Assembly (NCBI GenBank): GCA_031082125.1
Contig: JAVHLM010000021.1
Coordinates: forward strand, 1 to 64,000
DNA: 64,000 nucleotides
Direction: 5' to 3'
Source of the DNA: Candidatus Eremiobacterota bacterium
Lineage (GTDB): Bacteria; Vulcanimicrobiota; CADAWZ01; Ess09-12
The notes under the pieces are model-generated. The model was not told where the DNA came from. It saw nothing but the letters and a program-made list of their open reading frames with translations, and did no database searches. Positions 1-64,000 of the stretch are shown here, piece by piece. Numbering within the stretch: position 1 is the first letter of the stretch; each line of letters starts with the position of its first letter. A program made the position numbers and the translations under genes.

Positions 1-368
1 CCCTTAAAGGGTGAAAAGGTCAAAAATGACCCTGGAGGGTCTCAAAGAATCGCCACGGCCTGTTTCTGCCCTCTCACGGCCATTGCCCAGGCGGGCGGGG
101 CCAACGGTCGCCCCTCTTATGGCTGCAGTAAATAATTTTTCGATGGGGAAGCTTTCCTGCCACCAGGACTCACTCGGGAGCTCAGACTTTATGCAAAACC
201 GGGTTCTGCAGATTTTTCCAAACGTTAACAATTGTACCATTGCACAGTGAAAAATTTTGCCCTATAATAATTGTGACGCAGGCCTGCCCGGCGGTGGTGC
301 CATTGCCCGGTGGGCCGCACCTGAACTGAAGCGCAGGATCAACAAGATCGAGCAAGGGAGGAGCGCCC
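1..368. other. Left-edge intergenic region
   Basis: No convincing gene. The short open frames here have no good ribosome site and no recognisable motif. The first 41 bases hold small inverted repeats: a perfect palindrome CCCTTAAAGGG at 1-11, GGTCA/TGACC around an AAAA loop near 18-31, and GACCC/GGGTC near 28-41. They may be remains of a terminator of a gene beyond the edge. The last 130 bases hold the promoter and ribosome site of the gene at 369. Confidence 0.5.
240..268 (+). promoter_or_regulatory. Sigma70-type promoter for the 369 gene
   Basis: A perfect -10 TATAAT lies at 263-268. Seventeen bases upstream is TTGCAC (240-245), a weak -35 that keeps the TTG. Transcription would start near 275, giving a leader of about 93 bases with GGGAGGA just ahead of the ATG. 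Confidence 0.5.
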
Positions 369-1613
369 ATGGACGCCCTTAACAGCCAGATACCCTTTTA
401 CCCTCCCCCGGGAAACGCCCTGCCTCAGCCGCCGCCGGCGCCGCAGGACGAAGGATCCCATGGAATAATCGACAAGGTGCACCTTTCGGTCAAGAATGCC
501 CTCAAGGGCGTGAAAGACACCGTGGGCAAGATGGCTGAGCACACGGCCGAAGGCATCGGGAAGACCATCGATCCCGCCCTTTACCAGGACAAGATCGAGA
601 TCCCCCTCGAGCACAAGAGTTACAATAATATCTCCATTGATGACGCGGCGAAGATGATGGGCTACTTCACCCAGAAGATGCAGAACCAGGGATTCCCCTG
701 GAGCCTCCACGAGGTGACGGGAAAATCCCTCAAGAAGAGGCATAAGATAAGCGAGTTTGAAGCCCTCGCAAGGCTGCAGAAGGGCCAGGAGGTCCTTTTT
801 CAACCCCGCAGGAGCATGCAGTTTGACCTTTCCCCCGACAACCTGAGCGCCGTCTCGAAAATAGGGGGCGATCAGCTCAAGCCAGTGGACACGATGGCAA
901 ATCTCTCTAAGACTACCAAGGTCTCGGCCAATGACATAGGAATTGAAGTCACCTTCGGCGCTCCCGTGGTGATAAAGAGCTTCGGAGAGCTCAAGCTCCT
1001 CCATCAGCTCTACAACCCCGACATGGCCCTGGAGAAGGAGAAGCCCCCCGAGCCCTCGCCGATCATTCTGCCGGGAGGCTTCAAGAAGGACCAGGAGACC
1101 AAGCCCACGGAGGCCGAGAATGTCCTGGGCAAGACGGCCCACAATCTCTCTTACTTCACCAGGAAAACCATGGGCTCCACCCATCCCTGGCGCTTTGTCA
1201 AGGAAGGCACGACCAGCTCTTTCATGCGGGTTCTCAAGTCCATGATCTACAAGGGAATCCCCGGCGCACTGATAGGCGCCGGCGTGGGGTTTGCCGTAGG
1301 CGGGCCCATCGGCCTTTTCACCGGCTCATGGGCAGCCGCGCTGACCATGTCTTCCTATGGTGCCGCTGCCGGTGGAGGGCTCATGGCCCTCCAGGGCTCC
1401 CGCGACGCCCTCAAGGGAGAAGAGATCAACGCCTATGAAGCCACGGCAAGGATACTGGAAGAGAAGCCCGTGACATTCCAGGAGAGGAAGAAGCACTCCA
1501 TCAGCCTTCCCATCATGGGGAGCTTCACCTGGTTCAGCGACTACGGGAAAGGCTCCGTCATCTCCACTCCCAAGGAGCTGGAATTCTTCACAAAGATGCA
1601 GGACCAGGAGTAG
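369..1613 (+). CDS. Orphan protein with Pro-rich N-terminus and Gly-rich hydrophobic segment
   Basis: A 414-residue protein that I do not recognise. It opens with a proline-rich stretch (residues 5-27), followed by charged, probably helical sequence with many Lys and Glu. Near residues 290-345 is a Gly/Ala-rich hydrophobic segment, with GALIGAGVGFAVGG at its start, that could be one or two membrane helices or a glycine-zipper hairpin. There is no signal peptide. The start is set by GGGAGGA about 6 bases before the ATG. Its own promoter lies upstream, and it ends 20 bases from the convergent cellulose-binding lipoprotein gene. Codon use is like that of its neighbours, so it is very likely a real gene, but no function can be given. 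Confidence 0.8.
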   Translation: MDALNSQIPFYPPPGNALPQPPPAPQDEGSHGIIDKVHLSVKNALKGVKDTVGKMAEHTAEGIGKTIDPALYQDKIEIPLEHKSYNNISIDDAAKMMGYFTQKMQNQGFPWSLHEVTGKSLKKRHKISEFEALARLQKGQEVLFQPRRSMQFDLSPDNLSAVSKIGGDQLKPVDTMANLSKTTKVSANDIGIEVTFGAPVVIKSFGELKLLHQLYNPDMALEKEKPPEPSPIILPGGFKKDQETKPTEAENVLGKTAHNLSYFTRKTMGSTHPWRFVKEGTTSSFMRVLKSMIYKGIPGALIGAGVGFAVGGPIGLFTGSWAAALTMSSYGAAAGGGLMALQGSRDALKGEEINAYEATARILEEKPVTFQERKKHSISLPIMGSFTWFSDYGKGSVISTPKELEFFTKMQDQE

Positions 1614-1633
1614 CGGGCCCCCTGCCCCCGCAG

Positions 1634-4075
1634 TCAGAGGTTCGTGGGTGATCTGTAATACTCGATGATTTTTCCCGAGAGCCAGCCGTTATCGTTGGCT
1701 CCGACGGTGCCTACGCTTGTAGTCTGGCCGCCTCCCCACAGGATGGAGAATACCCGGCACTCCTTGGCTTTCGCCATGTGGCCTGCCGTCCAGTCCTGGC
1801 CGTTCATGGTGAGATACTCCCCGGCTGTTCCCTGGAAGCCATAGACGCCGCCTGCGAGAGTGATGCTCAGGATATAGGGCTGCACGTTGCTTAAATCGGG
1901 CTTCAGGCCTGCGTCGCCGAAGAAGTAGTCAGGCTCTGTCGAGCCGTGGTTCCCCCTGGTGTCCACATCGCCCGTGATTTTCTGCAGGTGCCCCCCCGGG
2001 ATCTGCCAGAGCATCACCGGCGTGAAGCCAAGGCCGTCGCTTATGTGCTTCACAAAGGCCATATAATTGTCCAGGTCCCTCTGGTTCCAGAGGTATCCTA
2101 TGCCTGCTGCCGCCGTGGAGTCCATCTCATACTTGTCGAAGACCACAAAATCAGGCTTGTATCCCCCGCTGTAGACTCCAAGCTGGTTCCAGAGCCCTGA
2201 TATGGGAGCCGCGTACGATGCCTTGACCTGGCCGTCAGTGAGGTTCTGGTGCACCCAGTGTGAGGTGCCGGTGCTCCACACGTTGGACTGCCACCCGAAG
2301 GTGATGGAGGGTCCGAAGGTCTTGATCGCCCAGTTCGTGGCCTGGATCCACCCGGGAAAGGTGTCGCTGAAAGAAGGGATAGCGGCGCTTGTGGATGAGG
2401 GCGCCGACTGCAGGATCTTCAGCGCGGTCGCTTCCCATCCATTCTTTATGTCCCAGGCTGAATAGACCCCCTGGCTTTTGAGCCCCCCGCTGTTCACCAG
2501 CACAATAAACTCCAGGGGGGTGAGGCTGTTTGCCGTGACAGGGCTTCCCCATGAGCGCTCCACGGTCCAGTTGTGCCTGGTCGTCATGAACCAGTATGCT
2601 TTCTTGAGGGCTCCATTCACCTCGATGAGCCTGCCGTTGAGGGTCCCTGTGCCGTCGGCAGTCCAGAGGCTTTGCTGCTGCACCATGCCGAGGAGGTCGG
2701 GGTTCAGAACAATAGATCCCGGGCTGGGACTGCCTGCTGACTTGTAGGACTGCATAATGCCGGCGTCGAGCATCAGGTTCACAAAGTGCATGGTGAGGTA
2801 ACTGTTGCTGTCGTCGAAATCCTTGAAGCTTGTGCCGCCGCTCATCTCGGCTGTATAGACCACCATTACAGGAACGACCTTTCTGCCCGACGATGCCGTG
2901 AGGAGCTCTGCCTGCTTCATGGTATTGGTAGTATAGACGGGGTAGGTAATTTTTCCCGGATCGCCGTTGCCGCCGTCGCCTGCGTATTTGAAGATGGAGT
3001 CCACGGGCCTGCCCGCAAAAGTGCCTGAGTTGGTGTAATCCCCGTCAGTGACGGCGCCCATCGCGATATAAGAGGGCCATCCCGGGACCGGTCCGCACTG
3101 AGAGGGAGTAGGAGTCGGCGTTGCTGTTGGAGTAGGAGTCGGCGTTGGAGTGGGAGTCGCAGTAACCGTGGCAGTCGGTGCAGGTGTCGGGTCTGGAGTC
3201 GAAGTGGCAGTTGGCGTGGGAGTTGGCGTGGGCGTTGTCCCGCCATTCAACGTCATCTTTATGCTCGAAGGGCCCTCCGTCACGTTGCCCGGAGTCCCGC
3301 CGAAGCCGATTGAGACTTCTGCTCCCGGCTTTATGAGGGCTGTGTAAGGCTCCGGTTTTACCGTGTAATGGCTTCCCTGGTGCGAGGCTATCTTCCCGTT
3401 CCACATGCCGGTGATTTCCCTGTCAAAGTCAAATTCCATTGCCCACGAGGTCACCTCCGATGTCCCGGTGTTTTTCACCTTTAATTCGCCGTTGAAGCCG
3501 CTTCCCCAGTCGGAGGTGGTAGTGTAGGTCACCGTCACCGATCCTGACGCGGTGCCGCCGGAGCCTCCGCCGGCGGACTCCCCCCTGAGGGCATAATTCG
3601 AGGGGAAGGTTTTCACATTGCCCGGCGATCCGTTGAAGCCGAAGCTTGCGCTCCCGCCCGCCTCGATGAAGGAGTTCCACGTGTCGCCCGTTATGACATA
3701 ATGATTATTCGCCGAGCTCACTATTTTCGCGTTCCATATGCTGCTGATCTTGCGGTTGAAGTCAAATTCCAGATTCCAGTTGTTGATCCGCACGGCGCCC
3801 TTGTTTTTTACCGTGATAGTGGCGCCAAAGCCGCTTCCCCAGTCGCCTGTGAGGGCAAAGTCAGCGCTGTACTGGGATTGATCGAGAAGAGCGGCAGCCC
3901 TCGAGGATGAACCCCCTGAAGTATCGGTGCCTGTGGAGGCGCCCTGTGTGCCTGCAATGCCTGCAGAGCCTGTAAAGCCCTCGATGCCGCCTCCTCCCGT
4001 GCATCCTGCGAGAGAAATGGAAAGACACAGAACAAGCGCGGTGAAAATGGTGACTCTGGCATTTTTGCTTTTCAT
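1634..4075 (-). CDS. Lipoprotein with two CBM2-like cellulose-binding domains and an unclassified C-terminal domain
   Basis: An 813-residue surface protein. Its signal peptide ends in the lipobox LAGC (Cys about 25), so it should be lipid-anchored. Two tandem domains (about 60-165 and 175-275) look like family 2 carbohydrate-binding modules: each has the W-G-x-G-F opening, an N-W or S-W-x-x-E-F-D-F strand and a W-N-x-K-I turn. A Thr-Pro linker (about 280-325) then leads to a domain of about 485 residues rich in Trp, Tyr, Asp and Glu, typical of a secreted glycoside hydrolase, though I cannot name its family or catalytic acids. The linker is encoded by a simple repeat. GGAG precedes the ATG by 7 bases. 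The likely role is binding, and perhaps cutting, cellulose or chitin at the cell surface; binding is far better supported than catalysis. Confidence 0.8.
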   Translation of the reverse strand: MKSKNARVTIFTALVLCLSISLAGCTGGGGIEGFTGSAGIAGTQGASTGTDTSGGSSSRAAALLDQSQYSADFALTGDWGSGFGATITVKNKGAVRINNWNLEFDFNRKISSIWNAKIVSSANNHYVITGDTWNSFIEAGGSASFGFNGSPGNVKTFPSNYALRGESAGGGSGGTASGSVTVTYTTTSDWGSGFNGELKVKNTGTSEVTSWAMEFDFDREITGMWNGKIASHQGSHYTVKPEPYTALIKPGAEVSIGFGGTPGNVTEGPSSIKMTLNGGTTPTPTPTPTATSTPDPTPAPTATVTATPTPTPTPTPTATPTPTPSQCGPVPGWPSYIAMGAVTDGDYTNSGTFAGRPVDSIFKYAGDGGNGDPGKITYPVYTTNTMKQAELLTASSGRKVVPVMVVYTAEMSGGTSFKDFDDSNSYLTMHFVNLMLDAGIMQSYKSAGSPSPGSIVLNPDLLGMVQQQSLWTADGTGTLNGRLIEVNGALKKAYWFMTTRHNWTVERSWGSPVTANSLTPLEFIVLVNSGGLKSQGVYSAWDIKNGWEATALKILQSAPSSTSAAIPSFSDTFPGWIQATNWAIKTFGPSITFGWQSNVWSTGTSHWVHQNLTDGQVKASYAAPISGLWNQLGVYSGGYKPDFVVFDKYEMDSTAAAGIGYLWNQRDLDNYMAFVKHISDGLGFTPVMLWQIPGGHLQKITGDVDTRGNHGSTEPDYFFGDAGLKPDLSNVQPYILSITLAGGVYGFQGTAGEYLTMNGQDWTAGHMAKAKECRVFSILWGGGQTTSVGTVGANDNGWLSGKIIEYYRSPTNL

Positions 4076-4315
4076 ACCTGCTCTCCTTTCAAGGTGTCCC
4101 GGGCCGCCAAGCTCCGCTTCAGGGACTGAGGAGAAAGTCCTCGGCTGTGGGGACAGGGAACTTCATGACATGCGGTGAGTCCTCTTCAATCTTATCAGGG
4201 TACAATGCCCGGCGGCAACGACCGTAAGGACCAAATTCGCTCAGCAAGGGGCGGGAAAAGAACTAATTTAAAGGACGGAATCTGCAGGGATGAACTAATC
4301 CCGCTGCCTGCCCCG

Positions 4316-6235
4316 TCAGGCGATAATCTTTCTTATCTGTTCCTTGAGGAAGGGGATATCGAGAGGCATGGGGATGAGGGCGGAAAAGGTGCTTTCCCAC
4401 TCATGAAGATCCAGCAATGAGATGAGTATCACCGGGATTTTCCTCAGGGCGATCTTTTCCTGGATTATGCTCCTGAGCTCCTCAACGGTAATATTGGTAT
4501 TCCCGTGGTATACCAGGATGAGGCTCGGATTCTGCTCGGGAGAGGAAATCTTCTCCAGAACGCCCTCCATGTTCCTGACAAAATCCACCTGGTAGCCCTC
4601 GCCTGCGAGAGCCTCCCGGATTATATGGGGACCGCTCTCTTCATCGCTCACCACCAGGATAAGGTGGCTCTTCTGAGGCTTTTTTTCAGGAACGCTGCCA
4701 CTTTCAAGGCTGAAGGTAAAGCTCGTTCCCTCTCCTGGTGAGCTCCTGACTTCAATGCCTGATCCGTGGCCCTCGAGGGTATTCTTTACGGTATAGAGCC
4801 CCAGGCCTGTCCCGCGGCACTCCCCCTTGATCCGTATGAATTTCTGGAAGAGCTTTCCCTGTTCGGACAGGGCAATGCCTTTTCCCGTATCGGTGAACTT
4901 CAGCAGCACACGGTCGTCGGCCGGCAGGACAGTTACCGAGATGGTTCCTCCCGGCGGCGTGTAACGGAAGGAGTTGATGAGGAGATTGGAGAACACGGCG
5001 CGGATTTTTTCCCTGTCCGCCCGGACCCATACTCCTTCGGGGCATTTGAAGTTCAGAGTGATTGCGCTGAGAAGTGTCAGGGATTCATAGGTATCGTGCA
5101 GCTCCCTCAGGAGGGCATCGAGCGGAAAATCTTCCATGGAATAGCTCACCATTCCCGTCTCAATAACTGAGGAGTGCATGATGTTATGGATCATGGCAAG
5201 CAGGGAATCTATCAGGCAGCGGATTATTTTCGGAAAACGAGCCGCCTTTTCAGGAAGGGGACCGAATTGAGGCTTTTCCATCAGCTCCAGATACCCCAGC
5301 ATTGCCGAAAGGGGGCTCTTCATATCATGGGTGAGGGTTGCAAGGAACTCTTCCCTGGTCTCTTTGAGCTTGTTTTCCGCTTCTACGCGGTCCGTGATGT
5401 CTTCGATGGCCAGCAGGATAATTTTGGAGTGGTTGAGCTCCCTGAATATCCGCCGTGCATTGAGGAGCATTATCCTGCGGCCGATGACGGGAAAGTCGCA
5501 GGCAACCTCGTAGTTTTCAAAGGAGAGCGCCTCGGGAATAATATGCTCCAGCAGCTCATGGAGCCTGGGAATGTCCCACTGGCGGCTGCCCAGGTCATAA
5601 ATGCATTTCCCTACAGTCTCCTCGGGGGCCACGCCGAAGGTCCCGTAGAAGGAGCGGCTTGCCTTCAAGATATGCATCGTTTCATCAAGAATCAGCAGGG
5701 GCTCCCGTATGGTGTCCACAATGCTCTCTGAAAACTCGCGGGCCTGCTGGATTGCCCGCTCAGCGCGCATCCGCTCGGTGATGTCCCAGGATATGCTGAG
5801 AATACCCGCTACGGCATCTTCCTCATCGTATACAGGCACTTTCACCATCCGTATGAGGATCTCATGGCCTCTCGCCATGAAAGCCTCATCAAATTCTTCA
5901 CTCTTTCCGGATCCAATCACTTTCCTGTCAAAGTCCTCAAGCTTTTTCGCCAGCTCTGCAGGATAAAAGTAATGGTCTGTCTTTCCGGCGATCTCGTCGC
6001 TTTCAATCCGAAGAAATCTGGCATAGCTCCTGTTGCATGAGACATACTCTCTTTCCCTGTTCTTGTAAGAGACAAAGTGCGGCAGGCTGTCCATGAGGGT
6101 CTTGTTATTGGCAAGCTCCCGCTTCAGCTCGGTGATTCTATGCCTGAGGGCCGATTTTGATTTCGCGAGCTCGTCAATTTCTCTATATAGGCTTTCCAGC
6201 TGGCTTCCAAGCCTTTCTGCCTTCTCATTGTCCAT
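4316..6235 (-). CDS. PAS-PAS histidine kinase fused to a degenerate receiver
   Basis: A cytosolic sensor kinase of 639 residues from the chosen ATG at 6235, which has AGGAG 9 bases upstream; an in-frame ATG at 6256 has none. Order: an N-terminal heptad-rich helix (about 5-45), PAS (50-155), PAS (165-285), HisKA with the H-box THDMKSP (His near 303), HATPase with N-box and GTGLGLY loop (about 390-515), and a receiver-like fold (520-639). In that last domain the phosphoacceptor position reads LILVYHG rather than a motif with Asp, so it is probably not phosphorylated. No membrane helix is seen. It diverges from the PAS-only protein at 6610 and is closely like the kinase at 41108 in H-box and architecture. 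Confidence 0.88.
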   Translation of the reverse strand: MDNEKAERLGSQLESLYREIDELAKSKSALRHRITELKRELANNKTLMDSLPHFVSYKNREREYVSCNRSYARFLRIESDEIAGKTDHYFYPAELAKKLEDFDRKVIGSGKSEEFDEAFMARGHEILIRMVKVPVYDEEDAVAGILSISWDITERMRAERAIQQAREFSESIVDTIREPLLILDETMHILKASRSFYGTFGVAPEETVGKCIYDLGSRQWDIPRLHELLEHIIPEALSFENYEVACDFPVIGRRIMLLNARRIFRELNHSKIILLAIEDITDRVEAENKLKETREEFLATLTHDMKSPLSAMLGYLELMEKPQFGPLPEKAARFPKIIRCLIDSLLAMIHNIMHSSVIETGMVSYSMEDFPLDALLRELHDTYESLTLLSAITLNFKCPEGVWVRADREKIRAVFSNLLINSFRYTPPGGTISVTVLPADDRVLLKFTDTGKGIALSEQGKLFQKFIRIKGECRGTGLGLYTVKNTLEGHGSGIEVRSSPGEGTSFTFSLESGSVPEKKPQKSHLILVVSDEESGPHIIREALAGEGYQVDFVRNMEGVLEKISSPEQNPSLILVYHGNTNITVEELRSIIQEKIALRKIPVILISLLDLHEWESTFSALIPMPLDIPFLKEQIRKIIA

Positions 6236-6437
6236 TGCCGGTGACTCCTGGAGCATTTCGCATCATCGTGTCATTTCCACCGCTCACAGTTCCTGTGTGC
6301 AATGGAAAGTCTTTCAGCCTGCAAGAGATTTCAGGGAGCTTGAGGGTCTCAAGAGCGGGAAGACGGGCACGCAAGGGGAAGGGAAATCTTCGCGCAGATG
6401 ATAAGCAGGCCGGGCCTTGTGAACCCCCCGCTTTTTA

Positions 6438-6466
6438 AGTATACCACGGGCCCTATGCTTCGTCAA
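6438..6466 (-). promoter_or_regulatory. Sigma70-type promoter for the PAS kinase
   Basis: On the minus strand TTGACG (6461-6466) and TATACT (6438-6443) are separated by exactly 17 bases; each box matches consensus at five of six positions. Transcription would start near 6431, leaving a leader of about 195 bases before the ATG at 6235. Confidence 0.65.
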
Positions 6467-6538
6467 ACAGCCATCACTCCCCTCTGTGCATCTGCACTTA
6501 CGGCTGCATCAATTTCTTCCGCGGATGGCGTAACCCTC

Positions 6539-6582
6539 ATGTATCAAAAAATACATATTTCATCAGTGCGGTGGATTATAAT
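6539..6582 (+). promoter_or_regulatory. -10 box and inverted repeat ahead of the PAS-only gene
   Basis: TATAAT at 6577-6582 is a perfect -10, but no good -35 is present. In its place lies an inverted repeat, ATGTAT (6539-6544) and ATACAT (6551-6556) around six bases. A weak promoter overlapped by a repeat is what an activator- or repressor-controlled start would look like. Confidence 0.4.
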
Positions 6583-6609
6583 AAGGCTAAATGAAAGCAC
6601 TCTGCAAAA

Positions 6610-8523
6610 ATGCCCATGCCTGGTAAGAAAACGCCTGCCGGCGCTGCCCGGGAGAATGAGATGCTCGAGGCCATGCGCTCCATCGTGAATAGGAGCCCCG
6701 TGGTGCTTATGCTTTGGAGGAATGCCCCGGGAGAGTGGCCTGTCGAGTATGTTTCCGAGAATATCCTCGCCGTGACCGGCTATTCCAGGGAAGACCTCCT
6801 CTCCGGCATCGTGTCCTGGACTGCCATCACTCACAAGGACGATCTCCTTCTTCTTGAGGCCGAGGTGGCCTCATTCATGGAAAAGGGCATCGACGAATGG
6901 TCCCAGCAGTACCGCCTCCTGTGCAGATCTGGAGAGATGCGCTGGTTCCGGGACTGGAACAGAGTGCTGAGAGACAGCGAGGGCACCGTGACCCACGTGC
7001 AGGCTCTTGTGGTGGATATCACCGCTGAAAGGCAGGTCCTCCACGATCTCGCGGTAAAAAGCGCCGCAATCGATGCTACCGTCACACCCATTGCCCTCGG
7101 CGACCTCAACGGAGTTGTCACCGCCGTAAACCCGGCGTTCCTCAGGCTCTGGGGGTATGAGAGGGAAGAGGAGGTGATCAGGCGCTCCTATCTTGATTTC
7201 TTTGACGATCCCATCGCGGCGGCGGGCATCCTTCCCGGCATCATGCGCCAGGGGAGCTGGGAGGGAGAGATGGTGATAAGGAGAAAGGACGGATCGACCG
7301 GGGAGGTATTCTTCACGGCTACGATGGTGAGATCTCCCGATGACGGTACCCCCCTCTGCCTGATGGCCTCATTTATTGACGTTACCCACCGCCGAAACGC
7401 GGAGCGGTCTCTGATGCAGAGCGAGCAGACGCTCCGCTCAATCCTCGAGGCATCACCCGATGCCATATTCTTGGTGAACATTGAAAAGGTTATTCTTTAT
7501 GGCAACATAACCTTTGCGGGGCTTTTGGGCATGCCGCCGGCCCACCTCGCCGTGGCCACCCCGCTGAAAGAGCTGTTCCCGGGTGAGACAGGTGAACTTC
7601 TCATGAGGGACCTGGAGCAGGTGTTCTCAAAGAGGAGGCTCTTGAAAAGCAGCGACGTGCTCATAGAGGCAGGTGGTAAAGGGCGATCCTTCGAGCCGCG
7701 CCTTATCCCGGTCAATGATCACAATGGGAAGATGTCCTCGGTCATAGGCATATTTCGCGATGTGACAGGGGAAAGGGAAGCGGAGCGCGTACTTAAGCGA
7801 TCCCACGAAGAGCTTGAAAGCCTTGTCAGGGCGAGAACTGCCGAGCTTGAAAGCCTCGCGGGAGAGCTGGCCGGTGAGATTGCCCTGAGGAAAGAGACCG
7901 AAGAAAAGCTCCAGGAGAGTTACGAGAAGTTCCGTGTGCTCCTTGATGTTCCTTATGTGACGGCTTTTCTCATAGACTGCCGGGGCACTGTTGTTGCAGC
8001 AAACAAGATGACCTTGGCGGCCCTGAACCTGGACCAGGAGAATTTTGTGGGGAAAAATGCCTTTGAGTGCATTCCCCCTGAAATAGCAGCCAATCGAAGG
8101 CTGCAGGTGGAGAAGGTCCTGCGCTCGGGCCAGCCCCATCAGTTTGTGGATCAGCGGGACGGGCGGTGGATTGAAAGCAGCCTGTACCCTGTGTTTAATA
8201 CCCACGGGAAGGTTGTCATGGTTGCGGTGTTCGGCAAGGACGTCACCGAGGAGAAAAAGCACCTCAATGAGAGAGAAGAGCTCATCGCCAGTCTCCAGAA
8301 AGCCCTTGCCGACGTGAAGACGCTGAGCGGCCTTCTCCCCGTCTGCGCCTGGTGCAGGAAAGTGAGAAACGACGAAGGGTACTGGCAGATGATCGAGGAC
8401 TATGTCACAGAGCACTCCGGCGCTGAAATCTCCCACAGCATATGCCCCGACTGCGCCGAGAGCTATTTCCACAAGGTCATTCCCCCCGCACTCGAGGGGA
8501 ATGACCTGACCCGGAGGATTTAG
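6610..8523 (+). CDS. Multi-PAS signalling protein with C-terminal Cys4 module, no kinase domain
   Basis: A 637-residue soluble protein with four PAS or PAC-like domains (about 25-135, 155-270, 275-395 and 440-555) and a coiled coil near 395-440. It has no HisKA, GGDEF or EAL domain. The end (570-625) carries a conserved-looking module with Cys579, Cys582, Cys612 and Cys615, in the contexts PVCAWCRKV and ICPDCAE, with YW and SH between the pairs. I recall this tail from PAS, GAF and receiver proteins; its role is unknown to me but the four Cys could bind a metal. The start is uncertain: an in-frame ATG at 6661 has a better ribosome site (GGGAG, 6 bases). It probably senses through PAS and signals by protein contact. 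Confidence 0.82.
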   Translation: MPMPGKKTPAGAARENEMLEAMRSIVNRSPVVLMLWRNAPGEWPVEYVSENILAVTGYSREDLLSGIVSWTAITHKDDLLLLEAEVASFMEKGIDEWSQQYRLLCRSGEMRWFRDWNRVLRDSEGTVTHVQALVVDITAERQVLHDLAVKSAAIDATVTPIALGDLNGVVTAVNPAFLRLWGYEREEEVIRRSYLDFFDDPIAAAGILPGIMRQGSWEGEMVIRRKDGSTGEVFFTATMVRSPDDGTPLCLMASFIDVTHRRNAERSLMQSEQTLRSILEASPDAIFLVNIEKVILYGNITFAGLLGMPPAHLAVATPLKELFPGETGELLMRDLEQVFSKRRLLKSSDVLIEAGGKGRSFEPRLIPVNDHNGKMSSVIGIFRDVTGEREAERVLKRSHEELESLVRARTAELESLAGELAGEIALRKETEEKLQESYEKFRVLLDVPYVTAFLIDCRGTVVAANKMTLAALNLDQENFVGKNAFECIPPEIAANRRLQVEKVLRSGQPHQFVDQRDGRWIESSLYPVFNTHGKVVMVAVFGKDVTEEKKHLNEREELIASLQKALADVKTLSGLLPVCAWCRKVRNDEGYWQMIEDYVTEHSGAEISHSICPDCAESYFHKVIPPALEGNDLTRRI

Positions 8524-8568
8524 GGGGCCTGCGGCGAAATCTGTGAGGCAGGGAGGTGAGGTGCCGCC

Positions 8569-8865
8569 GTGGACCACGATGAAAAAAAGAGCCACCTTAT
8601 GAGCGTCCTCTTCGGAGGCACCCTGGGGGGCATCATAGCCCTTTTTCTCTCGGCTGTCATGCTGATGGGTAACTTCTTCATGGTCACCCGTTATGCCGAT
8701 GAGATCCCCAGGCCGCCTTATCTGTTGCTGTTACTCAGTTTTGTTCTCTTTTTCATATGCGGTGCTTACATAGCCCACAAGCGCTACCACCGCAGAAAGT
8801 CTGCAGGGGGGGAAGAGCCTGCCGCCTCGCCTCCATCTGCGGAAAAGGCGCCTCAGGAAGGGTAA
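8569..8865 (+). CDS. Small two-helix membrane protein
   Basis: A 98-residue protein that starts at a GTG preceded by GGGAGGTGAG. It has two membrane segments (about 15-37 and 47-67), with the charged sequence HKRYHRRK straight after the second and a Pro/Ala/Glu-rich tail. I do not recognise it. It follows the PAS-only gene by 45 bases on the same strand and may be cotranscribed with it; it ends 13 bases from the convergent transglycosylase gene. Confidence 0.65.
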   Translation: MDHDEKKSHLMSVLFGGTLGGIIALFLSAVMLMGNFFMVTRYADEIPRPPYLLLLLSFVLFFICGAYIAHKRYHRRKSAGGEEPAASPPSAEKAPQEG

Positions 8866-8878
8866 GCGGGAATATCTT

Positions 8879-9649
8879 TCAGGGGAGCACCAGGGTGCCT
8901 CTCGCCGCCTGGGAAGGTGCCGCGCCGTAATACCTCGAGAGCACAATCCTCACGTAATTCTGCGTCTCCTCATAGGGCGGTATCCCGCCGTATTTTTCCA
9001 CTGCAGCGGGCCCGGCGTTATAGGCGGCCAGGGCAAGCTCCACCGTGCCGAAACGGTCAAGCTGCCTCCTCAGATACTGGGTGCCGCCGCGGATATTCTG
9101 GCAGGGATCATAAGGGTCGCTCACGCCAAGGCCTTTTGCTGTCTCCGGCATGAGCTGCATGAGGCCGCAGGCGCCGGCAGGAGACAGGGCCTTCGCGTTG
9201 AAGCCCGACTCGGCCTCGATAACAGAGAGCACAAGCTCGGGGTCAAGAGCGTAGCGCTCCGCTATCTCGTGGATAAGGGGGAGAATCTCTTCAGGGCACG
9301 ATGCATGGCATGCCAGTGCCGCCGCACGGGGGGAAGGAGCCCAGGAACGGGCAGAGGCCCATGACGGGTCGGCATCTATCATCACGACGGCGCAGCCGGA
9401 CTTTCTCAACCCAAGGTATTGGTCCTTCTCTCTCCTCAGGTCTATGAGGGTCACGTCGCAGGAGGTGGAGAAAAGGTTGTGGAGGGGCTTCCTGAAGCAG
9501 GGGTCCTGCTCATTCACCAGGTCAATGATGATGAAGTCATCACCATCCTGGGAAAAAGCCGGGGTGCCTGCCGGAAAGAGGAGCAGCGCCGAAAAAAAAC
9601 CGACAAGCAAGGCACACAGGAGTCCAGGGGGAAACAGATGATTTTTCAT
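8879..9649 (-). CDS. Lytic transglycosylase, SLT domain
   Basis: A 256-residue exported enzyme of the Slt/MltE-like superfamily that would cut peptidoglycan glycan strands to 1,6-anhydro ends. A signal peptide spans about residues 1-33. The SLT domain runs from about 125 to 245, with the catalytic Glu147 in AESGFN, then GLMQLMPETA and the late motif ALAAYNAGP with a terminal YV. The region 35-120 has four Cys and is not recognised. Its start has GGAG 4-5 bases before the ATG. Next to guaD it looks like a single housekeeping gene, with no secretion or conjugation partners nearby. Confidence 0.88.
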   Translation of the reverse strand: MKNHLFPPGLLCALLVGFFSALLLFPAGTPAFSQDGDDFIIIDLVNEQDPCFRKPLHNLFSTSCDVTLIDLRREKDQYLGLRKSGCAVVMIDADPSWASARSWAPSPRAAALACHASCPEEILPLIHEIAERYALDPELVLSVIEAESGFNAKALSPAGACGLMQLMPETAKGLGVSDPYDPCQNIRGGTQYLRRQLDRFGTVELALAAYNAGPAAVEKYGGIPPYEETQNYVRIVLSRYYGAAPSQAARGTLVLP

Positions 9650-9679
9650 AGGACTCCATGGTTCTCCCCCTCAGGGCAC

Positions 9680-9717
9680 CACTCCTCCCTCGCTGATTTT
9701 TTTTCCCGGGAGGAGTG
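9680..9717. repeat. 10-bp perfect inverted repeat
   Basis: CACTCCTCCC (9680-9689) and GGGAGGAGTG (9708-9717) are exact inverted copies around an 18-base centre that contains eight T. It sits between the divergent transglycosylase and guanine deaminase genes. It could be a regulator site or an RNA hairpin in either leader. The GGAGG within it also resembles a ribosome site but is about 50 bases from the nearest start. Confidence 0.5.
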
Positions 9718-9767
9718 AGGCCGGCACCGATGAAACTCATGGAGTGACAGTGAAAGGGGGAATGATT

Positions 9768-11183
9768 ATGAGCACCCTCCACAGGGGGCATGTTTTTCAC
9801 CTCACGGGGCGGCCTTCACTTGAGGAGGCTGTCGATGCCCTGGTAGAGATCCCTGACGGCGCCATCCTGGTGAGCGACGACGGCATCATAGAGTGGTGCG
9901 GCCGCCACGTGGACCGTCCCTCACCCACAGGGGCTCCCGTGAAGGTAGTCGATCACAGGGATTGTTTCATACTCCCCGGTTTCATCGATACCCATATCCA
10001 CTTTCCGCAGCTCAACTCAATCGATGCTTACGGCGGCGGCCAGCTTCTCGAATGGCTTACCGCCTGCATCTTCCCCGCCGAGGCAAAGTTCCGCAACGAG
10101 GAATACGCCCTGGGTGCCGCACGGGCTTTCTGCAACCGCCTCATATCGGCCGGCACGACCACGTCGCTTGTCTATGGGTCACAGTTCCCCCCGGCGCAGG
10201 AGGCTCTATTTGCCGAATACCGGGAAAGGGGGCTCCGCGGCGTCATCGGCCGCACAATCCAGACCACGGGCCCCGATGCCGCCAGGCCCCTGATGACCGG
10301 CGAGGACGAGGCCATCAGGCTCACCGGGGAGGAGATTGAGCGCTGGCATCCCCCCACGGCTGAACAGCTCAGGGAAAGCCTTCTTGCCGTGGCCGTCATC
10401 CCCCGCTTCTCCCTCGCCGTCACTGCGAAGACCCTGGAGGCCCTGGGTGAGCTCTACTCGGCATATCGTGGCCGCGGTGTTTATTTCACCTCCCATCTCA
10501 ATGAGAACAACAGGCCCCAGAACGGCGAGATTGCCGGAGTGCTGAGCGAATACGGCGTGGAGGCGTACCTGGACACCTATGACGGCCGCTTTCTCCCGGG
10601 GAGCAGAAAGGGAGGCGAGAGCCTCCTGGGGAGGCGGAGCGTGCTGGCCCACTGCGTGCACTGCCAGGATCGCGAGCTTGAGAGGATGGCCGAAACGGGC
10701 ACTTCGGTGGCCCATTGCCCTGTGAGCCAGCTTTTCCTGGGGAGCGGCACCATGCCCTGGAGGCGCACTGCGGCATCTGGCGTCACCATCTCGGCGGGCA
10801 CCGACTTTGCCGCCGGCGACAGCTGGTTCATGCTTGACGTGGTGAACATGGCATACAAGGTGCACCTGAGCGAGGCGGGAGAGGAAGCCGCAGCCATCCA
10901 TCCTGCCAGGCTTCTCCATATGCTCACCGCAGGCGGGGCCAGGGCTCTTGATCTTGAGGACCGCATCGGCAATTTTGACGTGGGCCGCGAAGCCGACCTG
11001 GTAGTCATCGATCCCCACCGCTGGGAGCCCCTTATCTATGCCCTGGAATGGGGCCTCCGCTCCGACGACCCGGTGAAGCGGATGCATGGCCGTCTCTACA
11101 CAGTGCTCATGGCGACCAGGGAAGTGGCAGTGACGGAGTCCTACGTGAAGGGAAGGAAGCTCACGCCAGGCCCCCCCAGATGA
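9768..11183 (+). CDS. guaD: Guanine deaminase
   Basis: A 471-residue amidohydrolase that would hydrolyse guanine to xanthine and ammonia in purine catabolism. The metal-site motifs appear in order: HIH (His76, His78) within DTHIHFPQ, then YGGGQLLEWL typical of guanine deaminases, a later His in TSHLNENN, another in VLAHCVHC, and Asp in GTDFAAG. The late YLDTYDGR followed by LLGRRSVLAH also fits the family. I chose the ATG at 9768 because AAAGGGGG lies 6-7 bases before it; an upstream GTG at 9744 and an ATG at 9762 are less well placed. Its 3' end overlaps the convergent protease gene by 23 bases. Length is near the usual 440-480. Confidence 0.88.
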   Translation: MSTLHRGHVFHLTGRPSLEEAVDALVEIPDGAILVSDDGIIEWCGRHVDRPSPTGAPVKVVDHRDCFILPGFIDTHIHFPQLNSIDAYGGGQLLEWLTACIFPAEAKFRNEEYALGAARAFCNRLISAGTTTSLVYGSQFPPAQEALFAEYRERGLRGVIGRTIQTTGPDAARPLMTGEDEAIRLTGEEIERWHPPTAEQLRESLLAVAVIPRFSLAVTAKTLEALGELYSAYRGRGVYFTSHLNENNRPQNGEIAGVLSEYGVEAYLDTYDGRFLPGSRKGGESLLGRRSVLAHCVHCQDRELERMAETGTSVAHCPVSQLFLGSGTMPWRRTAASGVTISAGTDFAAGDSWFMLDVVNMAYKVHLSEAGEEAAAIHPARLLHMLTAGGARALDLEDRIGNFDVGREADLVVIDPHRWEPLIYALEWGLRSDDPVKRMHGRLYTVLMATREVAVTESYVKGRKLTPGPPR

Positions 11184-11901
11184 CGTGCCACACGATGTCG
11201 GTCCAGAAATGGACTCCCGCGGCGGCCAGGAACCCCCATTTTCTCAGGTAATCTGCGGCAAAAAGGGAGAGCACGCCGTTCAAAAGCAGGAGCTCGGCCA
11301 GCAGAGCCCAGGGCAGTTCCTGCATGCTCTTGATGCCATAAAGCATGAAGATCGCAGGGAGGTGGCCGGCTGCAAAGGCGAGGGCTGAGAAAACGCTCAC
11401 TGTCCAGAACACCTGGTTTTTCCCTCTGTCCCGCAGGAGTCGGCTGATAAGATAAACCCACAGGGAGATGAAAAAGAGGCGGAATATAATCTCTTCTCCG
11501 ATGCCTGCCGTGACGGAGGCGAGAATGGACGCGGGGAAGGGGGGGTGGGGAAGACCGCCCAGGGTGTGAAATCTGCACAATACCCGGTCCGTCAGGATAA
11601 AGAATATGCCCAGGGCAGCGCCGGTCATGAGGGGGATGACAAACCGCTCTCTCTGTGAGACTTCAGGATCCCAAATCTTCCTGAAGCCGAGTTTTCCTGA
11701 GAGCCTTAATCCCAGAAAACCCAGGCCGCCGTATATCACAAGAAGGGCGAGGCCGTTCGCGAGGGCAAGCACCGGTTTCGGCGCGGGAAGCTCAGCTCCC
11801 GGCATCAGGTGCAGTGGCATGAAGAAGACGCTGGCAGCCCCCGAGAGAGCAAGGATAATGACAAGAAGCCAGTAGGTTTTGTCAGATGGTGACCATTTCA
11901 T
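11161..11901 (-). CDS. CPBP-family intramembrane metalloprotease
   Basis: A 246-residue polytopic membrane protein of the CPBP (CAAX protease, bacteriocin-processing, Abi) family. The hallmark motif GIGEEIIFRLFF gives the EExxxR of the active site at about residue 130, followed by the His-containing motif FAAGHLPA and a late HFWTD. About seven hydrophobic segments are visible. Family members process peptides or act as bacteriocin-immunity factors; the substrate here is unknown. The gene begins 5 bases after the secreted protein at 11907 and is the last of the five-gene operon from 16488, which suggests that a protein of that operon could be its target. Confidence 0.85.
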   Translation of the reverse strand: MKWSPSDKTYWLLVIILALSGAASVFFMPLHLMPGAELPAPKPVLALANGLALLVIYGGLGFLGLRLSGKLGFRKIWDPEVSQRERFVIPLMTGAALGIFFILTDRVLCRFHTLGGLPHPPFPASILASVTAGIGEEIIFRLFFISLWVYLISRLLRDRGKNQVFWTVSVFSALAFAAGHLPAIFMLYGIKSMQELPWALLAELLLLNGVLSLFAADYLRKWGFLAAAGVHFWTDIVWHVIWGGLA

Positions 11902-11906
11902 AGTGT

Positions 11907-12476
11907 TCAGGGCTGTTTATCCCCTTTTTCCTGCTTCATGATCTTCTCCGAAACAGGGTGCATCTTGAGGGACGTTTCTCCCGTCTGCCTCTCCCCCTTG
12001 AAATATTTCACCGAAATCTCGGGCTGGACCTTGTAATCATCGCTTTTGAAGCCATAAATCCTGATCTGCAGGGTGCCCGTGCCGGTTGAGCGGTAGACCT
12101 TCCCGCTCTTGAGCTCCCGGCGGTCATGCTCAGGCACGAAAATCAGGTGGTAGTCGCACTCTGGGGCGATTGACGCGGCAATGGGGTTCTTTTGAGAAGG
12201 TGAGCCGCCCCTGCCGCCGGGGAAGACGCTCTCGATCTGCGTGGGCATTGAGCCCGGGGTTTTGACGGTAATCTCGGTGCGGTCCGCCGCCCCTTCAGTA
12301 ATCCAGAACACGTTGACGGTGTGGGTAAGGGAGGGCTCGCCGCCGGGGGGGAAGGGCGAGCCGTGTGGATAGCCGGTCTCCGGTCCGCCGCTGCCCTCTC
12401 CCGCAGCACAGGGCGCAGGGAGAATGGAGAGAAAAGCAAAAAACAAAAATACTGACACCAGACAGAGATTTCTCAT
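11907..12476 (-). CDS. Secreted hypothetical protein
   Basis: A 189-residue protein with a clear Sec signal (about 1-25, hydrophobic core FVFFAFLSILPAP-like, then CAAG). The mature part is rich in Pro and Gly at first and then in beta-type sequence with alternating Thr, Val and Lys, such as RTEITVKTPG and TLQIRIYGF. I do not recognise the fold. The ATG at 12476 was chosen because GGAAGGTG lies 7-9 bases upstream; the frame also has a GTG at 12485. It is the fourth gene of the operon and is closely followed by the CPBP protease. Confidence 0.72.
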   Translation of the reverse strand: MRNLCLVSVFLFFAFLSILPAPCAAGEGSGGPETGYPHGSPFPPGGEPSLTHTVNVFWITEGAADRTEITVKTPGSMPTQIESVFPGGRGGSPSQKNPIAASIAPECDYHLIFVPEHDRRELKSGKVYRSTGTGTLQIRIYGFKSDDYKVQPEISVKYFKGERQTGETSLKMHPVSEKIMKQEKGDKQP

Positions 12477-12496
12477 GCAAGACACCTTCCTTATTA

Positions 12497-12672
12497 TTAT
12501 TTTATCCTGGCAAGGAGCGCGATGATTGCCTCCTTCCCCGGCAGCACGGTGTGGTGCTCTTCAAGTGCTTCCACAGGGCGCGATATTCTCCTCTCCAGGT
12601 CCCTTCCCATCGGGAAAAACCTCTCATCATGAAGCCCCTTCACCGCACTGGGGCGATCCCTCTTCCCGGTAG
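12497..12672 (-). pseudogene. Out-of-frame C-terminal coding remnant of the 12627 membrane-protein gene
   Basis: Reading on from the membrane-protein gene in the next frame gives about 55 codons of normal GC-rich codon use, ending at a TAA at 12497-12499. They include FFPMGRDLERR, EALEEHH and AIIALLARIK. The annotated frame instead stops at 12627 and would leave an otherwise unusual 150-base gap inside a tightly packed operon. If this frame is the real C-terminus, its stop lies only 20 bases before the next start, like the other gaps of the operon. A one-base slip near 12660-12672 would join the two frames. It may be a true mutation or an assembly error. Confidence 0.55.
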
Positions 12673-13652
12673 AGAGGGATGAGGAACCTCACGGCGTTGT
12701 CGCTGCCCTTTGCCTCGTCGTAAAACTCGAGCTCCCAGTAGCAGGGCTCGGCGGAGCGCAGCCTTGTTCCCGGGGCGTCGGGCGGCACGGGCAGCTCAAT
12801 GGAGATGTTGCCCTCTTCGTCCCTTCCTGCGCGGTTCATATCCAGGGCAGCCGTGACTGAGTATGCCTGGAAGCAGAGATGGTTGAACGCGCCTTTCTGC
12901 TTCTCGCTGGGGACGAGCTTTTCCTCGATATGGCGCAGGGTGATGACCAACCTTTTTGCCTCGCTGAGTGTTCTGGAGTGCCTGAGGGCGCAGCGCACCA
13001 TGGCGCCCGGGTGGAAGGGGAACTCCCTGAATATCATGAAATGCCGCCCCTGGTTGAGATAGACGTTGCTCACCAGGGCGGCGCAGAACAGGAATGCCAG
13101 CAGGCAGGCCCATTCCATCGAGTAGAAGACAAAGTGGATGAGGGTCCTCCGGCCCTCGCTGCCCGCCGATGCCAGGGAAGCATCGGGGTAGAAATGATCA
13201 TAGCCCGCGAAGGCAATCCCGATCAGAAGGGAAAAAAAGGCTCCCATGAGGGGGGTCAGCAGCCTTCTGTAATAGTCATCGTAAATACCGGCGGCATTCC
13301 ATGGATAGTCGGCTATCACCGCGCTGCCGGGGTGGCGCATCCTGGCGGCAAGCCTTTTTATCCCGAGGACTATCCTCATGGCCGTGTCCCTCATCCACCA
13401 GAAGCTCACCGAGAGGAGCAGCACCGCGAAGAAGCCGAAGCACCCTATCATAAATACGCTCCATAGCACCATCCCGGTCTCTTTCATCATGAGGCAGCCC
13501 ACCATTGCCAGGAGGAGGGAAATTACTCCCAGGCATGCGAGGGGGATTGCGAGGAGGGCTCTCGACGCCGTGTCCATGGCGGTGACGCCCCGGTGGAGAC
13601 GGTCCCGGGTGAGGGCGATGGTCTCCCGCTCTTCTCTGAGTTCAAGGTTCAT
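12627..13652 (-). CDS. Membrane protein of unknown function, probably frameshifted at the C-terminus
   Basis: A 341-residue protein with four clear hydrophobic segments (about 30-55, 62-90, 140-165 and 178-200) and a cytosolic-looking remainder. The second half has FREFPFHPGAMV and a region of beta strands near the end (YWELEFYDEA, VRFLIPLY). I do not recognise the family. It starts with GGAG 8 bases before the ATG, 15 bases after the pseudokinase gene. Coding signal continues past the TGA at 12627 in another frame to 12497, so the natural product may be about 45 residues longer. Confidence 0.7.
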   Translation of the reverse strand: MNLELREERETIALTRDRLHRGVTAMDTASRALLAIPLACLGVISLLLAMVGCLMMKETGMVLWSVFMIGCFGFFAVLLLSVSFWWMRDTAMRIVLGIKRLAARMRHPGSAVIADYPWNAAGIYDDYYRRLLTPLMGAFFSLLIGIAFAGYDHFYPDASLASAGSEGRRTLIHFVFYSMEWACLLAFLFCAALVSNVYLNQGRHFMIFREFPFHPGAMVRCALRHSRTLSEAKRLVITLRHIEEKLVPSEKQKGAFNHLCFQAYSVTAALDMNRAGRDEEGNISIELPVPPDAPGTRLRSAEPCYWELEFYDEAKGSDNAVRFLIPLYREEGSPQCGEGAS

Positions 13653-13667
13653 GGATTCTTCTCCCTC

Positions 13668-15638
13668 TCATTTCTGGCGGCTCACCGAGTTGGGCGCCGA
13701 GATCCCCCTCGTGCCGGAGTCAATACAGTAGAGCTTCCCGTCGTTGCTCCCGCAGTACACAAGCCCGTCGGCCACCGAGGGGCTTGAGCGGACCATATTC
13801 TCTGTGAGGAGCTTCCAGATCTCCCGGCCCTCTTCTGTCTCAATGCAGTAGAGGTGCCTGTCGTCGCAGCCGAAGAAGAGGTAGCCTCCGGCGCAGCAGG
13901 GGCTGGAGGTCACCTTGCCCCGGGTCCTGAACTCCCAGAGGAGGGAGCCCCGCTGTCCGTCCAGGCAGTAGAGCCTCCCGTCGCGGCTCCCGAAAAACAC
14001 CCTGGATTCATCGGCGCATGGGCTTGCGTCATTCCACATGGTGATCCACGCGTTGCTGTCCTTGAAGTTCCACAAGGTCGTTCCCGAATCGGGGTTTATA
14101 CAGCGAAGGCCCGACATCGTGCAGGCCAGATATATCAGTCCCCTGTAGTAGAGGGGGCTGGAGTTCGCAGAGTCCCCGATTTCCTCTTCCCTTATCAGGC
14201 TTCCGCTCCGGGAGTCCAGCACGTAAAAGTATTTCTTGTCCCCCAGAAAAAGCCTGCTCCCTTCAATACAGGGAGAGCCGTCCGTCATGGTCCTGGTTTT
14301 GTACTTCCACCTGACGGTGCCCTTTTCCGCGTCAAGGCAGTAAAGATGACCATCCTGGGCCGCGGCGTAGAGAAAGCCTTTTCCGGCAAGGGGGCTCGAG
14401 TTGACAAATGAACGGGCGTCAAAGCTCCATTTTTTCCTGCCGCTCAGCGCCTCGACGCAGTGGAGCCTGAGATCCTCGCTCCCGCAGTACACAGCCCCCT
14501 CAAAAACGCAGGGGCTTGAGATTATCCTTGCGCCGGTGCGGTATTTCCAGGCAAGAGCTCCCGATGAGGCGTCAAGGCAGTAGAGATGACCGTCGAAGCT
14601 TCCGAAATAGACGAAGCCTCCCCCGACACCGGGGCTTGACAGGATTGGCCCCCCTGCAGGGAATGCCCATAGCTTTTTCCCCCCGCCCCTTATCTCCCTT
14701 GTCTTCAGCATTTTGCTCCTCTTCTGCTCCTGTTTTTCCAGGGTTGCCAGCTGCGGATGTTCATTCATTTCAATGGTGATGAGGGTTTCCTGGAATTCCA
14801 GGGGAGAAGGAAAGGCCCAGGAGGGATCAGGCTCCAGTGCTCTCATCACCGCGCCCTTCAGCTCCGGTGTGAGAGAGGGGCTCAATGTCTCAATGGAAGC
14901 GACAGAAGTTACAAACCTTCCCAGGGGATCGGGTGATGCCAGGGAGAGGGAATCCTCAGGGTCCACCCCCGTGAGGAGGGTATACATCAGGGCGCCGACG
15001 GCCCTCACGTGGGCAGCCTCATTGCCAGTGGCGCCAGTGATCAGTGCAAGGGTGAAGTCCACCAGCACCGGGCTCCCGCCGGAGGTGACAATCACTGTTC
15101 CCGGAAGGACAGTGAAATCAAGGAGGCCCGCGAGAAAGCGGTCGCAGTGGTCAAGCACCGTCAGAATTTCGATGGCAAGATGGAGCACCCACTTCTCCGG
15201 GAGCCCCTGGGAGCCCTGCTCTTCCAGGAGGGTCTTCAGATCCTTCCCCTCGGTGAGCTCTGTCACCAGGTAATACCTCTGCATCGTGGTGAAATGGTCC
15301 GTGATGGCCGGGAGCTTCTCAAGCTTCAGGGCGGTGAGGGCGGCGGCCTCCTTTTCAAAGCGGCTCTCGAGGGTCTCCCCCTTCACGGAGGCTCCCTCCG
15401 GGCAGATAAGCTCTTTTACGAAGTGCCCGCGGCCCGTGCTGCTGTTGCGGGCCCGGTAAAGGGCGCCCTTGCTGCCGGCATGGACAAGCTCCGTGATCTC
15501 ATAGCATGCATTGAGGACAAGTCCGGCAGGAAGAAGCCTTCCCTGCGAGGGAATACCCTTGATGGCGCTTCCGCACCTTGAGCAGAAGCTCGCAAAATCC
15601 AGGTTCTCGTTCCCGCAGAACTCGCAGAAAAGGGCCAT
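13668..15638 (-). CDS. Zinc-ribbon, pseudokinase and eight-bladed PQQ-like propeller fusion
   Basis: A 656-residue protein. Residues 5-22 form a zinc ribbon (Cys5, Cys8, Cys19, Cys22). Residues 45-300 resemble a Ser/Thr kinase: YEITELVHAG, then the hinge YYLVTELTEGKDLKTLL. The usual HRDxKPxN is replaced by LLDFTVLPGTVI and DFG by VDFTLA, so it is probably catalytically dead. Residues 325-650 hold eight repeats of the form GxxDGxLYCLDxxxGxxxWxF with SSP between blades, as in PQQ or BamB-like propellers. There is no signal peptide or membrane helix. The ATG at 15638 has GGAGGGGGG upstream and sits 19 bases after the Tat-protein gene; a longer start would overlap that gene. Possible role: a cytosolic scaffold. 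Confidence 0.85.
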   Translation of the reverse strand: MALFCEFCGNENLDFASFCSRCGSAIKGIPSQGRLLPAGLVLNACYEITELVHAGSKGALYRARNSSTGRGHFVKELICPEGASVKGETLESRFEKEAAALTALKLEKLPAITDHFTTMQRYYLVTELTEGKDLKTLLEEQGSQGLPEKWVLHLAIEILTVLDHCDRFLAGLLDFTVLPGTVIVTSGGSPVLVDFTLALITGATGNEAAHVRAVGALMYTLLTGVDPEDSLSLASPDPLGRFVTSVASIETLSPSLTPELKGAVMRALEPDPSWAFPSPLEFQETLITIEMNEHPQLATLEKQEQKRSKMLKTREIRGGGKKLWAFPAGGPILSSPGVGGGFVYFGSFDGHLYCLDASSGALAWKYRTGARIISSPCVFEGAVYCGSEDLRLHCVEALSGRKKWSFDARSFVNSSPLAGKGFLYAAAQDGHLYCLDAEKGTVRWKYKTRTMTDGSPCIEGSRLFLGDKKYFYVLDSRSGSLIREEEIGDSANSSPLYYRGLIYLACTMSGLRCINPDSGTTLWNFKDSNAWITMWNDASPCADESRVFFGSRDGRLYCLDGQRGSLLWEFRTRGKVTSSPCCAGGYLFFGCDDRHLYCIETEEGREIWKLLTENMVRSSPSVADGLVYCGSNDGKLYCIDSGTRGISAPNSVSRQK

Positions 15639-15657
15639 CTTTACCCCCCTCCCTTCA

Positions 15658-16488
15658 TCACGGTTCCCTTGTCGAGGGCGGGAACCTGAGGTCAAGGCGC
15701 GCCATCTCGGTATCCCAATTCTGGGTTACCTCGCGCCCCTTCCTGTACCTGAAGATGCAGCTGGTGTCTCCGAAGCCCAGGCTCTTCTCCCTCTCGAGGC
15801 CTGTGCCCAGCGCGATGCTCCTGGGGAAGTCCAGGCAACAGAAGTAGGGCATGACCTCCAGGATGTCGGCCCTCGCGAAGAGCTTGAAAACGGCGCACTC
15901 CCTCACGTCATAGCCGAAATCGAAGGTCCTCCAGTCGCCGCGGATGAACATGCAGAGCCAGTTGTCGCCATACCACCTCTCCAGGGTGGAGAAAGCCCAG
16001 ACATCAAGCTTTTCAAGGTACTCGTCGGAAAAGAAATAGTCACGCTCCCTGTCTTTGTCCTCTTCGGACATTGAGGCGTAATACCCGGTCACAAGATCAT
16101 ACATGATCTTGCCGAAGACCTGGCCCTCAACTGATTTTTTCTTCAGGGGACTGTACAGGGCGAGATACTGGGCCCCCGAGATGAAGTACTTCATGTACAG
16201 GTTCTGATCGCCGCCGATGGGAGGGAGCTCCGCCAGCACTTTTTCGAAGCCGCTCCGGGCGCTCTCGAGGCAGTACCCGGCGTCGTCGCTGCCCAGGCAG
16301 GAGGTGAGGGGAGCCTTCAGAGACTTCAGCATCACCTCGAACTCGGCGGTGAAGCGGTCTCTGTGGGCGGCATACCAGGGGTCGGTCTCTGAAGCCATGG
16401 CACTGAAAGGGCGGGGGAGAAGAAAGCCGCATCCAAGCGCCATCGATGCCCGCAGGAATCCTCTTCTGGTGAGCGCCGTGTCTTTCAT
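15658..16488 (-). CDS. Tat-exported protein of unknown function
   Basis: A 276-residue protein whose N-terminus has the twin-arginine motif TRRGFLRAS and a moderate hydrophobic stretch ending near residue 30 (SAMA). It should therefore be exported folded through the Tat system, often the case for cofactor proteins. The mature part is mostly helical and Trp/Tyr-rich (YLEKLDVWAFSTLERWYG, with Cys at several sites) and matches nothing I know. GGAG lies 4-5 bases before the ATG. It is the first gene of the five-gene operon 11161-16488 and has its own promoter with a palindrome. Confidence 0.75.
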   Translation of the reverse strand: MKDTALTRRGFLRASMALGCGFLLPRPFSAMASETDPWYAAHRDRFTAEFEVMLKSLKAPLTSCLGSDDAGYCLESARSGFEKVLAELPPIGGDQNLYMKYFISGAQYLALYSPLKKKSVEGQVFGKIMYDLVTGYYASMSEEDKDRERDYFFSDEYLEKLDVWAFSTLERWYGDNWLCMFIRGDWRTFDFGYDVRECAVFKLFARADILEVMPYFCCLDFPRSIALGTGLEREKSLGFGDTSCIFRYRKGREVTQNWDTEMARLDLRFPPSTREP

Positions 16489-16509
16489 GAGACTCCTTTC
16501 AGTGAAGAG

Positions 16510-16550
16510 ATAATACCAGTATTATAAGGGAAATGCATGGTCCATTGCAA
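16510..16550 (-). promoter_or_regulatory. Promoter and overlapping palindrome for the 11161-16488 operon
   Basis: On the minus strand TTGCAA (16545-16550) and a perfect TATAAT (16521-16526) are spaced 18 bases apart. ATAATAC (16510-16516) and GTATTAT (16519-16525) form a perfect 7-bp inverted repeat around CA, overlapping the -10 box and start point. A dimeric repressor bound there would block transcription. The leader is only about 25 bases. Confidence 0.6.
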
Positions 16551-16554
16551 GAGA

Positions 16555-17499
16555 CTACCGGGCCTTTTTCCCCCCGTGGATGATGGCCTCCAGCGCTCTT
16601 TCAATGGCAGGGTACCTGAAAGTGAAGCCGCTCGCCGAGAGCTTTTCGGGGTACACCCTCTGGCTTGCAAGGATTGTCTCTTCGCCCATCTCTCCGAAGA
16701 CGGCCCGCACGGCCGCCGGCGGCACGCGCATCAGCGAGGGCCTCCCCATGACTTTCCCGAGCTTTGCGGCGAAATCGTGCATGGTCAGGGGCTCCGGAGA
16801 GGCAAGGTTGAAGATGCCCTCGTGGCGCTCTCCGGCCATCAGGAAGAGAATCGCCTCCACAAGGTCCTCGCGGTGGATCCAGGCCATCCACTGGCGGCCG
16901 CTGCCGACGGGGCCTCCGGCAAAGAGCCTGAAAGGCGTCATCATCTTCTCGAGGACGCCGCCGCCATGATCCAGCACAAGCCCGATCCTTGCCGTCACAT
17001 GGCGGACCCCGAGGTCCCTGAGCCCGGAAGTGGAGGCTTCCCACCGGGCACAGACATCGGAGAGGAAGCCTGTTCCCCGGCCCGATTCCTCCGTGAGCCT
17101 CTCATCGCCGCGGTTCCCGTAGAAGCCCACGGCCGATCCCTGGATGATCACGGAAGGGATGACACCGGCGCTCTTCACGGCATTGACGAGGGCATTCCCG
17201 GAAGCCACGCGGCTTTCCTGAATCTCTCTCTTGGCGGCCACATTCCACGGCTTTGCCGCGATGGGGCTCCCCGCGAGGTTGATGAGGGCAGTGCCCGGGG
17301 AAATGAGGCTCCCTGGGGGCTTTTTTCCCAGGTCTGACCAGGCGATGAGACGAGAGACTCCATCAGGGCGCGGGGCACCCCCGGCACCTGAGGCCCCGTC
17401 CTTCCTTGTCACGGCGAGTACCTCGTGGCCCGCTTCGGCGAGGCGCCTGCAGAGGGGAGCGCCGATAAACCCCGTGCCTCCGGTCACGATCACTCTCAT
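16555..17499 (-). CDS. TIGR01777-family NAD(P)-binding epimerase-like protein
   Basis: A 314-residue short-chain dehydrogenase/epimerase of the TIGR01777 (YfcH-like) family. The Rossmann motif VTGGTGFIGAPL lies at the N-terminus. Family marks follow: INLAGSPIA, then YGNRGDERLTEES with DVCARWE, and a C-terminal DUF1731-like segment (VPPAAVRAVFGEMG to RYPAIERALEAI). The substrate of this family is not known. The ATG at 17499 overlaps the TGA of the upstream gene in ATGA, which shows translational coupling; longer in-frame starts would run deep into that gene. It is the last gene of a three-gene operon. Confidence 0.85.
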   Translation of the reverse strand: MRVIVTGGTGFIGAPLCRRLAEAGHEVLAVTRKDGASGAGGAPRPDGVSRLIAWSDLGKKPPGSLISPGTALINLAGSPIAAKPWNVAAKREIQESRVASGNALVNAVKSAGVIPSVIIQGSAVGFYGNRGDERLTEESGRGTGFLSDVCARWEASTSGLRDLGVRHVTARIGLVLDHGGGVLEKMMTPFRLFAGGPVGSGRQWMAWIHREDLVEAILFLMAGERHEGIFNLASPEPLTMHDFAAKLGKVMGRPSLMRVPPAAVRAVFGEMGEETILASQRVYPEKLSASGFTFRYPAIERALEAIIHGGKKAR

Positions 17500-18902
17500 G
17501 GATTCCCCCGCCCCAGCTTCTCCATGAGGCTTCCGGAAAGGGAGGGAGAAAGCCTTGTCATGCGGAAAATGGCCGAGCGCTTGGTGCCGTCCATTTCGGG
17601 GTTGAAAAAATCCCATACCACCGAACCCTTCCTGGTGACCTCGAAGACCCTCCCCCTGGTGCTCTCGGTGATGAGCATGTTTCCATTCCCGAGCACCTCG
17701 ACGGATCCCGGGGAAGAGGCGAAATCCTTCGGAGTGCTGTCATCCCTGTATTCATAGACAATCTTTCCCGTGAGGGGGTCAAGCTCCAGGACCCTGCAAT
17801 ACTGCCAGGCTATGCCGCCGTTGTCAACGAAAAGAATATGGTTGTTCGCGAGGAGCACCGGTGAGTGGACCCCCTCAATGCTGTCATTCTGCCAGCGCCA
17901 CACCACCCTGTTCTTTTCTGGATCAAGAAAGGCAATCGTTTTCATCTGCTTCATGCTTATGAGCAGGTCTCCCTTGCTGCACACCCCCGGCACCTCGCGT
18001 TCCACCCTGAAGACCGTGTTGGTATGAAAGATGTCGGCAGGGCTGCCGGGCCGGGGGGGAGAGCGCATCTCCCCCGCCAGGTCAAGATCGCTCTGTGGCA
18101 CAAAGGTACCCAGGGACTCATAGAGGGAGAGCCTCTTTCTCAATGTTCCCCAGGGGGAGAGGTGGATGATGGAGTCGTTCAGGATCGATATCTTTCTCCC
18201 CTTGTGGTCCACAGGGAGCCGCTCCCAGGAGAGCGTGTAGATGTCGCCGTCTCCGGCGGCTGAAATCCAGTGATGGCAACGTGTTTCATAGCTCCATATA
18301 GGTCGTGATCCCCAGTCCAGCTTGCCGATGAGGAAGCCCACCTCGAGGAACAGAAGGTTCCCGTCAGGATCAACGGCGACGTTCTGCCATGGCCTGAGGG
18401 AATTGGTGCGCCAGGTATGCAGGCGCTTCCCCTCCATATCCATCAGGTAGGCCTCGCTTGTGGTGTTTGAGGCATAAAGATTGAGGCCCCCGGCGCAGGC
18501 GCCTCTGCGGAAGGCTACGACGCCCCGCTTGTTCAGGTCTTTTTTTGCTGAAGGCGCCCTGGTAAGGTAGGGGAGCGTCATGAGGCGGCTCTCATCATCG
18601 TCCTGAGGCTCGGAGGATGAGGCCGGTGCAGCCGTTGCCTCAGGTGACCGGCGAACATCCGGCGGCCCTGTGGCCCGTGCCGTCATCGCTGCCGCAGGAA
18701 TTCCTGTTGGAAGGGGCTTTGCCATAGGCTCTGCAGGGCTTTTCCAGGGAGGCTCCCTTCTTTCCCCGTGAAACAGCCCTCCCGGCAGGCGCAGGGCTCC
18801 CGGGTCTCCCCCCGTGAGCAGGTAGGCGCCTGTAACCAGGCAGAACAGTATGAAGACCCAGAAGAGCACTTTCGCGGAGCCCTGCTGGAACATCGAGGCC
18901 AT
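17496..18902 (-). CDS. Arylsulfotransferase-like (ASST) membrane-anchored propeller
   Basis: A 468-residue protein with an N-terminal membrane anchor (about 10-28), a Pro/Ala-rich linker to about 125, and a beta-propeller like arylsulfate sulfotransferases: GLNLYASNTTSEAYLMD, then HTWRTN, FHTNTVF, VHSPVLLANNH and a late GNGNMLITEST. The retained His residues fit the family, but I cannot assign the sulfated catalytic His with certainty. The ATG at 18902 has GGGAGAGAG 5 bases upstream; a TTG farther out is less likely and would overlap the preceding gene. It sits between a degenerate MBL-fold gene and the coupled epimerase gene. Many ASST-annotated proteins of this kind are uncharacterised. Confidence 0.75.
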   Translation of the reverse strand: MASMFQQGSAKVLFWVFILFCLVTGAYLLTGGDPGALRLPGGLFHGERREPPWKSPAEPMAKPLPTGIPAAAMTARATGPPDVRRSPEATAAPASSSEPQDDDESRLMTLPYLTRAPSAKKDLNKRGVVAFRRGACAGGLNLYASNTTSEAYLMDMEGKRLHTWRTNSLRPWQNVAVDPDGNLLFLEVGFLIGKLDWGSRPIWSYETRCHHWISAAGDGDIYTLSWERLPVDHKGRKISILNDSIIHLSPWGTLRKRLSLYESLGTFVPQSDLDLAGEMRSPPRPGSPADIFHTNTVFRVEREVPGVCSKGDLLISMKQMKTIAFLDPEKNRVVWRWQNDSIEGVHSPVLLANNHILFVDNGGIAWQYCRVLELDPLTGKIVYEYRDDSTPKDFASSPGSVEVLGNGNMLITESTRGRVFEVTRKGSVVWDFFNPEMDGTKRSAIFRMTRLSPSLSGSLMEKLGRGNP

Positions 18903-18915
18903 TGTTCTCTCTCCC

Positions 18916-19953
18916 TTATTCCTCAATGGTAATGCTCTCTCCCATGGAGATTCTGCTTATCCACTGAGGGTATTTGTAAAGCTGCTGCAGCACTTCGACC
19001 CTGGCGCAGTGGCAGAGCCAGAATTCAATGTCCGGCGCGATCTGCTTCGCGAGCTTGATGGCGGGATGGCGCTCCTCGTAGCCGCCGCAGAAGAGGTAAA
19101 CAGGCTTCCCGGTTTTCGTCTGGGCAATATTAACGGCATCGTAGAGTAATGAGTGAAGGCAGGTGGTAAAGAGGGCATTCCCCTCTTTCGTGCGGACCAC
19201 CAGGGTGTTTTCATATTCGGGGTAGTCCCTGTAAGCGCTCGTGGAGACCTGACCGTTCACCACGGCGATTGTCGGCTTGGCCACCCTGAACTGCCGGGTG
19301 ATGACGGCAAGGTGCCTGGTGAGAGGTGTGTACCCGGTCTTCATCACGAGGGGGTATTTTGCATAGACTGTCCTTATCGTCTGGAACATGGGTGCCCCGG
19401 CCTGGTCAAAATCAAAGCAGAGGAATCCCCTCTTCATGTCCTCGGTGATGAGGACCGGCACCGAGGGGCAGTGCTTCTGGTAATACTCCAGGCCCCCGCT
19501 GTAGTTGGTCCAGTGGTTGTGCGTGATGATGATGAGATCGGGAGGGCCCGGGAAGTCAAGGGAAGAGGCATGGCTTTTTTCAAAGAGCTCCACGTTGTGC
19601 CGCCAGTATTTCGGCCTTGCGCCCATGTCCACGGCAATCTTCAGGATCCCCCGCGAGAGCTTTCCCAGGAGCTTTCCCTTTTCACCCGGGGGGAGGGGGA
19701 GTTTTTCAATCATCCTGTAAAGCGGATCGCCGGAGGAGACCCGCTCTTTAATCAGGAGGATGTTCCCTGCGCCGTTGTCGCGTTCATACTTCAGGCCGCC
19801 GTGGGAGACGGGCGACTGTGCCATATCCGCGATGATGGTGTAGGTGGCGAGGAGGCCTGCCTTCCGGGCCGGGGGAGAGGGTTTTTCCCTGCCTGCGGAA
19901 GGTCCCGCTGAGAGGAGCAAGACAAGGAGGGAAAAAAGAAAAAAACTTCTCAC
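18916..19953 (-). CDS. Exported degenerate metallo-beta-lactamase-fold protein
   Basis: A 345-residue protein with a signal peptide (1-22, LFSLLVLLLSAGPSAG). The fold follows the DHPPPS-type branch of the metallo-beta-lactamase superfamily: IIITHNHWTNYSGGL in place of SHxHxDHxGGL, TTCLHSLLYDAVN in place of GCSHxG, and a late WLCHCARVE in place of the usual GHC. Two of the usual metal ligands (Asp and His of HxHxDH) are Thr and Asn, so metal binding is altered or lost. The GTG at 19953 was chosen for AAAGGAG 4-5 bases before it. It is the first gene of the operon, with 13 bases to the ASST-like gene. Confidence 0.7.
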   Translation of the reverse strand: MRSFFLFSLLVLLLSAGPSAGREKPSPPARKAGLLATYTIIADMAQSPVSHGGLKYERDNGAGNILLIKERVSSGDPLYRMIEKLPLPPGEKGKLLGKLSRGILKIAVDMGARPKYWRHNVELFEKSHASSLDFPGPPDLIIITHNHWTNYSGGLEYYQKHCPSVPVLITEDMKRGFLCFDFDQAGAPMFQTIRTVYAKYPLVMKTGYTPLTRHLAVITRQFRVAKPTIAVVNGQVSTSAYRDYPEYENTLVVRTKEGNALFTTCLHSLLYDAVNIAQTKTGKPVYLFCGGYEERHPAIKLAKQIAPDIEFWLCHCARVEVLQQLYKYPQWISRISMGESITIEE

Positions 19954-20065
19954 GACGCTCCTTTTCCGTGAACCCTCAGGCCTCTCTTTCAGGTCTTTCC
20001 ACAGGCCTTTCCATTTTCCTCTGCCTTCCCCGCCTGCGGCCTGGGAAGATCCGCGGAGCCCTGCC

Positions 20066-20101
20066 AATAATGAGAAACGCCAGCTAGAAGGGCCGGCGTT
20101 T
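20066..20101 (-). terminator. Terminator of the TIG-repeat gene
   Basis: Just after the stop at 20127 the minus strand can form a 10-bp hairpin: GCCGGCGTTT (20092-20101) pairs with AAACGCCAGC (20075-20084) through one G-U pair and a 7-base loop, followed by a moderately T-rich tail. It would also insulate the operon starting at 19953. Confidence 0.5.
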
Positions 20102-20126
20102 ACGCGGGGACATCTCCGCTATGAGG

Positions 20127-23100
20127 CTATTTCCCGTCAATGGTCACTGAGCCCACCTGCACGGGGAGGTTGCTGTAGTTCACGATCTCTCCCCTGGGAC
20201 CCTGGCCGGTAATCCTGGTGATAATGACTGTCGCCGTCTTCGGGGAGCTTGCGGTGCTCCCCCCGCCGGAATACAGGTCATAGTGGTCGATGTGGTAGCC
20301 GAAAGCACCGCCTCCCGCCGAGCAGCCTGAGAGGTTCCACGCAAGAATTCCTGCAACCATCAGCATCATCAGGCCCCTGCGGGTGCTCTTCGGAATGGAG
20401 AGGATCAGCATCAGTGCAAGCAAAGGAGAGCCTGCCTTGAAGAGCGTTGCGAGGCCGCCCCCCTTTGAAGGAGAGCCTGCCGCGATGCCTGAGCTCACCA
20501 TGCTCAGGCTGATGGTGGCGACCTCGCCGGGTTGGAGGGTGAGCGGCGTGGGGAAGGTAAAAGTCACCGCGGGTCCATTAATCGTTGCCGTGACGATGAC
20601 CGTTCCCGCTGAGGCCGTGGCCGTAAGGGTACCGCTTGCGAAGAAGGTGTGGTCCGATATCTGGATGGTCACCTCGTTAAGGGTCTGCATTTCCTTGCTC
20701 GTGTTGCCCACCTGGAAAGAGCCCACGTTGGCCACTCCACCCGAGAACGACACTGCTCCCGGCGAGGAGGAGATAACAGAAGCGCTTATCTGGTTCACCG
20801 AGAAGGGGTTGGTTGCCTGTGTTGAAGCTATGCCGTTCCCCGTGGTAACCACAATAGCACCGGTGATGGAGTCGCTGACAATGGCGGTGATGGTGTTGTC
20901 GTCAATGACTGTGAAGGAGGTGACGGGCATGTCGCCTATTGTGACATTGACGGCCCCTGTGAAGTTGGTGCCGGAGATGGTCACGACCGTGCCGTTCCCT
21001 CCGCTCTGGGGCGTGAAGGAGGTGATGGCAGGGAGGCCCGTCACGGAAAACGTAGAAGCCGTGACGGCCGTGCCGTTTGAGCACTGGACGGTGATGGCGC
21101 CGTTTGCAGCGCCGAAGGGCACGGTGACAACGATGGCTCCGTCATTGAGGACGGTGAACGATGTCGATGCCACGCCGCCGAAAGACACTGCCGTGGCTCC
21201 GGTGAAGTTGGTGCCCGTGATGGTGAGGGAGGTTCCGGGGGTGCCTGAAGCCACCGAGACGGTGCTTATCACGGGAGCGGTGGTGCTTACCGTGCCGCCG
21301 CCGCCACCACCGCCGCCACCACCGGCGCCACCACCGGCGCCACCGCCCGAGGGAGGAAGAGAGGCAAGCGAGAAGGTTGCGCCGGATGTGGCGGTGCCGC
21401 CGGGGGTGGTCACGGAGATCTTTCCATCAGTGGCGCCGCTGGGTACTACCGCGGTGATGGTGCTGTCATCGTCAACAGAGAACGAGGTGGATTCAGTGCC
21501 GCCGAACTTGACGCTCGTGGCGCCCGTTAAACTGCTGCCGGAGATGGTGACTTTATCGGCTGCCGCGGCGCTTGCCGGAGTGAACTTGGTGATGACGGGC
21601 GCGGGCACCGTGAAGTCGTCAGCCGAAATGCCTGTGCCTGCGAGGGTCGTCACTGAGACGAGGGCAGTCGTGGTGCCCGCCGGAACTGTGGCGGTGATGG
21701 TGTTTCCACTGATGACAGCAAAAGACTTGGCCTCAAGGGCGCCGAATTTGACGCTTGTGGCGCCTGTCAGGTCGGTGCCGTTGATGGTCACCAGGGTTCC
21801 CGGCACGCCGCTCGAGGGAGTCAGCTTGGTGACGGTGGGAGCCCCGATGACGGTAAAGTCATCGGCGGAGGTGCCGGTGCCTGCCGCTGTGGTGACGGAA
21901 ACCTTGCCGGTTCCGGCGCCGTCGGGCACCTTGGCGGTGATGGTGCTGTTGTCCACGACGGTCATTGCAGCTGCCGCCGAGACGCCGTTGAACTTTACGT
22001 TGGTGGCGTCGGTGAAGTTGCTGCCGGTGATGGTCACCGTGGCCCCCACGATACCGCTTCCCGGGGACAGGCCTGTAATCACCGGCGCAGGCACGGTAAA
22101 GCTGTCAGCCGAGGTGCCGGTGCCTTCAGGCGTTATCACCGATATGGCGCTGGTGACGGCGCCGTCGGGCACAGCTGTGGTGATCTTGGTGGCGTCCACG
22201 ACGGTGAAGCTGCCGGCCTCCACGGCGCCGAATTTCACCTTGGTGGCGCCGGTGAACCTGGTGCCGGTGATGGTGACGGCCGCCCCCCGCACGCCGCTGG
22301 TGGGAGTGAAGCTGGTGATGGTCGGTGCCCCTTCGATGCTGAAGTTGTCAGCCGAGGTGCCGGTGCCGCCCGGTGTGGTCACGGAGATTGTGCCGCTCCC
22401 CGCGCCGCCGGGAATCGTGGCCGAGATGGTGCTGTCATTGAGCACGGCGAATGTCGCGCTGGTGCCGTTGAATTTCACGGAGGTGGCGCTGGTGAAATTG
22501 GTGCCCTCGATGGCAACGACGTCGCCTGGAGCGCCGCTCGCGGGGGTGAATTTCGTGATCGTCGGCGCGGGAATGACGGTGAAGGACTTGCTGCCTGATC
22601 CTTTCGAGTTGGTCACCACCACGTCTCCCGTTGTGGCGCCGCTGGGTACCGTCGTCGTGATGGAGGTGTCGCTTGTCACGGTGAAGGTGCTCGCGGTGCC
22701 GTTGAAGGTGACGGAGGTCGTGCCGGTGAAGCCCGAGCCCGCGATGGTGACGGCAGCGCCCACCTTGCCTGATGAGGGATCGAGCCCCGTGATGTTGGGA
22801 GCCACAAGCTCTGCAATGGTCACAGATGCGGTGGCGGGGTTATTGTCGTTCGTATCCGCGGTCTTGTCTATCTGCACGGCGGGATCGGAAAGGATGGCTG
22901 ACAAGCTTGCGCTCGTGGTATAGGTCCCCGTGGTGGAAGGCGCTGTGACATTGAAGGTGAGGGTCCTGCTTGTTCCCGTGGGAATGGTGAAGGGCCCCGT
23001 ATAGGTGAGGTTCTGTCCGCTCAGCGCCGGGTCGCCGATGGCGGAGCCGTTATACTGGGAAGTGCCCGGAGCGTAACCGAAGCCGCTGCTGAGGGCAGCG

Positions 23101-24164
23101 GCGAGGGAGCTCAGCGTGGCCGCCTGGCTGCCCGAGTTGGTGATGGTCACCGTATAGGTCACGGTCCCGCCGGGCTCCAGCGATGTGGGACTTGCTGACA
23201 CGGTGAGGGCCAGGTAGTTCACCACTGCGGGAACCGGCGGAAGGGTCACGAAATTTCCCGTGGAGGTGTGCTTTATCTGGGTGCCGCTGCTGATGTGGGC
23301 TATGGGATAGATGGGAGTCTCGCTGGAAGTGGTGCTCGTGGCCCTGAAGGTGTAGACCGCGCGGTAGGTGGTATTGGAAGTATTGGGAACGGTTATTGCA
23401 AGCGTATCGGTGTAGGTTCCCGTATTGCCTCCCGAGAGGGTGATGGTCGAGCCGGTCATCTTGAAAGCCGTGGCGTTCCATCCCGTTTTTGCGGCAGGTG
23501 TGAAGACCAACAGCTTTGAGCTTCCGATGGTGCCACTCTCCCCGTCTATGGTGAGAGTGATGGGCTGGCTCAGCTCGGGGGGGCTGAAGGTGACCGTTCC
23601 ACCGGTCACCTTGTTGGCATTCGCCGCAATCACGTCAGAGACGGTGTTCAGGGTAAAGGTGCCTGCCTGCAGCTCAACGCCGCCTTTATCGGGGTTGCCA
23701 CTGTAAAGCTTTATCTGATGAGTCTGCGCTGTGGAAGTTGTGGTGGCTGCCTTGAGGAAGAAGAATGCCGTCTTGGTTTCGCCGTTGCTTATGGCGCCTA
23801 TCTGGTACTTGTTCGGGGCATTGTCGGAAAGCCCCACGTTGCCGGTGAAGCTTCCAATGGTGACCCACATGTCGGCGTAGTCTGACGAGCTTGTCACCTG
23901 GTATGAGGCATAGCCCGAGACAAGCCCATCGGCTGCATCTATGTAATAGTCCGATGAGGAGGTGCGGGTTATTGTTGAGGCATAGGCAGGTGAGGGCCCT
24001 GCGGTGACGGCTGACCCTGCCAAGGCAAGAATGATCAGCAGGAGTGCCGCAGCTCTGTGCCATCGGTAAGCATTCAGGCTGACCGGCGCCCCTCTTCTAT
24101 CCTTCAGCCTTGTGGCGCTTTCTGCCGTCCTGGTGCTCCTGATCCCTTGGGTCCTCATTACCAT
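20127..24164 (-). CDS. Giant surface protein with eight IPT/TIG repeats
   Basis: A 1345-residue secreted protein. After a basic N-terminus a signal peptide (about 35-63, LLLIILALAGSAVTAG) is followed by beta domains; one near 290-420 is DUF11/CARDB-like (LTVSASPTSLEPGGTVTYTVT). Eight IPT/TIG Ig-like repeats then follow, each opening like ITxFTPxSGxxGxxVTIxGTNFTG. A poly-Gly run (about 17 Gly in 23 residues) separates repeats 6 and 7. Near the end a hydrophobic stretch contains LMMLMVAGILAWNLSGC, perhaps a membrane anchor, before a 60-residue tail. The ATG at 24164 has GGAGGAGGGAG just upstream. Likely role: adhesion or cell-surface architecture. Ligand unknown. Confidence 0.82.
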   Translation of the reverse strand: MVMRTQGIRSTRTAESATRLKDRRGAPVSLNAYRWHRAAALLLIILALAGSAVTAGPSPAYASTITRTSSSDYYIDAADGLVSGYASYQVTSSSDYADMWVTIGSFTGNVGLSDNAPNKYQIGAISNGETKTAFFFLKAATTTSTAQTHQIKLYSGNPDKGGVELQAGTFTLNTVSDVIAANANKVTGGTVTFSPPELSQPITLTIDGESGTIGSSKLLVFTPAAKTGWNATAFKMTGSTITLSGGNTGTYTDTLAITVPNTSNTTYRAVYTFRATSTTSSETPIYPIAHISSGTQIKHTSTGNFVTLPPVPAVVNYLALTVSASPTSLEPGGTVTYTVTITNSGSQAATLSSLAAALSSGFGYAPGTSQYNGSAIGDPALSGQNLTYTGPFTIPTGTSRTLTFNVTAPSTTGTYTTSASLSAILSDPAVQIDKTADTNDNNPATASVTIAELVAPNITGLDPSSGKVGAAVTIAGSGFTGTTSVTFNGTASTFTVTSDTSITTTVPSGATTGDVVVTNSKGSGSKSFTVIPAPTITKFTPASGAPGDVVAIEGTNFTSATSVKFNGTSATFAVLNDSTISATIPGGAGSGTISVTTPGGTGTSADNFSIEGAPTITSFTPTSGVRGAAVTITGTRFTGATKVKFGAVEAGSFTVVDATKITTAVPDGAVTSAISVITPEGTGTSADSFTVPAPVITGLSPGSGIVGATVTITGSNFTDATNVKFNGVSAAAAMTVVDNSTITAKVPDGAGTGKVSVTTAAGTGTSADDFTVIGAPTVTKLTPSSGVPGTLVTINGTDLTGATSVKFGALEAKSFAVISGNTITATVPAGTTTALVSVTTLAGTGISADDFTVPAPVITKFTPASAAAADKVTISGSSLTGATSVKFGGTESTSFSVDDDSTITAVVPSGATDGKISVTTPGGTATSGATFSLASLPPSGGGAGGGAGGGGGGGGGGTVSTTAPVISTVSVASGTPGTSLTITGTNFTGATAVSFGGVASTSFTVLNDGAIVVTVPFGAANGAITVQCSNGTAVTASTFSVTGLPAITSFTPQSGGNGTVVTISGTNFTGAVNVTIGDMPVTSFTVIDDNTITAIVSDSITGAIVVTTGNGIASTQATNPFSVNQISASVISSSPGAVSFSGGVANVGSFQVGNTSKEMQTLNEVTIQISDHTFFASGTLTATASAGTVIVTATINGPAVTFTFPTPLTLQPGEVATISLSMVSSGIAAGSPSKGGGLATLFKAGSPLLALMLILSIPKSTRRGLMMLMVAGILAWNLSGCSAGGGAFGYHIDHYDLYSGGGSTASSPKTATVIITRITGQGPRGEIVNYSNLPVQVGSVTIDGK

Positions 24165-24630
24165 GCTCCCTCCTCCTGCCTCTGTCATTGTCTATGGTGC
24201 AAGTGCTTCTGCAGTATGAAAAAACTCCAGTCCCGCTCTGGTTTTGGTTCGGGGAAATTGATGCGAGTAAAAATTTCCCATAAAAATTCAACGCTAATTA
24301 AGACTTATTCTCATTATACTATATTTTGCCTACAGCATACAATACCAAAATTGAGTAAATAATGGCCAATTTAACAAAGAGAGGTCATAGGATAAAAGTA
24401 AAAAAAGGCTTAAATACTATTGATATCTCATTAATTTTGTAGTATTAAAGTGTTATTTAAATATAGGATATACTATATAGGGTATTGTGCTTCAATGAAG
24501 GGTAAGTTTCAATGTATAGTGCGATATTGGAGAATTGAGGCAATAATCACCGAAATAGTGAGACAGCCTGCTGCTTTTCAAAGCAAGGGCTGACCTGCAG
24601 CAATGCGCTCTCCTGTGGGGGAAGCGGCTT
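24165..24630. other. AT-rich island upstream of the TIG-repeat gene
   Basis: No gene is supported. From about 24230 to 24490 the sequence is strikingly AT-rich against a GC-rich surround. It holds the minus-strand promoter of the TIG gene and at least one plus-strand promoter-like pair (TTGATA, 17 bases, TATTAA near 24419-24447) that points at no annotated gene. A hairpin with AGCC (24565-24568) and GGCT (24588-24591) plus TGCTTT/AAAGCA inside lies downstream of galT without a T-run. Confidence 0.5.
24313..24342 (-). promoter_or_regulatory. Sigma70-type promoter for the TIG-repeat gene
   Basis: On the minus strand a perfect TATAAT (24313-24318) follows TTGTAT (24337-24342) at 18 bases. The predicted leader is about 140 bases, long for this window, and could carry RNA-level control. 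Confidence 0.55.
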
Positions 24631-25641
24631 TCAATGAGAGGGAAGGGCGACGTCCCGCAGGAACCTGGCGCATTCCTCGGGCAGTGAGGTGTTGATGAAC
24701 ATCCCCGACCCCATTTCAAATCCCGCGGGTCTTGAAATCCTTGGGACGATGGCGATATACCAGTGAAAGTACTCATCCTCTTTCTCCGCCAGGGGCGAGG
24801 AGCGGATGCAATAGTTGTAATCAGGGTCCCCGACGCCGTAATAGAACCTGGCAAGTATGTCCTTCAGGATGGCCGCAAGTCCCTTGATTTCTTCCTTTGC
24901 TATCTGCCCGAAAGAGGAGCGGTGCTTTTTGGGAAGTATCCAGGTGTGAAAGGGGGAGAATGAGGCATAGGGCTCAATGGTCACAAAATGGGCGTTTTCC
25001 GCCACGATCCTCTTCTTCGCCTTGAGTTCCTCGGCTGCCATTCTGCAGAACACGCACTCCCCGTTTTTACCGTGGTATTCGCGGGCGCTTCTGAGGCGCC
25101 CCATGACCTGGGTGGGCACAATTGGTGTCGCCACAATCTGGGAATGAGGGTGCTCAAGTGACGTTCCCGCCCCTTCCCCGTGGTTCTTGAAGATGATGAT
25201 ATGGGCAAGCCTCGGGTCCCTTGAAAGATCAAGGTACCGTGCCTTATACATTTCAATGATTTTCTCCAGATGGGAGGTGCGGTAATGGGCCGTCGTGAGA
25301 TTGTGCACCGGTGACTCAATGATGACCTCATGGGCTCCCACGCCGTTCATGGTGTGATAGACGCCCTTGTCGATTGTTTCGGGCTCACCGGTGAAGGAGA
25401 GGGCGGGAAACTTGTTGGGCACCGATCTCACAAGCCAGTTCCCTTCGTGATCCTTTATTGAGGCGATATCCTTGCAGGTCTGTTCGGCTTCTGCTCCCGT
25501 GCAGAAAGGGCAGGTGGCAAGGAAGGGGGGGCAGTGCCTTTCCTCCTTATTCCCCTTGATAAACTCGTGGGGCCGCCTTGCCCGCTCGGTGGCGATAATG
25601 ACCCAGTCGTTCGTGGCAATGTTCAGCCGCAGTTCCGGCAT
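24631..25641 (-). CDS. galT: Galactose-1-phosphate uridylyltransferase
   Basis: A 336-residue Leloir-pathway enzyme that exchanges UMP between UDP-glucose and galactose-1-phosphate. The N-terminal zinc-site motif ATCPFC (about 43-47) and NKFPAL are present, and the active-site motif LEHPHSQI near 160-167 has the nucleophilic His of HPH followed by Ser-Gln, as in bacterial GalT. A second HIT-like half follows with the late SFSPFHTWILPKKH. GGGGG precedes the ATG by 4 bases. It is downstream of the DUF3298-like gene by 10 bases. galE and galK are not next to it. Sugar-nucleotide supply for the 60-64 kb cluster is possible but unproven. Confidence 0.88.
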   Translation of the reverse strand: MPELRLNIATNDWVIIATERARRPHEFIKGNKEERHCPPFLATCPFCTGAEAEQTCKDIASIKDHEGNWLVRSVPNKFPALSFTGEPETIDKGVYHTMNGVGAHEVIIESPVHNLTTAHYRTSHLEKIIEMYKARYLDLSRDPRLAHIIIFKNHGEGAGTSLEHPHSQIVATPIVPTQVMGRLRSAREYHGKNGECVFCRMAAEELKAKKRIVAENAHFVTIEPYASFSPFHTWILPKKHRSSFGQIAKEEIKGLAAILKDILARFYYGVGDPDYNYCIRSSPLAEKEDEYFHWYIAIVPRISRPAGFEMGSGMFINTSLPEECARFLRDVALPSH

Positions 25642-25651
25642 ATTTCCCCCA

Positions 25652-26734
25652 TTACCGCTTTCTGATGTCCAGCTTGATATCGTCTATGATGATCATGTCG
25701 TCATCCACTACAATTTCAGGTGCCGTCCCGTCGTCAATGGGCTTTTTCTCATCCTTCCTGGCGTAGTTCTCCAGGACGCTCTCGGGATCAATGATTTCGG
25801 CAAGGGCTTCGTAGGGTATGGTGACCTCGCCGTAGCCCGCGGCATGGCAGTAGTAGAAGTCCATGACAATGCCCTTGTCGGTGAGGGCGAAGAGATCGAA
25901 TTTTCCCTCTTCCGGAGCGGCCACTTCCCTGATGAGCGATTCATCTATCTTCGCATCGTCAGGCCTGTCTTCGTTCTGCTTGATGAGATCCTTGATGCAG
26001 TAATCGGAGACTGTCCTGAGGATGAGTTTTTCCCTTTCACGGCGGGCCTGCATATTGTCCCTGAAGAGAAAGGACCGGTCAATCTCGTCATCGGGAAGGC
26101 TGAAGAGATCATGAAAGGTGAGGGAGCTCCCTGTTTTCGCATCGAAGTTGAAAGTAATGAGCTCATGGTTGGGATGGGCGCAGCCTGCCAGATAGGATGA
26201 GCACCCTTCAGTGAAGCTGATGAAGCGGTCATTGTTGGCGCTGGTGTTGAAGCCTCCCTCGATGGAGCTTCCAAAGCCCTCCCGGGGCCCGTTCTCTTTC
26301 ACGGCTTCCTCGAAGTCGGAGATCTGCTTCTTCACGAAGGATTCAAGTGTTTTATTAATGGCCTTCTGCGACTCTTCGCTGAGTCCCCCCGAGACCTGGG
26401 GATATTCTATGGCAATGGTGCAGTCCTTTTCCTCTTTGGAGATGGGTGCTTTTGTTATCTGTGTCTTGGGCGCGGGCGGTGTATCCTGTGCTGGTGCCGC
26501 CTGACTGTCCTGGGCTGCCTGTGCCTGCGCAGCCTGCGCGGGAGCATCAGCCGGCGGGACATCCTTCATCTTTATTATGCTCACTATATCGTCTTTCGCC
26601 TGGCCGCGGTCCTCTGCTCCCGTGAGGGAGACCGAATCTGCCGCTGAAAGCCCGCTCTCGCTGGCGGAGAGATTCTGAAGGGATCTCATAAGGGTGGGGA
26701 AGGGGGTGACCCTTGTTGTGCTCATGATATTCAT
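25652..26734 (-). CDS. DUF3298/RsiV-like domain protein with Ala/Gln-rich N-terminus
   Basis: A 360-residue protein with no clear signal peptide. Residues 70-115 are Ala/Gln/Pro-rich (AQAAQAQAAQ). Residues about 125-300 look like the DUF4163-DUF3298 pair known from RsiV and lipoproteins: YPQVSG near the start, then GCAHPNHELITFNFD, SSLTFHDLF and IVMDFYYCHAAGYGEV. A short acidic tail with DDDMIIIDDIKLDI follows. GGAG lies 7 bases before the ATG. It lacks the membrane anchor of RsiV, so an anti-sigma role is not supported; no sigma factor lies nearby. Confidence 0.7.
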   Translation of the reverse strand: MNIMSTTRVTPFPTLMRSLQNLSASESGLSAADSVSLTGAEDRGQAKDDIVSIIKMKDVPPADAPAQAAQAQAAQDSQAAPAQDTPPAPKTQITKAPISKEEKDCTIAIEYPQVSGGLSEESQKAINKTLESFVKKQISDFEEAVKENGPREGFGSSIEGGFNTSANNDRFISFTEGCSSYLAGCAHPNHELITFNFDAKTGSSLTFHDLFSLPDDEIDRSFLFRDNMQARREREKLILRTVSDYCIKDLIKQNEDRPDDAKIDESLIREVAAPEEGKFDLFALTDKGIVMDFYYCHAAGYGEVTIPYEALAEIIDPESVLENYARKDEKKPIDDGTAPEIVVDDDMIIIDDIKLDIRKR

Positions 26735-26763
26735 AAGTTTTCTCCTCTCCGGTGTTCCCGTGA

Positions 26764-26811
26764 CACTTTCCTGCGTTCATTATAGTACATGCAGTACCTT
26801 GAAAGAAAGTG
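26764..26811 (-). promoter_or_regulatory. -10 box flanked by an inverted repeat
   Basis: On the minus strand a perfect TATAAT (26779-26784) precedes the DUF3298-like gene by about 45 bases. CACTTTC (26764-26770) and GAAAGTG (26805-26811) are exact inverted copies on either side, and GTAC repeats lie between. The -35 is poor, which together suggests regulated expression. Confidence 0.4.
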
Positions 26812-27021
26812 CCGTGAGATGACCGGCAGAATGGAGGGGGCACCATGCAAAAAAGTGCGGCCAAAAGTTTTGCATCCCGCGTTCACCTTGCCGCCCCGCC
26901 CCTGATGATGAGATGACCCTCGTGGACGCATTTTAAATGGTGGGCCGGGCATCCTGGCCTTGCAAAGGATCTGGCTCATGGAAAGTGAATCATAAAGTGA
27001 TACCAGTTGGAGGTGGATGCC

Positions 27022-27579
27022 ATGGAACAATCCGAAAAAGGACCAGGAGAAAAGACCGGGGCAAAGGCCGGAGCGAAGTCCGGGGCAATGGCCGGGGAAA
27101 AAGCCGGGAAAAAGCCCGGGGTAAAAGCGACAAAAAAAGCCGGCATTGAAGATCGCCTGAGGGACCTCTTTTCAAAGCAGAAGCTGGCGGTGCTCTCCAC
27201 CAGCGAGGAGGGCCATCCTTTCACAAACCTTGTGGGTTTCACCGCTTCTGGTGATCTCAGGCACATCTTCTTCTCCACCAACAGGGCAACGAGGAAATAC
27301 GAGAACATCAGCAAGGACCCCCGTGTCTCGCTCCTCATTGACAGCAGAGCCAACAGGGAATCCGATTTTCACCGCGCCATGGCCGTGACCATAATGGGGA
27401 CTGCAGCAGAAATCCCCTATGACAAGCGCCCCGTGGCGGAGGAGGCAATGATCTCCCGTCTCCCCCACCTGAGAGACTTCGTGCTCTCGCCCACTACCGC
27501 AGTCATCGAGGTGACAGTCCACAGCTACTGCGTGGTGACGGAATTCCAGAACGTCCATATCATTGAGATGCCGCAATGA
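27022..27579 (+). CDS. Pyridoxamine 5'-phosphate oxidase-fold flavin-binding protein with Lys/Ala/Gly tail
   Basis: A 185-residue protein. Residues 5-42 are a low-complexity Lys-Ala-Gly stretch (AGAKSGAMAGEKAGKK) like histone H1 tails. Residues 45-180 fit the split-barrel PNPOx-like fold: LAVLSTSEEGHPFTNLVGF, then FFSTNRATRKYENISKDPRVSLLID, and ATVIMGTA-type strands. Such proteins bind FMN or F420 and reduce small molecules. The ATG at 27022 was chosen for GGAGGT 7 bases upstream. Its stop overlaps the next ATG in ATGA, so the two products are made together. Confidence 0.8.
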   Translation: MEQSEKGPGEKTGAKAGAKSGAMAGEKAGKKPGVKATKKAGIEDRLRDLFSKQKLAVLSTSEEGHPFTNLVGFTASGDLRHIFFSTNRATRKYENISKDPRVSLLIDSRANRESDFHRAMAVTIMGTAAEIPYDKRPVAEEAMISRLPHLRDFVLSPTTAVIEVTVHSYCVVTEFQNVHIIEMPQ

Positions 27580-29753
27580 AAACCATCATAACCCTTAAGG
27601 AGGCCCTTGGGGCCAAAGCCTCAATGGTGGGAGGCAAGGCATCGGCCCTTGCGCGCCTTGATGAGGCCGGTGTGGTGGTACCGAGGACCCTTTGCATCAC
27701 CGTGAGAGCCTATGAGCGTTTTCTCAAGGCTACAGGCCTCAGGGAGCTCATCCTTATGGAGCTTGCCAGGAAGAGCTTTGACGAGATGAGGTGGGAGGAG
27801 ATCTGGGATGCTTCACTCCGCATAAGAAACTACTTTGCGAGGGAGCCGCTGGGGGCGGCGCTCGAGAGGGAGCTTTCCGAAACAATCGGGGAGGCCTTCG
27901 GCGATGCTCTGCTGGCCATACGCTCATCGGCGCCAGAGGAGGATTCGAAAGCCAGGTCCTTTGCGGGGCTCCATGAATCCTTTATCGGCGTGAAGGGTGC
28001 TGTTGCCGCGATTGAGCATATCCGCCTTGTCTGGGCCTCCCTCTGGTCCGATGCCGCCCTCCTCTACCGGAGGGAGTTCGGCCTCGACATAGAGCGGAGC
28101 GCCATGGCCGTCGTGGTCCAGGAGCTTGTCGAGGGTGAAAAATCAGGGGTGGCTTTCAGCGAGAACCCTCTCGAAGGCGCCCAGGCGGTCATCGAGGCAG
28201 TAAGGGGCCTCAACGAGGCTCTTGTGGACGGCGGGACCGAGCCGGATCGATGGATTCTCAGTAAAAAGGAAGGAGAGGTTCTCTCCTATATCCCGGCTGC
28301 CCGGGGGGAATTGGCTGAGGCGGAAGGCATCGCCGGGAAACAGGCCGGCAGCACCGCAGAGGCCGGGGGCACCACCGAGCCGCCGGGCCCCGTGCTGTCG
28401 CCGGGGGAGGTCCGCCGCGTCTTCAGCCTCTGCCGCAACAATGCCCGGATTTTTCAGAAGGAGCAGGATGTGGAGTGGACCCTCAAAGGCCCTTCTCTTG
28501 TCTGCCTCCAGTCAAGGCCCATCACGGCAGCGCCGCAGGCGGAGGGCGACGACAAGAGGCCCTGGTACCTGTCCCTGAAGAGAAGCTTTGAAAACCTGAA
28601 GAGGCTCCGCTGGATCATTGAGGAGCATATCCTTCCCTCGATGTCCGGTGATGCTGACGCTCTTGCCGGGGTCATACTCCTGTCCCATGATGACGGGACG
28701 CTGGCCGATGAGCTTGACAGGCGCCAGGCGCTGCTGGAGAAGTGGACCGCCACCTACTGGGACGAGCTGATACCTTTCGCTCATGGGATGAGGCTTTTCG
28801 GGCAGTTTTACAATGACAGGGTGAAGCCCGGCGATGCCCATGAGTTCATGGCCCTCCTGACAGACACGACCCTTATCAGCACGGACCGCAACAGGGAGCT
28901 TATGGAGATGGCCCGCCTCGTGAGGGAGAGCGGAAGGGAGGCAGCCCTGGAAAGCCTCGACAGGATAGAAGGATTAAGTGAGCGCTTTGAGGCCTTCCTC
29001 GGGCGGTTCAGCTTCCTCTTCTGCAAGACTCCCTGGTGCAGCGAGGGGCGTCAGGAAGTCTGGGAGTTAATCACAAGGCTTGCCAGCTCACCCCTGAAAG
29101 AGAAAGCCCGCCACCCTGACGGTGCCGGGAGAGAGGCACTGGAACAGAGGTTTCTCGAAGCTCTTCACGGCGATGAGAAGACCTTTGCCCTTGAGCTCCT
29201 CGATCTTGCCAGGGCCAGTTACCGCCTGAGGGATGATGACAACCTTTACCTTGAAAGAATAAGCTATGAGCTTGATCGTGCCCTTCAAGAGGGGAGAAGG
29301 CGTCTCGGAGCAGCGGGAGATTATGAGCCGCTCGAGATTGCCGCCGCCCTCAGGGGGGCTCCCCTTCCGGAAAAATCCTCACCGGGAGTTCCTGAAAAGG
29401 AGCCCAAGCCTGTAATGATAGCGCGCCAGCTCGTGGGCCAGCCTGCAGGCCCCGGCCTTGGAAGAGGCCGGGCCCGGGTCATCCACGGGCGGCCCGATCT
29501 CTCGAGCTTCCAGAGCGGCGAAGTACTTGTCTGCGATGCCCTGGACCCCTCGCTTACCATCATCATCCCCCTGGCAGCGGCCATCGTGGAGCGCCGCGGG
29601 GGAATGCTCATCCACGGCGCCATCATAGCCCGTGAATACGGCATACCCTGCGTGACCGGAGTTCCTGGAGCCACGGAAGCGATCTCGACAGGCGATGACG
29701 TCACGGTAGACGGCCACTTAGGCATAGTAATAATCAACAGGGCACATTCTTAA
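27576..29753 (+). CDS. PEP synthase/dikinase-like phosphotransferase
   Basis: A 725-residue protein with the plan of PEP-utilising dikinases. The N-terminal ATP-grasp PPDK domain (1-320) shows MVGGKASALARL, IRSSAPEEDS, VQELVEGEKSG and SRPITA. A helical middle (345-620) matches nothing I know. The C-terminal swivelling domain (630-720) carries the phospho-His motif GGMLIHGAIIAREYGIP (His near 679). There is no C-terminal PEP-binding barrel, so it is not PEP synthase itself. The order ATP-grasp, middle, His domain resembles rifampin phosphotransferase, which is longer (about 865). It probably phosphorylates a small molecule bound by the middle domain. It is coupled by ATGA to the flavin-fold gene. 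Confidence 0.78.
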   Translation: MKTIITLKEALGAKASMVGGKASALARLDEAGVVVPRTLCITVRAYERFLKATGLRELILMELARKSFDEMRWEEIWDASLRIRNYFAREPLGAALERELSETIGEAFGDALLAIRSSAPEEDSKARSFAGLHESFIGVKGAVAAIEHIRLVWASLWSDAALLYRREFGLDIERSAMAVVVQELVEGEKSGVAFSENPLEGAQAVIEAVRGLNEALVDGGTEPDRWILSKKEGEVLSYIPAARGELAEAEGIAGKQAGSTAEAGGTTEPPGPVLSPGEVRRVFSLCRNNARIFQKEQDVEWTLKGPSLVCLQSRPITAAPQAEGDDKRPWYLSLKRSFENLKRLRWIIEEHILPSMSGDADALAGVILLSHDDGTLADELDRRQALLEKWTATYWDELIPFAHGMRLFGQFYNDRVKPGDAHEFMALLTDTTLISTDRNRELMEMARLVRESGREAALESLDRIEGLSERFEAFLGRFSFLFCKTPWCSEGRQEVWELITRLASSPLKEKARHPDGAGREALEQRFLEALHGDEKTFALELLDLARASYRLRDDDNLYLERISYELDRALQEGRRRLGAAGDYEPLEIAAALRGAPLPEKSSPGVPEKEPKPVMIARQLVGQPAGPGLGRGRARVIHGRPDLSSFQSGEVLVCDALDPSLTIIIPLAAAIVERRGGMLIHGAIIAREYGIPCVTGVPGATEAISTGDDVTVDGHLGIVIINRAHS

Positions 29754-29768
29754 ATAGTGCGTTGGAAT

Positions 29769-29798
29769 ATCCATCACCGGCCACCATCCTTGATGGAT
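29769..29798. other. Stem-loop between the dikinase-like and zincin genes
   Basis: ATCCATCA (29769-29776) and TGATGGAT (29791-29798) are exact inverted copies around 14 bases. No T-run follows on either strand, so it is a weak terminator candidate at best. Confidence 0.35.
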
Positions 29799-29821
29799 TC
29801 AGATGAAAAGGCAGGTGTACT

Positions 29822-30631
29822 ATGAAGAAGAAGCACAGGGTCTCCCTTTGCGGGCTCTATGGGATTATGATTTTCCTTGTAACCGGCTTCATAGTAATAA
29901 TCACGACCCATGCAGCAGGCGGTCCCCCCGGGTATTGCGACGATGATCCTCAAAGGATCGAAACCGGAGTTTTTAAGACAAGGGTAGTGCTTTCCCCATC
30001 ACTGGAGCCTCAAAGGTCCGAACTGGAGAAGGATGTAGTAAATGCGCAGAGGAGAGTAAGAGAATTCGCAAGGGCTCATGGGTGGGAGAACCTTGTAAAA
30101 GACAGCTTTTTCGATAAGGTCGAAATCTATGACCTGAAAGATGCCTATAACAGGAGAATCATTGAGCTCTGCAAGGAAGCACCCTCAACAGAGATTCCTG
30201 CAAGTTTTTGCGCTGCACTGGAAAGAAGAGTGCTCGTGGTGGTCTCACCGCGGTTATTCAGAGAAGCCAACCCGAAGTTTGTGGAAGATGCCTTCTATCA
30301 GAAGGTCATGGCCCACGAGATTGTGCACCGCCTTCATGTGAGGATTGTTGCCGATGAGAATGCCATGGGACCCTTCTGGGTCTTTGAGGGATTTGCCATG
30401 TTCGGAGCAGACCAGCTCAAGGACACCATACCGGAGCTCAGCCGCGGAGAGATTCTGGAAATCATGAGGGGCAGAGAGAGAATCGACTACAGGAAGTATA
30501 ATGCAGTATTTCGCTATTTTGTAAAGAGAGTGCCTCTCCAGCGGCTGATAAGAAAAGCCGGTGACGATAAGTACGTTGAGTGGCTGGAGAAGCTCGTGGA
30601 GGATCAGGGCGCTGCTGAAAAGTCCCTGTGA
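29822..30631 (+). CDS. Exported or membrane-anchored gluzincin-like metalloprotease
   Basis: A 269-residue protein with an N-terminal hydrophobic segment (about 8-32, MIFLVTGFIVIITTHA) serving as signal or anchor. The zinc motif HEIVH is seen in MAHEIVHRLH, and about 20 residues later WVFEGFAMFGA offers the third ligand Glu, the gluzincin arrangement. The rest is helical with no known domain. AGGTG lies about 6 bases before the ATG. It stands alone between the dikinase-like gene and the convergent CxxCxxCC gene. Peptidase activity is inferred only from the motif pair. Confidence 0.65.
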   Translation: MKKKHRVSLCGLYGIMIFLVTGFIVIITTHAAGGPPGYCDDDPQRIETGVFKTRVVLSPSLEPQRSELEKDVVNAQRRVREFARAHGWENLVKDSFFDKVEIYDLKDAYNRRIIELCKEAPSTEIPASFCAALERRVLVVVSPRLFREANPKFVEDAFYQKVMAHEIVHRLHVRIVADENAMGPFWVFEGFAMFGADQLKDTIPELSRGEILEIMRGRERIDYRKYNAVFRYFVKRVPLQRLIRKAGDDKYVEWLEKLVEDQGAAEKSL

Positions 30632-30696
30632 ATGGAAAAATGCCTGTCATTTCTGTCGGTTTTCTCTGAAACTTCAGGCGGTGTACTGCGCCCAGG

Positions 30697-31497
30697 TCAG
30701 CAGCTTCCCCTGTTCCTCAGGCACTGCGCCGTTCCCGGCACATAGCGGCGGCAAGCCGCGGGCCGTGCTTCATGAATGCTGCAGAGGTGCTCCCTGCCTT
30801 TCCCCTTTTTCAGGAATATGCAGGGTGGCTTTTCACGGCGCCAGAGGGACTGATTGCTCTTCTTCAGCACCATGGCATCCTCGTTCCACGTGAAACAATC
30901 GGGCTTCAGGTAAGCAGCTTTCAATTCAGCTTCAATGATATTCAGATTCGTGGCGATGCGATCCATGTCCTCGAGAGAGACCACCACCTCAAACTGCCGG
31001 CAGCACCGGCCGCAGCGGGCGCATGTGAGAAGAGCCGCCAGGTCAGGTGTAGAGCTTCCTTGAGAGAGGGAAGGAGCAGGTGGTATTCCGGGGCTCTCCC
31101 TTGAGGGACGGTTCTTTCCCTGCGGCCCGCCGATGGCGGCAAGAAGATCTTTAAGACGGGCAGCGCGGGATGCCAGGGGCTCCTTCTCCATGCGCTCCCT
31201 TACAAACTTCTGCGATGAGGCAACGGCGGTTATCACGTCTCCCTGGAGTGTCACATAGGCCAGGTCCGCGATGAGCCGTCCGGGTGCCGCGGTGTCATCC
31301 ATTGAAGGGAAAAGGATCTCTCTGAAGCCGCACAGGACGCTTCTCACAAGCTTCCTCACCTCGTCCCTCACGGGGGGGTAGTCGGCATAATAGAGGAGCA
31401 CCTCGTCCATCTCGCCTTGATCACCCTGGAAGACCAGGTTCTTTACAGAAAAACTGTATTCATCGAGCTCTATGATTGTGCCGCTGTGTATCTCCAC
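30697..31497 (-). CDS. YkgJ-type CxxCxxCC cluster protein with an extra N-terminal domain
   Basis: A 266-residue protein. The C-terminal half (from about 165) has CARCGRCCRQFEV, the CxxCxxCC signature of the YkgJ family thought to bind zinc or an iron-sulfur cluster, followed by PPCIFL, LCSIHEARPAACRRY and further Cys, the usual pattern. The first 120 residues, including VLLYYADYPPVRDEVRKLV, are not part of the usual family, which is about 100-150 residues long. The GTG at 31497 has AAAGGAG 5 bases upstream, a better start than the TTG at 31527. Function is unknown across the family. Confidence 0.75.
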   Translation of the reverse strand: MEIHSGTIIELDEYSFSVKNLVFQGDQGEMDEVLLYYADYPPVRDEVRKLVRSVLCGFREILFPSMDDTAAPGRLIADLAYVTLQGDVITAVASSQKFVRERMEKEPLASRAARLKDLLAAIGGPQGKNRPSRESPGIPPAPSLSQGSSTPDLAALLTCARCGRCCRQFEVVVSLEDMDRIATNLNIIEAELKAAYLKPDCFTWNEDAMVLKKSNQSLWRREKPPCIFLKKGKGREHLCSIHEARPAACRRYVPGTAQCLRNRGSC

Positions 31498-31760
31498 ATC
31501 GACTCCTTTCTCACCGGCAACCTGCAACTCCTTCCCGGCTGATGGAACCTGCGGCTCCCTCCCGCGGTAGGGAGGATCGGCCGGCTCCGGTGAGAAATCT
31601 CTCCCCGGGAGAAGGAAAAGAGGAGCGGTACTCTAATTCATGGTAAAAGGACCCCTTCCCGGCAGGTTGCTCAGGAGTGCCTGCCGCCCGGAGCACTACA
31701 TATCGAAAAGGCGCTGCACGGAGTCCCGGCACCCCAGGCACTTATGGCGAGGAGGTTACC

Positions 31761-32267
31761 ATGAAGAAAAAAGAAGCACACCCTATAAAGCATATAGAAG
31801 TCCGCCCTGCGGAAGAATCAGACAGGACCTGGATGCGGGGGGTTATCAAGGCGAGATGGGGCGAGGAGCGTGTCGTCTGCCACGGATTTGCCTACAGGCC
31901 TGCAGAGCTTCCCGCTTTCATCGCCCAGCTGAACGGTGAAAAGACCGGGCTTCTCACCTACCACGTCGATCATGAGTCCGTAGAGGTCATCACCATAGAC
32001 AGCCTCAAGCCCCGCCTGGGGATCGGCTCCAAGCTCCTGGATGCCGTGAAGGAATACGGAAAAACCATGGGCTGCAAGCGCTACTGGCATGTCACCACCA
32101 ACGACAACCTTAACACCCTCAGGTTCTACCAGAAGAGAGGATTCGTGCTCTGCGCCCTCCACAGGAATACGATGGACCTCGCGAGAAAGATAAAGCCCAT
32201 CATTCCCACGATGGGCCGCGACGGCATACCCCTGCGCGATGAGCTCGAGCTTGAATTGGTGCTGTAG
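31761..32267 (+). CDS. GNAT-family N-acetyltransferase
   Basis: A 168-residue acetyl-CoA-dependent transferase. The start of the fold is IEVRPAEESDRTWMRGVI, the acetyl-CoA loop is RLGIGSKLLDAV (a Q/RxxGxG/A-type motif), and the late TLRFYQKRGFVL is the usual GNAT end. An extra 30-residue tail ends in ELELELVL. GGAGG lies about 6 bases before the ATG. The substrate cannot be told. It is convergent with the PilZ protein 11 bases away. Confidence 0.86.
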   Translation: MKKKEAHPIKHIEVRPAEESDRTWMRGVIKARWGEERVVCHGFAYRPAELPAFIAQLNGEKTGLLTYHVDHESVEVITIDSLKPRLGIGSKLLDAVKEYGKTMGCKRYWHVTTNDNLNTLRFYQKRGFVLCALHRNTMDLARKIKPIIPTMGRDGIPLRDELELELVL

Positions 32268-32278
32268 GAGCCCTGCCG

Positions 32279-33043
32279 CTACTCTCTCTGCTCGGTGCAG
32301 AGCGCCGTGAGGTAATTCCCGAGAATGTGCTGCTGCTTTTCATTCATTTCAAGGAAGAGCACGCCGTAGATCCATTTTCTTGTGGACTGCACGTAGCGCT
32401 CGTGAATGATCCGCCCCTCGGCGGTAAACTGCTCAAGGTTGCCGAGAGGGCCGATGCGGAAGGTGAGAGTCTCTTTCATATGGATGTTCATGTCAGAGGA
32501 GATGAGCATTCCCCCAGCGCCCATGTCAATGATGGTCCCGGTAAAGGTCCTGAGGGCAATGGAGATACCGAGGGGCAGGTCGGCAGGGATGCGGATCTTT
32601 CTCCGCTTCTGGGGAGAGAGGCCCACCGAGATGCCGTAGAGCGAGAGGAGATCAGCCACCCAGGAGGCCTGGAGGTTCTTCTTTGAATCCTCGTAGTGGA
32701 GGCCAGCCAGGTAATCATGGGTCGTGGGCTTTTTCTTGCACCATATCACCTTCATGCGCAGGCCGCTCCCGGCGGTGACGGCTCCGGAAAAAATACCCTT
32801 CCCCGGTACGGCTTCGACGAAAATCTTCTGCTCCGGTCTCATTTTCCTGTCCGTATAAATTCTCATTCCGTAGATGCTTGCCTCGACGGCAATGGCGGAG
32901 AATTCCTCTCCCAGGTGATCAGTGCACTTTGTTTCCACGGCGCAGCGAATCCTCGGGAAGAAGCGCTTTTCCTTCATGAGCTGCCTGAGGTCCATCGCTC
33001 CCTCTCCCTTGATAAAGCTCTTGAATTTGATGAGAAAATCCAT
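32279..33043 (-). CDS. Tandem PilZ-domain protein
   Basis: A 254-residue cytosolic protein with two PilZ-like domains. The first (about 25-125) has RFFPRIRC and VEASIYGMRI; the second (about 145-250) has RRKIRIPADL and IIDMGAGGMLI. The RxxxR parts fit c-di-GMP binding, but both second motifs depart from [DN]xSxxG (Glu in the first, Gly for Ser in the second). It may thus bind c-di-GMP weakly or through one site. GGAGG lies 7 bases before the ATG. No GGDEF or EAL protein is in the window, so the source of any c-di-GMP lies elsewhere. The pilus cluster is a plausible target. Confidence 0.75.
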   Translation of the reverse strand: MDFLIKFKSFIKGEGAMDLRQLMKEKRFFPRIRCAVETKCTDHLGEEFSAIAVEASIYGMRIYTDRKMRPEQKIFVEAVPGKGIFSGAVTAGSGLRMKVIWCKKKPTTHDYLAGLHYEDSKKNLQASWVADLLSLYGISVGLSPQKRRKIRIPADLPLGISIALRTFTGTIIDMGAGGMLISSDMNIHMKETLTFRIGPLGNLEQFTAEGRIIHERYVQSTRKWIYGVLFLEMNEKQQHILGNYLTALCTEQRE

Positions 33044-33147
33044 GGCCGTTCCTCCCCTTCATGTCCTGGTCTATAATATTCTCGTCTTTTCCCTCTTTCC
33101 CTTGCCCGGTAAAATCCGGCAGCGGTCTCTGGTTTTCCTCCTTTCCC

Positions 33148-33176
33148 TTGATCTCTCAGGCAGAGTATGCTACACT
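33148..33176 (+). promoter_or_regulatory. Extended -10 promoter for the ankyrin lipoprotein operon
   Basis: TTGATC (33148-33153), 17 bases, then TACACT (33171-33176) preceded by TGC, which makes an extended -10 (TGnTACACT). The start would be near 33183, with a leader of about 43 bases to the ATG at 33226. Confidence 0.5.
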
Positions 33177-33225
33177 GATTCCGGAAGAATCGCTTCAGTG
33201 AAGCCCGTGGTGAGGTGATTTCCGT

Positions 33226-33765
33226 ATGAAGGCAGTGAAGAGGGGAGTGCAGAGATTCTTTATGGTAGTGCTGGCGGCCTGTGTTATTGCCTGCCTGCCT
33301 GCTGCCTCTTCAGGCTGCGGTGACGGAGGCCGGAAAGCCGGAGTGAGCGCCCTCTGCGATGCTGCCGGCGAAAACGCTGATGTCGGGAAAGTGAGGGCTC
33401 TCCTCAAAAAAAATCCAGGGCTGATCAATGCGAGAGATGAAGATGGATACACGCCTCTTCACCACGCGGCAGCTTACAATCACAAAGAAGCAGCGGAGCT
33501 CCTGATAAGTCAGCATGCAGAGATAAACGTGCAGGGCGCGGACGGCCTGACACCGCTGCATTTTGCCGCCGGCAGGGGCTATGCGGGGATAACCGATATT
33601 CTTCTCTCAGGGGGGGCAGACCCCGGAATCAAGTCCGCAAAGGGGAAAACTCCAGAAGAGCTGGCAGCCGGCCTGGGCTGCGCTCAGGTCATTGAAGTAT
33701 TCCGCTCTCATGAAGGAAAGAAGCACTCAGGCTCGAAAGCCCATGGAAACGAGAGCGGGAAATGA
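33226..33765 (+). CDS. Ankyrin-repeat lipoprotein
   Basis: A 179-residue protein with a signal peptide ending SSGC (Cys about 31), a likely lipobox. Three ankyrin repeats follow: a divergent first (VGKVRALLKKNPGLINARD), then DGYTPLHHAAAYNHKEAAELLI and DGLTPLHFAAGRGYAGITDILL, and a capping GKTPEELA. The tail is Lys/Ser/Gly-rich. GAGGTG lies about 8 bases before the ATG. The stop overlaps the next start in ATGA. Periplasmic ankyrin proteins usually bind a partner protein; the coupled SGNH hydrolase is the natural candidate. Confidence 0.82.
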   Translation: MKAVKRGVQRFFMVVLAACVIACLPAASSGCGDGGRKAGVSALCDAAGENADVGKVRALLKKNPGLINARDEDGYTPLHHAAAYNHKEAAELLISQHAEINVQGADGLTPLHFAAGRGYAGITDILLSGGADPGIKSAKGKTPEELAAGLGCAQVIEVFRSHEGKKHSGSKAHGNESGK

Positions 33766-34760
33766 GAGCAGAAGAGAGCACCCGCAGGGGAACCTCAAAG
33801 ATCTTTCTGAAAGTATCCTTTACGGTTCTGGCTTTTCTTGTGATGCTTCTTCTTGCAGAAGCCATTCTCAGCCTCCTCAATTACCACTATTCTCCCATCA
33901 GGATCCAGGTGCTCAACAGAACAGACAAGCGGCACCAGCTTGCATTCAAGGAAGTCTTTTATGTGTACGATCCCGGGCTCATCTGGCGCCCCCGCAGGAG
34001 CATAGGTCCATTCAACTCACAGGGCTACAGGGGGGAAGAGCTCCCGGAAGAAAAGAAAAGCGGCACTTTAAGGATATTTGCCTTTGGCGACTCCAATACG
34101 ATCGGCTGGCTCTGGCCTGCTGATGCCCCCAATTACCCCCTGTTCCTGGAGAGGCTTCTCAATGAAGGTCTGAGCGAAAAGAAGTATGTCGTCACCAATG
34201 CTGCCGCCCATGGCTACAGCTCTTACCAGGGATTGAAACGGTTCAGGGAGTCCCTGCGATTCAAGCCGGACATTGCGCTGATCTCTTTTGGAGCCAATGA
34301 TGCCACCGAGCTGGGCATCACTGATGAGGAGTTCTGCAGGAGAGATGTCAGGAAACTGCATATTGACGAGCTGCTTATCAATTATAAGACGGGGCAGCTC
34401 GTGCTTTCATTGATGGACAAGCTGCTGGTGAAGAGGGCAAAGCCTGTACCGCGGGTGAGTCTTGAAGATTATGAGAAAAACATCAGGGAAATGATAAGGC
34501 TCGCCCGGAAAAGCGGCATTACGCCAATCCTTCTCACACGGCCTTTCAGGCTGCAGGAGAATGAGCAGGACCGGAAATTTCCTTATAATGAAGCGACGCT
34601 AAGGATCGGAAAGCAGGATCATGTGCCCGTGCTCGATCTTTTTCTCTATTTCAAGGATAAAAGCAGCTGTTTCATGGACTCAAACCACTACAATGAAGAT
34701 GGCATGGAGAAGGCCGCGGCGCTCATATCATCGGGTATCAGGCCCTCTCTGAAAAAATGA
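33762..34760 (+). CDS. Membrane-anchored SGNH/GDSL hydrolase
   Basis: A 332-residue protein with one N-terminal membrane helix (about 14-37) and an exported SGNH domain. All four blocks are seen: FAFGDSNTIGW (catalytic Ser near 110), a Gly in AAAHGYSSYQG, GANDA, and DSNHYNEDG giving the Asp-x-x-His pair. It would remove acetyl or acyl groups from a cell-surface polymer, lipid or peptidoglycan. It resembles the exported domains of alginate O-acetylation proteins in plan but is not assignable to them. It is translationally coupled to the ankyrin lipoprotein. Confidence 0.83.
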   Translation: MRAEESTRRGTSKIFLKVSFTVLAFLVMLLLAEAILSLLNYHYSPIRIQVLNRTDKRHQLAFKEVFYVYDPGLIWRPRRSIGPFNSQGYRGEELPEEKKSGTLRIFAFGDSNTIGWLWPADAPNYPLFLERLLNEGLSEKKYVVTNAAAHGYSSYQGLKRFRESLRFKPDIALISFGANDATELGITDEEFCRRDVRKLHIDELLINYKTGQLVLSLMDKLLVKRAKPVPRVSLEDYEKNIREMIRLARKSGITPILLTRPFRLQENEQDRKFPYNEATLRIGKQDHVPVLDLFLYFKDKSSCFMDSNHYNEDGMEKAAALISSGIRPSLKK

Positions 34761-34896
34761 GGCTCTCAGGTCTCTCTTTTTACAGAGGAGCGCGGCAGAT
34801 TCGCTTCCTTATCTGTTTTTGTAAAGACCGGCAGCGGTCCCGCAAGAAAGGAAAAGACTGGCGGAAAGGGAAGATTATGGAGGGTGAAGAGAACCG

Positions 34897-37266
34897 ATGA
34901 GCGTCCCTTTTGATGAGTTCATGACCAGGGCCCTGGAGCGCGCCCAGGAGAAGTCCCGGGAGGTGCAGAACGGTTATGTGGGCACCGAGCACCTCCTGTG
35001 GGGCATTATCGAGGAAAAGGGCGATCTTGCCGCCATTCTGCAGGAGCACAGTGTCAATGTGGAAGAGCTGCTGAAGCACCTTGACACGGCCATGCGCGAT
35101 TATGAAGGCCTCTCTAAGGAGCAGGGCCCGAGAACGCCAAGAATGCGGAAAGTGCTGGCGGCAGCCCATCAGCTTGCCCTTCAGCTCATGGAGTCCCGCG
35201 TCACGGAGAGGCTCATCCTCCAGGCCATTCTTCAGGGCGGTACCGGTACTGCGGTGAGGGTCCTTGACACTTTTTTCCCCAACAGCAGTGATCTCCTCGG
35301 TTTTATAGAGGCGCAGTCCCGGAAAAGCCTCAAGCAGAAAGCCCAGTGGCTTGTGCCTGACAAGATGCCCTACCTGGGAGCACCCATCCCCCGCCAGTTT
35401 CTGACCCCGGCAGGGATGCCGATAGCTCCTCCCCAGAATGTGGAGATGCCGCTTAAAATGGCGCCGCCGCCTCCCATGAGAGGCGATCCGTACCCAGAGG
35501 CCGTGGGCCCCTTCGGCCGCGACCTCTCGGGGCTTGCTGTGGCAAGGAAAATCGGCCCGGTCTTTGGCAGGGACAAGGATATTGAGGCACTCTGCCTCTG
35601 CCTGAGAAGGGCCACGAGCAACAACCCCGTCCTTGTGGGGGAGAGCGGCATCGGGAAGACGGCGGTAGCGGAGGGCCTGGCACTCTTTGTCACCAGTGCT
35701 GATGCCCCCGATTTCCTCAGGAGCACCAAAATTCTCGAGGTCTCAAGGGGCCGGTTCCTCCAGGCCCTCAGCGCCTCCAAGGAGGCCGAGGGGAAGTTCA
35801 AGGACTTCGTGCAGCACTCCACCTATCCCGGCGCCATTCTGGTCCTCGACGGCATCCTGGAGATCCTGGACGAGGAGAGGATCCCCTGGGCAGTGGTGAA
35901 CTCTCTCAACTACCTTAAGGAGATGATGGAGGAGCGGAAGGTGAGGGTCCTTATCACGACGGGGCCCAGGACCTATGAGAAAAGGATAGCCGCCGACGCC
36001 GTATTCTCAAAGCACTGCCAGAGATTTGATCTGAAGGAGCTGTCGCCCGCTGATGCGGAAAAAGCCCTCGCAAGCGCCGGGGCTCACTTCGCCAGGCATC
36101 ACCAGGTTGCCGTTGCCGAAGCCCTTTACCCCGTGGTGGTGGAGATGGCCGTCGAATATATCAAGGATGGTTTTCTCCCCGGGAAGGTCCTTGACATACT
36201 CGACGAGGCCTGCGCCATTGCAGGCCTCAAGAAGGCCTCCAGGGGCGCAGCCGAGCTCGCGGAGGAGGACCTTTTCCATGCCATCTCCAAGCGCTCGGGC
36301 CTCCCTTTCGAGAAGGTGAGCCGGAAGGCCGAAAAGTTCAGAACCATGGAAGAGGAGATCCGCAAGAGGATCATAGGCCAGGATGATGCTGTTGCGGTGG
36401 TCTGCGACAGGATCAAGCTCTTCATGACGGGGCTCCATGAGGGGGACAGGCCCCTGGGAGTCCTCTTCTTCGCAGGCCCGACAGGTGTGGGAAAAACGGA
36501 GCTTGCCCGCGTCATTGCCTCGTATCTCTTCGGAACTGATGATCACTTCTACCGCTTTGATATGTCCGAATACAGCCAGGCCCATGAGGTCTCGCGCCTG
36601 GTAGGGGCACCGCCGGGCTACATCGGCTTTGATGAAGAGGGGCAGCTCACCGGCAAGATAAAGCGGGATCCTTATTCGGTGGTGCTCCTTGACGAGATGG
36701 AGAAGGCTCACCCCAGGATCTTTGACATCTTTCTCCAGGTGTTCGATGCAGGGAGGCTCACCGACGCCAGGGGGAACACTGCAGATTTCAGGAATGTACT
36801 TATCATCATGACCAGCAACCTGGGGTCTGAGCTGTGGGACGAGGGGCGCTCACTGGGCTTCAGGCAGAAGGAGGCCGAAAGCCCCGACAGGAAGGAGAAG
36901 CTCATGGAGATCCTGAAGGAGCGCTTCAGCCCAGAGTTCATCAACAGGCTTCATGAGATCGTGCTTTTCAGGGCCATCTCCCGTGACGACATCCGCGCCA
37001 TCGCCGCCCTTATAATCGGCGAGTGGAAGGAAAAGTCGAAAAGGCTCGGCATCACTCTCGAGGTGAAGGAAAGCCTGCTGGAGCACCTCTGTGATGCCGG
37101 CTACAGCGCCAGGTTCGGCGTCAGGAACCTGAAGCGCACCATAGAAAATGAGCTCATCGTGCCTCTCTCCAAGAAGGTGCTGGAAGAGCAGGTCCCCCAG
37201 GGGACCCTGGTGAATGCAGACTATAAGGACGGTTGCCTTGTCCTGGAAAGAGAGGGAAGCCAGTGA
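34897..37266 (+). CDS. ClpA-like AAA+ unfoldase with a degenerate first ATPase domain
   Basis: A 789-residue Hsp100 protein. Clp N-domain repeats (1-150) lead through a Pro-rich linker to D1 (about 215-440) and D2 (about 480-785). D1 keeps Walker A GESGIGKT (near 248), but Walker B reads LVLDGILEI, with Gly for the catalytic Glu, and the arginine-finger region is FSKHCQRF rather than LERRFQ. D2 is intact: GPTGVGKTE (near 527), VVLLDEMEK, TSNLGS and FINR. The D1-D2 spacing leaves no room for the M-domain of ClpC/ClpB. A loop RSLGFRQ (near 652) sits where ClpA and ClpC bind ClpP, so a protease partner is likely. GTGA overlaps the next gene. Confidence 0.86.
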   Translation: MSVPFDEFMTRALERAQEKSREVQNGYVGTEHLLWGIIEEKGDLAAILQEHSVNVEELLKHLDTAMRDYEGLSKEQGPRTPRMRKVLAAAHQLALQLMESRVTERLILQAILQGGTGTAVRVLDTFFPNSSDLLGFIEAQSRKSLKQKAQWLVPDKMPYLGAPIPRQFLTPAGMPIAPPQNVEMPLKMAPPPPMRGDPYPEAVGPFGRDLSGLAVARKIGPVFGRDKDIEALCLCLRRATSNNPVLVGESGIGKTAVAEGLALFVTSADAPDFLRSTKILEVSRGRFLQALSASKEAEGKFKDFVQHSTYPGAILVLDGILEILDEERIPWAVVNSLNYLKEMMEERKVRVLITTGPRTYEKRIAADAVFSKHCQRFDLKELSPADAEKALASAGAHFARHHQVAVAEALYPVVVEMAVEYIKDGFLPGKVLDILDEACAIAGLKKASRGAAELAEEDLFHAISKRSGLPFEKVSRKAEKFRTMEEEIRKRIIGQDDAVAVVCDRIKLFMTGLHEGDRPLGVLFFAGPTGVGKTELARVIASYLFGTDDHFYRFDMSEYSQAHEVSRLVGAPPGYIGFDEEGQLTGKIKRDPYSVVLLDEMEKAHPRIFDIFLQVFDAGRLTDARGNTADFRNVLIIMTSNLGSELWDEGRSLGFRQKEAESPDRKEKLMEILKERFSPEFINRLHEIVLFRAISRDDIRAIAALIIGEWKEKSKRLGITLEVKESLLEHLCDAGYSARFGVRNLKRTIENELIVPLSKKVLEEQVPQGTLVNADYKDGCLVLEREGSQ

Positions 37267-37883
37267 AGAAAGGAGTCCTCCTCCTGTGTGCCCTGGTGCT
37301 TGTAGCTTCTCAGGCCTGCTGCACCGCGCCCGCTCCCGATGCCGGGCTCACCCCGGTGCCGCCATCCTCCTCTGATGCGGTGCCATCGGTGCCCGCACCG
37401 ACCCGGAAATCCTCCCTTTCAGGCAGTCCCCTGAAATCCCCGCCTCCTTTCGTCACCACTGTCAAGGGAGGCGACACCCTCATTGTGCCGGGAAAGCGCG
37501 TGGGGGCCATCGCGCTCGGTGAGCAGATCGACAGGGTGGAGTCCAGGATAGGGAAAGCCGAGATAGTACCCAGGGAGGACTTCCAGATCTATTCCTTCGT
37601 GCAGTATCTACTGGACCTGGGAGTCCAGAAAGACTCTGTCATGATAATCCTGGTGATGAACCCGGCCTATGCCACTTCCGAGGGAATAGCCGTCGGCAGG
37701 GGCATTACGACCGTCATAAGGGCATACGGGAGAAACTACGAGTATGAGGAGATAAAGAATGCCGACGTGGAGTATCTCATCAGCTACCCTGCCCAGGGCA
37801 TCTCCTTTTCGGTGTGGAAAGAAAAAGTGGTGAAGATAAAGATTTATAACCAGAAGCTCACCATCAGGCACATGAAGCAATGA
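37263..37883 (+). CDS. Lipoprotein coupled to the ClpA-like gene
   Basis: A 206-residue protein. The GTG start overlaps the ClpA-like TGA (GTGA) and has GAGG about 8 bases upstream. The signal peptide ends with SQACC (Cys about 19-20), a lipobox-like site. A Pro/Ser-rich spacer (to about 75) precedes a domain of about 125 residues with VGAIALGEQIDRVESRIGKAE, a short motif typical of small periplasmic proteins, then YEEIKNADVEYLISYPAQGISF. I do not know the family. Its coupling to a cytosolic unfoldase gene is odd. Confidence 0.7.
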   Translation: MKKGVLLLCALVLVASQACCTAPAPDAGLTPVPPSSSDAVPSVPAPTRKSSLSGSPLKSPPPFVTTVKGGDTLIVPGKRVGAIALGEQIDRVESRIGKAEIVPREDFQIYSFVQYLLDLGVQKDSVMIILVMNPAYATSEGIAVGRGITTVIRAYGRNYEYEEIKNADVEYLISYPAQGISFSVWKEKVVKIKIYNQKLTIRHMKQ

Positions 37884-37911
37884 CGGCGCGCCGGCGCTGA
37901 AAGGCCCTCCC

Positions 37912-38157
37912 ATGATCACCAAGAACTATCTTGAGGTGACCTTCTGGACAGGGGTAGCCATCGTGATCATGGTGGCCCTCTCGCCTCTGGTCTATTATGC
38001 GGCGGCAAGGAATGAAAAGCATGGCTCCCGCAGGCTCATCTATCTCGCCATAGTTCTTGTCTTTGACATTGGCGCATGCCTGTGGTTCCTTGAGCACCTC
38101 CACAGCTCCAACATCACCCTTCCTACCCTCATAAAGTTCTACCTGCAGTGGCATTAA
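37912..38157 (+). CDS. Small two-helix membrane protein
   Basis: An 81-residue protein with two membrane helices (about 9-30 and 42-62) joined by a charged loop NEKHGSRR. The ribosome site is weak (GAAAGG, 8 bases). It follows the lipoprotein by 28 bases and ends 11 bases from the convergent kinase gene. Not recognised. Confidence 0.6.
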   Translation: MITKNYLEVTFWTGVAIVIMVALSPLVYYAAARNEKHGSRRLIYLAIVLVFDIGACLWFLEHLHSSNITLPTLIKFYLQWH

Positions 38158-38168
38158 CGGGGATGAGG

Positions 38169-39638
38169 TCACCTGAGCGACTTCATGTGCTCCCTGAGCT
38201 CTTTCTCATCGGGGGCGCCGGGAGTGCAGCGCAGGTATTCCTCGTAGCAGCGGAGGGCCTCGGCCAGGTTCTTTTCCTTCTCATACCCAAGGGCGAGATA
38301 ATAATAGGTGATTCCGTCGGTAGGTTCATACGAGAGGGCTTTCTCAAGGAATTCCCGGCTTTTTCCGGGATCGTTCCTCTTGAGCGAGAGGTAGCCAAGC
38401 TCCCTGAGGGCAGGGGCGCATTTGCTGTCGAGCTTGAGGGTCTTGTGAAAGGCCGCCTCGGCCTTTTCAGGCTCGGAGAGCTTTGAGTGCATCAGGCCCA
38501 CGGCGTACTGGGCCATGATGTCGTCCTTGTAGTCCTGGAGCGCCAGCTCATATTCATTGAGGGCCTCACGGTATCTGGAATGCTCCTGGAAGTGCTGGCC
38601 TCTCAGGTAGTGGCCCCTCGCGCGCCTGTGCTCCTGGCTCTCCCTGTAGTGGGAGTAAAGCTTCACCGAGTCCACCGCGAGGGCGATTCCCAGGATGAAA
38701 AGAAGGATAAAGAGGACGGCTACTTTCTCCCTCTGGGCCGCAGGATTCTCGAGGAAGCGCGCGGTGAGGGGGGAGGTCAGAAATTTCCTGGTGAGGGCGT
38801 TGTTCCAGAGGATCCCTTCATCCTGCTGGAGGGCCTCCTTCATCTCGGCCGCCGATTCAAAGCGGCGCTCCTTCTTGTATTCAAGGGCCCGCATGATGAT
38901 GCGGTCGATCCTGGGCGAAAGCGATGAGTTGAGGGTTCTCGGCGCCGGGAAGGAGAAGGGCGCCTCCTCCTGGGGATCGCGGTTGGTGCAGAGGAAATGG
39001 AGGGTGGCGCCCAGGGAGTAGATGTCGGAGCGGGCGTCTGTGGTGCCCTTGCCCCTGTACTGCTCGGGCGGCGAGAAGCCCACGGAGCCCATCTTGAAAG
39101 TGTCGGTGGACTTGCAGGGATCAAAGAACCGGGCGATGCCGAAGTCGATGAGCTTGATCTGGCCGTTCTCCCGGACCATGATGTTTGACGGCTTCAGGTC
39201 GCGGTAAATGATGGGGTGCGGTGACTGGCTGTGGAGGTACTGCAGCACGTCGCAGATCTGTGCCGCCCATGAGGTCACTTCCGCTTCCCTGAGAGGAGTG
39301 CCGGCTTCCTCAATCTTTTCGGCGAGGTTTTTCCCCTCCACATGCTCCATGACCATGAAGTATTTGTCGTTTTCCTGGAAAAAGTGGGAGATATGGGGGA
39401 GGTTGGGGTGGTTGAGGGTGGCCAGGATCTTCACTTCCGTCTTGAACTGCTCTATGATCTGCTCCCTGAGAAAGCCCGGGGCGAAGCGGAGGCTCATCTC
39501 CTTGAGGGCCCATACCTTTCCCGCAAGCTCATTATCCTCGCAGAGGTACACGGCGCCCATCCCTCCCCGCCCGAGGAGGCGTATGATTCTATACCTGTTG
39601 TTGACCAAGGTCCCCTCGCTCAGAAGGCCGTCCATCAT
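38169..39638 (-). CDS. Membrane Ser/Thr protein kinase with TPR repeats
   Basis: A 489-residue PknB-type kinase. The kinase domain (about 15-270) has GRGGMGAVY, the Lys in WALKEM, YRDLKPSNIM, IDFGIARF and SPPEQYRGKG, so all catalytic residues are present. One membrane helix (about 302-322, VAVLFILLFILGIALAV) follows. The exported or outer part (340-485) holds about four TPRs, such as YREALNEYELALQDYKDD and AEAAFHKTLKLDSKCAPALRELGYLSL. AGG lies close to the ATG. It would phosphorylate cytosolic Ser/Thr in response to signals bound by the TPRs. The pseudokinase fusion at 13668 may be a distant relative that lost activity. Confidence 0.9.
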   Translation of the reverse strand: MMDGLLSEGTLVNNRYRIIRLLGRGGMGAVYLCEDNELAGKVWALKEMSLRFAPGFLREQIIEQFKTEVKILATLNHPNLPHISHFFQENDKYFMVMEHVEGKNLAEKIEEAGTPLREAEVTSWAAQICDVLQYLHSQSPHPIIYRDLKPSNIMVRENGQIKLIDFGIARFFDPCKSTDTFKMGSVGFSPPEQYRGKGTTDARSDIYSLGATLHFLCTNRDPQEEAPFSFPAPRTLNSSLSPRIDRIIMRALEYKKERRFESAAEMKEALQQDEGILWNNALTRKFLTSPLTARFLENPAAQREKVAVLFILLFILGIALAVDSVKLYSHYRESQEHRRARGHYLRGQHFQEHSRYREALNEYELALQDYKDDIMAQYAVGLMHSKLSEPEKAEAAFHKTLKLDSKCAPALRELGYLSLKRNDPGKSREFLEKALSYEPTDGITYYYLALGYEKEKNLAEALRCYEEYLRCTPGAPDEKELREHMKSLR

Positions 39639-40137
39639 TTTCCTGCCATTATGCTCTGGAGTATAAGAGTTCGGCCCCGCTGCGGGCCTCCCTATGTATA
39701 TTTCGCACCGGGGAAGGAAGGTCCTCTCCCGGGGAGGGAGTAGTTCTTCAGTAGTAGTCCTTCCTGATAACGCCCTGGAGTCCCCTGAAAAAATTAGCCC
39801 TTAAAGCCGATTGTATCCATGGGGGAGAAGAGCTATAATCATAGTAGAAAAGGTTCCAGCGGAGTGGGCAGAAAGTAGCAGCAGACCAAGCAGACCAGAA
39901 CCAGCAGAAGTGCCCAGACGTAGCAGCAGACGCAGCATAAACGAACCAGGAGAGGTAGCAGACGCAGCAGTAAAAGCAGCAATCAGGTAACAGTAAACAA
40001 GCGTGTTCACTCCTAAGGTATAAGTCGTAGAAGGTTGGACCCCCCACCCCCCCCTTCTGCGGCTTCTTCTTTTACGCCCCGGGGAGTATAATTTTTTTTC
40101 AGGCCGCTGAACTCCGGCCTGGCCGGGAATAATCCTC
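39639..40137. other. Large intergenic gap with CAG-rich low-complexity tract
   Basis: About 500 bases with no convincing gene. It holds GC-rich hairpins (GGCCC/GGGCC near 39675, CTCCC/GGGAG near 39727), the CAG-rich tract listed next, a C-run near 40040-40054, and AGGCCG/CGGCCT with an 8-base loop near 40101-40120, just upstream of the kinase at 40138. A TATAAT at 40087-40092 has no good -35. Confidence 0.55.
39875..39983. repeat. Imperfect GTAGCAGCAGAC-type repeats
   Basis: The block GTAGCAG recurs at 39875, 39920 and 39955, with AACCAG and GCAGAC blocks between. The bases are AGC/CAG-rich and poor in the GC-ending codons of the neighbours. One frame, 39811-39990 (TTG start, no ribosome site), stays open for 59 codons and would be Arg/Ser/Pro-rich. 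I see no match to any known RNA, and coding status is unresolved. Confidence 0.45.
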
Positions 40138-41133
40138 ATGGGAGGAGGCCCCTCGAAGGCCATGAAAAAACTTGATAAAAAAGGCTGGCTCCATAAACAC
40201 ATAATCCTTCTCGGCATTGTGTTCGCGGCCCTTTACTGGCTTCTCCAGTCAGCGATGAAGGCCTTTATCCTGTACGAGGACAGCTTTGCCCGGGAGCTCT
40301 GCCCGTCCTCCACGGAAGAGCTGTGGCTGAGAACCCTGGTGGTCACCCTTCTTTTGATGTTTGCCACCTTTGTGCAGGTCATCATCACGAGGCTCAACAG
40401 GGCCGAGGAGGCCCTGAGGCGCGCCCGCGAGGACTTTGTGGCCATCCTGACCCATGACCTCAAGGGCCCCCTCTCGTCAATAATGGCTTACACGCAGCTC
40501 ATCATCAGCCCCAAGGCCGGCGGGATCTCCGCCGAGAAGATCTCCTTTGCCCGTTCAGTCCTCTTCTCGAGCGAGGAGATGATGGGCATGATACAGAACA
40601 TGGCCAATGTCTCAAGGATTGAAGGCGGATTCGCCGTGGAGCTTCACCGCGAGCCATTCCCCCTGAAAGCCCTCATTGACGAGATGGAGAAAAACTACGA
40701 GCCTCTTGCCGAGCAGTCAGGCCTTTCCCTGGAGTTCCTCTGCCCCGGCGACGTCGTCGTGGACGGCGACAGGGTGAAGCTGCGCCAGGTCTTTCATAAC
40801 CTTCTCTCCAACGCCCTGCGCTATACCCCGCGGGGCGGGCAGATCTCCGTGAAGGTCTCGGCGGATAACGGGAGGGCCGACGTTGAGGTAGGCGACACAG
40901 GAAAAGGCATCCCCCGGCGAGAACAGAAAGGGATATTCAACAAGTACTCGCAGGTAAAAGGGGACAGGCGCAGCACAGGACTGGGACTTTTTATCGTGAA
41001 GTCCTTCCTGGAGAGCCATGGCGCGGAGATAACCCTTGAAAGCGATGAGGGCAGGGGCACGAAATTCTTTTTCAGCCTCCCCATGGCCTGTGGAGAAGGA
41101 GGGCGCGATGGACCAGAGCGCAATGGACAATGA
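40138..41133 (+). CDS. Membrane sensor histidine kinase with short input region
   Basis: A 331-residue kinase with two membrane helices (about 22-42 and 60-83) around a short extracytoplasmic loop, then directly HisKA with THDLKGPLSS (His near 104) and HATPase (about 195-320) with N-box HNLLSNALRYTPRGG, DTGKGI and STGLGLFIV. No PAS or HAMP is seen. An internal ATG at 40162 with GAAGG is an alternative start. It overlaps the next kinase gene by 26 bases. With the kinases at 4316 and 41108 it shares the THDxKxP box, so the three look like paralogs. Confidence 0.87.
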   Translation: MGGGPSKAMKKLDKKGWLHKHIILLGIVFAALYWLLQSAMKAFILYEDSFARELCPSSTEELWLRTLVVTLLLMFATFVQVIITRLNRAEEALRRAREDFVAILTHDLKGPLSSIMAYTQLIISPKAGGISAEKISFARSVLFSSEEMMGMIQNMANVSRIEGGFAVELHREPFPLKALIDEMEKNYEPLAEQSGLSLEFLCPGDVVVDGDRVKLRQVFHNLLSNALRYTPRGGQISVKVSADNGRADVEVGDTGKGIPRREQKGIFNKYSQVKGDRRSTGLGLFIVKSFLESHGAEITLESDEGRGTKFFFSLPMACGEGGRDGPERNGQ

Positions 41134-42601
41134 GGAGAAAAGCCTCCTTGATGCCGTCTTTTCCTCCATGGGAGACGGCGTCTATTATACCGACGGAGAG
41201 CGCCGCATCCTCAGGTGGAACCGCGCCGCCGAGGAGCTCTCGGGATACCACGAGGATGAGGTCCTCGGGCGTCCCTGCAGCGAGATCCTGAACCACACCA
41301 GCAAGTGCGGCAAAGAGCTCTGCACCGAGGGCTGCCCCCTTGTGAAGGTCATGGAAGGCGATACCAGCGTCTTTGTCGAGGAGGTGTGGCTCAGGAGAAA
41401 GGATGGGAAGCGCGTGCCCGTCGAGGTGAACTGCACAACGGTGAGGGATGAGGGGGGAAACCTGCTGGGGATGGTGGAGATCTTCCGCGACAGGACAAAG
41501 CAGTGGGACCTGGCGCGCCTGCGCGAGGAGTTTCTTGCCGCCATGACCCATGACCTCAAGAGCCCCATGAGCGCCATCATAGGCTTTACCGATCTGCTGG
41601 CCGACCCGCGCCTCGGCGAGATCCCCGAGGCGAAAATGGAATTCGTCAGAATGATCCAGCACTCGAGCACCATGGTCCTCGCCATGATAAGCAATATCCT
41701 GGACAGCGCCCGCATAGAGGCGGGGCAGATGCTCTATGCCTTTGACACCTTCCTGCTGAACGAAGTGCTTGACGAGCTGGGCAAGGTCTTCATGCCCCTT
41801 ACCTCAAAGGGGGGTATTGCCTTTGATTTTCAGTGCCCTCCCTCAACATGGGTCTATGCCGATTATGGAAAAATTCTGCAGGTCTTCCACAACCTGATAA
41901 GCAATGCCCTCCGTTACACCTCTGAAGGGGGGAGGATCAGCATTGACGTGACCGATAGAGGGGATAACGTAGGCGTGGCGGTGGCCGACACGGGGAAAGG
42001 CATCGCCCGGGAGTTCCATGACAGGATCTTCCAGAAGTACGGGCAGGCGAAGGGCGAGCGCCGCGGGAGCGGCCTCGGCCTCTTTATCGTGAAAAACATC
42101 CTGGAGGGCCACGGTTCAGTGATTACCCTTGAAAGCGATACGGGCATGGGGACCCGGTTCCTCTTCAGCCTGAAGAAGGGCTCGCCTCCCCCCGAGGTGC
42201 CGTCCCGCCAGGGGAGCCTCATGCTGGTGGGCTCAGAGTCGGGGAGCATCCGCCTTGTCAGGCTCTTGCTGCAGAAAGAGGGCCACGAGGTGGAGGTCTT
42301 CACGCGGGGCGCAGAGGCTCTTGCACGCCTGGAAAAGCGCCTGTGCGACGTCATCCTGCTCCACAGGCCCCTCTCGGATATGCGGGAGGAGGACTTTGCC
42401 TACCAGGTGAAGAGCAGACCGATGCTTGGCGACATTCCTATTATACTGCTCTCGGCCCTGAGGCTCAAGGAATGGGAGGGCCGCTTTGACCTCATAGTCC
42501 CTCTCCCCGTCACCAAGCAGATTCTCAGGAAGGCTCTGGCGGGGCTGCTAGACACTCGCCGCTGCAGAGAAGCATCTTCACCGTCTCAGCAAACTCCGTG
42601 A
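41108..42601 (+). CDS. PAS histidine kinase fused to a degenerate receiver
   Basis: A 497-residue soluble kinase: PAS (about 12-125, with a Cys-rich insert CGKELCTEGCP), HisKA with THDLKSPMSA (His near 147), HATPase (about 250-360; HNLISNALRYTSEGG, DTGKGI, GSGLGLFIV) and a receiver-like end (370-485). There the phosphoacceptor Asp is His in VILLHRPLS and the acidic pair is replaced by Ser-Glu, so it should not be phosphorylated. The ATG at 41108 has GGAGGG about 6 bases upstream and lies inside the end of the preceding kinase. The 3' end overlaps the convergent receiver gene by 77 bases. Confidence 0.86.
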   Translation: MDQSAMDNEEKSLLDAVFSSMGDGVYYTDGERRILRWNRAAEELSGYHEDEVLGRPCSEILNHTSKCGKELCTEGCPLVKVMEGDTSVFVEEVWLRRKDGKRVPVEVNCTTVRDEGGNLLGMVEIFRDRTKQWDLARLREEFLAAMTHDLKSPMSAIIGFTDLLADPRLGEIPEAKMEFVRMIQHSSTMVLAMISNILDSARIEAGQMLYAFDTFLLNEVLDELGKVFMPLTSKGGIAFDFQCPPSTWVYADYGKILQVFHNLISNALRYTSEGGRISIDVTDRGDNVGVAVADTGKGIAREFHDRIFQKYGQAKGERRGSGLGLFIVKNILEGHGSVITLESDTGMGTRFLFSLKKGSPPPEVPSRQGSLMLVGSESGSIRLVRLLLQKEGHEVEVFTRGAEALARLEKRLCDVILLHRPLSDMREEDFAYQVKSRPMLGDIPIILLSALRLKEWEGRFDLIVPLPVTKQILRKALAGLLDTRRCREASSPSQQTP

Positions 42602-42932
42602 TTTGAAAGGGCTTGGGAAGGAACATGTCGGCCCCTGCGGCGAGGGCCTTCTCCCTGATATTCGCGTCGGTGATGGAAGAGGTGACCAGCACCGGGATAT
42701 CCCGGTAAAGATCGTTGAATTTCACGAGCCTCGACACTGCGAGGCCCGAGAGGGAAGGGAGAATAATGTCCAGGATCAGGAGGTCCGGTTTTTCCTGCTG
42801 GACCTTCTGGTAAATCTCGAGGCCGTCGCCGAAAAAGAGAATCTCCTGGTCCTCACCGGACTTCAGGGCCGCCTTCAGCAGCACGACCTGGAGAGGATTG
42901 TCTTCTGCCACGTAGATTTTTTTCTTTGCCAT
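42525..42932 (-). CDS. Single-domain response regulator at the end of the pilus operon
   Basis: A 135-residue CheY-like receiver. The acidic pocket AEDN, phosphoacceptor Asp in LLILDIILP, the Thr/Ser in VTSS and Lys in LPKPFQ are all present, so it can be phosphorylated. No output domain follows. GAGGTG lies close to the ATG at 42932. It begins 9 bases after the PilX-like gene in the pilM operon, and its last 77 bases lie antisense to the end of the kinase at 41108. Probably a local switch for the pilus machine. Confidence 0.88.
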   Translation of the reverse strand: MAKKKIYVAEDNPLQVVLLKAALKSGEDQEILFFGDGLEIYQKVQQEKPDLLILDIILPSLSGLAVSRLVKFNDLYRDIPVLVTSSITDANIREKALAAGADMFLPKPFQITEFAETVKMLLCSGECLAAPPEPS

Positions 42933-42941
42933 TTTCACCTC

Positions 42942-44135
42942 TTACCAGCGCGACAGGATATTGAGGCCCGAAGCCTGGGGCCCGTCGGGGCTGTTGAGCT
43001 GCAGATCGTAATGGAGGCCGTTGCTCCCCCCGATGGTGAGCGTGTTGGATGCAATGGCACCATGGAGGGCCACGCTGCTGTTGCCCCCGATCTTCACGTC
43101 GGAATGGGGGGCGTAAAGGGCGAAATAAAGGCCGTTGCTTTTGCTTCCCACGCCGTTTATCTCAAATTCCTGCTCAGATGACCCTCCGTAGATCAGAAAA
43201 TTTCCCGGCTTCGGGTTCGGGTTTGCCGCCGTGGTCCCGTTTATCGTGCTGTTGCCCGATATCTTCGTATCCCCGAGGATATAGATGGTGACCTTGTCGC
43301 CGTTGGTGGGCGCGAGCAGGTTGGCGCTGCCTGAGAGCTGCACGTCGCCGGTGAACACGTAGGTCCCCCCCGCAAGCTGCAGGGGGCCTTTCAGCTCAAG
43401 CTCGGTATAAATTCCGGGATTAAGGGTCCCTGAGGAGGGAGCTTCCCCCAGGTTCGTGCCCTCGGGGGGAGCGGGCGGCTCCGCGAGGGGCTTGTTGAGG
43501 CTGGTGGCCTGCGTGCCCAGGACGGTGGGCCCTCCGTTCAGCGTGATAATATCGGCGTTGGTGGCCAGGTTGCCCTGGTTGTTATTGGGGTTGCCCGGCG
43601 CGTAAGGCCCTGCCGCCGAGTCATAGCTGTCCACGAGGATCTTGTTGCCGCCCAGGGTGATTTCTGTATCGGTGAGCGCGGCGAACTGGAAAAGGGCTCC
43701 CCCTTTTACCGACACCAGCACCTCTTCCAGGCAGGTGGCGCTCCTGAAGCGGCCTACCGACACGAGGTGGACCGACCCTGCCGGCACCTGGCGGCCCTTG
43801 TAGCCCGTCACGGCGGCGCTGCCGGCGCCGTTGTTGGTGGAATAGGGCTGGGTGCCTGCGGTGAAGGTCATTTGGTATGTCGCGGGGGCATGGGGGAGCC
43901 GGGGATTATTCGGGTCATATGGAAAACCGGCGTTCCAGGCGGGGCTGCTCTTGAGCTGCAGCAGGGCATCCTGGATCCCCCCGTCGGCGGCGGCGTCAGC
44001 CACCACCTGCTGCTCCCTCATCTGCGCCATCCCCTTTTCCTGGCGGTAGTAGTTGGCGTAGGCGATGCCGAAGACAAGAAGTATCACCATCACTATAATG
44101 GTGAGGACGAGAATGTAGCCTCTGCTCCTTCTCAT
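42942..44135 (-). CDS. PilX-like pilus assembly protein
   Basis: A 397-residue protein with an N-terminal basic stretch and long hydrophobic helix (RGYILVLTIIVMVILLVFGIAYANYY), like PilX or other minor pilins but without the Glu5 of a typical prepilin. The large C-terminal part is Gly/Asn/Pro-rich beta sequence, with ITLGGNKILVDSYDS and VTIYILGDTKISGNSTINGT repeated as ladder-like strands. GGAGGTG lies 8 bases before the ATG at 44135. It is in the pilus operon 12 bases after the prepilin at 44148. It could cap or decorate the fibre or be a surface adhesin exported by it. Confidence 0.72.
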   Translation of the reverse strand: MRRSRGYILVLTIIVMVILLVFGIAYANYYRQEKGMAQMREQQVVADAAADGGIQDALLQLKSSPAWNAGFPYDPNNPRLPHAPATYQMTFTAGTQPYSTNNGAGSAAVTGYKGRQVPAGSVHLVSVGRFRSATCLEEVLVSVKGGALFQFAALTDTEITLGGNKILVDSYDSAAGPYAPGNPNNNQGNLATNADIITLNGGPTVLGTQATSLNKPLAEPPAPPEGTNLGEAPSSGTLNPGIYTELELKGPLQLAGGTYVFTGDVQLSGSANLLAPTNGDKVTIYILGDTKISGNSTINGTTAANPNPKPGNFLIYGGSSEQEFEINGVGSKSNGLYFALYAPHSDVKIGGNSSVALHGAIASNTLTIGGSNGLHYDLQLNSPDGPQASGLNILSRW

Positions 44136-44147
44136 GGAAAACACCTC

Positions 44148-44741
44148 CTAGTTGGCCGGGTATATGACGGCCTGCTGCGTCTGTTCGTCGATGGTGCCGT
44201 GCCGGCTCGTGTTCCTGACCGTCACGGAGAGCGTCATTGATTTATTGATAGCGTCGGTGGCAATGCTCAGCGACAGCACATCGGAAGCCACAAGCTTTCC
44301 TGTGCCATTGCATTGCGCCGTCAGCTCATCTGCCGTGAGGGCGGCGGTGAAGGTGCCGTAGACCTCACGGCGCATCAGATTGGTAGTGCCGGCCTTGAGA
44401 TAGTACACGACAAACTTTTTCCACACGGGAGCCCCCGTCACGGTATCGGTGGTGAAAGTCCCGGATGTGTCATAGGCCGAGATGGCGCTGAAGGCCCTGC
44501 GGTCCGCTGAGACCGTGACAAAGGACAGCCTGGTGTCCTTCAGGTCCTCGGTGATATTATACATTGCTGCGGTGAGGTCCTGGCGCCCCTTGCCGCGCGC
44601 CACCGATGCCTGGTAGGTCTTCTTCCCCGCAAGCAGCATGACCACGAGGATGCCCGACAGGAAGGATACAATGATCATGGCTGCAATCAGCTCGGGAAGG
44701 CTCATGCCCTTCAGAAACCAGGCCTTTCCTCTCTCTCTCAT
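44148..44741 (-). CDS. Prepilin-like protein (type IV pilin/pseudopilin)
   Basis: A 197-residue protein starting at 44741 (GGAGGGTGAC upstream). The leader ends FLKG, followed by MSLPELIAAMIIVSFLSG: a prepilin-peptidase site after Gly with Glu at +5, but Met rather than Phe at +1. The hydrophobic helix then leads to a beta-rich domain. In-frame sequence extends to 44930 but lacks good starts and overlaps the preceding gene. It fits a minor pilin or PilW/GspJ-type subunit. Confidence 0.8.
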   Translation of the reverse strand: MRERGKAWFLKGMSLPELIAAMIIVSFLSGILVVMLLAGKKTYQASVARGKGRQDLTAAMYNITEDLKDTRLSFVTVSADRRAFSAISAYDTSGTFTTDTVTGAPVWKKFVVYYLKAGTTNLMRREVYGTFTAALTADELTAQCNGTGKLVASDVLSLSIATDAINKSMTLSVTVRNTSRHGTIDEQTQQAVIYPAN

Positions 44742-44833
44742 TTCAGTCACCCTCCGATTTTCCCAGGCGATGAGCCCGCCCTCTTCTCTCACTCTCCTTG
44801 GATTCCCCCCCCGGCCGGGAGATTCAAAGACCT

Positions 44834-45256
44834 TTATTTCAGCCTCGTGAAGACCGTCTCCACCACCTCGTGCTTTGTCTGGAATGCCGCCGACCTGCCG
44901 CCTCTCTCGGTCCACGACAGATCGACCCATACGATTTTCTTGTCGGCTCCCTGGGCCTCTACCGATACGTTGTAGAGGATCTCGAGCGTATGCACTTTAT
45001 CCTTCACGCCCTGTGCGCTGTCGTCGAGGCCCGTGTAAGTCACTTTGCCTGAGTACGCGTAAATATCGTCAAAGGTCCTGGTCTTCATGCCTTCCAGCAC
45101 GCTCCTTCCCAGGAAGGCCGCCTTGACCCTGTTCTCCGATGCCTGCATGCCCCTGCGCTGCATCGAAAACACTGACACCAGCGTGATGATAAGGATGGCG
45201 ATGAGCACAAAGGCTATCAGGCTCTCGATGAGTGTGAATCCCTGGCTTTTTTTCAT
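44834..45256 (-). CDS. Prepilin-like protein, PilV/GspI type
   Basis: A 140-residue prepilin with the textbook leader MKKSQG and mature start FTLIESLIAFVLIAILII (cleavage after Gly, Glu at +5). A short beta-rich domain follows, with two Trp near residue 115-120. GGGGGA lies about 7 bases before the ATG. It lies 15 bases after pilC. Its size fits a minor pilin such as PilV or a GspI-like pseudopilin. Confidence 0.85.
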   Translation of the reverse strand: MKKSQGFTLIESLIAFVLIAILIITLVSVFSMQRRGMQASENRVKAAFLGRSVLEGMKTRTFDDIYAYSGKVTYTGLDDSAQGVKDKVHTLEILYNVSVEAQGADKKIVWVDLSWTERGGRSAAFQTKHEVVETVFTRLK

Positions 45257-45271
45257 GGGCTTTTCCCCCTG

Positions 45272-46489
45272 TCAGTTGATGAGCGTGCTCACGGTGAGGA
45301 ACGGCAGGGCAAGCGTGATGATGACAGCTCCCAGCCCTATGCCGATGAATATCATGATAATTGGCTCAACGAGGCCGGAGAGAGCCTGGAGCGATATCTC
45401 CACCTGCGCCTCATAGAAATCAGCGAGCTTTGCGAGGATGGTGTCCAGGGAACCGGTCTCCTCGCCGGCGGCGATCATGCTGATGGCCATTTCGGTGAAA
45501 GCTTTGCTTCTCCTGAGGGGATCGGCAAGCTGCTCGCCCTCGCGGAGGTTCTTGAGGGCCCCTTTCACCACGTTTTCCATGACCCTGTTTCCCGTGCTTC
45601 CCGAGACGAGCTCCATCGCGTCAAGGATGGGCACGCCGCTCGAGTAGAGCGTGGCGAGTGTGCGGGCGAAGCGCGAGATGGCCACTTTCTGGAAGAGCTC
45701 CCCGAGGAGCACCATGTTGATCTTGAAGGTGTCGATGGCAAGCTGGCCCGCCTCGGTTCTCGCGAATCTTACGAAGAGGTAGATGGCGACGCCGATCAGG
45801 GGGAAGATGATATACCACCAGGTCCCCAGGAAGCTGCAGAAGTTTATCAGCGTCTGCGTGGTGAAGGGGAGCTCCCTTCCCAGCTCGTCATAGATGCTCT
45901 TGAGCCTCGGGATGCCGAAGGTGAAGAGAAAGACCATGACCAGGACGGCGAAGCAGACCACTATCGTGGGATAGTAAAGGGCCGCCTCCACTTTTCTCCT
46001 GAGGTACTCCGAGCGCTGGATATAGTCCGAGAGCCTGTTCAGGATGAGGGGGAGATTTCCCGACTTCTCGCCGGCCCCGACCATTGAGACGTAGAGCTTC
46101 GAGAAGACCCGGGGAAACTGCCTCATCATCTCCGAGAGGGATTTCCCCTGGGAGAGCCCCGTGGCGAGGTTGGTCACCACGACCTTCAGGCTGCGGCTTG
46201 AGATGTCATTGCCCACCACTTCAAGGGAGCGCTTGAGGGGAATCCCCGCGTCAAGCATGGAGCTGAGCTCCTGGGTGAGCAGCAGAAGGTCTTCAGTCTT
46301 CACCCTGAGGTTTTTGTAGGCCGCCGCCGATGATGCCATGGTAGCGGTGGACGCCGTCATCGTGAGGCTCGTCACGATGAGATCCTTTTCCGCAAGCACC
46401 TTGTGAGCCGCATCGGGGCTGTCGGCCTCAAGCATCCCCGAGACTTTTTTCCCCTCGCTGTCCAGTGCGGAAAATGAGAACTGTGGCAT
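45272..46489 (-). CDS. pilC: PilC/GspF inner-membrane platform protein
   Basis: A 405-residue protein of the usual length with the duplicated T2SSF domain. The N-terminal part (FSFSALDSEGKKVSG) and the repeated helical modules are present, for instance LLTQELSSMLDAGIPLKRSLEVV and FARTLATLYSSGVPILDAMELVSG. Membrane helices occur near 170-195, 225-245 and 375-400. It would anchor the assembly ATPase to the growing fibre. GGAGG lies 5 bases before the ATG, 24 bases after pilB. T2SS versus pilus cannot be settled from this protein alone. Confidence 0.88.
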   Translation of the reverse strand: MPQFSFSALDSEGKKVSGMLEADSPDAAHKVLAEKDLIVTSLTMTASTATMASSAAAYKNLRVKTEDLLLLTQELSSMLDAGIPLKRSLEVVGNDISSRSLKVVVTNLATGLSQGKSLSEMMRQFPRVFSKLYVSMVGAGEKSGNLPLILNRLSDYIQRSEYLRRKVEAALYYPTIVVCFAVLVMVFLFTFGIPRLKSIYDELGRELPFTTQTLINFCSFLGTWWYIIFPLIGVAIYLFVRFARTEAGQLAIDTFKINMVLLGELFQKVAISRFARTLATLYSSGVPILDAMELVSGSTGNRVMENVVKGALKNLREGEQLADPLRRSKAFTEMAISMIAAGEETGSLDTILAKLADFYEAQVEISLQALSGLVEPIIMIFIGIGLGAVIITLALPFLTVSTLIN

Positions 46490-46513
46490 AGCCCCTCCTC
46501 TTTCTCCGTGATC

Positions 46514-48184
46514 TTAATCACCCTCTGCGGTGACGCTCAGCACCTCTTCTATGCTTGTTTCCCCCTCAAAGAACTTTTCCAGGGCGCTGTCCCTGAGGGC
46601 TCTGAAGTAGCCGTCAACGGCAAGCCTTTTAATCACCTCGGGGGTCACGTCCGAGGCAGGAAGCCTCCGCATGGCATTGGTGATCTCCAGGTACTCATAG
46701 ACTGCCAGGCGCCCCTTGTATCCGAAGCCGCCGCAGGCCTGGCACCCTGCCGGCTCGAACACCTCGTACTCCTCGGGGATGTAGCTCACTCCGTAAGCCT
46801 GGAGCTCATCCCTGGTAAGCTCCGCCTTTTTCCTGCACTTGGGGCAGAGGCGCCTCACGAGCCTCTGGGCCAGGACTCCCAGCAGCGACGCGAAGATGAG
46901 GTACGAGGCGATGCCCATGTCCAGGAGGCGCGTCACCGCCGAAGCGGCGTCGTTGGTGTGGAGCGTGCTGAAGACCATGTGGCCCGTGAGTGACGAGCGG
47001 ATGGCTATCTCTGCCGTCTCAAGATCCCGGATCTCGCCGAGCATTACGATGTCGGGGTCATGGCGCAGGATGGACCTGAGGCCCCGCGCAAAGGTGAAAT
47101 CGATATCGGAGTTCACCTGGATCTGCGTGATCCCTTTCAGCTGGTACTCGACGGGGTCCTCGATGGTGATTATCTTTTTCTTGGGAGTGTAAATATGTTT
47201 CAGTGTTCCGTAGAGAGTAGTGGATTTCCCCGACCCTGTGGGGCCTGTCACGAGAAAGAGGCCGAAGGGCCTTTTTATGAGCTTCTTGTAATGGTCAAGC
47301 ATGACAGTGTTGAAGCCAAGGTCCTCCAGGTCGATGGAGCGCCCCACCGTTGCCAGGATGCGGATCACGATGCCTTCGCCATGGACGTTGGGGATTATCG
47401 AGACTCTCAGGTCATAGACATCATCGCCGATTCTGAAGGAGGCTCTCCCGTCCTGGGGCATCCGCCGCTCGGCGACGTCCAGGTTGGAGATTATCTTGAA
47501 GCGCGACACTATGGCCCGGTAAAGGTGCAGGGGCGGCGGCGGGAACTCGTAGAGGATGCCGTCCACCCGGTAGCGGAGGAACACCGAGTCGGGAAAGAGC
47601 TCAAGGTGAAGATCGCTCGCGCCGAGGTTCACCGCCTGGGAGATCATGTAGTTCACCAGCTTGATGACAGGGGCGCTCTCGTCCTCAATCATAAGGGCCT
47701 CAAGGCCCTCGGCATTATCTTCCTCTTCCTTTTTCTCGGCGAAGGTGCCCATGGCCTGGGCTGTTTTCTCCTCGGTGAGGAAGATCTTGTTGATGGCAGC
47801 TATGATGGAGTCCTTCGTTGCGATAACGGGCTCAACGGTGAGCCCCGTCATCTGCCTGAGGAAGTCGTGAATGGTGAGATCATCGGGATCGGTGACGGCT
47901 ACAAAGAGGTGGTCATCAAGCTCAAAGAGCGGAATTGCAGTAAAGCGCCTCATGACGCTCTCGTTCAGCCTGTCAACGGAGGCCTTCTGGGGATGATAGA
48001 GCTCAAGCTCCACGCTGGGGAGGTGGTAATGGCGCGAAAGGAGGGAGAGGAGAGATCTTGACGGGATGAGGCCCTTTTCCACAAGGAATTCAGCGGGGTT
48101 TCTTCCCCCGTGCGCTTCGTTCCGGGCCTGAAGGATCACGTCGGGGCCGAGGTCCTTTTCCAGCTCATCAAGCCATTCATGCAT
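46514..48184 (-). CDS. pilB: PilB/GspE assembly ATPase
   Basis: A 556-residue hexameric motor. The N-terminal MshEN-like region (1-150, with LVEKGLIPSRSLLSLLS) is of the type that binds c-di-GMP in some members. The ATPase has Walker A GPTGSGKST (near 315), the Asp box IEDPVEY, Walker B DPDIVMLGEIRD and the His box TGHMVFSTLHTND. The four-Cys zinc site CPKC and CQACGGFGY follows (near 445-485). It would drive pilus or pseudopilus extension. It is the second gene after pilM. A second, related ATPase is encoded divergently at 49820. Confidence 0.9.
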   Translation of the reverse strand: MHEWLDELEKDLGPDVILQARNEAHGGRNPAEFLVEKGLIPSRSLLSLLSRHYHLPSVELELYHPQKASVDRLNESVMRRFTAIPLFELDDHLFVAVTDPDDLTIHDFLRQMTGLTVEPVIATKDSIIAAINKIFLTEEKTAQAMGTFAEKKEEEDNAEGLEALMIEDESAPVIKLVNYMISQAVNLGASDLHLELFPDSVFLRYRVDGILYEFPPPPLHLYRAIVSRFKIISNLDVAERRMPQDGRASFRIGDDVYDLRVSIIPNVHGEGIVIRILATVGRSIDLEDLGFNTVMLDHYKKLIKRPFGLFLVTGPTGSGKSTTLYGTLKHIYTPKKKIITIEDPVEYQLKGITQIQVNSDIDFTFARGLRSILRHDPDIVMLGEIRDLETAEIAIRSSLTGHMVFSTLHTNDAASAVTRLLDMGIASYLIFASLLGVLAQRLVRRLCPKCRKKAELTRDELQAYGVSYIPEEYEVFEPAGCQACGGFGYKGRLAVYEYLEITNAMRRLPASDVTPEVIKRLAVDGYFRALRDSALEKFFEGETSIEEVLSVTAEGD

Positions 48185-48201
48185 AAGTGGCTTTTCTCCC
48201 T

Positions 48202-49236
48202 TTAGTCAAAAGTCAGTCCCATGGCTACACTGAAAGTGCTGAAGCCGTCGTCGCCCTCTGCGGAGCCCTCGCCCTGGACGCCAGACCGCTTGATCCTGTC
48301 CCACCTGTCGCTCTCCACAGGGAGGGCAATGAAGCTGGAGAGCCTCAGGTCCAGGTTCTTCATTGCCGCGGTGCCGCCGGTGATGAATATCTTCTTGATG
48401 TCGAAATTTTCGCCAGGGAACTGCTTGACAAAAAACTCGATGGATCTCTTTACATCGTCAAGCCACCGGGTGATGAAGGGCTCTATGGCCGTCTCTTTGG
48501 CCAGCACGTCGTACTTGAGCTTGGTCTCCTCGGCTTCTCTCCAGCTGCACTGGCCCCCCATCTGGAGCGCGTAAGTAAAATCCCTCCCCGAGATGGAGAG
48601 CTCTCTCACGAAGTAGGGATAGCGGTCCCGTAAGACGATAAAGAATGAGTAACGGAAGCCCATGTGGATTATGGCGAAAAACTCATCCTTGGGAAACCTG
48701 TGGTTGAGGGCGAAGAGGCGCGAAAGCGACAGGACCGGTGTCTCGATCCTGTTCAGGTTGAGGCCCGTCGCTTTCATGATTGCCTTGAGCTCCTCGAGTG
48801 TCTCGTTCTGCTCGGCGATAAAGAATACGGCGCTTTTTTTCTTGGCCGTCGAGAGCTGCGGCACGTTCACGAAGGAGAGCGTCATGTCTTTCAGCGGGAA
48901 GGGCACGTATTTTGATGCCTGGGAGTTCACGGCGACGGAGAGCTCCTTGGGCTTGAGAAGGGGAAGCTCAAGGTAACGGGCCACGCTCCCGCTTCCCTGC
49001 ACCGAGGCACTCACGTGCTTCCCGAAGCCGGGGACCTCCTTCTGGCAGACTTTCACCAGCTCGTTGACGCAGCGGATGAGCTCTTCCCTCGAGGCGAGCT
49101 GATCACGGGTCTGACGGTCCGCCATGGTAGCGCAGAGCCTCATGTCCCTGACAAGGTATTTGTCAGACAGGGAGGTGGCGCATTTCACGCTGTCCTGGCC
49201 TATGTCAAGACCTGCGGTGACTTTTTTTCCGAACAT
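48202..49236 (-). CDS. pilM: PilM actin-like pilus assembly protein
   Basis: A 344-residue cytosolic protein of the FtsA/PilM family. The first phosphate motif is AGLDIGQDSVKCA, the later phosphate and adenosine motifs are IIHMGFRYSFFIV and IFITGGTAAMKNLDLRLS, and VNSQASKYVPFPLKDM is the usual PilM segment. GAGGTAAG precedes the ATG. It is the first gene of the seven-gene operon and the usual partner of PilN, which is not adjacent. Its presence is the strongest argument that the machine is a type IV pilus and not a simple type II secreton. Confidence 0.88.
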   Translation of the reverse strand: MFGKKVTAGLDIGQDSVKCATSLSDKYLVRDMRLCATMADRQTRDQLASREELIRCVNELVKVCQKEVPGFGKHVSASVQGSGSVARYLELPLLKPKELSVAVNSQASKYVPFPLKDMTLSFVNVPQLSTAKKKSAVFFIAEQNETLEELKAIMKATGLNLNRIETPVLSLSRLFALNHRFPKDEFFAIIHMGFRYSFFIVLRDRYPYFVRELSISGRDFTYALQMGGQCSWREAEETKLKYDVLAKETAIEPFITRWLDDVKRSIEFFVKQFPGENFDIKKIFITGGTAAMKNLDLRLSSFIALPVESDRWDRIKRSGVQGEGSAEGDDGFSTFSVAMGLTFD

Positions 49237-49273
49237 CTCTTACCTCGCTGCAACCCGGGAAGACTCTCATCTT

Positions 49274-49303
49274 TTTACGTCAATTTTGACTTTCGTCTAT
49301 TAT
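49274..49303 (+). promoter_or_regulatory. Promoter of the receiver-ATPase-kinase operon, with inverted repeat
   Basis: TTTACG (49274-49279) and TATTAT (49298-49303) are spaced 18 bases apart on the plus strand. Between them GTCAA and TTGAC form an inverted repeat (49279-49290). It lies in the 189-base gap between the divergent pilM and receiver genes and could control both sides. Confidence 0.45.
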
Positions 49304-49425
49304 TGTTCAATGAGAGGCCAATCTCCTTCTCACCTTCTGGATGCCGTCAGACGGAGAAAAGATGGAAGGTGATTTCCTCCCGGAAGAGAACAGTATGATG
49401 AGGCAGAAGGCGCAAGGAGGAGTCC

Positions 49426-49815
49426 ATGGCGAAGGAAATGATCTTTGTGGCAGAGGATGAGCAGGATATTCAGAAGGTAATCAAGGTCACGCTGAAATAC
49501 AAGGGCGGCTTCGAGGTGAAATTCGCAGGCAACGGACTGGAGCTGCTGGACCTGGTGAAGGAGGAGAAGCCGGCCCTCATCATCTGCGACGTCATGATGC
49601 CCAGGATGGACGGCTACGAGGCCTGCAGGACCCTCAAGGCCCAGCCTGACACTGCTTCCATCCCCTTCGTGTTCCTCACGGCGAAAGCCCAGGAGAAGGA
49701 GATCGAGGAGGGCCTGGCCCTCGGAGCCATTGACTACATAAAGAAACCCTTTGAGCCCGACGAGTTTGTGGCGAAAGTGAAGGGGCTGCTGGGGAACGCT
49801 TCTCGGAAGGAGTGA
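49426..49815 (+). CDS. Single-domain response regulator
   Basis: A 129-residue CheY-like receiver with complete site: AEDEQD, Asp in LIICDVMMPRMDG, Thr in FLTA and Lys in IKKPFEP. GGAGGAG lies 6 bases before the ATG. It is the first gene of the operon 49426-55043 and only 4 bases before the second PilB/GspE gene, so it may act on that motor directly. No output domain. Confidence 0.9.
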   Translation: MAKEMIFVAEDEQDIQKVIKVTLKYKGGFEVKFAGNGLELLDLVKEEKPALIICDVMMPRMDGYEACRTLKAQPDTASIPFVFLTAKAQEKEIEEGLALGAIDYIKKPFEPDEFVAKVKGLLGNASRKE

Positions 49816-49819
49816 GCTC

Positions 49820-51526
49820 ATGGCTGAAGCCGACAAGGTGGCAAGTTTCGGGAAAATGCTCGTGGAGTCGGAGACCATCACGGAGAACCAGTGGAAACAG
49901 GTGATGGACTTCTACAAGACCACTCACAAGTCCATCGAGGCCATCCTCATCGAGCAGAAACTGGTGGAGCCATCCCATCTTGGCGATCTGCTCGAGTTCT
50001 ACTACCAGGTGCCTGTCGTGAAGCTCGAGGAGTTCATCATCTCAATGGACTCGGTGCACCTTATCCCCGAGAATATCGCCCGCCAGTACTGCTTCATGCC
50101 CATGAGCCTCAAGGGAAAAGAGCTCACGGTGGCGATGGCGGATCCCAACGACATCGTGGCCCTTGACACGGTGAAATACATGCACAGGGATTTCACCCTC
50201 AAGGTGGTCTATGCCACCCGCGAGGATGTCGAGAGGGCGATAAAGACCTATTACGGCGCCGGCGACACCTTTGAGGACACCGTGAGGGAGGTCTCAAAGA
50301 AGGCGGCCGAGGCAAAGCATGAGTTCGGCTCCGAGGAGAAGGCCCTCGAGACCCTCAGCGAGGAGACACCTGTGATCCAGCTGGTGAACAGGATACTCCA
50401 CGCCGCCGTCGATAAGCATGCGAGCGATATCCATTTCGAGCCCACGGAGAAGAAAGCCGTCATCCGATTCAGGATAGACGGCATCCTTCACATAGAGCTC
50501 ACGCTCCCCATGTCAGCCTATCCTTCCATGATATCAAGGCTCAAGATACTGTGCGGCATGAATATTGCCGAGAGGCGCCTCCCCCAGGACGGGAGGACCC
50601 GCATCAAGGTGGGAGAGCGCGAGGTTGACATCAGGGCCAGTGTCTTCCCCCTCGTCTTCGGGGAAAAAATGGTTCTCAGGCTCCTGGACAGGAGCACGAC
50701 GCTTGCCAACCTTGACAAGCTGGGCTTTTCCGAAGAGAATTACAGGAAGTACTCGGAGATAATCTCCCAGCCGTACGGTATGATGCTCATCACGGGACCC
50801 ACAGGGAGCGGAAAAAGCACTACCCTCTTTGCGACGCTTAACAAGGTGAAGTCGATTCATCATAATGTTATCAGCGTTGAAGACCCTGTCGAGTACCAGA
50901 TCGACATGGTAAACCAGGCGCAGGTCAACGCGAGAATTGGCCTCGACTTCGCCAACTGCCTCCGCTCCATCCTCCGCCAGGATCCCGATATCATCATGGT
51001 GGGCGAGATAAGGGATAAGGAGACCGCCGAGATCGCCTTTCATGCCGCGATGACAGGCCATTTTGTGCTCTCGACGCTCCATACCAACGATTCCTGCTCT
51101 TCCGTCACGAGGCTCGTGGAGATGGGGATCCCCGCCTACCTGGTGGCCTCGGTGGTCTCGGGCGCCATGGCCCAGAGGCTTCTGCGCTGCATCTGCATCG
51201 AGTGCCGCGAGGATCAGGAGATTGATGACCGTGTCTGGACCGAAATATTCGGATCGCCGAAGGACAAGCCCGAAAAGGTGTACAGGGGCGTGGGCTGCCC
51301 CTCGTGCTATAACACGGGCTACCTCAGGAGAGTGGCCGTCACGGAGGTCATGAAGATGACTTCCCGCATAAAGAAGCTTGTCTCTGTCGGTGAGCCGCTG
51401 GAGAAGATCATTGAGGCGGCCCGGGAAGAGGGCCTCAGGCCCCTCAGGGAGGACGCGATGATAAAGGTCATCCAGGGCATCACGACGCTGGAAGAAGTGC
51501 TTCGCACCACAGTAAAGGAGCTATAG
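49820..51526 (+). CDS. Second PilB/GspE-family ATPase
   Basis: A 568-residue motor with an N-terminal MshEN-like region (1-145; VASFGKMLVESETIT and FYYQVPVVKLEEF). The ATPase is complete: GPTGSGKST (near 327), VEDPVEY, DPDIIMVGEIRD, TGHFVLSTLHTND and a zinc site with CIECRED and CPSCYNTGY. It is roughly as similar to the ATPase at 46514 as separate family members usually are. It is sandwiched between a receiver and a degenerate kinase and not next to a PilC gene. It may be an alternative extension motor, or a GspE of another system, under direct two-component control. It lacks the PilT signature as far as I can see. Confidence 0.87.
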   Translation: MAEADKVASFGKMLVESETITENQWKQVMDFYKTTHKSIEAILIEQKLVEPSHLGDLLEFYYQVPVVKLEEFIISMDSVHLIPENIARQYCFMPMSLKGKELTVAMADPNDIVALDTVKYMHRDFTLKVVYATREDVERAIKTYYGAGDTFEDTVREVSKKAAEAKHEFGSEEKALETLSEETPVIQLVNRILHAAVDKHASDIHFEPTEKKAVIRFRIDGILHIELTLPMSAYPSMISRLKILCGMNIAERRLPQDGRTRIKVGEREVDIRASVFPLVFGEKMVLRLLDRSTTLANLDKLGFSEENYRKYSEIISQPYGMMLITGPTGSGKSTTLFATLNKVKSIHHNVISVEDPVEYQIDMVNQAQVNARIGLDFANCLRSILRQDPDIIMVGEIRDKETAEIAFHAAMTGHFVLSTLHTNDSCSSVTRLVEMGIPAYLVASVVSGAMAQRLLRCICIECREDQEIDDRVWTEIFGSPKDKPEKVYRGVGCPSCYNTGYLRRVAVTEVMKMTSRIKKLVSVGEPLEKIIEAAREEGLRPLREDAMIKVIQGITTLEEVLRTTVKEL

Positions 51527-51529
51527 ATC

Positions 51530-52234
51530 ATGGGAGAGCATCTTTTTCTCACAAGCCTTAATAAGCCCCCCTTTTTCAGAAAGGCCTTTCATGACCTCAG
51601 GAACCCCCTGGTGGTCATCAAGGGATACCTGGCACTCATGCGCGAGGGCTGCGGCGGTGACCTCTCAGAAGAGCACCGTGAATGGGTTGACGATATGCGG
51701 AGCAACTCGGAGCACCTGCTGGATCTTGTGAATACCCTGGCCGATCTCAGCTTTCTTGAATCAGGAATATGGGAGGAGAAGAAGACCTCCCTTGACATGA
51801 AGGAGATCGTGGCCCGCTCTCTGAAAGAGCTCGCGCCCATGAGGAAAAATGTCTCCACCGCCGCCTCATTCCCCGAGAAGGCCTGTTTTTACGACGGCGA
51901 CGAGCTCTATATCACGAGGGCCTGCCGCGGGCTCATTCACCACGGGCTGGTCTATGGCCAGGAGGGCGCCGCGGTGCCGGTCAAGCTCAGGGATGACCCC
52001 CATGCCCTCTCCCTTGTCGTTGAGGTCCCCGGCCTTGTGCTCGCAGAGGATCAGCAGAAAGCCATCTGTGAAGGCTTTTTCTCCGGCGAGCCTGCCGGTG
52101 AGGCAAAAGCCACGGGGCTTGAGCTTCTGATAGCCCACATGGTGGCGGCCAATTACGGAGGCGGTCTTGTCGCGGAGAGCGCCCCGGGGAAAGGAACAAG
52201 CTACACACTCACCTTTGTAAGATTTTCGCATTAA
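51530..52234 (+). CDS. HisKA protein with degenerate ATPase domain
   Basis: A 234-residue protein with a HisKA-like helical hairpin, AFHDLRNPLVVIKGYLALM (His near 20), and a HATPase-like C-terminus. The N-box is RACRGLIHHGLVYG, with no Asn, and the DxGxG motif is EVPGLVL; only a G2-like ATGLELLIAHM and the end GKGTSYTLTF remain. ATP binding is thus doubtful. It may be a phosphotransfer or dimerising scaffold accepting phosphate at the His. AAGGAG lies within the end of the ATPase gene. It is followed by a receiver gene 12 bases on. Confidence 0.75.
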   Translation: MGEHLFLTSLNKPPFFRKAFHDLRNPLVVIKGYLALMREGCGGDLSEEHREWVDDMRSNSEHLLDLVNTLADLSFLESGIWEEKKTSLDMKEIVARSLKELAPMRKNVSTAASFPEKACFYDGDELYITRACRGLIHHGLVYGQEGAAVPVKLRDDPHALSLVVEVPGLVLAEDQQKAICEGFFSGEPAGEAKATGLELLIAHMVAANYGGGLVAESAPGKGTSYTLTFVRFSH

Positions 52235-52246
52235 AGGAGGGATTTC

Positions 52247-52627
52247 ATGACCCATCACATACTGATTGTCGAGGACAACGCATCCATTGCCAGGATATGG
52301 CAGCTCAAGCTCGTCAAGGAAGGCTATGAGGTCACTCATGCCAAGACCGGCAAGGAGGGCCTTGACAGGGTCAAGGAGAAGAAGCCCTCCCTCATTCTGA
52401 TGGATATCATGATGCCGGGGGACCTCGACGGCGTAGAGGTCTTCCGCCAGCTCCGCCAGAACGTCGAGACCGCCGATATCCCCGTCATATTCCTGAGCTC
52501 AAGCGTGAAGGACAAGCAGGAGATCCAGAAGATCCTGGACATGGGGGCCCTGGATTTCATGGCCAAGTTCCAGATCACGCCCGACGAGCTCGCCCAGAAA
52601 ATCAAAGTCCACCTCGCGGGAGCGTGA
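52247..52627 (+). CDS. Single-domain response regulator
   Basis: A 126-residue receiver with VEDN, Asp in LILMDIMMPGDLDG and SSSV. The usual KP near the end is AKFQITPDE, keeping the Lys but losing the Pro. GGAGG lies 6-7 bases before the ATG. It is the third two-component gene of the operon, 7 bases before the kinase that probably feeds it. Confidence 0.9.
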   Translation: MTHHILIVEDNASIARIWQLKLVKEGYEVTHAKTGKEGLDRVKEKKPSLILMDIMMPGDLDGVEVFRQLRQNVETADIPVIFLSSSVKDKQEIQKILDMGALDFMAKFQITPDELAQKIKVHLAGA

Positions 52628-52634
52628 GGCAGGA

Positions 52635-55043
52635 ATGATAGGGCGCAGTGTCAAGCTTCAGAGAAAGCTCATTGGGTTTCTTCTCATAGTCTCCCTGGTC
52701 CCCCTTGCCATAATGGGGGTTTACGGCATCTTACTCAACAGGCGCCACCTCATCTTCTCGGAAAAGTACAAGGTGGCCTCCATCATATCCCTTCACAACG
52801 TCATGTGCACGAAGATGCTCAATTCTTCAGGTGACAGCCTTATTTTCCTCTCGCAGGAGGCTTCCCTTCCCCGCCTTCTCAGCGGCAGCGCAAAGGCCGG
52901 GGACAGAGAGGCAGAAGTCGCCGTCTTATCCAGATTGCTCACGGAGCAGATGCGTCTCCGTGCCGAGAAGTTCAGCCGTCTTTCCCTGCTTGACGGTGAA
53001 GGCAGGGAGCTCTTCAGGATTATGAAGGATCCGGCCCTCGGCAGTTATCACCAGTCACTCCAGAGTCCGGTATCTTATGGCGATGACCCCCTGGTGCAGA
53101 GGGCCATCGCCCTCCAGGTGGGCCATATCAAGGGAGACCCCTCCTCGGCTTTCCCTTCGAGCGCCGTGATAACAGGCACTGTTTTTGACGGCGCTTCCTG
53201 CATCGTGCTCCTTACCCCTTTCTATACACCGTCGGGGAATTATCGGGGCGGGCTCATCGCGGTGCTGGACAGCTCCTTTATAAAAACATCTCTGCTGTAC
53301 AAGCACAGAAACGAGATGATCCAGAACTTCAACGAGTTTACCTACCTTGCCACCGATGACGGTTCAGTACTTACCTCCACCGATCCCTCCTTTGCCGGCA
53401 GCGGAAAAAGCTCCCCTGAGGCGATGAATGTGAAGAGGCTTTTCAGCAAGGCAGATTTTGACGCCATCACCGGTAAATACCAGGAAAGCAAATTTGACAA
53501 GGGTGAATGGGTCTGGTCTTTTGACACTGTCTTCCCTGCCATCCCCGCCATGTATGAGCGCCCGGGCGGCAAGGTCAGGGCCTCTCTGAAGACAATTGTG
53601 AGAGTGAAATACGATGATCTTTTCAAGGTGCTCAAATGGCATCATAATATCATTGCGATTCTGCTGGGCGCCTCGACGATCATGAGCCTTTTGTCAGGGG
53701 TGTACCTCACCAGGAAGTTCCTGATCCCCATCAACATCATCATGAAAGGCACCGAGGAGGTGTCGGGGGGGAACCTGGACTATGAGATCACCATCAGGAG
53801 CGACGACGAGTTCGAGGCTCTTGCCAATCGTTTCAACAGCATGACGCGGAGCCTCAAGGAGATCTATGCCAACATAGAGCAGAAGGTCGTGGAGCGCACC
53901 GAGGAGCTTGCCCAGGCCAACAGGCTCCTCGGCGACGCCAAGGAGCAGACGGCACGCGATAAGGAACGCATCGAGGCGGTCCTGAATTCCACCAAGGAAG
54001 GGATCCTGATGGTGGACAGGGAGGGGAGCCTCATCCTGTCAAACCGCGCATGCCTTGAGCATTTCTCGCTCTCCCTCGCCCCGGAAGGCCAGGGAAAGCC
54101 ATGGAATCTAAAGGATCTCATCACCCCTGCGGAGATTTTCCAGGACCCGGCGCGGTACTCATCTGATATGGCCGCGCTCGTGGAGCACATGGACGAGGTG
54201 CGCTCCGGCCATTTCATAAGGCTCAAGCCCTTCCTTCAGATCGTGGAGTGGTTCAGCGCCCCGGTCGTCCACAGCACAGGCTCCGTCCTCGGGAGGATCA
54301 TCGCCCTGAGGGATATCACCAGGGAGAAGGAAGTGGAGCGCATGAAGGACGAGTTCGTCTCCATCGTCTCCCATGAGCTCCGCACACCCATGACAAGCAT
54401 ATCAGGCTCCCTTTCGCTTGTGCTTGACGGCACCGTAGGTGAAATCAACGAGGATCAGAAAGAGCTCCTCGATATCGCCAAGAACAACACGACGCGCCTC
54501 ATCAGGCTCATCAACGACATCCTGGACATCTCCAAGATAGAGTCGGGGAAGATAAGGATGAAGAAGGAGCCTGTCGATATCAACAAGGTGGTGGAGGACT
54601 CCGTCGGGGGCATCGGAGGCTTCGCGGAGAACTATGGCGTAAAGCTCTCAAGCGATCTCGGAGAAGACATCCCCTCTTTTGCCGCCGACCGCGACAGGCT
54701 CATCCAGGTCGTGACCAACCTCCTCTCCAATTCCATCAAGTTCAGCCCCCGCGGCGGCACTGTATTTACGAAGACATGGAGCGGCGAGGGAAAGGTCTTT
54801 GTCTCTGTCCGCGACGAGGGCACAGGGATCCCGAAAGACTACCATGAGAAGATATTTGAAAAGTTCCAGCAGGTTGACAGCTCGACGGTAAGGGAAAAGG
54901 GAGGCACGGGCCTGGGGCTCCCCATATGCAGGGCCATCATCCAGGAGCACGGGGGCTCCCTCTGGGTCGAGAGCGAGCCCGACAAGGGGAGCACCTTCAC
55001 GTTTTTCGTGCCTCTTGCCGGGGAAGCTTCCGACAAAGCCTGA
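52635..55043 (+). CDS. Transmembrane sensor histidine kinase, HAMP-PAS-HisKA-HATPase
   Basis: An 802-residue kinase. Two membrane helices (about 14-36 and 336-356) enclose an exported sensor of about 300 residues that resembles a Cache-type domain. HAMP (about 357-410), a coiled coil, PAS (about 445-560), HisKA with VSHELRTPMTS (His near 578) and a full HATPase (N-box TNLLSNSIKFSPRGG, DEGTGIP, GTGLGLPI) follow. It is the only complete canonical kinase of this operon and the likely phosphate source for the receivers at 49426, 52247 and perhaps 42525. GGCAGGA sits just before the ATG. Confidence 0.9.
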   Translation: MIGRSVKLQRKLIGFLLIVSLVPLAIMGVYGILLNRRHLIFSEKYKVASIISLHNVMCTKMLNSSGDSLIFLSQEASLPRLLSGSAKAGDREAEVAVLSRLLTEQMRLRAEKFSRLSLLDGEGRELFRIMKDPALGSYHQSLQSPVSYGDDPLVQRAIALQVGHIKGDPSSAFPSSAVITGTVFDGASCIVLLTPFYTPSGNYRGGLIAVLDSSFIKTSLLYKHRNEMIQNFNEFTYLATDDGSVLTSTDPSFAGSGKSSPEAMNVKRLFSKADFDAITGKYQESKFDKGEWVWSFDTVFPAIPAMYERPGGKVRASLKTIVRVKYDDLFKVLKWHHNIIAILLGASTIMSLLSGVYLTRKFLIPINIIMKGTEEVSGGNLDYEITIRSDDEFEALANRFNSMTRSLKEIYANIEQKVVERTEELAQANRLLGDAKEQTARDKERIEAVLNSTKEGILMVDREGSLILSNRACLEHFSLSLAPEGQGKPWNLKDLITPAEIFQDPARYSSDMAALVEHMDEVRSGHFIRLKPFLQIVEWFSAPVVHSTGSVLGRIIALRDITREKEVERMKDEFVSIVSHELRTPMTSISGSLSLVLDGTVGEINEDQKELLDIAKNNTTRLIRLINDILDISKIESGKIRMKKEPVDINKVVEDSVGGIGGFAENYGVKLSSDLGEDIPSFAADRDRLIQVVTNLLSNSIKFSPRGGTVFTKTWSGEGKVFVSVRDEGTGIPKDYHEKIFEKFQQVDSSTVREKGGTGLGLPICRAIIQEHGGSLWVESEPDKGSTFTFFVPLAGEASDKA

Positions 55044-55065
55044 GAATCACAGGCCTCTATTTTTT
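55038..55065 (+). terminator. Terminator of the receiver-ATPase-kinase operon
   Basis: GCCTG (55038-55042) and CAGGC (55050-55054) form a 5-bp stem with a 7-base loop; a run of six T follows at 55060-55065. It overlaps the kinase stop and the end of the convergent gene. Confidence 0.4.
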
Positions 55066-56751
55066 CCTTAAAGTGAAGAGGGCCCACCGCGCCGATTTAT
55101 CTGTCTGCTCATAATGGCTTTTTATATAACTGCCGTAAAGGCGCGCAAGGGGTGCCGTAGAATTGGAGTCCGCCTCGATTTTCACCATGATATGGGTCGT
55201 GTCGCTGAAAAGCTCTTCAGGCTGCCAGTGCACGCGGTCGTTGAAATTATACTGGTATTGGTAAAAGATTGACTGGTGAAGGGGGCTTTTCAACCCGAGG
55301 GCCAGGGGGAAGGGATTGTCAAACCACAGGGCGGCTATCCTCGAGTCGCTGTCAGTATGTTTCCTCAGCAGTGCAAGCCCGTCATTGACGATTGCGGCAT
55401 AACTCCGCATGTCATAAAGGATGAGCCTGGCCGGGTAATCGGAGTCGGGGATATCTTTCACGATCTCGGTAAAACGCTCCGGGTCATGATCTCCGCCGCA
55501 GAACACGTAAAAATTGCATAATGGAGCGGATTCTATTTTAGGGAGTCTCTCAAGAAACTCTGCTTTCAGCTCCAGGGAATATTTCAGGCTCTGCAGGTTC
55601 TTGACTATGAACATACCGCTGCTGAGGGCAAAGAGCACGATGAGGATGGCGAAAACCCTGCCTGCTTTCCTTTCGGTGAGAGTGCTCCTCCTGAGGAAAT
55701 ATTCCAGGGGAACGAACGATATGAAGGCATAAAGCGGCAGATCCACGTAATTGAAGCTGAAGTTGGTAATATTAAGGAAATGTGCTGAGAGCAGGGCTCC
55801 CACCAGCAGCAGGGAGAGAGAGTTCTTCGAGAGCCGCTTTTCTTCGCCTTCCCCGGAGAAGGCGGGAACGAAGAGCCATGAAACGAAGAGATAGACACAG
55901 GGCGCCAGGTGATGCATGAGTGATTTGTATAACGTGTCTGCCTGAAAAACCGCTTCACCCCGCACTTTCGACATCATCCCGTAGTCTCTGAGCACCGCCA
56001 TGATATTGAACCTGATGAATACCAGGATGGGCAGCAGGCAGAGCAGCGCTCCCGTTGCCGCCCCGATGAGCCATTGCCTCGATGCCCCTCTCATCCATAT
56101 CCTCATGCAGATAAAGAGGGCAGCCACTGTTGAATATGTGGCCTTCACAAAAAAGAGAGCCGTGATGATAATACCGGTGGAGAGCCCCCCCGCCACCTCA
56201 TCAAAGGCGGTCTTTTTACGGGGGGGGAAAACCTGCTCGCAGAGCGCAATGAAAAGCAGGGCATATCCATAACGGTTGTAAAGATTACTATAGGTAGCCA
56301 CCTGGTATTGAAAGCCCAGATGGTAGGTCCCCGCGATAAATGCTCCCACCGATATTGAAAACAGCAGGGCAATCAGGGAGTGCATGCGTCTTATGGCAAT
56401 AATCCAGGCCCACAGGGTGATGAGCACGAAAAAAAAGCAGTTCATCACGGTGATGGACCAGAGGGAGAGTCCGACCCATTTCATGGAGAGGGCAATAAAA
56501 ACGAAGGTCAGCAGCCCGAGTCCCGAGTGAAAGTCCCCATGGGGTATCTGGCCGCACAGGACTCTCCAGCCACCGTCCATGAGCAGGACAGTGTCTATCC
56601 AGAAAAGGGTGTTGATGAGAGGTCCCACCCTGATGATGAGACCAGCCACCACCGCAATGAAGAAGGCAAGGAGCAGGAACATGCAGAAGGAAGAGGGCTC
56701 CTGTCCGTCCCTTGCCGTGAAGAGCTTTGAAACCGGGAGCGGGAATTTCAT
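55057..56751 (-). CDS. Polytopic membrane protein, GT-C glycosyltransferase-like
   Basis: A 564-residue protein with about ten membrane helices in the first two thirds and an exported domain at the end (about 390-560). The first outer loop, IDTVLLMDGGWRVLCGQIPHGDF, has the Asp plus G-x-x-P-x-x-DF pattern of GT-C transferases such as the GT39/ArnT-type family. Sugar transfer from a lipid donor is therefore a fair guess but not shown. The ATG at 56751 was chosen because longer starts overlap the upstream esterase; GAGGG lies about 10 bases before it. It follows the esterase by 22 bases. Confidence 0.65.
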   Translation of the reverse strand: MKFPLPVSKLFTARDGQEPSSFCMFLLLAFFIAVVAGLIIRVGPLINTLFWIDTVLLMDGGWRVLCGQIPHGDFHSGLGLLTFVFIALSMKWVGLSLWSITVMNCFFFVLITLWAWIIAIRRMHSLIALLFSISVGAFIAGTYHLGFQYQVATYSNLYNRYGYALLFIALCEQVFPPRKKTAFDEVAGGLSTGIIITALFFVKATYSTVAALFICMRIWMRGASRQWLIGAATGALLCLLPILVFIRFNIMAVLRDYGMMSKVRGEAVFQADTLYKSLMHHLAPCVYLFVSWLFVPAFSGEGEEKRLSKNSLSLLLVGALLSAHFLNITNFSFNYVDLPLYAFISFVPLEYFLRRSTLTERKAGRVFAILIVLFALSSGMFIVKNLQSLKYSLELKAEFLERLPKIESAPLCNFYVFCGGDHDPERFTEIVKDIPDSDYPARLILYDMRSYAAIVNDGLALLRKHTDSDSRIAALWFDNPFPLALGLKSPLHQSIFYQYQYNFNDRVHWQPEELFSDTTHIMVKIEADSNSTAPLARLYGSYIKSHYEQTDKSARWALFTLRKK

Positions 56752-56773
56752 CTGCCGTGAGCCCTCTCCTGGT

Positions 56774-57505
56774 TTACGTGTAAAATCTCCCCAGAAGCGA
56801 GGGCATCTGCTTCTTCCACCAGTACTCATGGTGATCCGCGGGGGGATCCCATATCTCGTAATGGTGCACTATCCCCTGGCGCGACATGATGTTGTGGAGC
56901 TCAATGGTGGCGCCAAGAAACTTGTCGTAGGAGCCGCCTACGAGGACGAGCCTGCTGTGGTGGCGGAACATGTCCAGGTAGTAAGGATCGTTGAGGTTCG
57001 CGAGGTACTCCACGGGGTTGTTGAAATATACGCTCTCGTCGTGGTAGCCGTCGGTGAAGTCCCTGATGTCGAACACGCCGCCCAGGGAGACGGCAAAGCG
57101 GAAGAGATGGGGGTACTTGCAGGCCATGTTGAAGGAGGTGTAGCCGCCGAGGCTGAAGCCGCAGCACCCGACGAAATCGTTGTGGGAAAGGTTCCTTGCA
57201 AGCGGGAGCACTTCATCGAGGATATAGCTCTCATAGGCCAGGTAGCCCCTCACGCGGTCGGCGGGGTGAAGGTAGTCGTTGTACCATGTGTCGTTGTTGG
57301 TGCTGTCCACGATGAAAAACTGTATCTTCCCCGTCTCCATGAACCACCAGAGGTCGTCCTGGAGCCGGTAATATTCAAACTCCGTGTGGCTTCCCCCGCA
57401 GGTGGGAAAGTAGATCATGGGAGGGCCCCAGTGGCCGTAGCGAAGGACGCCCATCTCCCTTCCCACTCGGTGGCTGTACCATTGATGATATTCTATATGC
57501 GCCAT
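56774..57505 (-). CDS. Esterase-D-type alpha/beta hydrolase
   Basis: A 243-residue alpha/beta hydrolase of the putative esterase family. The nucleophile elbow is CGFSLGGYTS (Ser near 118), an acidic residue lies in VGGSYDKF, and the late DHHEYWWK offers the catalytic His. Cytosolic, with no signal peptide. The ATG at 57505 is set by GGAG 8 bases upstream; in-frame upstream sequence is Arg/Ser-rich and non-coding in character. It lies 160 bases after the CxxC-protein gene, so it may have its own transcript. Close neighbours in the family act on S-formylglutathione or on trehalose/mycolate esters; the substrate cannot be told. Confidence 0.8.
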   Translation of the reverse strand: MAHIEYHQWYSHRVGREMGVLRYGHWGPPMIYFPTCGGSHTEFEYYRLQDDLWWFMETGKIQFFIVDSTNNDTWYNDYLHPADRVRGYLAYESYILDEVLPLARNLSHNDFVGCCGFSLGGYTSFNMACKYPHLFRFAVSLGGVFDIRDFTDGYHDESVYFNNPVEYLANLNDPYYLDMFRHHSRLVLVGGSYDKFLGATIELHNIMSRQGIVHHYEIWDPPADHHEYWWKKQMPSLLGRFYT

Positions 57506-57665
57506 GTTCTGTTCTCCATTCTCTCGACCTATAGTGCTTACGCATTTCTCTTCCAGGAGACATTTTCCTCTAAGCCTGAAACCCGGCGAAATCCGGGACA
57601 GCTCCCATGGTTCTGTATCGTGAGGCCAGGGGCCATTCTCCCGGCAGGCAGATTTTGTGCGAATC

Positions 57666-57977
57666 CTATGAGCAGGCTGTCCCTGATTTCTGGTAGTCCT
57701 CGAAGCAGAGCTGCATGTATTCCCTCCGCTCCTCGTCCCAGACCGAGAAGAGGCTCTCGACGGCTTTCCCGCACTTTTCGCAGCGCGGCCTGGCAAGGTC
57801 CCGGGCATGCCGCACCTGCTCCTCGACCTCGCGCTCCACCTTCTCCCAGCACAGGCGGAAGAAATCCTCTTCACTGACCCCGGGGGGGATGTCGTTCTCA
57901 TAGGTGGCCTCGTATTTCACCTCCGGGATCTTGCCCATGGCAATGGTCTTGCCATATGATACCTTAATTTTCGCCAT
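57666..57977 (-). CDS. Small CxxC protein overlapping rluB
   Basis: A 103-residue protein: a beta-type N-terminus (AKIKVSYGKTIAMGKI), an acidic helix (EEDFFRLCWEKVEREVEEQV) and RCEKCGK near residue 65-69, with further Cys near the end. The ATG at 57977 lies 14 bases inside the upstream pseudouridine synthase gene, with GGAGAG before it, which implies coupling. It may bind zinc through CxxC plus the late Cys residues. Not recognised. Confidence 0.68.
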   Translation of the reverse strand: MAKIKVSYGKTIAMGKIPEVKYEATYENDIPPGVSEEDFFRLCWEKVEREVEEQVRHARDLARPRCEKCGKAVESLFSVWDEERREYMQLCFEDYQKSGTACS

Positions 57978-58704
57978 TCTGCCTCTCCTTTCCAAGGATC
58001 TCCTCCCTGCCCACCAGGCGGTATTCGCCCGGGGCAAGGTCGCCCAGTTCCAGGGCCCCGACCCTCACCCTCCTGAGGGACTCCACCCTGAGCCCCAGGG
58101 CCTGGCACATCCTCCTGATCTGCCTGTTCCGCCCTTCCCTGAGGATGAGGTGGAACAGGGCGCCCCTCTCGTCAAGCCTCAGGATGCGGACTTTTGCCGG
58201 GGAAGTGACGCCCTCTTCCAGGGCGACGCCTTTCTCCATTTTCCCGAGAAGGCTTCTGAGGGCTCCCCTGCCTGTGCCCTTCAGGCATGCGGCGTATACT
58301 TCGTATTCCTTTTCGTGGCCCCGCGAGGGGTGCGTGACAGCCTGGGCCAGGTCACCGTCATTGGTGAGGATGATGAGGCCTGACGAGTCCCTGTCAAGCC
58401 TTCCCACGGGATAGACCCGGGGGTATGCCGGTACAAGCTCCATGACGGTTTTCGCCGCATGGGCATCCTGGACAGTGGTGGTATAGCCATGGGGCTTGTG
58501 GAGGGCATAATAAACCGGCGCTGCCGGGGGTTCCACCGCCGTGCCGTCAAGGGTCACCCTGTCCTCCAGGGGATCTATCAGCATCCCGCCCGGGGGGGCC
58601 ACCTCGCCGTTCACGCACACACGCCCCTGGCTTATGAGGGCCTCCGCCTTTCTCCTTGACGCGAGGCCGCAGCGGGACAGGTACTTATGGAGCCTCTCTT
58701 TCAT
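57964..58704 (-). CDS. rluB: RluB/RsuA-family rRNA pseudouridine synthase
   Basis: A 246-residue enzyme that isomerises a uridine in rRNA. An N-terminal S4 RNA-binding domain (RLHKYLSRCGLASRRKAEALI) is followed by the catalytic domain with the Asp in VGRLDRDSSGLII (near 103), then THPSRGHEKEYEV and the late LREGRNRQIRRMC. It fits RluB (large-subunit) best but RsuA/RluE cannot be excluded. It sits between a lipoprotein gene 20 bases upstream and the coupled CxxC gene. Confidence 0.88.
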   Translation of the reverse strand: MKERLHKYLSRCGLASRRKAEALISQGRVCVNGEVAPPGGMLIDPLEDRVTLDGTAVEPPAAPVYYALHKPHGYTTTVQDAHAAKTVMELVPAYPRVYPVGRLDRDSSGLIILTNDGDLAQAVTHPSRGHEKEYEVYAACLKGTGRGALRSLLGKMEKGVALEEGVTSPAKVRILRLDERGALFHLILREGRNRQIRRMCQALGLRVESLRRVRVGALELGDLAPGEYRLVGREEILGKERQNGEN

Positions 58705-58724
58705 TTTCTTGATCCGGGGAGGCC

Positions 58725-59207
58725 CTAGTCCTCTTCAAACTCCATCTTCCATTTCCCTTTCTCACAGACCATGACGGCCACCTCGTTTTTCCCCTTTATC
58801 TTCAGCCTTGCCTTGTTCTCCTGGACCTGCGCCTTCTCCACCTGGTCACCCCCGGCGTTTTTCATGAACTCCTTGGAGGCATCGGTCTTTTTCATGATGA
58901 GCTTGAAAAAGTCCTTGGCGCTCATCTTCTGGAGCTCACCGTTGGTGACGCCAAGCTCGGTGATCTTCTGCTTCTTGAGATCCGAGGGCATCGTGTCCAG
59001 AATTTCCTTCATCTTCTTATAGCCCTCTTCCTCAAAGGCTTTCTGGGATTTTTCTGACAGCATGTCCCACACGGTGTCCCAGTTCCCCTCGCGCATTGCA
59101 CTGGTGAACTCCAGAAAAGCCTTCTTCGGGGCGGACTGGTTGCCGCAGCCCCAGAACGTTGCCGTGATGAGGACGAGAACTGACAGGAAAAGGATCTTGC
59201 TTCTCAT
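58725..59207 (-). CDS. Small lipoprotein, DUF4878-like
   Basis: A 160-residue protein with a signal peptide ending FWGC (Cys about 21). The mature part (AFLEFTSAMREGNWDTVWDMLSEKS, then helices and a beta end GKWKMEFEED) has the shape of the NTF2-like DUF4878 lipoproteins. Its stop lies 20 bases before rluB and its start 24 bases after the permease stop. Role unknown. Confidence 0.72.
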   Translation of the reverse strand: MRSKILFLSVLVLITATFWGCGNQSAPKKAFLEFTSAMREGNWDTVWDMLSEKSQKAFEEEGYKKMKEILDTMPSDLKKQKITELGVTNGELQKMSAKDFFKLIMKKTDASKEFMKNAGGDQVEKAQVQENKARLKIKGKNEVAVMVCEKGKWKMEFEED

Positions 59208-59231
59208 AATCTCACCTCTCCTTTGCCCTTT

Positions 59232-60563
59232 CTATTCTTGGGGGGATTTCCTTATTCCTTCCTCGCCGCATGGGAGCACTCCTCCGCCGGTTCCGGCCGG
59301 GGAGACCTTTCCCCCCAGGGACAGGATGACGTTGAGGATTATGGCGAGGACCGTTCCCAGGGCGATTCCCGAGAGAGCTATCCCCGAGATGAAGATCCCC
59401 TTGACGCCAAGCCCTGTGGCCACTATGAGGGAGGTTCCGGCGACAAGGAGATTCTTCTGCTCATAGAAATCAATGCCGGCGTCAACCCAGATCTTCACTC
59501 CCATGAGGGTGATGAGGCCATAGAGGATAAGGGTTATCCCTCCCAGGACAGGCTCCGGTATTGACTGGATGGCGGCGCCGAACTTGGGGCAGAGCCCCAG
59601 GATGATGGCGATGACTGCAGCCGCCACGAAGTTATAAGTGCTGTAAACCCTCGTGATGGCCATCACGCCCATGTTTTCTGCGTAGGTGGTCTGCGGCGTC
59701 CCGCCGCCCATCGCAGAGACGAAGCTCGCCAGGGCGTCGCCAAGGTAAGCCTTCCCGAGGTGGGGGGTGAGGTCACGCTTCATGCAGCTTGAAATGGCGG
59801 CAATGTGGCCCTTGTTTTCTGCGACGAGGACCACGAACACGGGGGCGATTACCAGCATGGCCTCAATGCTGAATTTGGGCATCACAAAGGGGGGAAGGCC
59901 GAGCCAGGGTGCTGTGGCCATTTTGGCGAGCGCTGCAGGATCAATGGCGCCCAGTGCGAAGGCGAGGGTATATCCCACAATGACGCCGATAAGAATGGGC
60001 AGGAGCCTCAGGAAGCCCCGGAGGTACATTGCCACGAAGGCTGCCGTGAGAAAGGTGACCGATGCGATTGTCAGGTTGGTCACGTCACGGGCAGAGGTGA
60101 TGGCAAAATCGGGATTGATGGCGTTGGCCATGGACGATGCGGCCAGGTTCAGGCCAATGATTGCCACGACGGTCCCTGTCACCACGGGCGGCATAAGGCG
60201 GTCTATCCAGTGTGAGCCCCATCTTATCGTGGCAAGGGCCGCGATGCCGTAAAGGATGGCGGCGGCGGCAATGCCAGACTGCGCATAAGGGATATTTGCA
60301 GCATTTCCCCCCGTGATTGCCAGCACGGGGCCTATGAAGGCGAAGCTTGAGCCGAGGTAGCTCGGCACCTTGAAGGAGGTGACGGCGATAAAGATGAGAG
60401 TGCCGATGCCGGAGAAGAAGAGGGCAATCTGGGGGCTGAAACCCATCAGGAGCGGCGCCAGGACCGTGGCGCCGAACATGGCCAGCACATGCTGCAGCCC
60501 CATGGGGATGAGCGTCGTGAGGGGAATCTTGTCTTCAGGGTAGAGGATTCTGCCCTCTTCCAT
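59232..60563 (-). CDS. uraA: NCS2 nucleobase permease, uracil type
   Basis: A 443-residue transporter with 12-14 membrane helices. LYPEDKIPLTTLIPMGLQHVLAMFGATVLAPLL at the start, GSSFAFIGPV, and the late GDALASFVSAMGGGTPQTTYAENMG are hallmarks of the UraA/xanthine-uracil family. It should bring in uracil, or a related base, with protons. The ATG at 60563 has GGAGG 8-9 bases upstream; an upstream in-frame start adds only 18 residues. It begins the run uraA-lipoprotein-rluB-CxxC. Confidence 0.87.
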   Translation of the reverse strand: MEEGRILYPEDKIPLTTLIPMGLQHVLAMFGATVLAPLLMGFSPQIALFFSGIGTLIFIAVTSFKVPSYLGSSFAFIGPVLAITGGNAANIPYAQSGIAAAAILYGIAALATIRWGSHWIDRLMPPVVTGTVVAIIGLNLAASSMANAINPDFAITSARDVTNLTIASVTFLTAAFVAMYLRGFLRLLPILIGVIVGYTLAFALGAIDPAALAKMATAPWLGLPPFVMPKFSIEAMLVIAPVFVVLVAENKGHIAAISSCMKRDLTPHLGKAYLGDALASFVSAMGGGTPQTTYAENMGVMAITRVYSTYNFVAAAVIAIILGLCPKFGAAIQSIPEPVLGGITLILYGLITLMGVKIWVDAGIDFYEQKNLLVAGTSLIVATGLGVKGIFISGIALSGIALGTVLAIILNVILSLGGKVSPAGTGGGVLPCGEEGIRKSPQE

Positions 60564-60668
60564 TGTGGTTTCCTCCGTTGAAGCCTTCAGTTGGTCTTTA
60601 AAAAGCGAATTGATCACCTGCCGGAAAGAGGGGACGGAAACCCGCCACGTTCAATGGAGCTTTTCCGT

Positions 60669-61622
60669 TCAAAGCCTTTTATCGGCGCTCTCCTTGTTTT
60701 CTCTATACCAGGCAATGGTCTTTTCAAGACCCTCCCTGAGGTTTGTAGGCGGCTCCCAGCAGAGCGCCTCCCTCATCCTGCTCACATCGAGGATCTTCTT
60801 ATACTGCCCGTCAGGCTTCTCCGTATTCCATCGTATGGCTCCCCCGAACTTTACTATCTCCCTGATGGCTTCCACCAGTTCCCTTATCTCTGTGCCGATC
60901 CCCGTGCCGATGTTGAGGGGCACCAGGTCGTCATAACGCTCTGTGGCCAGTATGATTGCCTCGGCACAGTCATCGACATAGAGAAACTCCCTGATGGGCT
61001 TTCCTGTTCCCCATACCTCCACCTCGGGAGCCTTTTCAATATCGGCCTCGACAAATTTTCTTATGAGGGCCGGCACGACATGGGAGCGGTCGGGATTGAA
61101 GGTATCGCGGGGGCCATAAAGGTTTGTAAGAATGAGATGGAGGGAATTGAATCCATATTGCTTTTTGTATGCCCATCCCTGGACTGCCATCATCTTTTTC
61201 GTGAGGCCATAGTTGACCACTGATTCATGGAGAGGCCCGTCCCAGAGGTTTTCCTCCTTCAGGTAATTTTCCAGGTAGCCGGGGTATGAGCATGCCGTGC
61301 CTATTCCCACGAATTTTTCCACGCCGCTGAGCCTTGAGGCTTCCATGAGATGAGCGCCCATGACGAGGTTCTCATAATAGATTTTTCCGGGATAGAGCTG
61401 GTTTATCCATATGCCGCCGTAAAATGCGGCGCAGTGAATGACGATATGAGGCCCGAAGTGCTTGAAATACTTCTCAGTAGCATGGCAGTCAGTGAAATCC
61501 CAGTCCTTTTTCCTGGGTACAAGCACTTCACAGCCTTTGTGCGCCAGGCGGTCCACGATATGGGAGCCCAGGAAGCCTGCGCCGCCCGTCACCATTACCT
61601 TTTTCCCGTTCCATATGCTCAT
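60669..61622 (-). CDS. GDP-L-fucose synthase-like epimerase/reductase
   Basis: A 317-residue extended SDR protein. The Rossmann motif VTGGAGFLGSHIVDRL and the catalytic Tyr-x-x-x-Lys in VNYGLTKKMM are present. The segment CAAFYGGIWIN and TNLYGPRDTFNPDRSHVVPALIRKF is close to GDP-L-fucose synthases (Fcl/WcaG). It is the third gene of the sugar operon, 9 bases after the epimerase gene. The partner GDP-mannose dehydratase is not in the window, so GDP-fucose or a related NDP-sugar cannot be separated. Confidence 0.8.
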   Translation of the reverse strand: MSIWNGKKVMVTGGAGFLGSHIVDRLAHKGCEVLVPRKKDWDFTDCHATEKYFKHFGPHIVIHCAAFYGGIWINQLYPGKIYYENLVMGAHLMEASRLSGVEKFVGIGTACSYPGYLENYLKEENLWDGPLHESVVNYGLTKKMMAVQGWAYKKQYGFNSLHLILTNLYGPRDTFNPDRSHVVPALIRKFVEADIEKAPEVEVWGTGKPIREFLYVDDCAEAIILATERYDDLVPLNIGTGIGTEIRELVEAIREIVKFGGAIRWNTEKPDGQYKKILDVSRMREALCWEPPTNLREGLEKTIAWYRENKESADKRL

Positions 61623-61631
61623 TGCTCACCT

Positions 61632-62561
61632 CTACACATTGGAAAACTCGTTGCTTATGTCAATGACATCCATAGCCTTTATAAGCTCGTCGATTCCCTC
61701 CTCAACGGAGATTGTCGTGGTGTATCCCGCGGTGCTTATCTTATCATAGCACACTTCGTAGTTTCTCTGGTCCTCGTCCTTTCCCACGTCGGCGAAATGA
61801 AGGTAAAAATCAATTTTCTTTCTGATCAGCATCGCCACTTCCTCTTTGCTGAGGTTCATTTTCTCCGAGCCGACGTTGTAGACGTCATCCTTCACCTTTT
61901 CGTAGTGGTCAACAGCGAACATGAAGGCCCGGGCCATGTCCCTCACGTGAATGAATGTGCGCCTGAAGGACTTCTCATAGATGATGAGGTTGCGGATTTT
62001 CTTCGCCTGATAGACAAAGTCATTGATCAGGAGATCGAGCCTCAGTCTGTTTGAAATGCCAAAGGCAGTGGCGAAGCGCATGCATATGGTATTTTTTGAG
62101 TGCATCAGGTGATTCTCCGCGTCGGTCTTTGTTTTTCCATAAATGGTGAGGGGACTCAGCAAGGTTTCCTCCTTGCAGATTTCCCCGATGATGGCGCCAT
62201 AGTTGCTGCCCGTGGAGGCGAAGATTATCGGGACCCTGTGATCCCGTGTTCTCTCGAGAAGCACGGTGCCATGAAAATTTATGTCCTCGGCGAGCTGGGG
62301 GCTCTTCTTGCAGGCAGGGTATCCCACTATTGCGGCAAGATGAATTATGATATCTATCCCGCCGAGAGATTCCTTGAGCTTCTCCCTGTCCCTGATGTCT
62401 CCCCGCAAGAACTCGAATTTCCTGTGCGAGAAGAGGGGCAGGAGCCCCCTTCCGCCGTGAATGAGGCTGTCAAGCACCCTGACGCTGTGCCCTTTTTCAA
62501 GGAGCAGCGGAATCAGCGCGCACCCTACATACCCAGCACCGCCCGTAACAAGTATCTTCAT
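61632..62561 (-). CDS. NAD-dependent nucleotide-sugar epimerase/dehydratase
   Basis: A 309-residue SDR protein with VTGGAGYVGCALIP and YGKTKTDAE (catalytic Tyr-x-x-x-Lys) and a Ser in FASTGSNYG. It is likely to alter an NDP-sugar, but the substrate is not clear. ATGA overlap with the glycosyltransferase stop couples the two. Confidence 0.83.
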   Translation of the reverse strand: MKILVTGGAGYVGCALIPLLLEKGHSVRVLDSLIHGGRGLLPLFSHRKFEFLRGDIRDREKLKESLGGIDIIIHLAAIVGYPACKKSPQLAEDINFHGTVLLERTRDHRVPIIFASTGSNYGAIIGEICKEETLLSPLTIYGKTKTDAENHLMHSKNTICMRFATAFGISNRLRLDLLINDFVYQAKKIRNLIIYEKSFRRTFIHVRDMARAFMFAVDHYEKVKDDVYNVGSEKMNLSKEEVAMLIRKKIDFYLHFADVGKDEDQRNYEVCYDKISTAGYTTTISVEEGIDELIKAMDVIDISNEFSNV

Positions 62562-63286
62562 GAAATGTCTCCTTTCTTCAGCAGCTTCTCAGGTTTTGTC
62601 CCCAGCACCTCAAGGGCAAGCTTCACATAGCGGAAGTTCCTTGTGAAGTTGTTGGTCGAGGACCCGGCACCCCGCTTTTTCCACACTGTAGGGACCTCTT
62701 CGACGCGGAATCCCGCACGAAGGGGCTTCACTGTTGTCTCTTCACCGATGTCCTGGAATGGCGCCTCCCAGATTATCCCCTTGGCCACTTCTTTTTTCAT
62801 AAGCTTGAAGCCAAGGGTGAGGTCATGAATCTTTGTCCTGAAGAGCACTCCGAATATCACCTGGAAGCCCCGGTTCAGGAAATACTTGAGCGGGTCGTAT
62901 CCCTCGGCGCCTCCCCCGGGGGCCCAGCGGCTGGCCACTACCATGTCTGCCCCGGTCTCTTCAATTTTTCTGACAAGCTCCGGCACAGTATGGGGATCCA
63001 TCTCGCCGTCGCCGTCCATCATGAGGATATAATCACCTTCCGCCATGCTGAACCCTTCGCGGAAGGCGAGGCCGTTTCCCGGGTACTCTCTCTGAACATG
63101 CACCTTCAGGAAGGGATACTCGTTCTCAAGCCTGCTGCAGATGTCTTTGGTCTTCTGCGGCGACTTTGGGGAAATCAATATGATTATCTCGAATATCTCC
63201 TCTCCGAGGAGATCTGCAAGCTGTTTCACCAGCTCGGCAACGACCTCTTCTTCAGCGAAAACGGCCAGTAAGATCGATAGTTTCAT
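62558..63286 (-). CDS. Family 2 glycosyltransferase, dolichol-phosphate-mannose-synthase-like
   Basis: A 242-residue GT-A transferase without a C-terminal membrane domain. LLAVFAEEEVVAELV begins the fold, MDGDGEMDPHTV holds the DxD metal motif, and ASRWAPGGG plus LTLGFKLMKK fit DPM1-type enzymes that load sugar onto polyprenyl phosphate. It is the first gene of the operon leading to two sugar-nucleotide enzymes and faces a second, divergent glycosyltransferase gene. Confidence 0.83.
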   Translation of the reverse strand: MKLSILLAVFAEEEVVAELVKQLADLLGEEIFEIIILISPKSPQKTKDICSRLENEYPFLKVHVQREYPGNGLAFREGFSMAEGDYILMMDGDGEMDPHTVPELVRKIEETGADMVVASRWAPGGGAEGYDPLKYFLNRGFQVIFGVLFRTKIHDLTLGFKLMKKEVAKGIIWEAPFQDIGEETTVKPLRAGFRVEEVPTVWKKRGAGSSTNNFTRNFRYVKLALEVLGTKPEKLLKKGDIS

Positions 63287-63325
63287 AGTTTCTGCGGCAC
63301 CAGATATTCTTATAGTAATAATTTG

Positions 63326-63331
63326 ATTATA
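63326..63331 (-). promoter_or_regulatory. Possible -10 box of the sugar operon
   Basis: A perfect minus-strand TATAAT lies about 40 bases before the glycosyltransferase ATG at 63286. No acceptable -35 was found, so this is weak. Confidence 0.3.
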
Positions 63332-63416
63332 GATTCTTTTTTCCTACCTGGAAAAAGGCAAGAGCTGAAATGGACAGGCAAGGGGCATTCCAGGGTTTTC
63401 CGGTTTTCAAGGGCAG

Positions 63417-63445
63417 TTGATCAAGGCCCCTGTTCCTGTTATACT
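63417..63445 (+). promoter_or_regulatory. Promoter of the right-edge glycosyltransferase
   Basis: TTGATC (63417-63422), 17 bases, TATACT (63440-63445). Start near 63452, about 30 bases before the ATG at 63482. Confidence 0.55.
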
Positions 63446-63481
63446 CAAAAGTATACCAGGCGACAGAAAGACAGGCACCTG

Positions 63482-64000
63482 ATGATCATACACTCGAGAA
63501 TGTTCCTGAAAGGCTCCGCGCTCCTGGAAAAGACCGGAGAGGCCGATATTGTCGTGGGCATCATGTCCCGCAATGACAGCGGCACTGTCCGCCATGTGGC
63601 GGAGCAGGCGGCTTCAGGCCTGAGAATGTACCTCCGGGACCTGAAGGCTGTCATGGTGAACATGGACTGCGGCTCCACAGACGGCACCCCTGAGGAATTC
63701 CAGCGCGCCGACATCCACCGGGCCGTCACTTTCCTCACTCTCGACCATGGAAAGGATCACCTCCCGCCTGCCCATCTGCTCTTCAAGTGCGCTGAAGTTC
63801 TCAATGCCTCCCTTGTCATTGTGCTGAGCGGCGCTTCCCCTTCAATAACTCCTCTCTGGCCGCTGAGGCTTGCCTCGCCTCTCCTGGAAGGAGGCTGCCA
63901 GTACGTGAGTCCCCTCTACTATGAGAATCCCTGCCACCATGCCATGAGGGATTTTCTTGTCTTTCCCCTTTTCTCTTCCCTTTACGGTGTCAGGGTGAGG
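63482..64000 (+). CDS. Glycosyltransferase-like protein, cut by the right edge
   Basis: The first 173 codons of a gene that runs off the window. The start of a GT-A fold is seen: ADIVVGIMSRNDSGTVRHV, then VMVNMDCGSTDGT, and later ASLVIVLSGA where a DxD would be expected. It resembles the N-terminal part of the family 2/81-like enzymes such as glucosyl-3-phosphoglycerate synthase or mannosylglycerate synthase, but the match is loose. The ATG at 63482 follows a good promoter; an in-frame ATG at 63500 is possible. Confidence 0.6.
   Translation, partial: MIIHSRMFLKGSALLEKTGEADIVVGIMSRNDSGTVRHVAEQAASGLRMYLRDLKAVMVNMDCGSTDGTPEEFQRADIHRAVTFLTLDHGKDHLPPAHLLFKCAEVLNASLVIVLSGASPSITPLWPLRLASPLLEGGCQYVSPLYYENPCHHAMRDFLVFPLFSSLYGVRVR

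Follow-up and report, generated by a model that had tools for sequence, protein, structure and literature searches.

Two PilB-type motors encoded with stand-alone receivers in an unusual type IV pilus locus of a Candidatus Eremiobacterota bacterium: probable post-translational control by two-component signalling

INTRODUCTION

Whether a CheY-like receiver can act directly on the extension motor of a type IV pilus is open for PilG/PilH and PilB, the best-studied system, and one direct case, EmvR, has recently been described. The same question is raised by a locus in a 64,000-nucleotide stretch of DNA from a Candidatus Eremiobacterota bacterium (assembly GCA_031082125.1, contig JAVHLM010000021.1; hereafter the window), where two PilB-type motors are encoded together with receivers and histidine kinases: do these receivers control the motors beside which they lie? 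We consider it probable that the locus assembles an unusual, non-canonical type IV pilus whose own two-component receivers control the motors post-translationally.

RESULTS

Gene content of the locus

Pfam annotation gave two divergent operons. On the minus strand, pilM (48202–49236; PilM_2) is followed by motor 1 (46514–48184), pilC encoding the PilC/GspF platform protein (45272–46489; T2SSF, also assigned by NCBIfam), three minor-pilin-like genes and the stand-alone receiver gene REC3 (42525–42932; Response_reg). The minor-pilin-like products are a PilV-like prepilin (44834–45256; G/FTLIE, N_methyl), a PilW-like prepilin (44148–44741) whose G/MSLPE start motif was read directly, and a PilX-like minor pilin (42942–44135; DUF7305, PF23981). 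The plus-strand operon consists of REC1 (49426–49815; Response_reg), motor 2 (49820–51526) starting 4 bp downstream of it, a soluble histidine kinase-like protein (51530–52234; HisKA and HATPase), the second stand-alone receiver REC2 (52247–52627; Response_reg) and a transmembrane sensor kinase (52635–55043; HAMP-PAS-HisKA-HATPase). Genes within each operon are separated by 3–24 bp, except for about 92 bp before 44741. Gene content and order were as given in the preliminary description, with Pfam matches for the named genes and, for the second prepilin, only a sub-threshold N_methyl match (E = 0.023); the divergent gap of 189 bp also stood (49237–49425) and contains one weak sigma-70-like candidate match on the plus strand. 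Rfam gave no match. Motor, PilC platform, prepilins and PilM, by which a type IV pilus (pseudopilus) assembly locus is recognized, are all found in one operon; a secretin, PilN/PilO, a major pilin and a prepilin peptidase were absent from the locus as annotated.

Two further plus-strand kinases run convergently into REC3: a membrane histidine kinase (40138–41133; HisKA-HATPase by Pfam, N, G1 and G2 boxes intact) and a PAS-histidine kinase-receiver protein (41108–42601; PAS-HK-REC by Pfam), the latter overlapping the 3′ end of REC3. Both belong to the pilus locus. The kinase domain of the former is 42–48% identical to the kinases of the orthologous locus in G008 and to the latter protein, which is itself orthologous to a PAS-HK-REC divergent from pilM in G008 (L126 10386–11921; 43% identity over the full length, E = 6e-154). 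In five loci, the receiver of the REC3 class is directly followed by a kinase of one family (47–82% identity). Regarding the plus-strand operon, the sensor kinase at 52635–55043 has intact catalytic motifs, and its extracytoplasmic part received no Pfam assignment (sub-threshold dCache match; pLDDT 31 in a single-sequence model). The protein at 51530–52234 had been called a degenerate kinase, which holds for its N, G1 and G2 boxes, all lost, but not for its H-box (FHDLRNP), which is intact; of the H, N, G1 and G2 boxes expected in an active histidine kinase it retains H only, and it is possibly a phosphotransfer or phosphatase protein. No clear orthologue could be assigned to it by sequence, as it matched only generic kinases (about 22–31% identity); judged from its position, it would be the equivalent of the kinase part of the kinase-REC2 fusions described below.

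Receiver classes and natural receiver–motor fusions

All three stand-alone receivers retain the phosphorylation residues in alignments (acidic pair, phospho-Asp, S/T and Lys), and on none of them did Pfam detect a DNA-binding output domain. REC3 scored 182 bits against its class profile, REC-A, a class separated from the next by a clear score gap across the 149 genomes of the phylum. Held-out REC-A members were located in pilus loci of the PilM-motor-PilC-PilX type in 9/9 cases as against 0/7 for the next-best receivers, and in 50 genomes from other phyla no match to the profile exceeded 99.5 bits. REC2 scored 183 bits against REC-B. In G007, a truncated clade-B-like motor (clade B being that of motor 2) is preceded at 4 bp by a held-out REC-B receiver; REC-B-like receivers of 118–145 bits are also found away from pili, and REC-B as a motor-only class is ruled out by more distant members adjoining unrelated genes. 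REC1 is outside both classes (92.7 bits for REC-A, 96.2 bits for REC-B) and has no class of its own.

Fusions of REC2-class receivers to motor-2 orthologues were found in two other families. In G006 and G007, a REC-B-class receiver forms the N-terminus of the motor 2 orthologue (REC-MshEN-T2SSE), and in G005 and G009 it is the operon kinase adjoining motor 2 that carries such a receiver as a fusion. The occasional joining of switch and motor in relatives suggests that signalling steers the motor itself and not its amount alone. It is possible, if doubtful, that the receivers bind the motors mainly to set their place and time, by polar or site recruitment, and not their ATPase rate. PilB polar localisation is PilG-dependent in Pseudomonas aeruginosa (PMC12632253, PMC11656802), the FrzS pseudo-receiver of Myxococcus acts by recruitment (PMC11580455), and the acidic pocket is gone from most of the C-terminal receivers fused to sister motors, which fits docking. 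On the other hand, the N-terminal motor fusions and the phosphorylatable stand-alone receivers fit local phospho-switching at least equally, and EmvR of Xanthomonas targets ATPase activity (PMC11973254).

Identity of the two motors

Both motors have the features of the PilB/GspE superfamily, that is, a T2SSE domain (PF00437) with an N-terminal MshEN domain, and intact Walker A, His box and zinc-type CxxC pairs, and both are distinct from the canonical PilB of the same genome (L049). Motor 1 branches in clade A, a phylum-restricted group of 15 sequences from PilM-motor-PilC-PilX loci (SH-aLRT 99), and motor 2 in clade B, with 5–6 sequences from five genomes and moderate support in the sequence tree (SH-aLRT 89). 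Against the PilB model TIGR02538 (cut-off 675.65 bits), motors 1 and 2 scored 565.9 and 583.3 bits, below the cut-off, whereas the canonical motor scored 676.8 bits, above it; against the GspE model TIGR02533 (cut-off 630.25 bits) both were again below (553.4 and 555.5 bits). The MshEN motif for c-di-GMP binding, defined by two RLGxx...GLI...LxxxLxxQ motifs, is degenerate in both (R, G and Q positions lost in the alignment), and the corresponding model NF053729 (cut-off 38 bits) gave 28.4 bits for motor 2 and no match for motor 1. Lost c-di-GMP control as an explanation for the receivers proved an uninformative contrast, since the phylum's canonical motors deviate from the consensus as well, with another residue in place of the first Arg.

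We regard it as unlikely that motor 2 drives a separate T2SS-like or pseudopilus machine, or is a counter-acting motor, that merely adjoins the pilus operon. Its operon lacks PilC, here and in G009, its scores are below the PilB and GspE cut-offs alike, and its clade is small, all of which fit such a motor. However, in G009 the clade B motor is co-operonic with PilV/PilW/PilX-type minor pilins (including DUF7305) and a kinase-REC2 fusion, full-length PilB chains are the best PDB sequence matches of motor 2, ahead of GspE and PilT, and motor 2 has the divergent promoter region in common with pilM. In the tree it branches as a PilB-type motor and not as an unrelated GspE, in line with its first assignment; a role in extension is predicted from this family membership only.

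Linkage of receivers to motors

A receiver within 4.5 kb of the motor or fused to it was found for 12/15 motors of clade A and 5/6 of clade B (the sixth lying at a contig end), compared with 1/25 of the canonical PilB clade, where the single receiver is divergent and 2.1 kb away (17/21 for clades A and B together versus 1/25; Fisher 5e-8, with rows that are not independent). Counted by genome, motor 2 is receiver-coupled in 5/5 clade B genomes. The coupling is not a local accident, since the clades of both motors have receiver-bearing members, and the pilus-specificity of the REC3 class in the held-out test and the REC2-class fusions likewise bear out the association proposed initially. It is not exclusive to the phylum, which is ruled out by receivers adjoining PilB-type motors in Omnitrophota and KSB1; among 87 named PilB-like sequences, a receiver gene lies no more than 4.5 kb away in 12, and many of these cases are compatible with PilS-PilR transcription control.

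In principle, the kinases and receivers could serve regulators encoded elsewhere, as an ordinary phosphorelay or a phosphate sink, with pilus adjacency reflecting co-regulation only. Relay and sink functions are common among single-domain receivers, and this 7.43-Mb genome has 149 receiver matches; nevertheless, 5 of its 21 stand-alone receivers directly adjoin a T2SSE-family ATPase, where 0.25 would be expected (binomial 4e-6), and natural receiver–motor fusions and class-specific linkage in many families make this explanation improbable. Although the assembly is a draft (69 contigs, 2.2% contamination), a juxtaposition of unrelated operons by misassembly or contamination is hardly credible: the contig that holds the window is 145 kb long, many independent genomes show the same linkage, and other contigs of the same genome carry three more PilM-motor-REC operons. 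The two divergent operons, for which a conservation check had been proposed, are each kept separately in relatives, but among the phylum's 149 genomes their complete arrangement was seen only here.

DISCUSSION

In the mechanism that we propose, motor 1 would have PilM, PilC and the three minor pilins as its partners and REC3 as its receiver; REC3 is probably phosphorylated by the kinases at 40138–42601. Motor 2 would be an alternative motor of the PilB type, with REC2 and REC1 as its receivers; an external signal would be sensed by the transmembrane kinase (52635–55043), which would phosphorylate REC2 and/or REC1, and the kinase-like protein at 51530–52234, with its degraded ATP site, may pass on or remove phosphoryl groups. 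The phospho-receivers would then bind the motor, those of the REC2 class on its N-terminal side, and thereby switch either ATP hydrolysis by the motor or its coupling to PilC. More tentatively, the locus may exchange motors by signal: two PilB-type motors would share a single PilC platform and a single set of minor pilins, a separate class of phospho-receiver would gate each motor, and the external signal would select between them, and PilB motors that are receiver-gated, receiver-fused or kinase-domain-fused would be a general mode of control in the phylum, occurring also in Omnitrophota and KSB1 with other receiver classes.

Owing to the motor–receiver fusions and motor-tracking receiver classes, the question becomes one that a defined biochemical experiment on a single polypeptide can address. 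A further suggestion from them is that several little-studied phyla use receivers to control pilus motors post-translationally, a mode of control that would have arisen or spread among them.

As in PilS-PilR systems, two-component genes here adjoin pilus genes. PilR is a transcription factor, whereas the receivers of this locus lack an output domain and are tied to motors by linkage or fusion. The canonical T4aP operon of the same genome, PilB-PilT-PilC, has a motor and platform homologous to those of the window locus; in contrast to it, the window motors fall in separate clades, PilT is absent from their locus, and receivers are rare in the canonical clade. In an MshEN survey, REC and Ser/Thr protein kinase domains appear in a list of domains associated with MshEN (PMC5013675), and REC-MshEN-T2SSE motor fusions with conservation of receiver class and operon are not described in that part of its text. 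In the Pil-Chp system of P. aeruginosa, the CheY-like PilG and PilH influence the extension motor (PMC12632253, PMC11656802), a role comparable to that proposed here, and no PilG/PilH–PilB interaction had been reported (reviewed in PMC11656802). The Pil-Chp kinase is a CheA-type chemosensory kinase, whereas ordinary HisKA kinases are encoded in the pilus locus here, and no chemoreceptor, CheW or CheA was identified among its annotated genes. An experimental precedent is EmvR, a single-domain receiver of Xanthomonas that binds PilB and represses its ATPase, for which the phospho-Asp is needed (PMC11973254): there a CheY-like receiver controls PilB post-translationally, as we propose for the motors here. 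EmvR, according to its description, is an orphan whose target is a canonical PilB, whereas the present receivers are encoded with non-canonical motors, are fused to them in relatives, belong to motor-specific classes and have kinases in the same locus.

Gene content of the pilus locus

All genes that the preliminary description had placed between 42525 and 55043 were confirmed by Pfam at their positions. The minus-strand operon encodes, in order, pilM, a PilB-type ATPase (motor 1, MshEN-T2SSE, 46514–48184), pilC, a PilV-like and a PilW-like prepilin, a PilX-like DUF7305 protein and a stand-alone receiver (REC3, 42525–42932). The divergent plus-strand operon, separated by 189 bp, encodes a receiver (REC1, 49426–49815), a second ATPase (motor 2, MshEN-T2SSE, 49820–51526), a soluble histidine kinase-like protein (51530–52234), a further receiver (REC2, 52247–52627) and a transmembrane kinase (52635–55043). 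Spacing inside both operons is 3–24 bp, with a single exception of ~92 bp. Two additional kinases (40138–41133 and 41108–42601), lying beyond the region first described, are convergent on REC3.

The Walker A motif, His box and CxxC pairs are intact in both motors, alignments showed the phosphorylation residues in all three receivers, and the boxes of the transmembrane kinase are intact by motif alignment. The soluble kinase had been called degenerate, which holds for its N, G1 and G2 boxes, all lost, but not for the phospho-His (FHDLRNP), which is still there. A Ser/Thr protein kinase with TPR repeats adjoins the locus (38169–39638), and such kinases were found repeatedly near T2SSE-family genes of this genome (G000).

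Phylogeny of the two motors

Trees were built from 186 PilB-type motors and, under a mixture model, from 75 rows. Motor 1 falls in clade A (15 rows, SH-aLRT 99), which among the genomes searched is confined to this phylum, and motor 2 in the small clade B (6 rows, SH-aLRT 89). The PilB of the canonical PilB-PilT-PilC locus of G000 (L049) lies apart from both in a separate, well-supported clade, sister to an Armatimonadota sequence in the 75-row tree, a position that would point, as a guess, to Eremiobacterota as the phylum. Neither window motor reached the NCBIfam cut-offs for PilB or GspE, whereas the L049 motor passed that for PilB; the best PDB sequence matches of both were full-length PilB chains. 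In a profile search of the phylum, only five clade B motors stood clearly above the rest (912 versus 672 bits, with a profile built from those same five), and each of the five is coupled to a receiver. L082, the sixth member in the tree, is located at a contig end.

Receivers linked to motor clades

A receiver was fused or within 4.5 kb in 12/15 clade A, 5/6 clade B and 1/25 canonical loci, as judged from our own HMMs on fragmentary contigs (Fisher 5e-8, which overstates independence because the rows are related). The class of REC3 (REC-A) is distinct across 149 genomes: members scored 122–200 bits with a single outlier at 96, and a continuum began at ~92 and ran down. Nine members, including one of G018 (L153), were held out of the profile; 9/9 have PilM, motor, PilC or PilX genes in their locus, versus 0/7 of the next-best receivers fetched (p 9e-5). 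Against 50 genomes of other phyla, the REC-A profile gave no score above 99.5 bits. One kinase family (47–82% identical) directly follows REC-A in L053, L056, L131, L158 and L310, and the window PAS-HK-REC protein shares 43% identity with the one that diverges from pilM in G008. Further PilX-PilM-motor-PilC loci of G144 (L316, L317) contain divergent REC-A-like receivers (122 and 96 bits), suggesting that the class is broader than its profile.

G000 (7.43 Mb, 69 contigs, 97.6% complete) gave 38 T2SSE-family and 149 receiver-domain matches by whole-genome profile search. Short stand-alone frames account for 21/149 receivers, and 5 of these 21 immediately adjoin T2SSE ATPases versus ~0.25 expected (binomial 4e-6, assuming ~6,300 genes). 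The order PilM-motor-REC recurs in three more operons (L053, L055, L056), a kinase being next in two. About 12 of the 38 ATPases carry MshEN and ~25 do not; many are PilT-like, some as tandem pairs. At L057 (C15, 4925–7802), a stand-alone receiver follows two tandem PilT-like ATPases, so that retraction motors too could possibly be under receiver control.

Outside the phylum, stand-alone receivers directly precede a PilB-type motor, followed by PilC, in Omnitrophota (L348, L349, L351); another lies near such a motor in L204, and in KSB1 (L350) they flank one. CheY-like receivers number one to three at each of L348–L351. Receiver-motor adjacency is therefore wider than the window's phylum, with these receivers scoring outside both the REC-A and the REC2-class (REC-B) ranges.

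Receiver fusions

The clade B motor bears a fused N-terminal receiver in G006 and G007 (L079, L097). Receivers of that class also occur in G005 and G009, where they are joined to the operon kinase beside the clade B motor, and REC2 is the window's separate-gene counterpart; the class alignment showed that helix 1 has a common Trp and that no Pro follows the conserved Lys. G007 also has a held-out REC-B receiver 4 bp upstream of a motor that is truncated and, at its N-terminus, resembles clade B most closely. Downstream of the clade B motor of G009 come PilV-, PilW- and PilX-like sequences together with a small membrane protein and the kinase-REC2 fusion; this order joins motor 2 and the minor pilins, which lie in opposite operons in the window, into one unit. 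The motor-2 orthologue at L078 (G009:C218, 8366–10402) runs in frame, without a stop, into a PilV-like prepilin, a fusion that is either genuine or produced by misassembly. N-terminal receiver fusions were not seen among 80 named PilB loci. Of the motor matches listed at E ≤ 1e-90 when 50 whole genomes from other phyla were searched, none ran on through the receiver.

Sister motors carry C-terminal receivers whose acidic pocket is mostly missing. At L113, L116, L135, L149 (6912–9230) and L118 (6652–10452), PilB-type motors combine a zinc-ribbon-like linker with a C-terminal receiver; the pocket is absent from most of the five and kept in L118. A further PilB-type clade has an N-terminal Ser/Thr-kinase-like domain (L157 7447–10596, G032; L159 5592–8330, G015; L160 7003–9927, G028; L161 6161–8776, G012). 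These domains are probably pseudokinases, because key residues look altered: the VAIK Lys position is Arg, DFG is EFG, and HRD is lost in L161.

Proposed control and comparison with known systems

Since the receivers lack an output domain, show class-specific linkage and occur in natural fusions, the most economical reading of the sequences is that phospho-receivers would control the motors directly and post-translationally. The transmembrane kinase would pass phosphoryl groups on, the ATP-site-degraded soluble kinase may serve as a transfer or phosphatase protein, and the phospho-receiver would activate or inhibit its motor, with one platform possibly common to both motors.

For Pseudomonas aeruginosa PilG/PilH, a review says that interaction with PilB had not been reported (PMC11656802), and an earlier survey already records MshEN-REC and MshEN-Ser/Thr-kinase associations (PMC5013675). 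In the open-access literature searched, no description appears to exist of a dedicated receiver-motor module that has receiver classes of its own and receivers fused N-terminally to motors. Receiver control of PilB is itself already known from one biochemical case, a direct experimental precedent: EmvR binds PilB and represses its ATPase in a phospho-Asp-dependent manner (PMC11973254).
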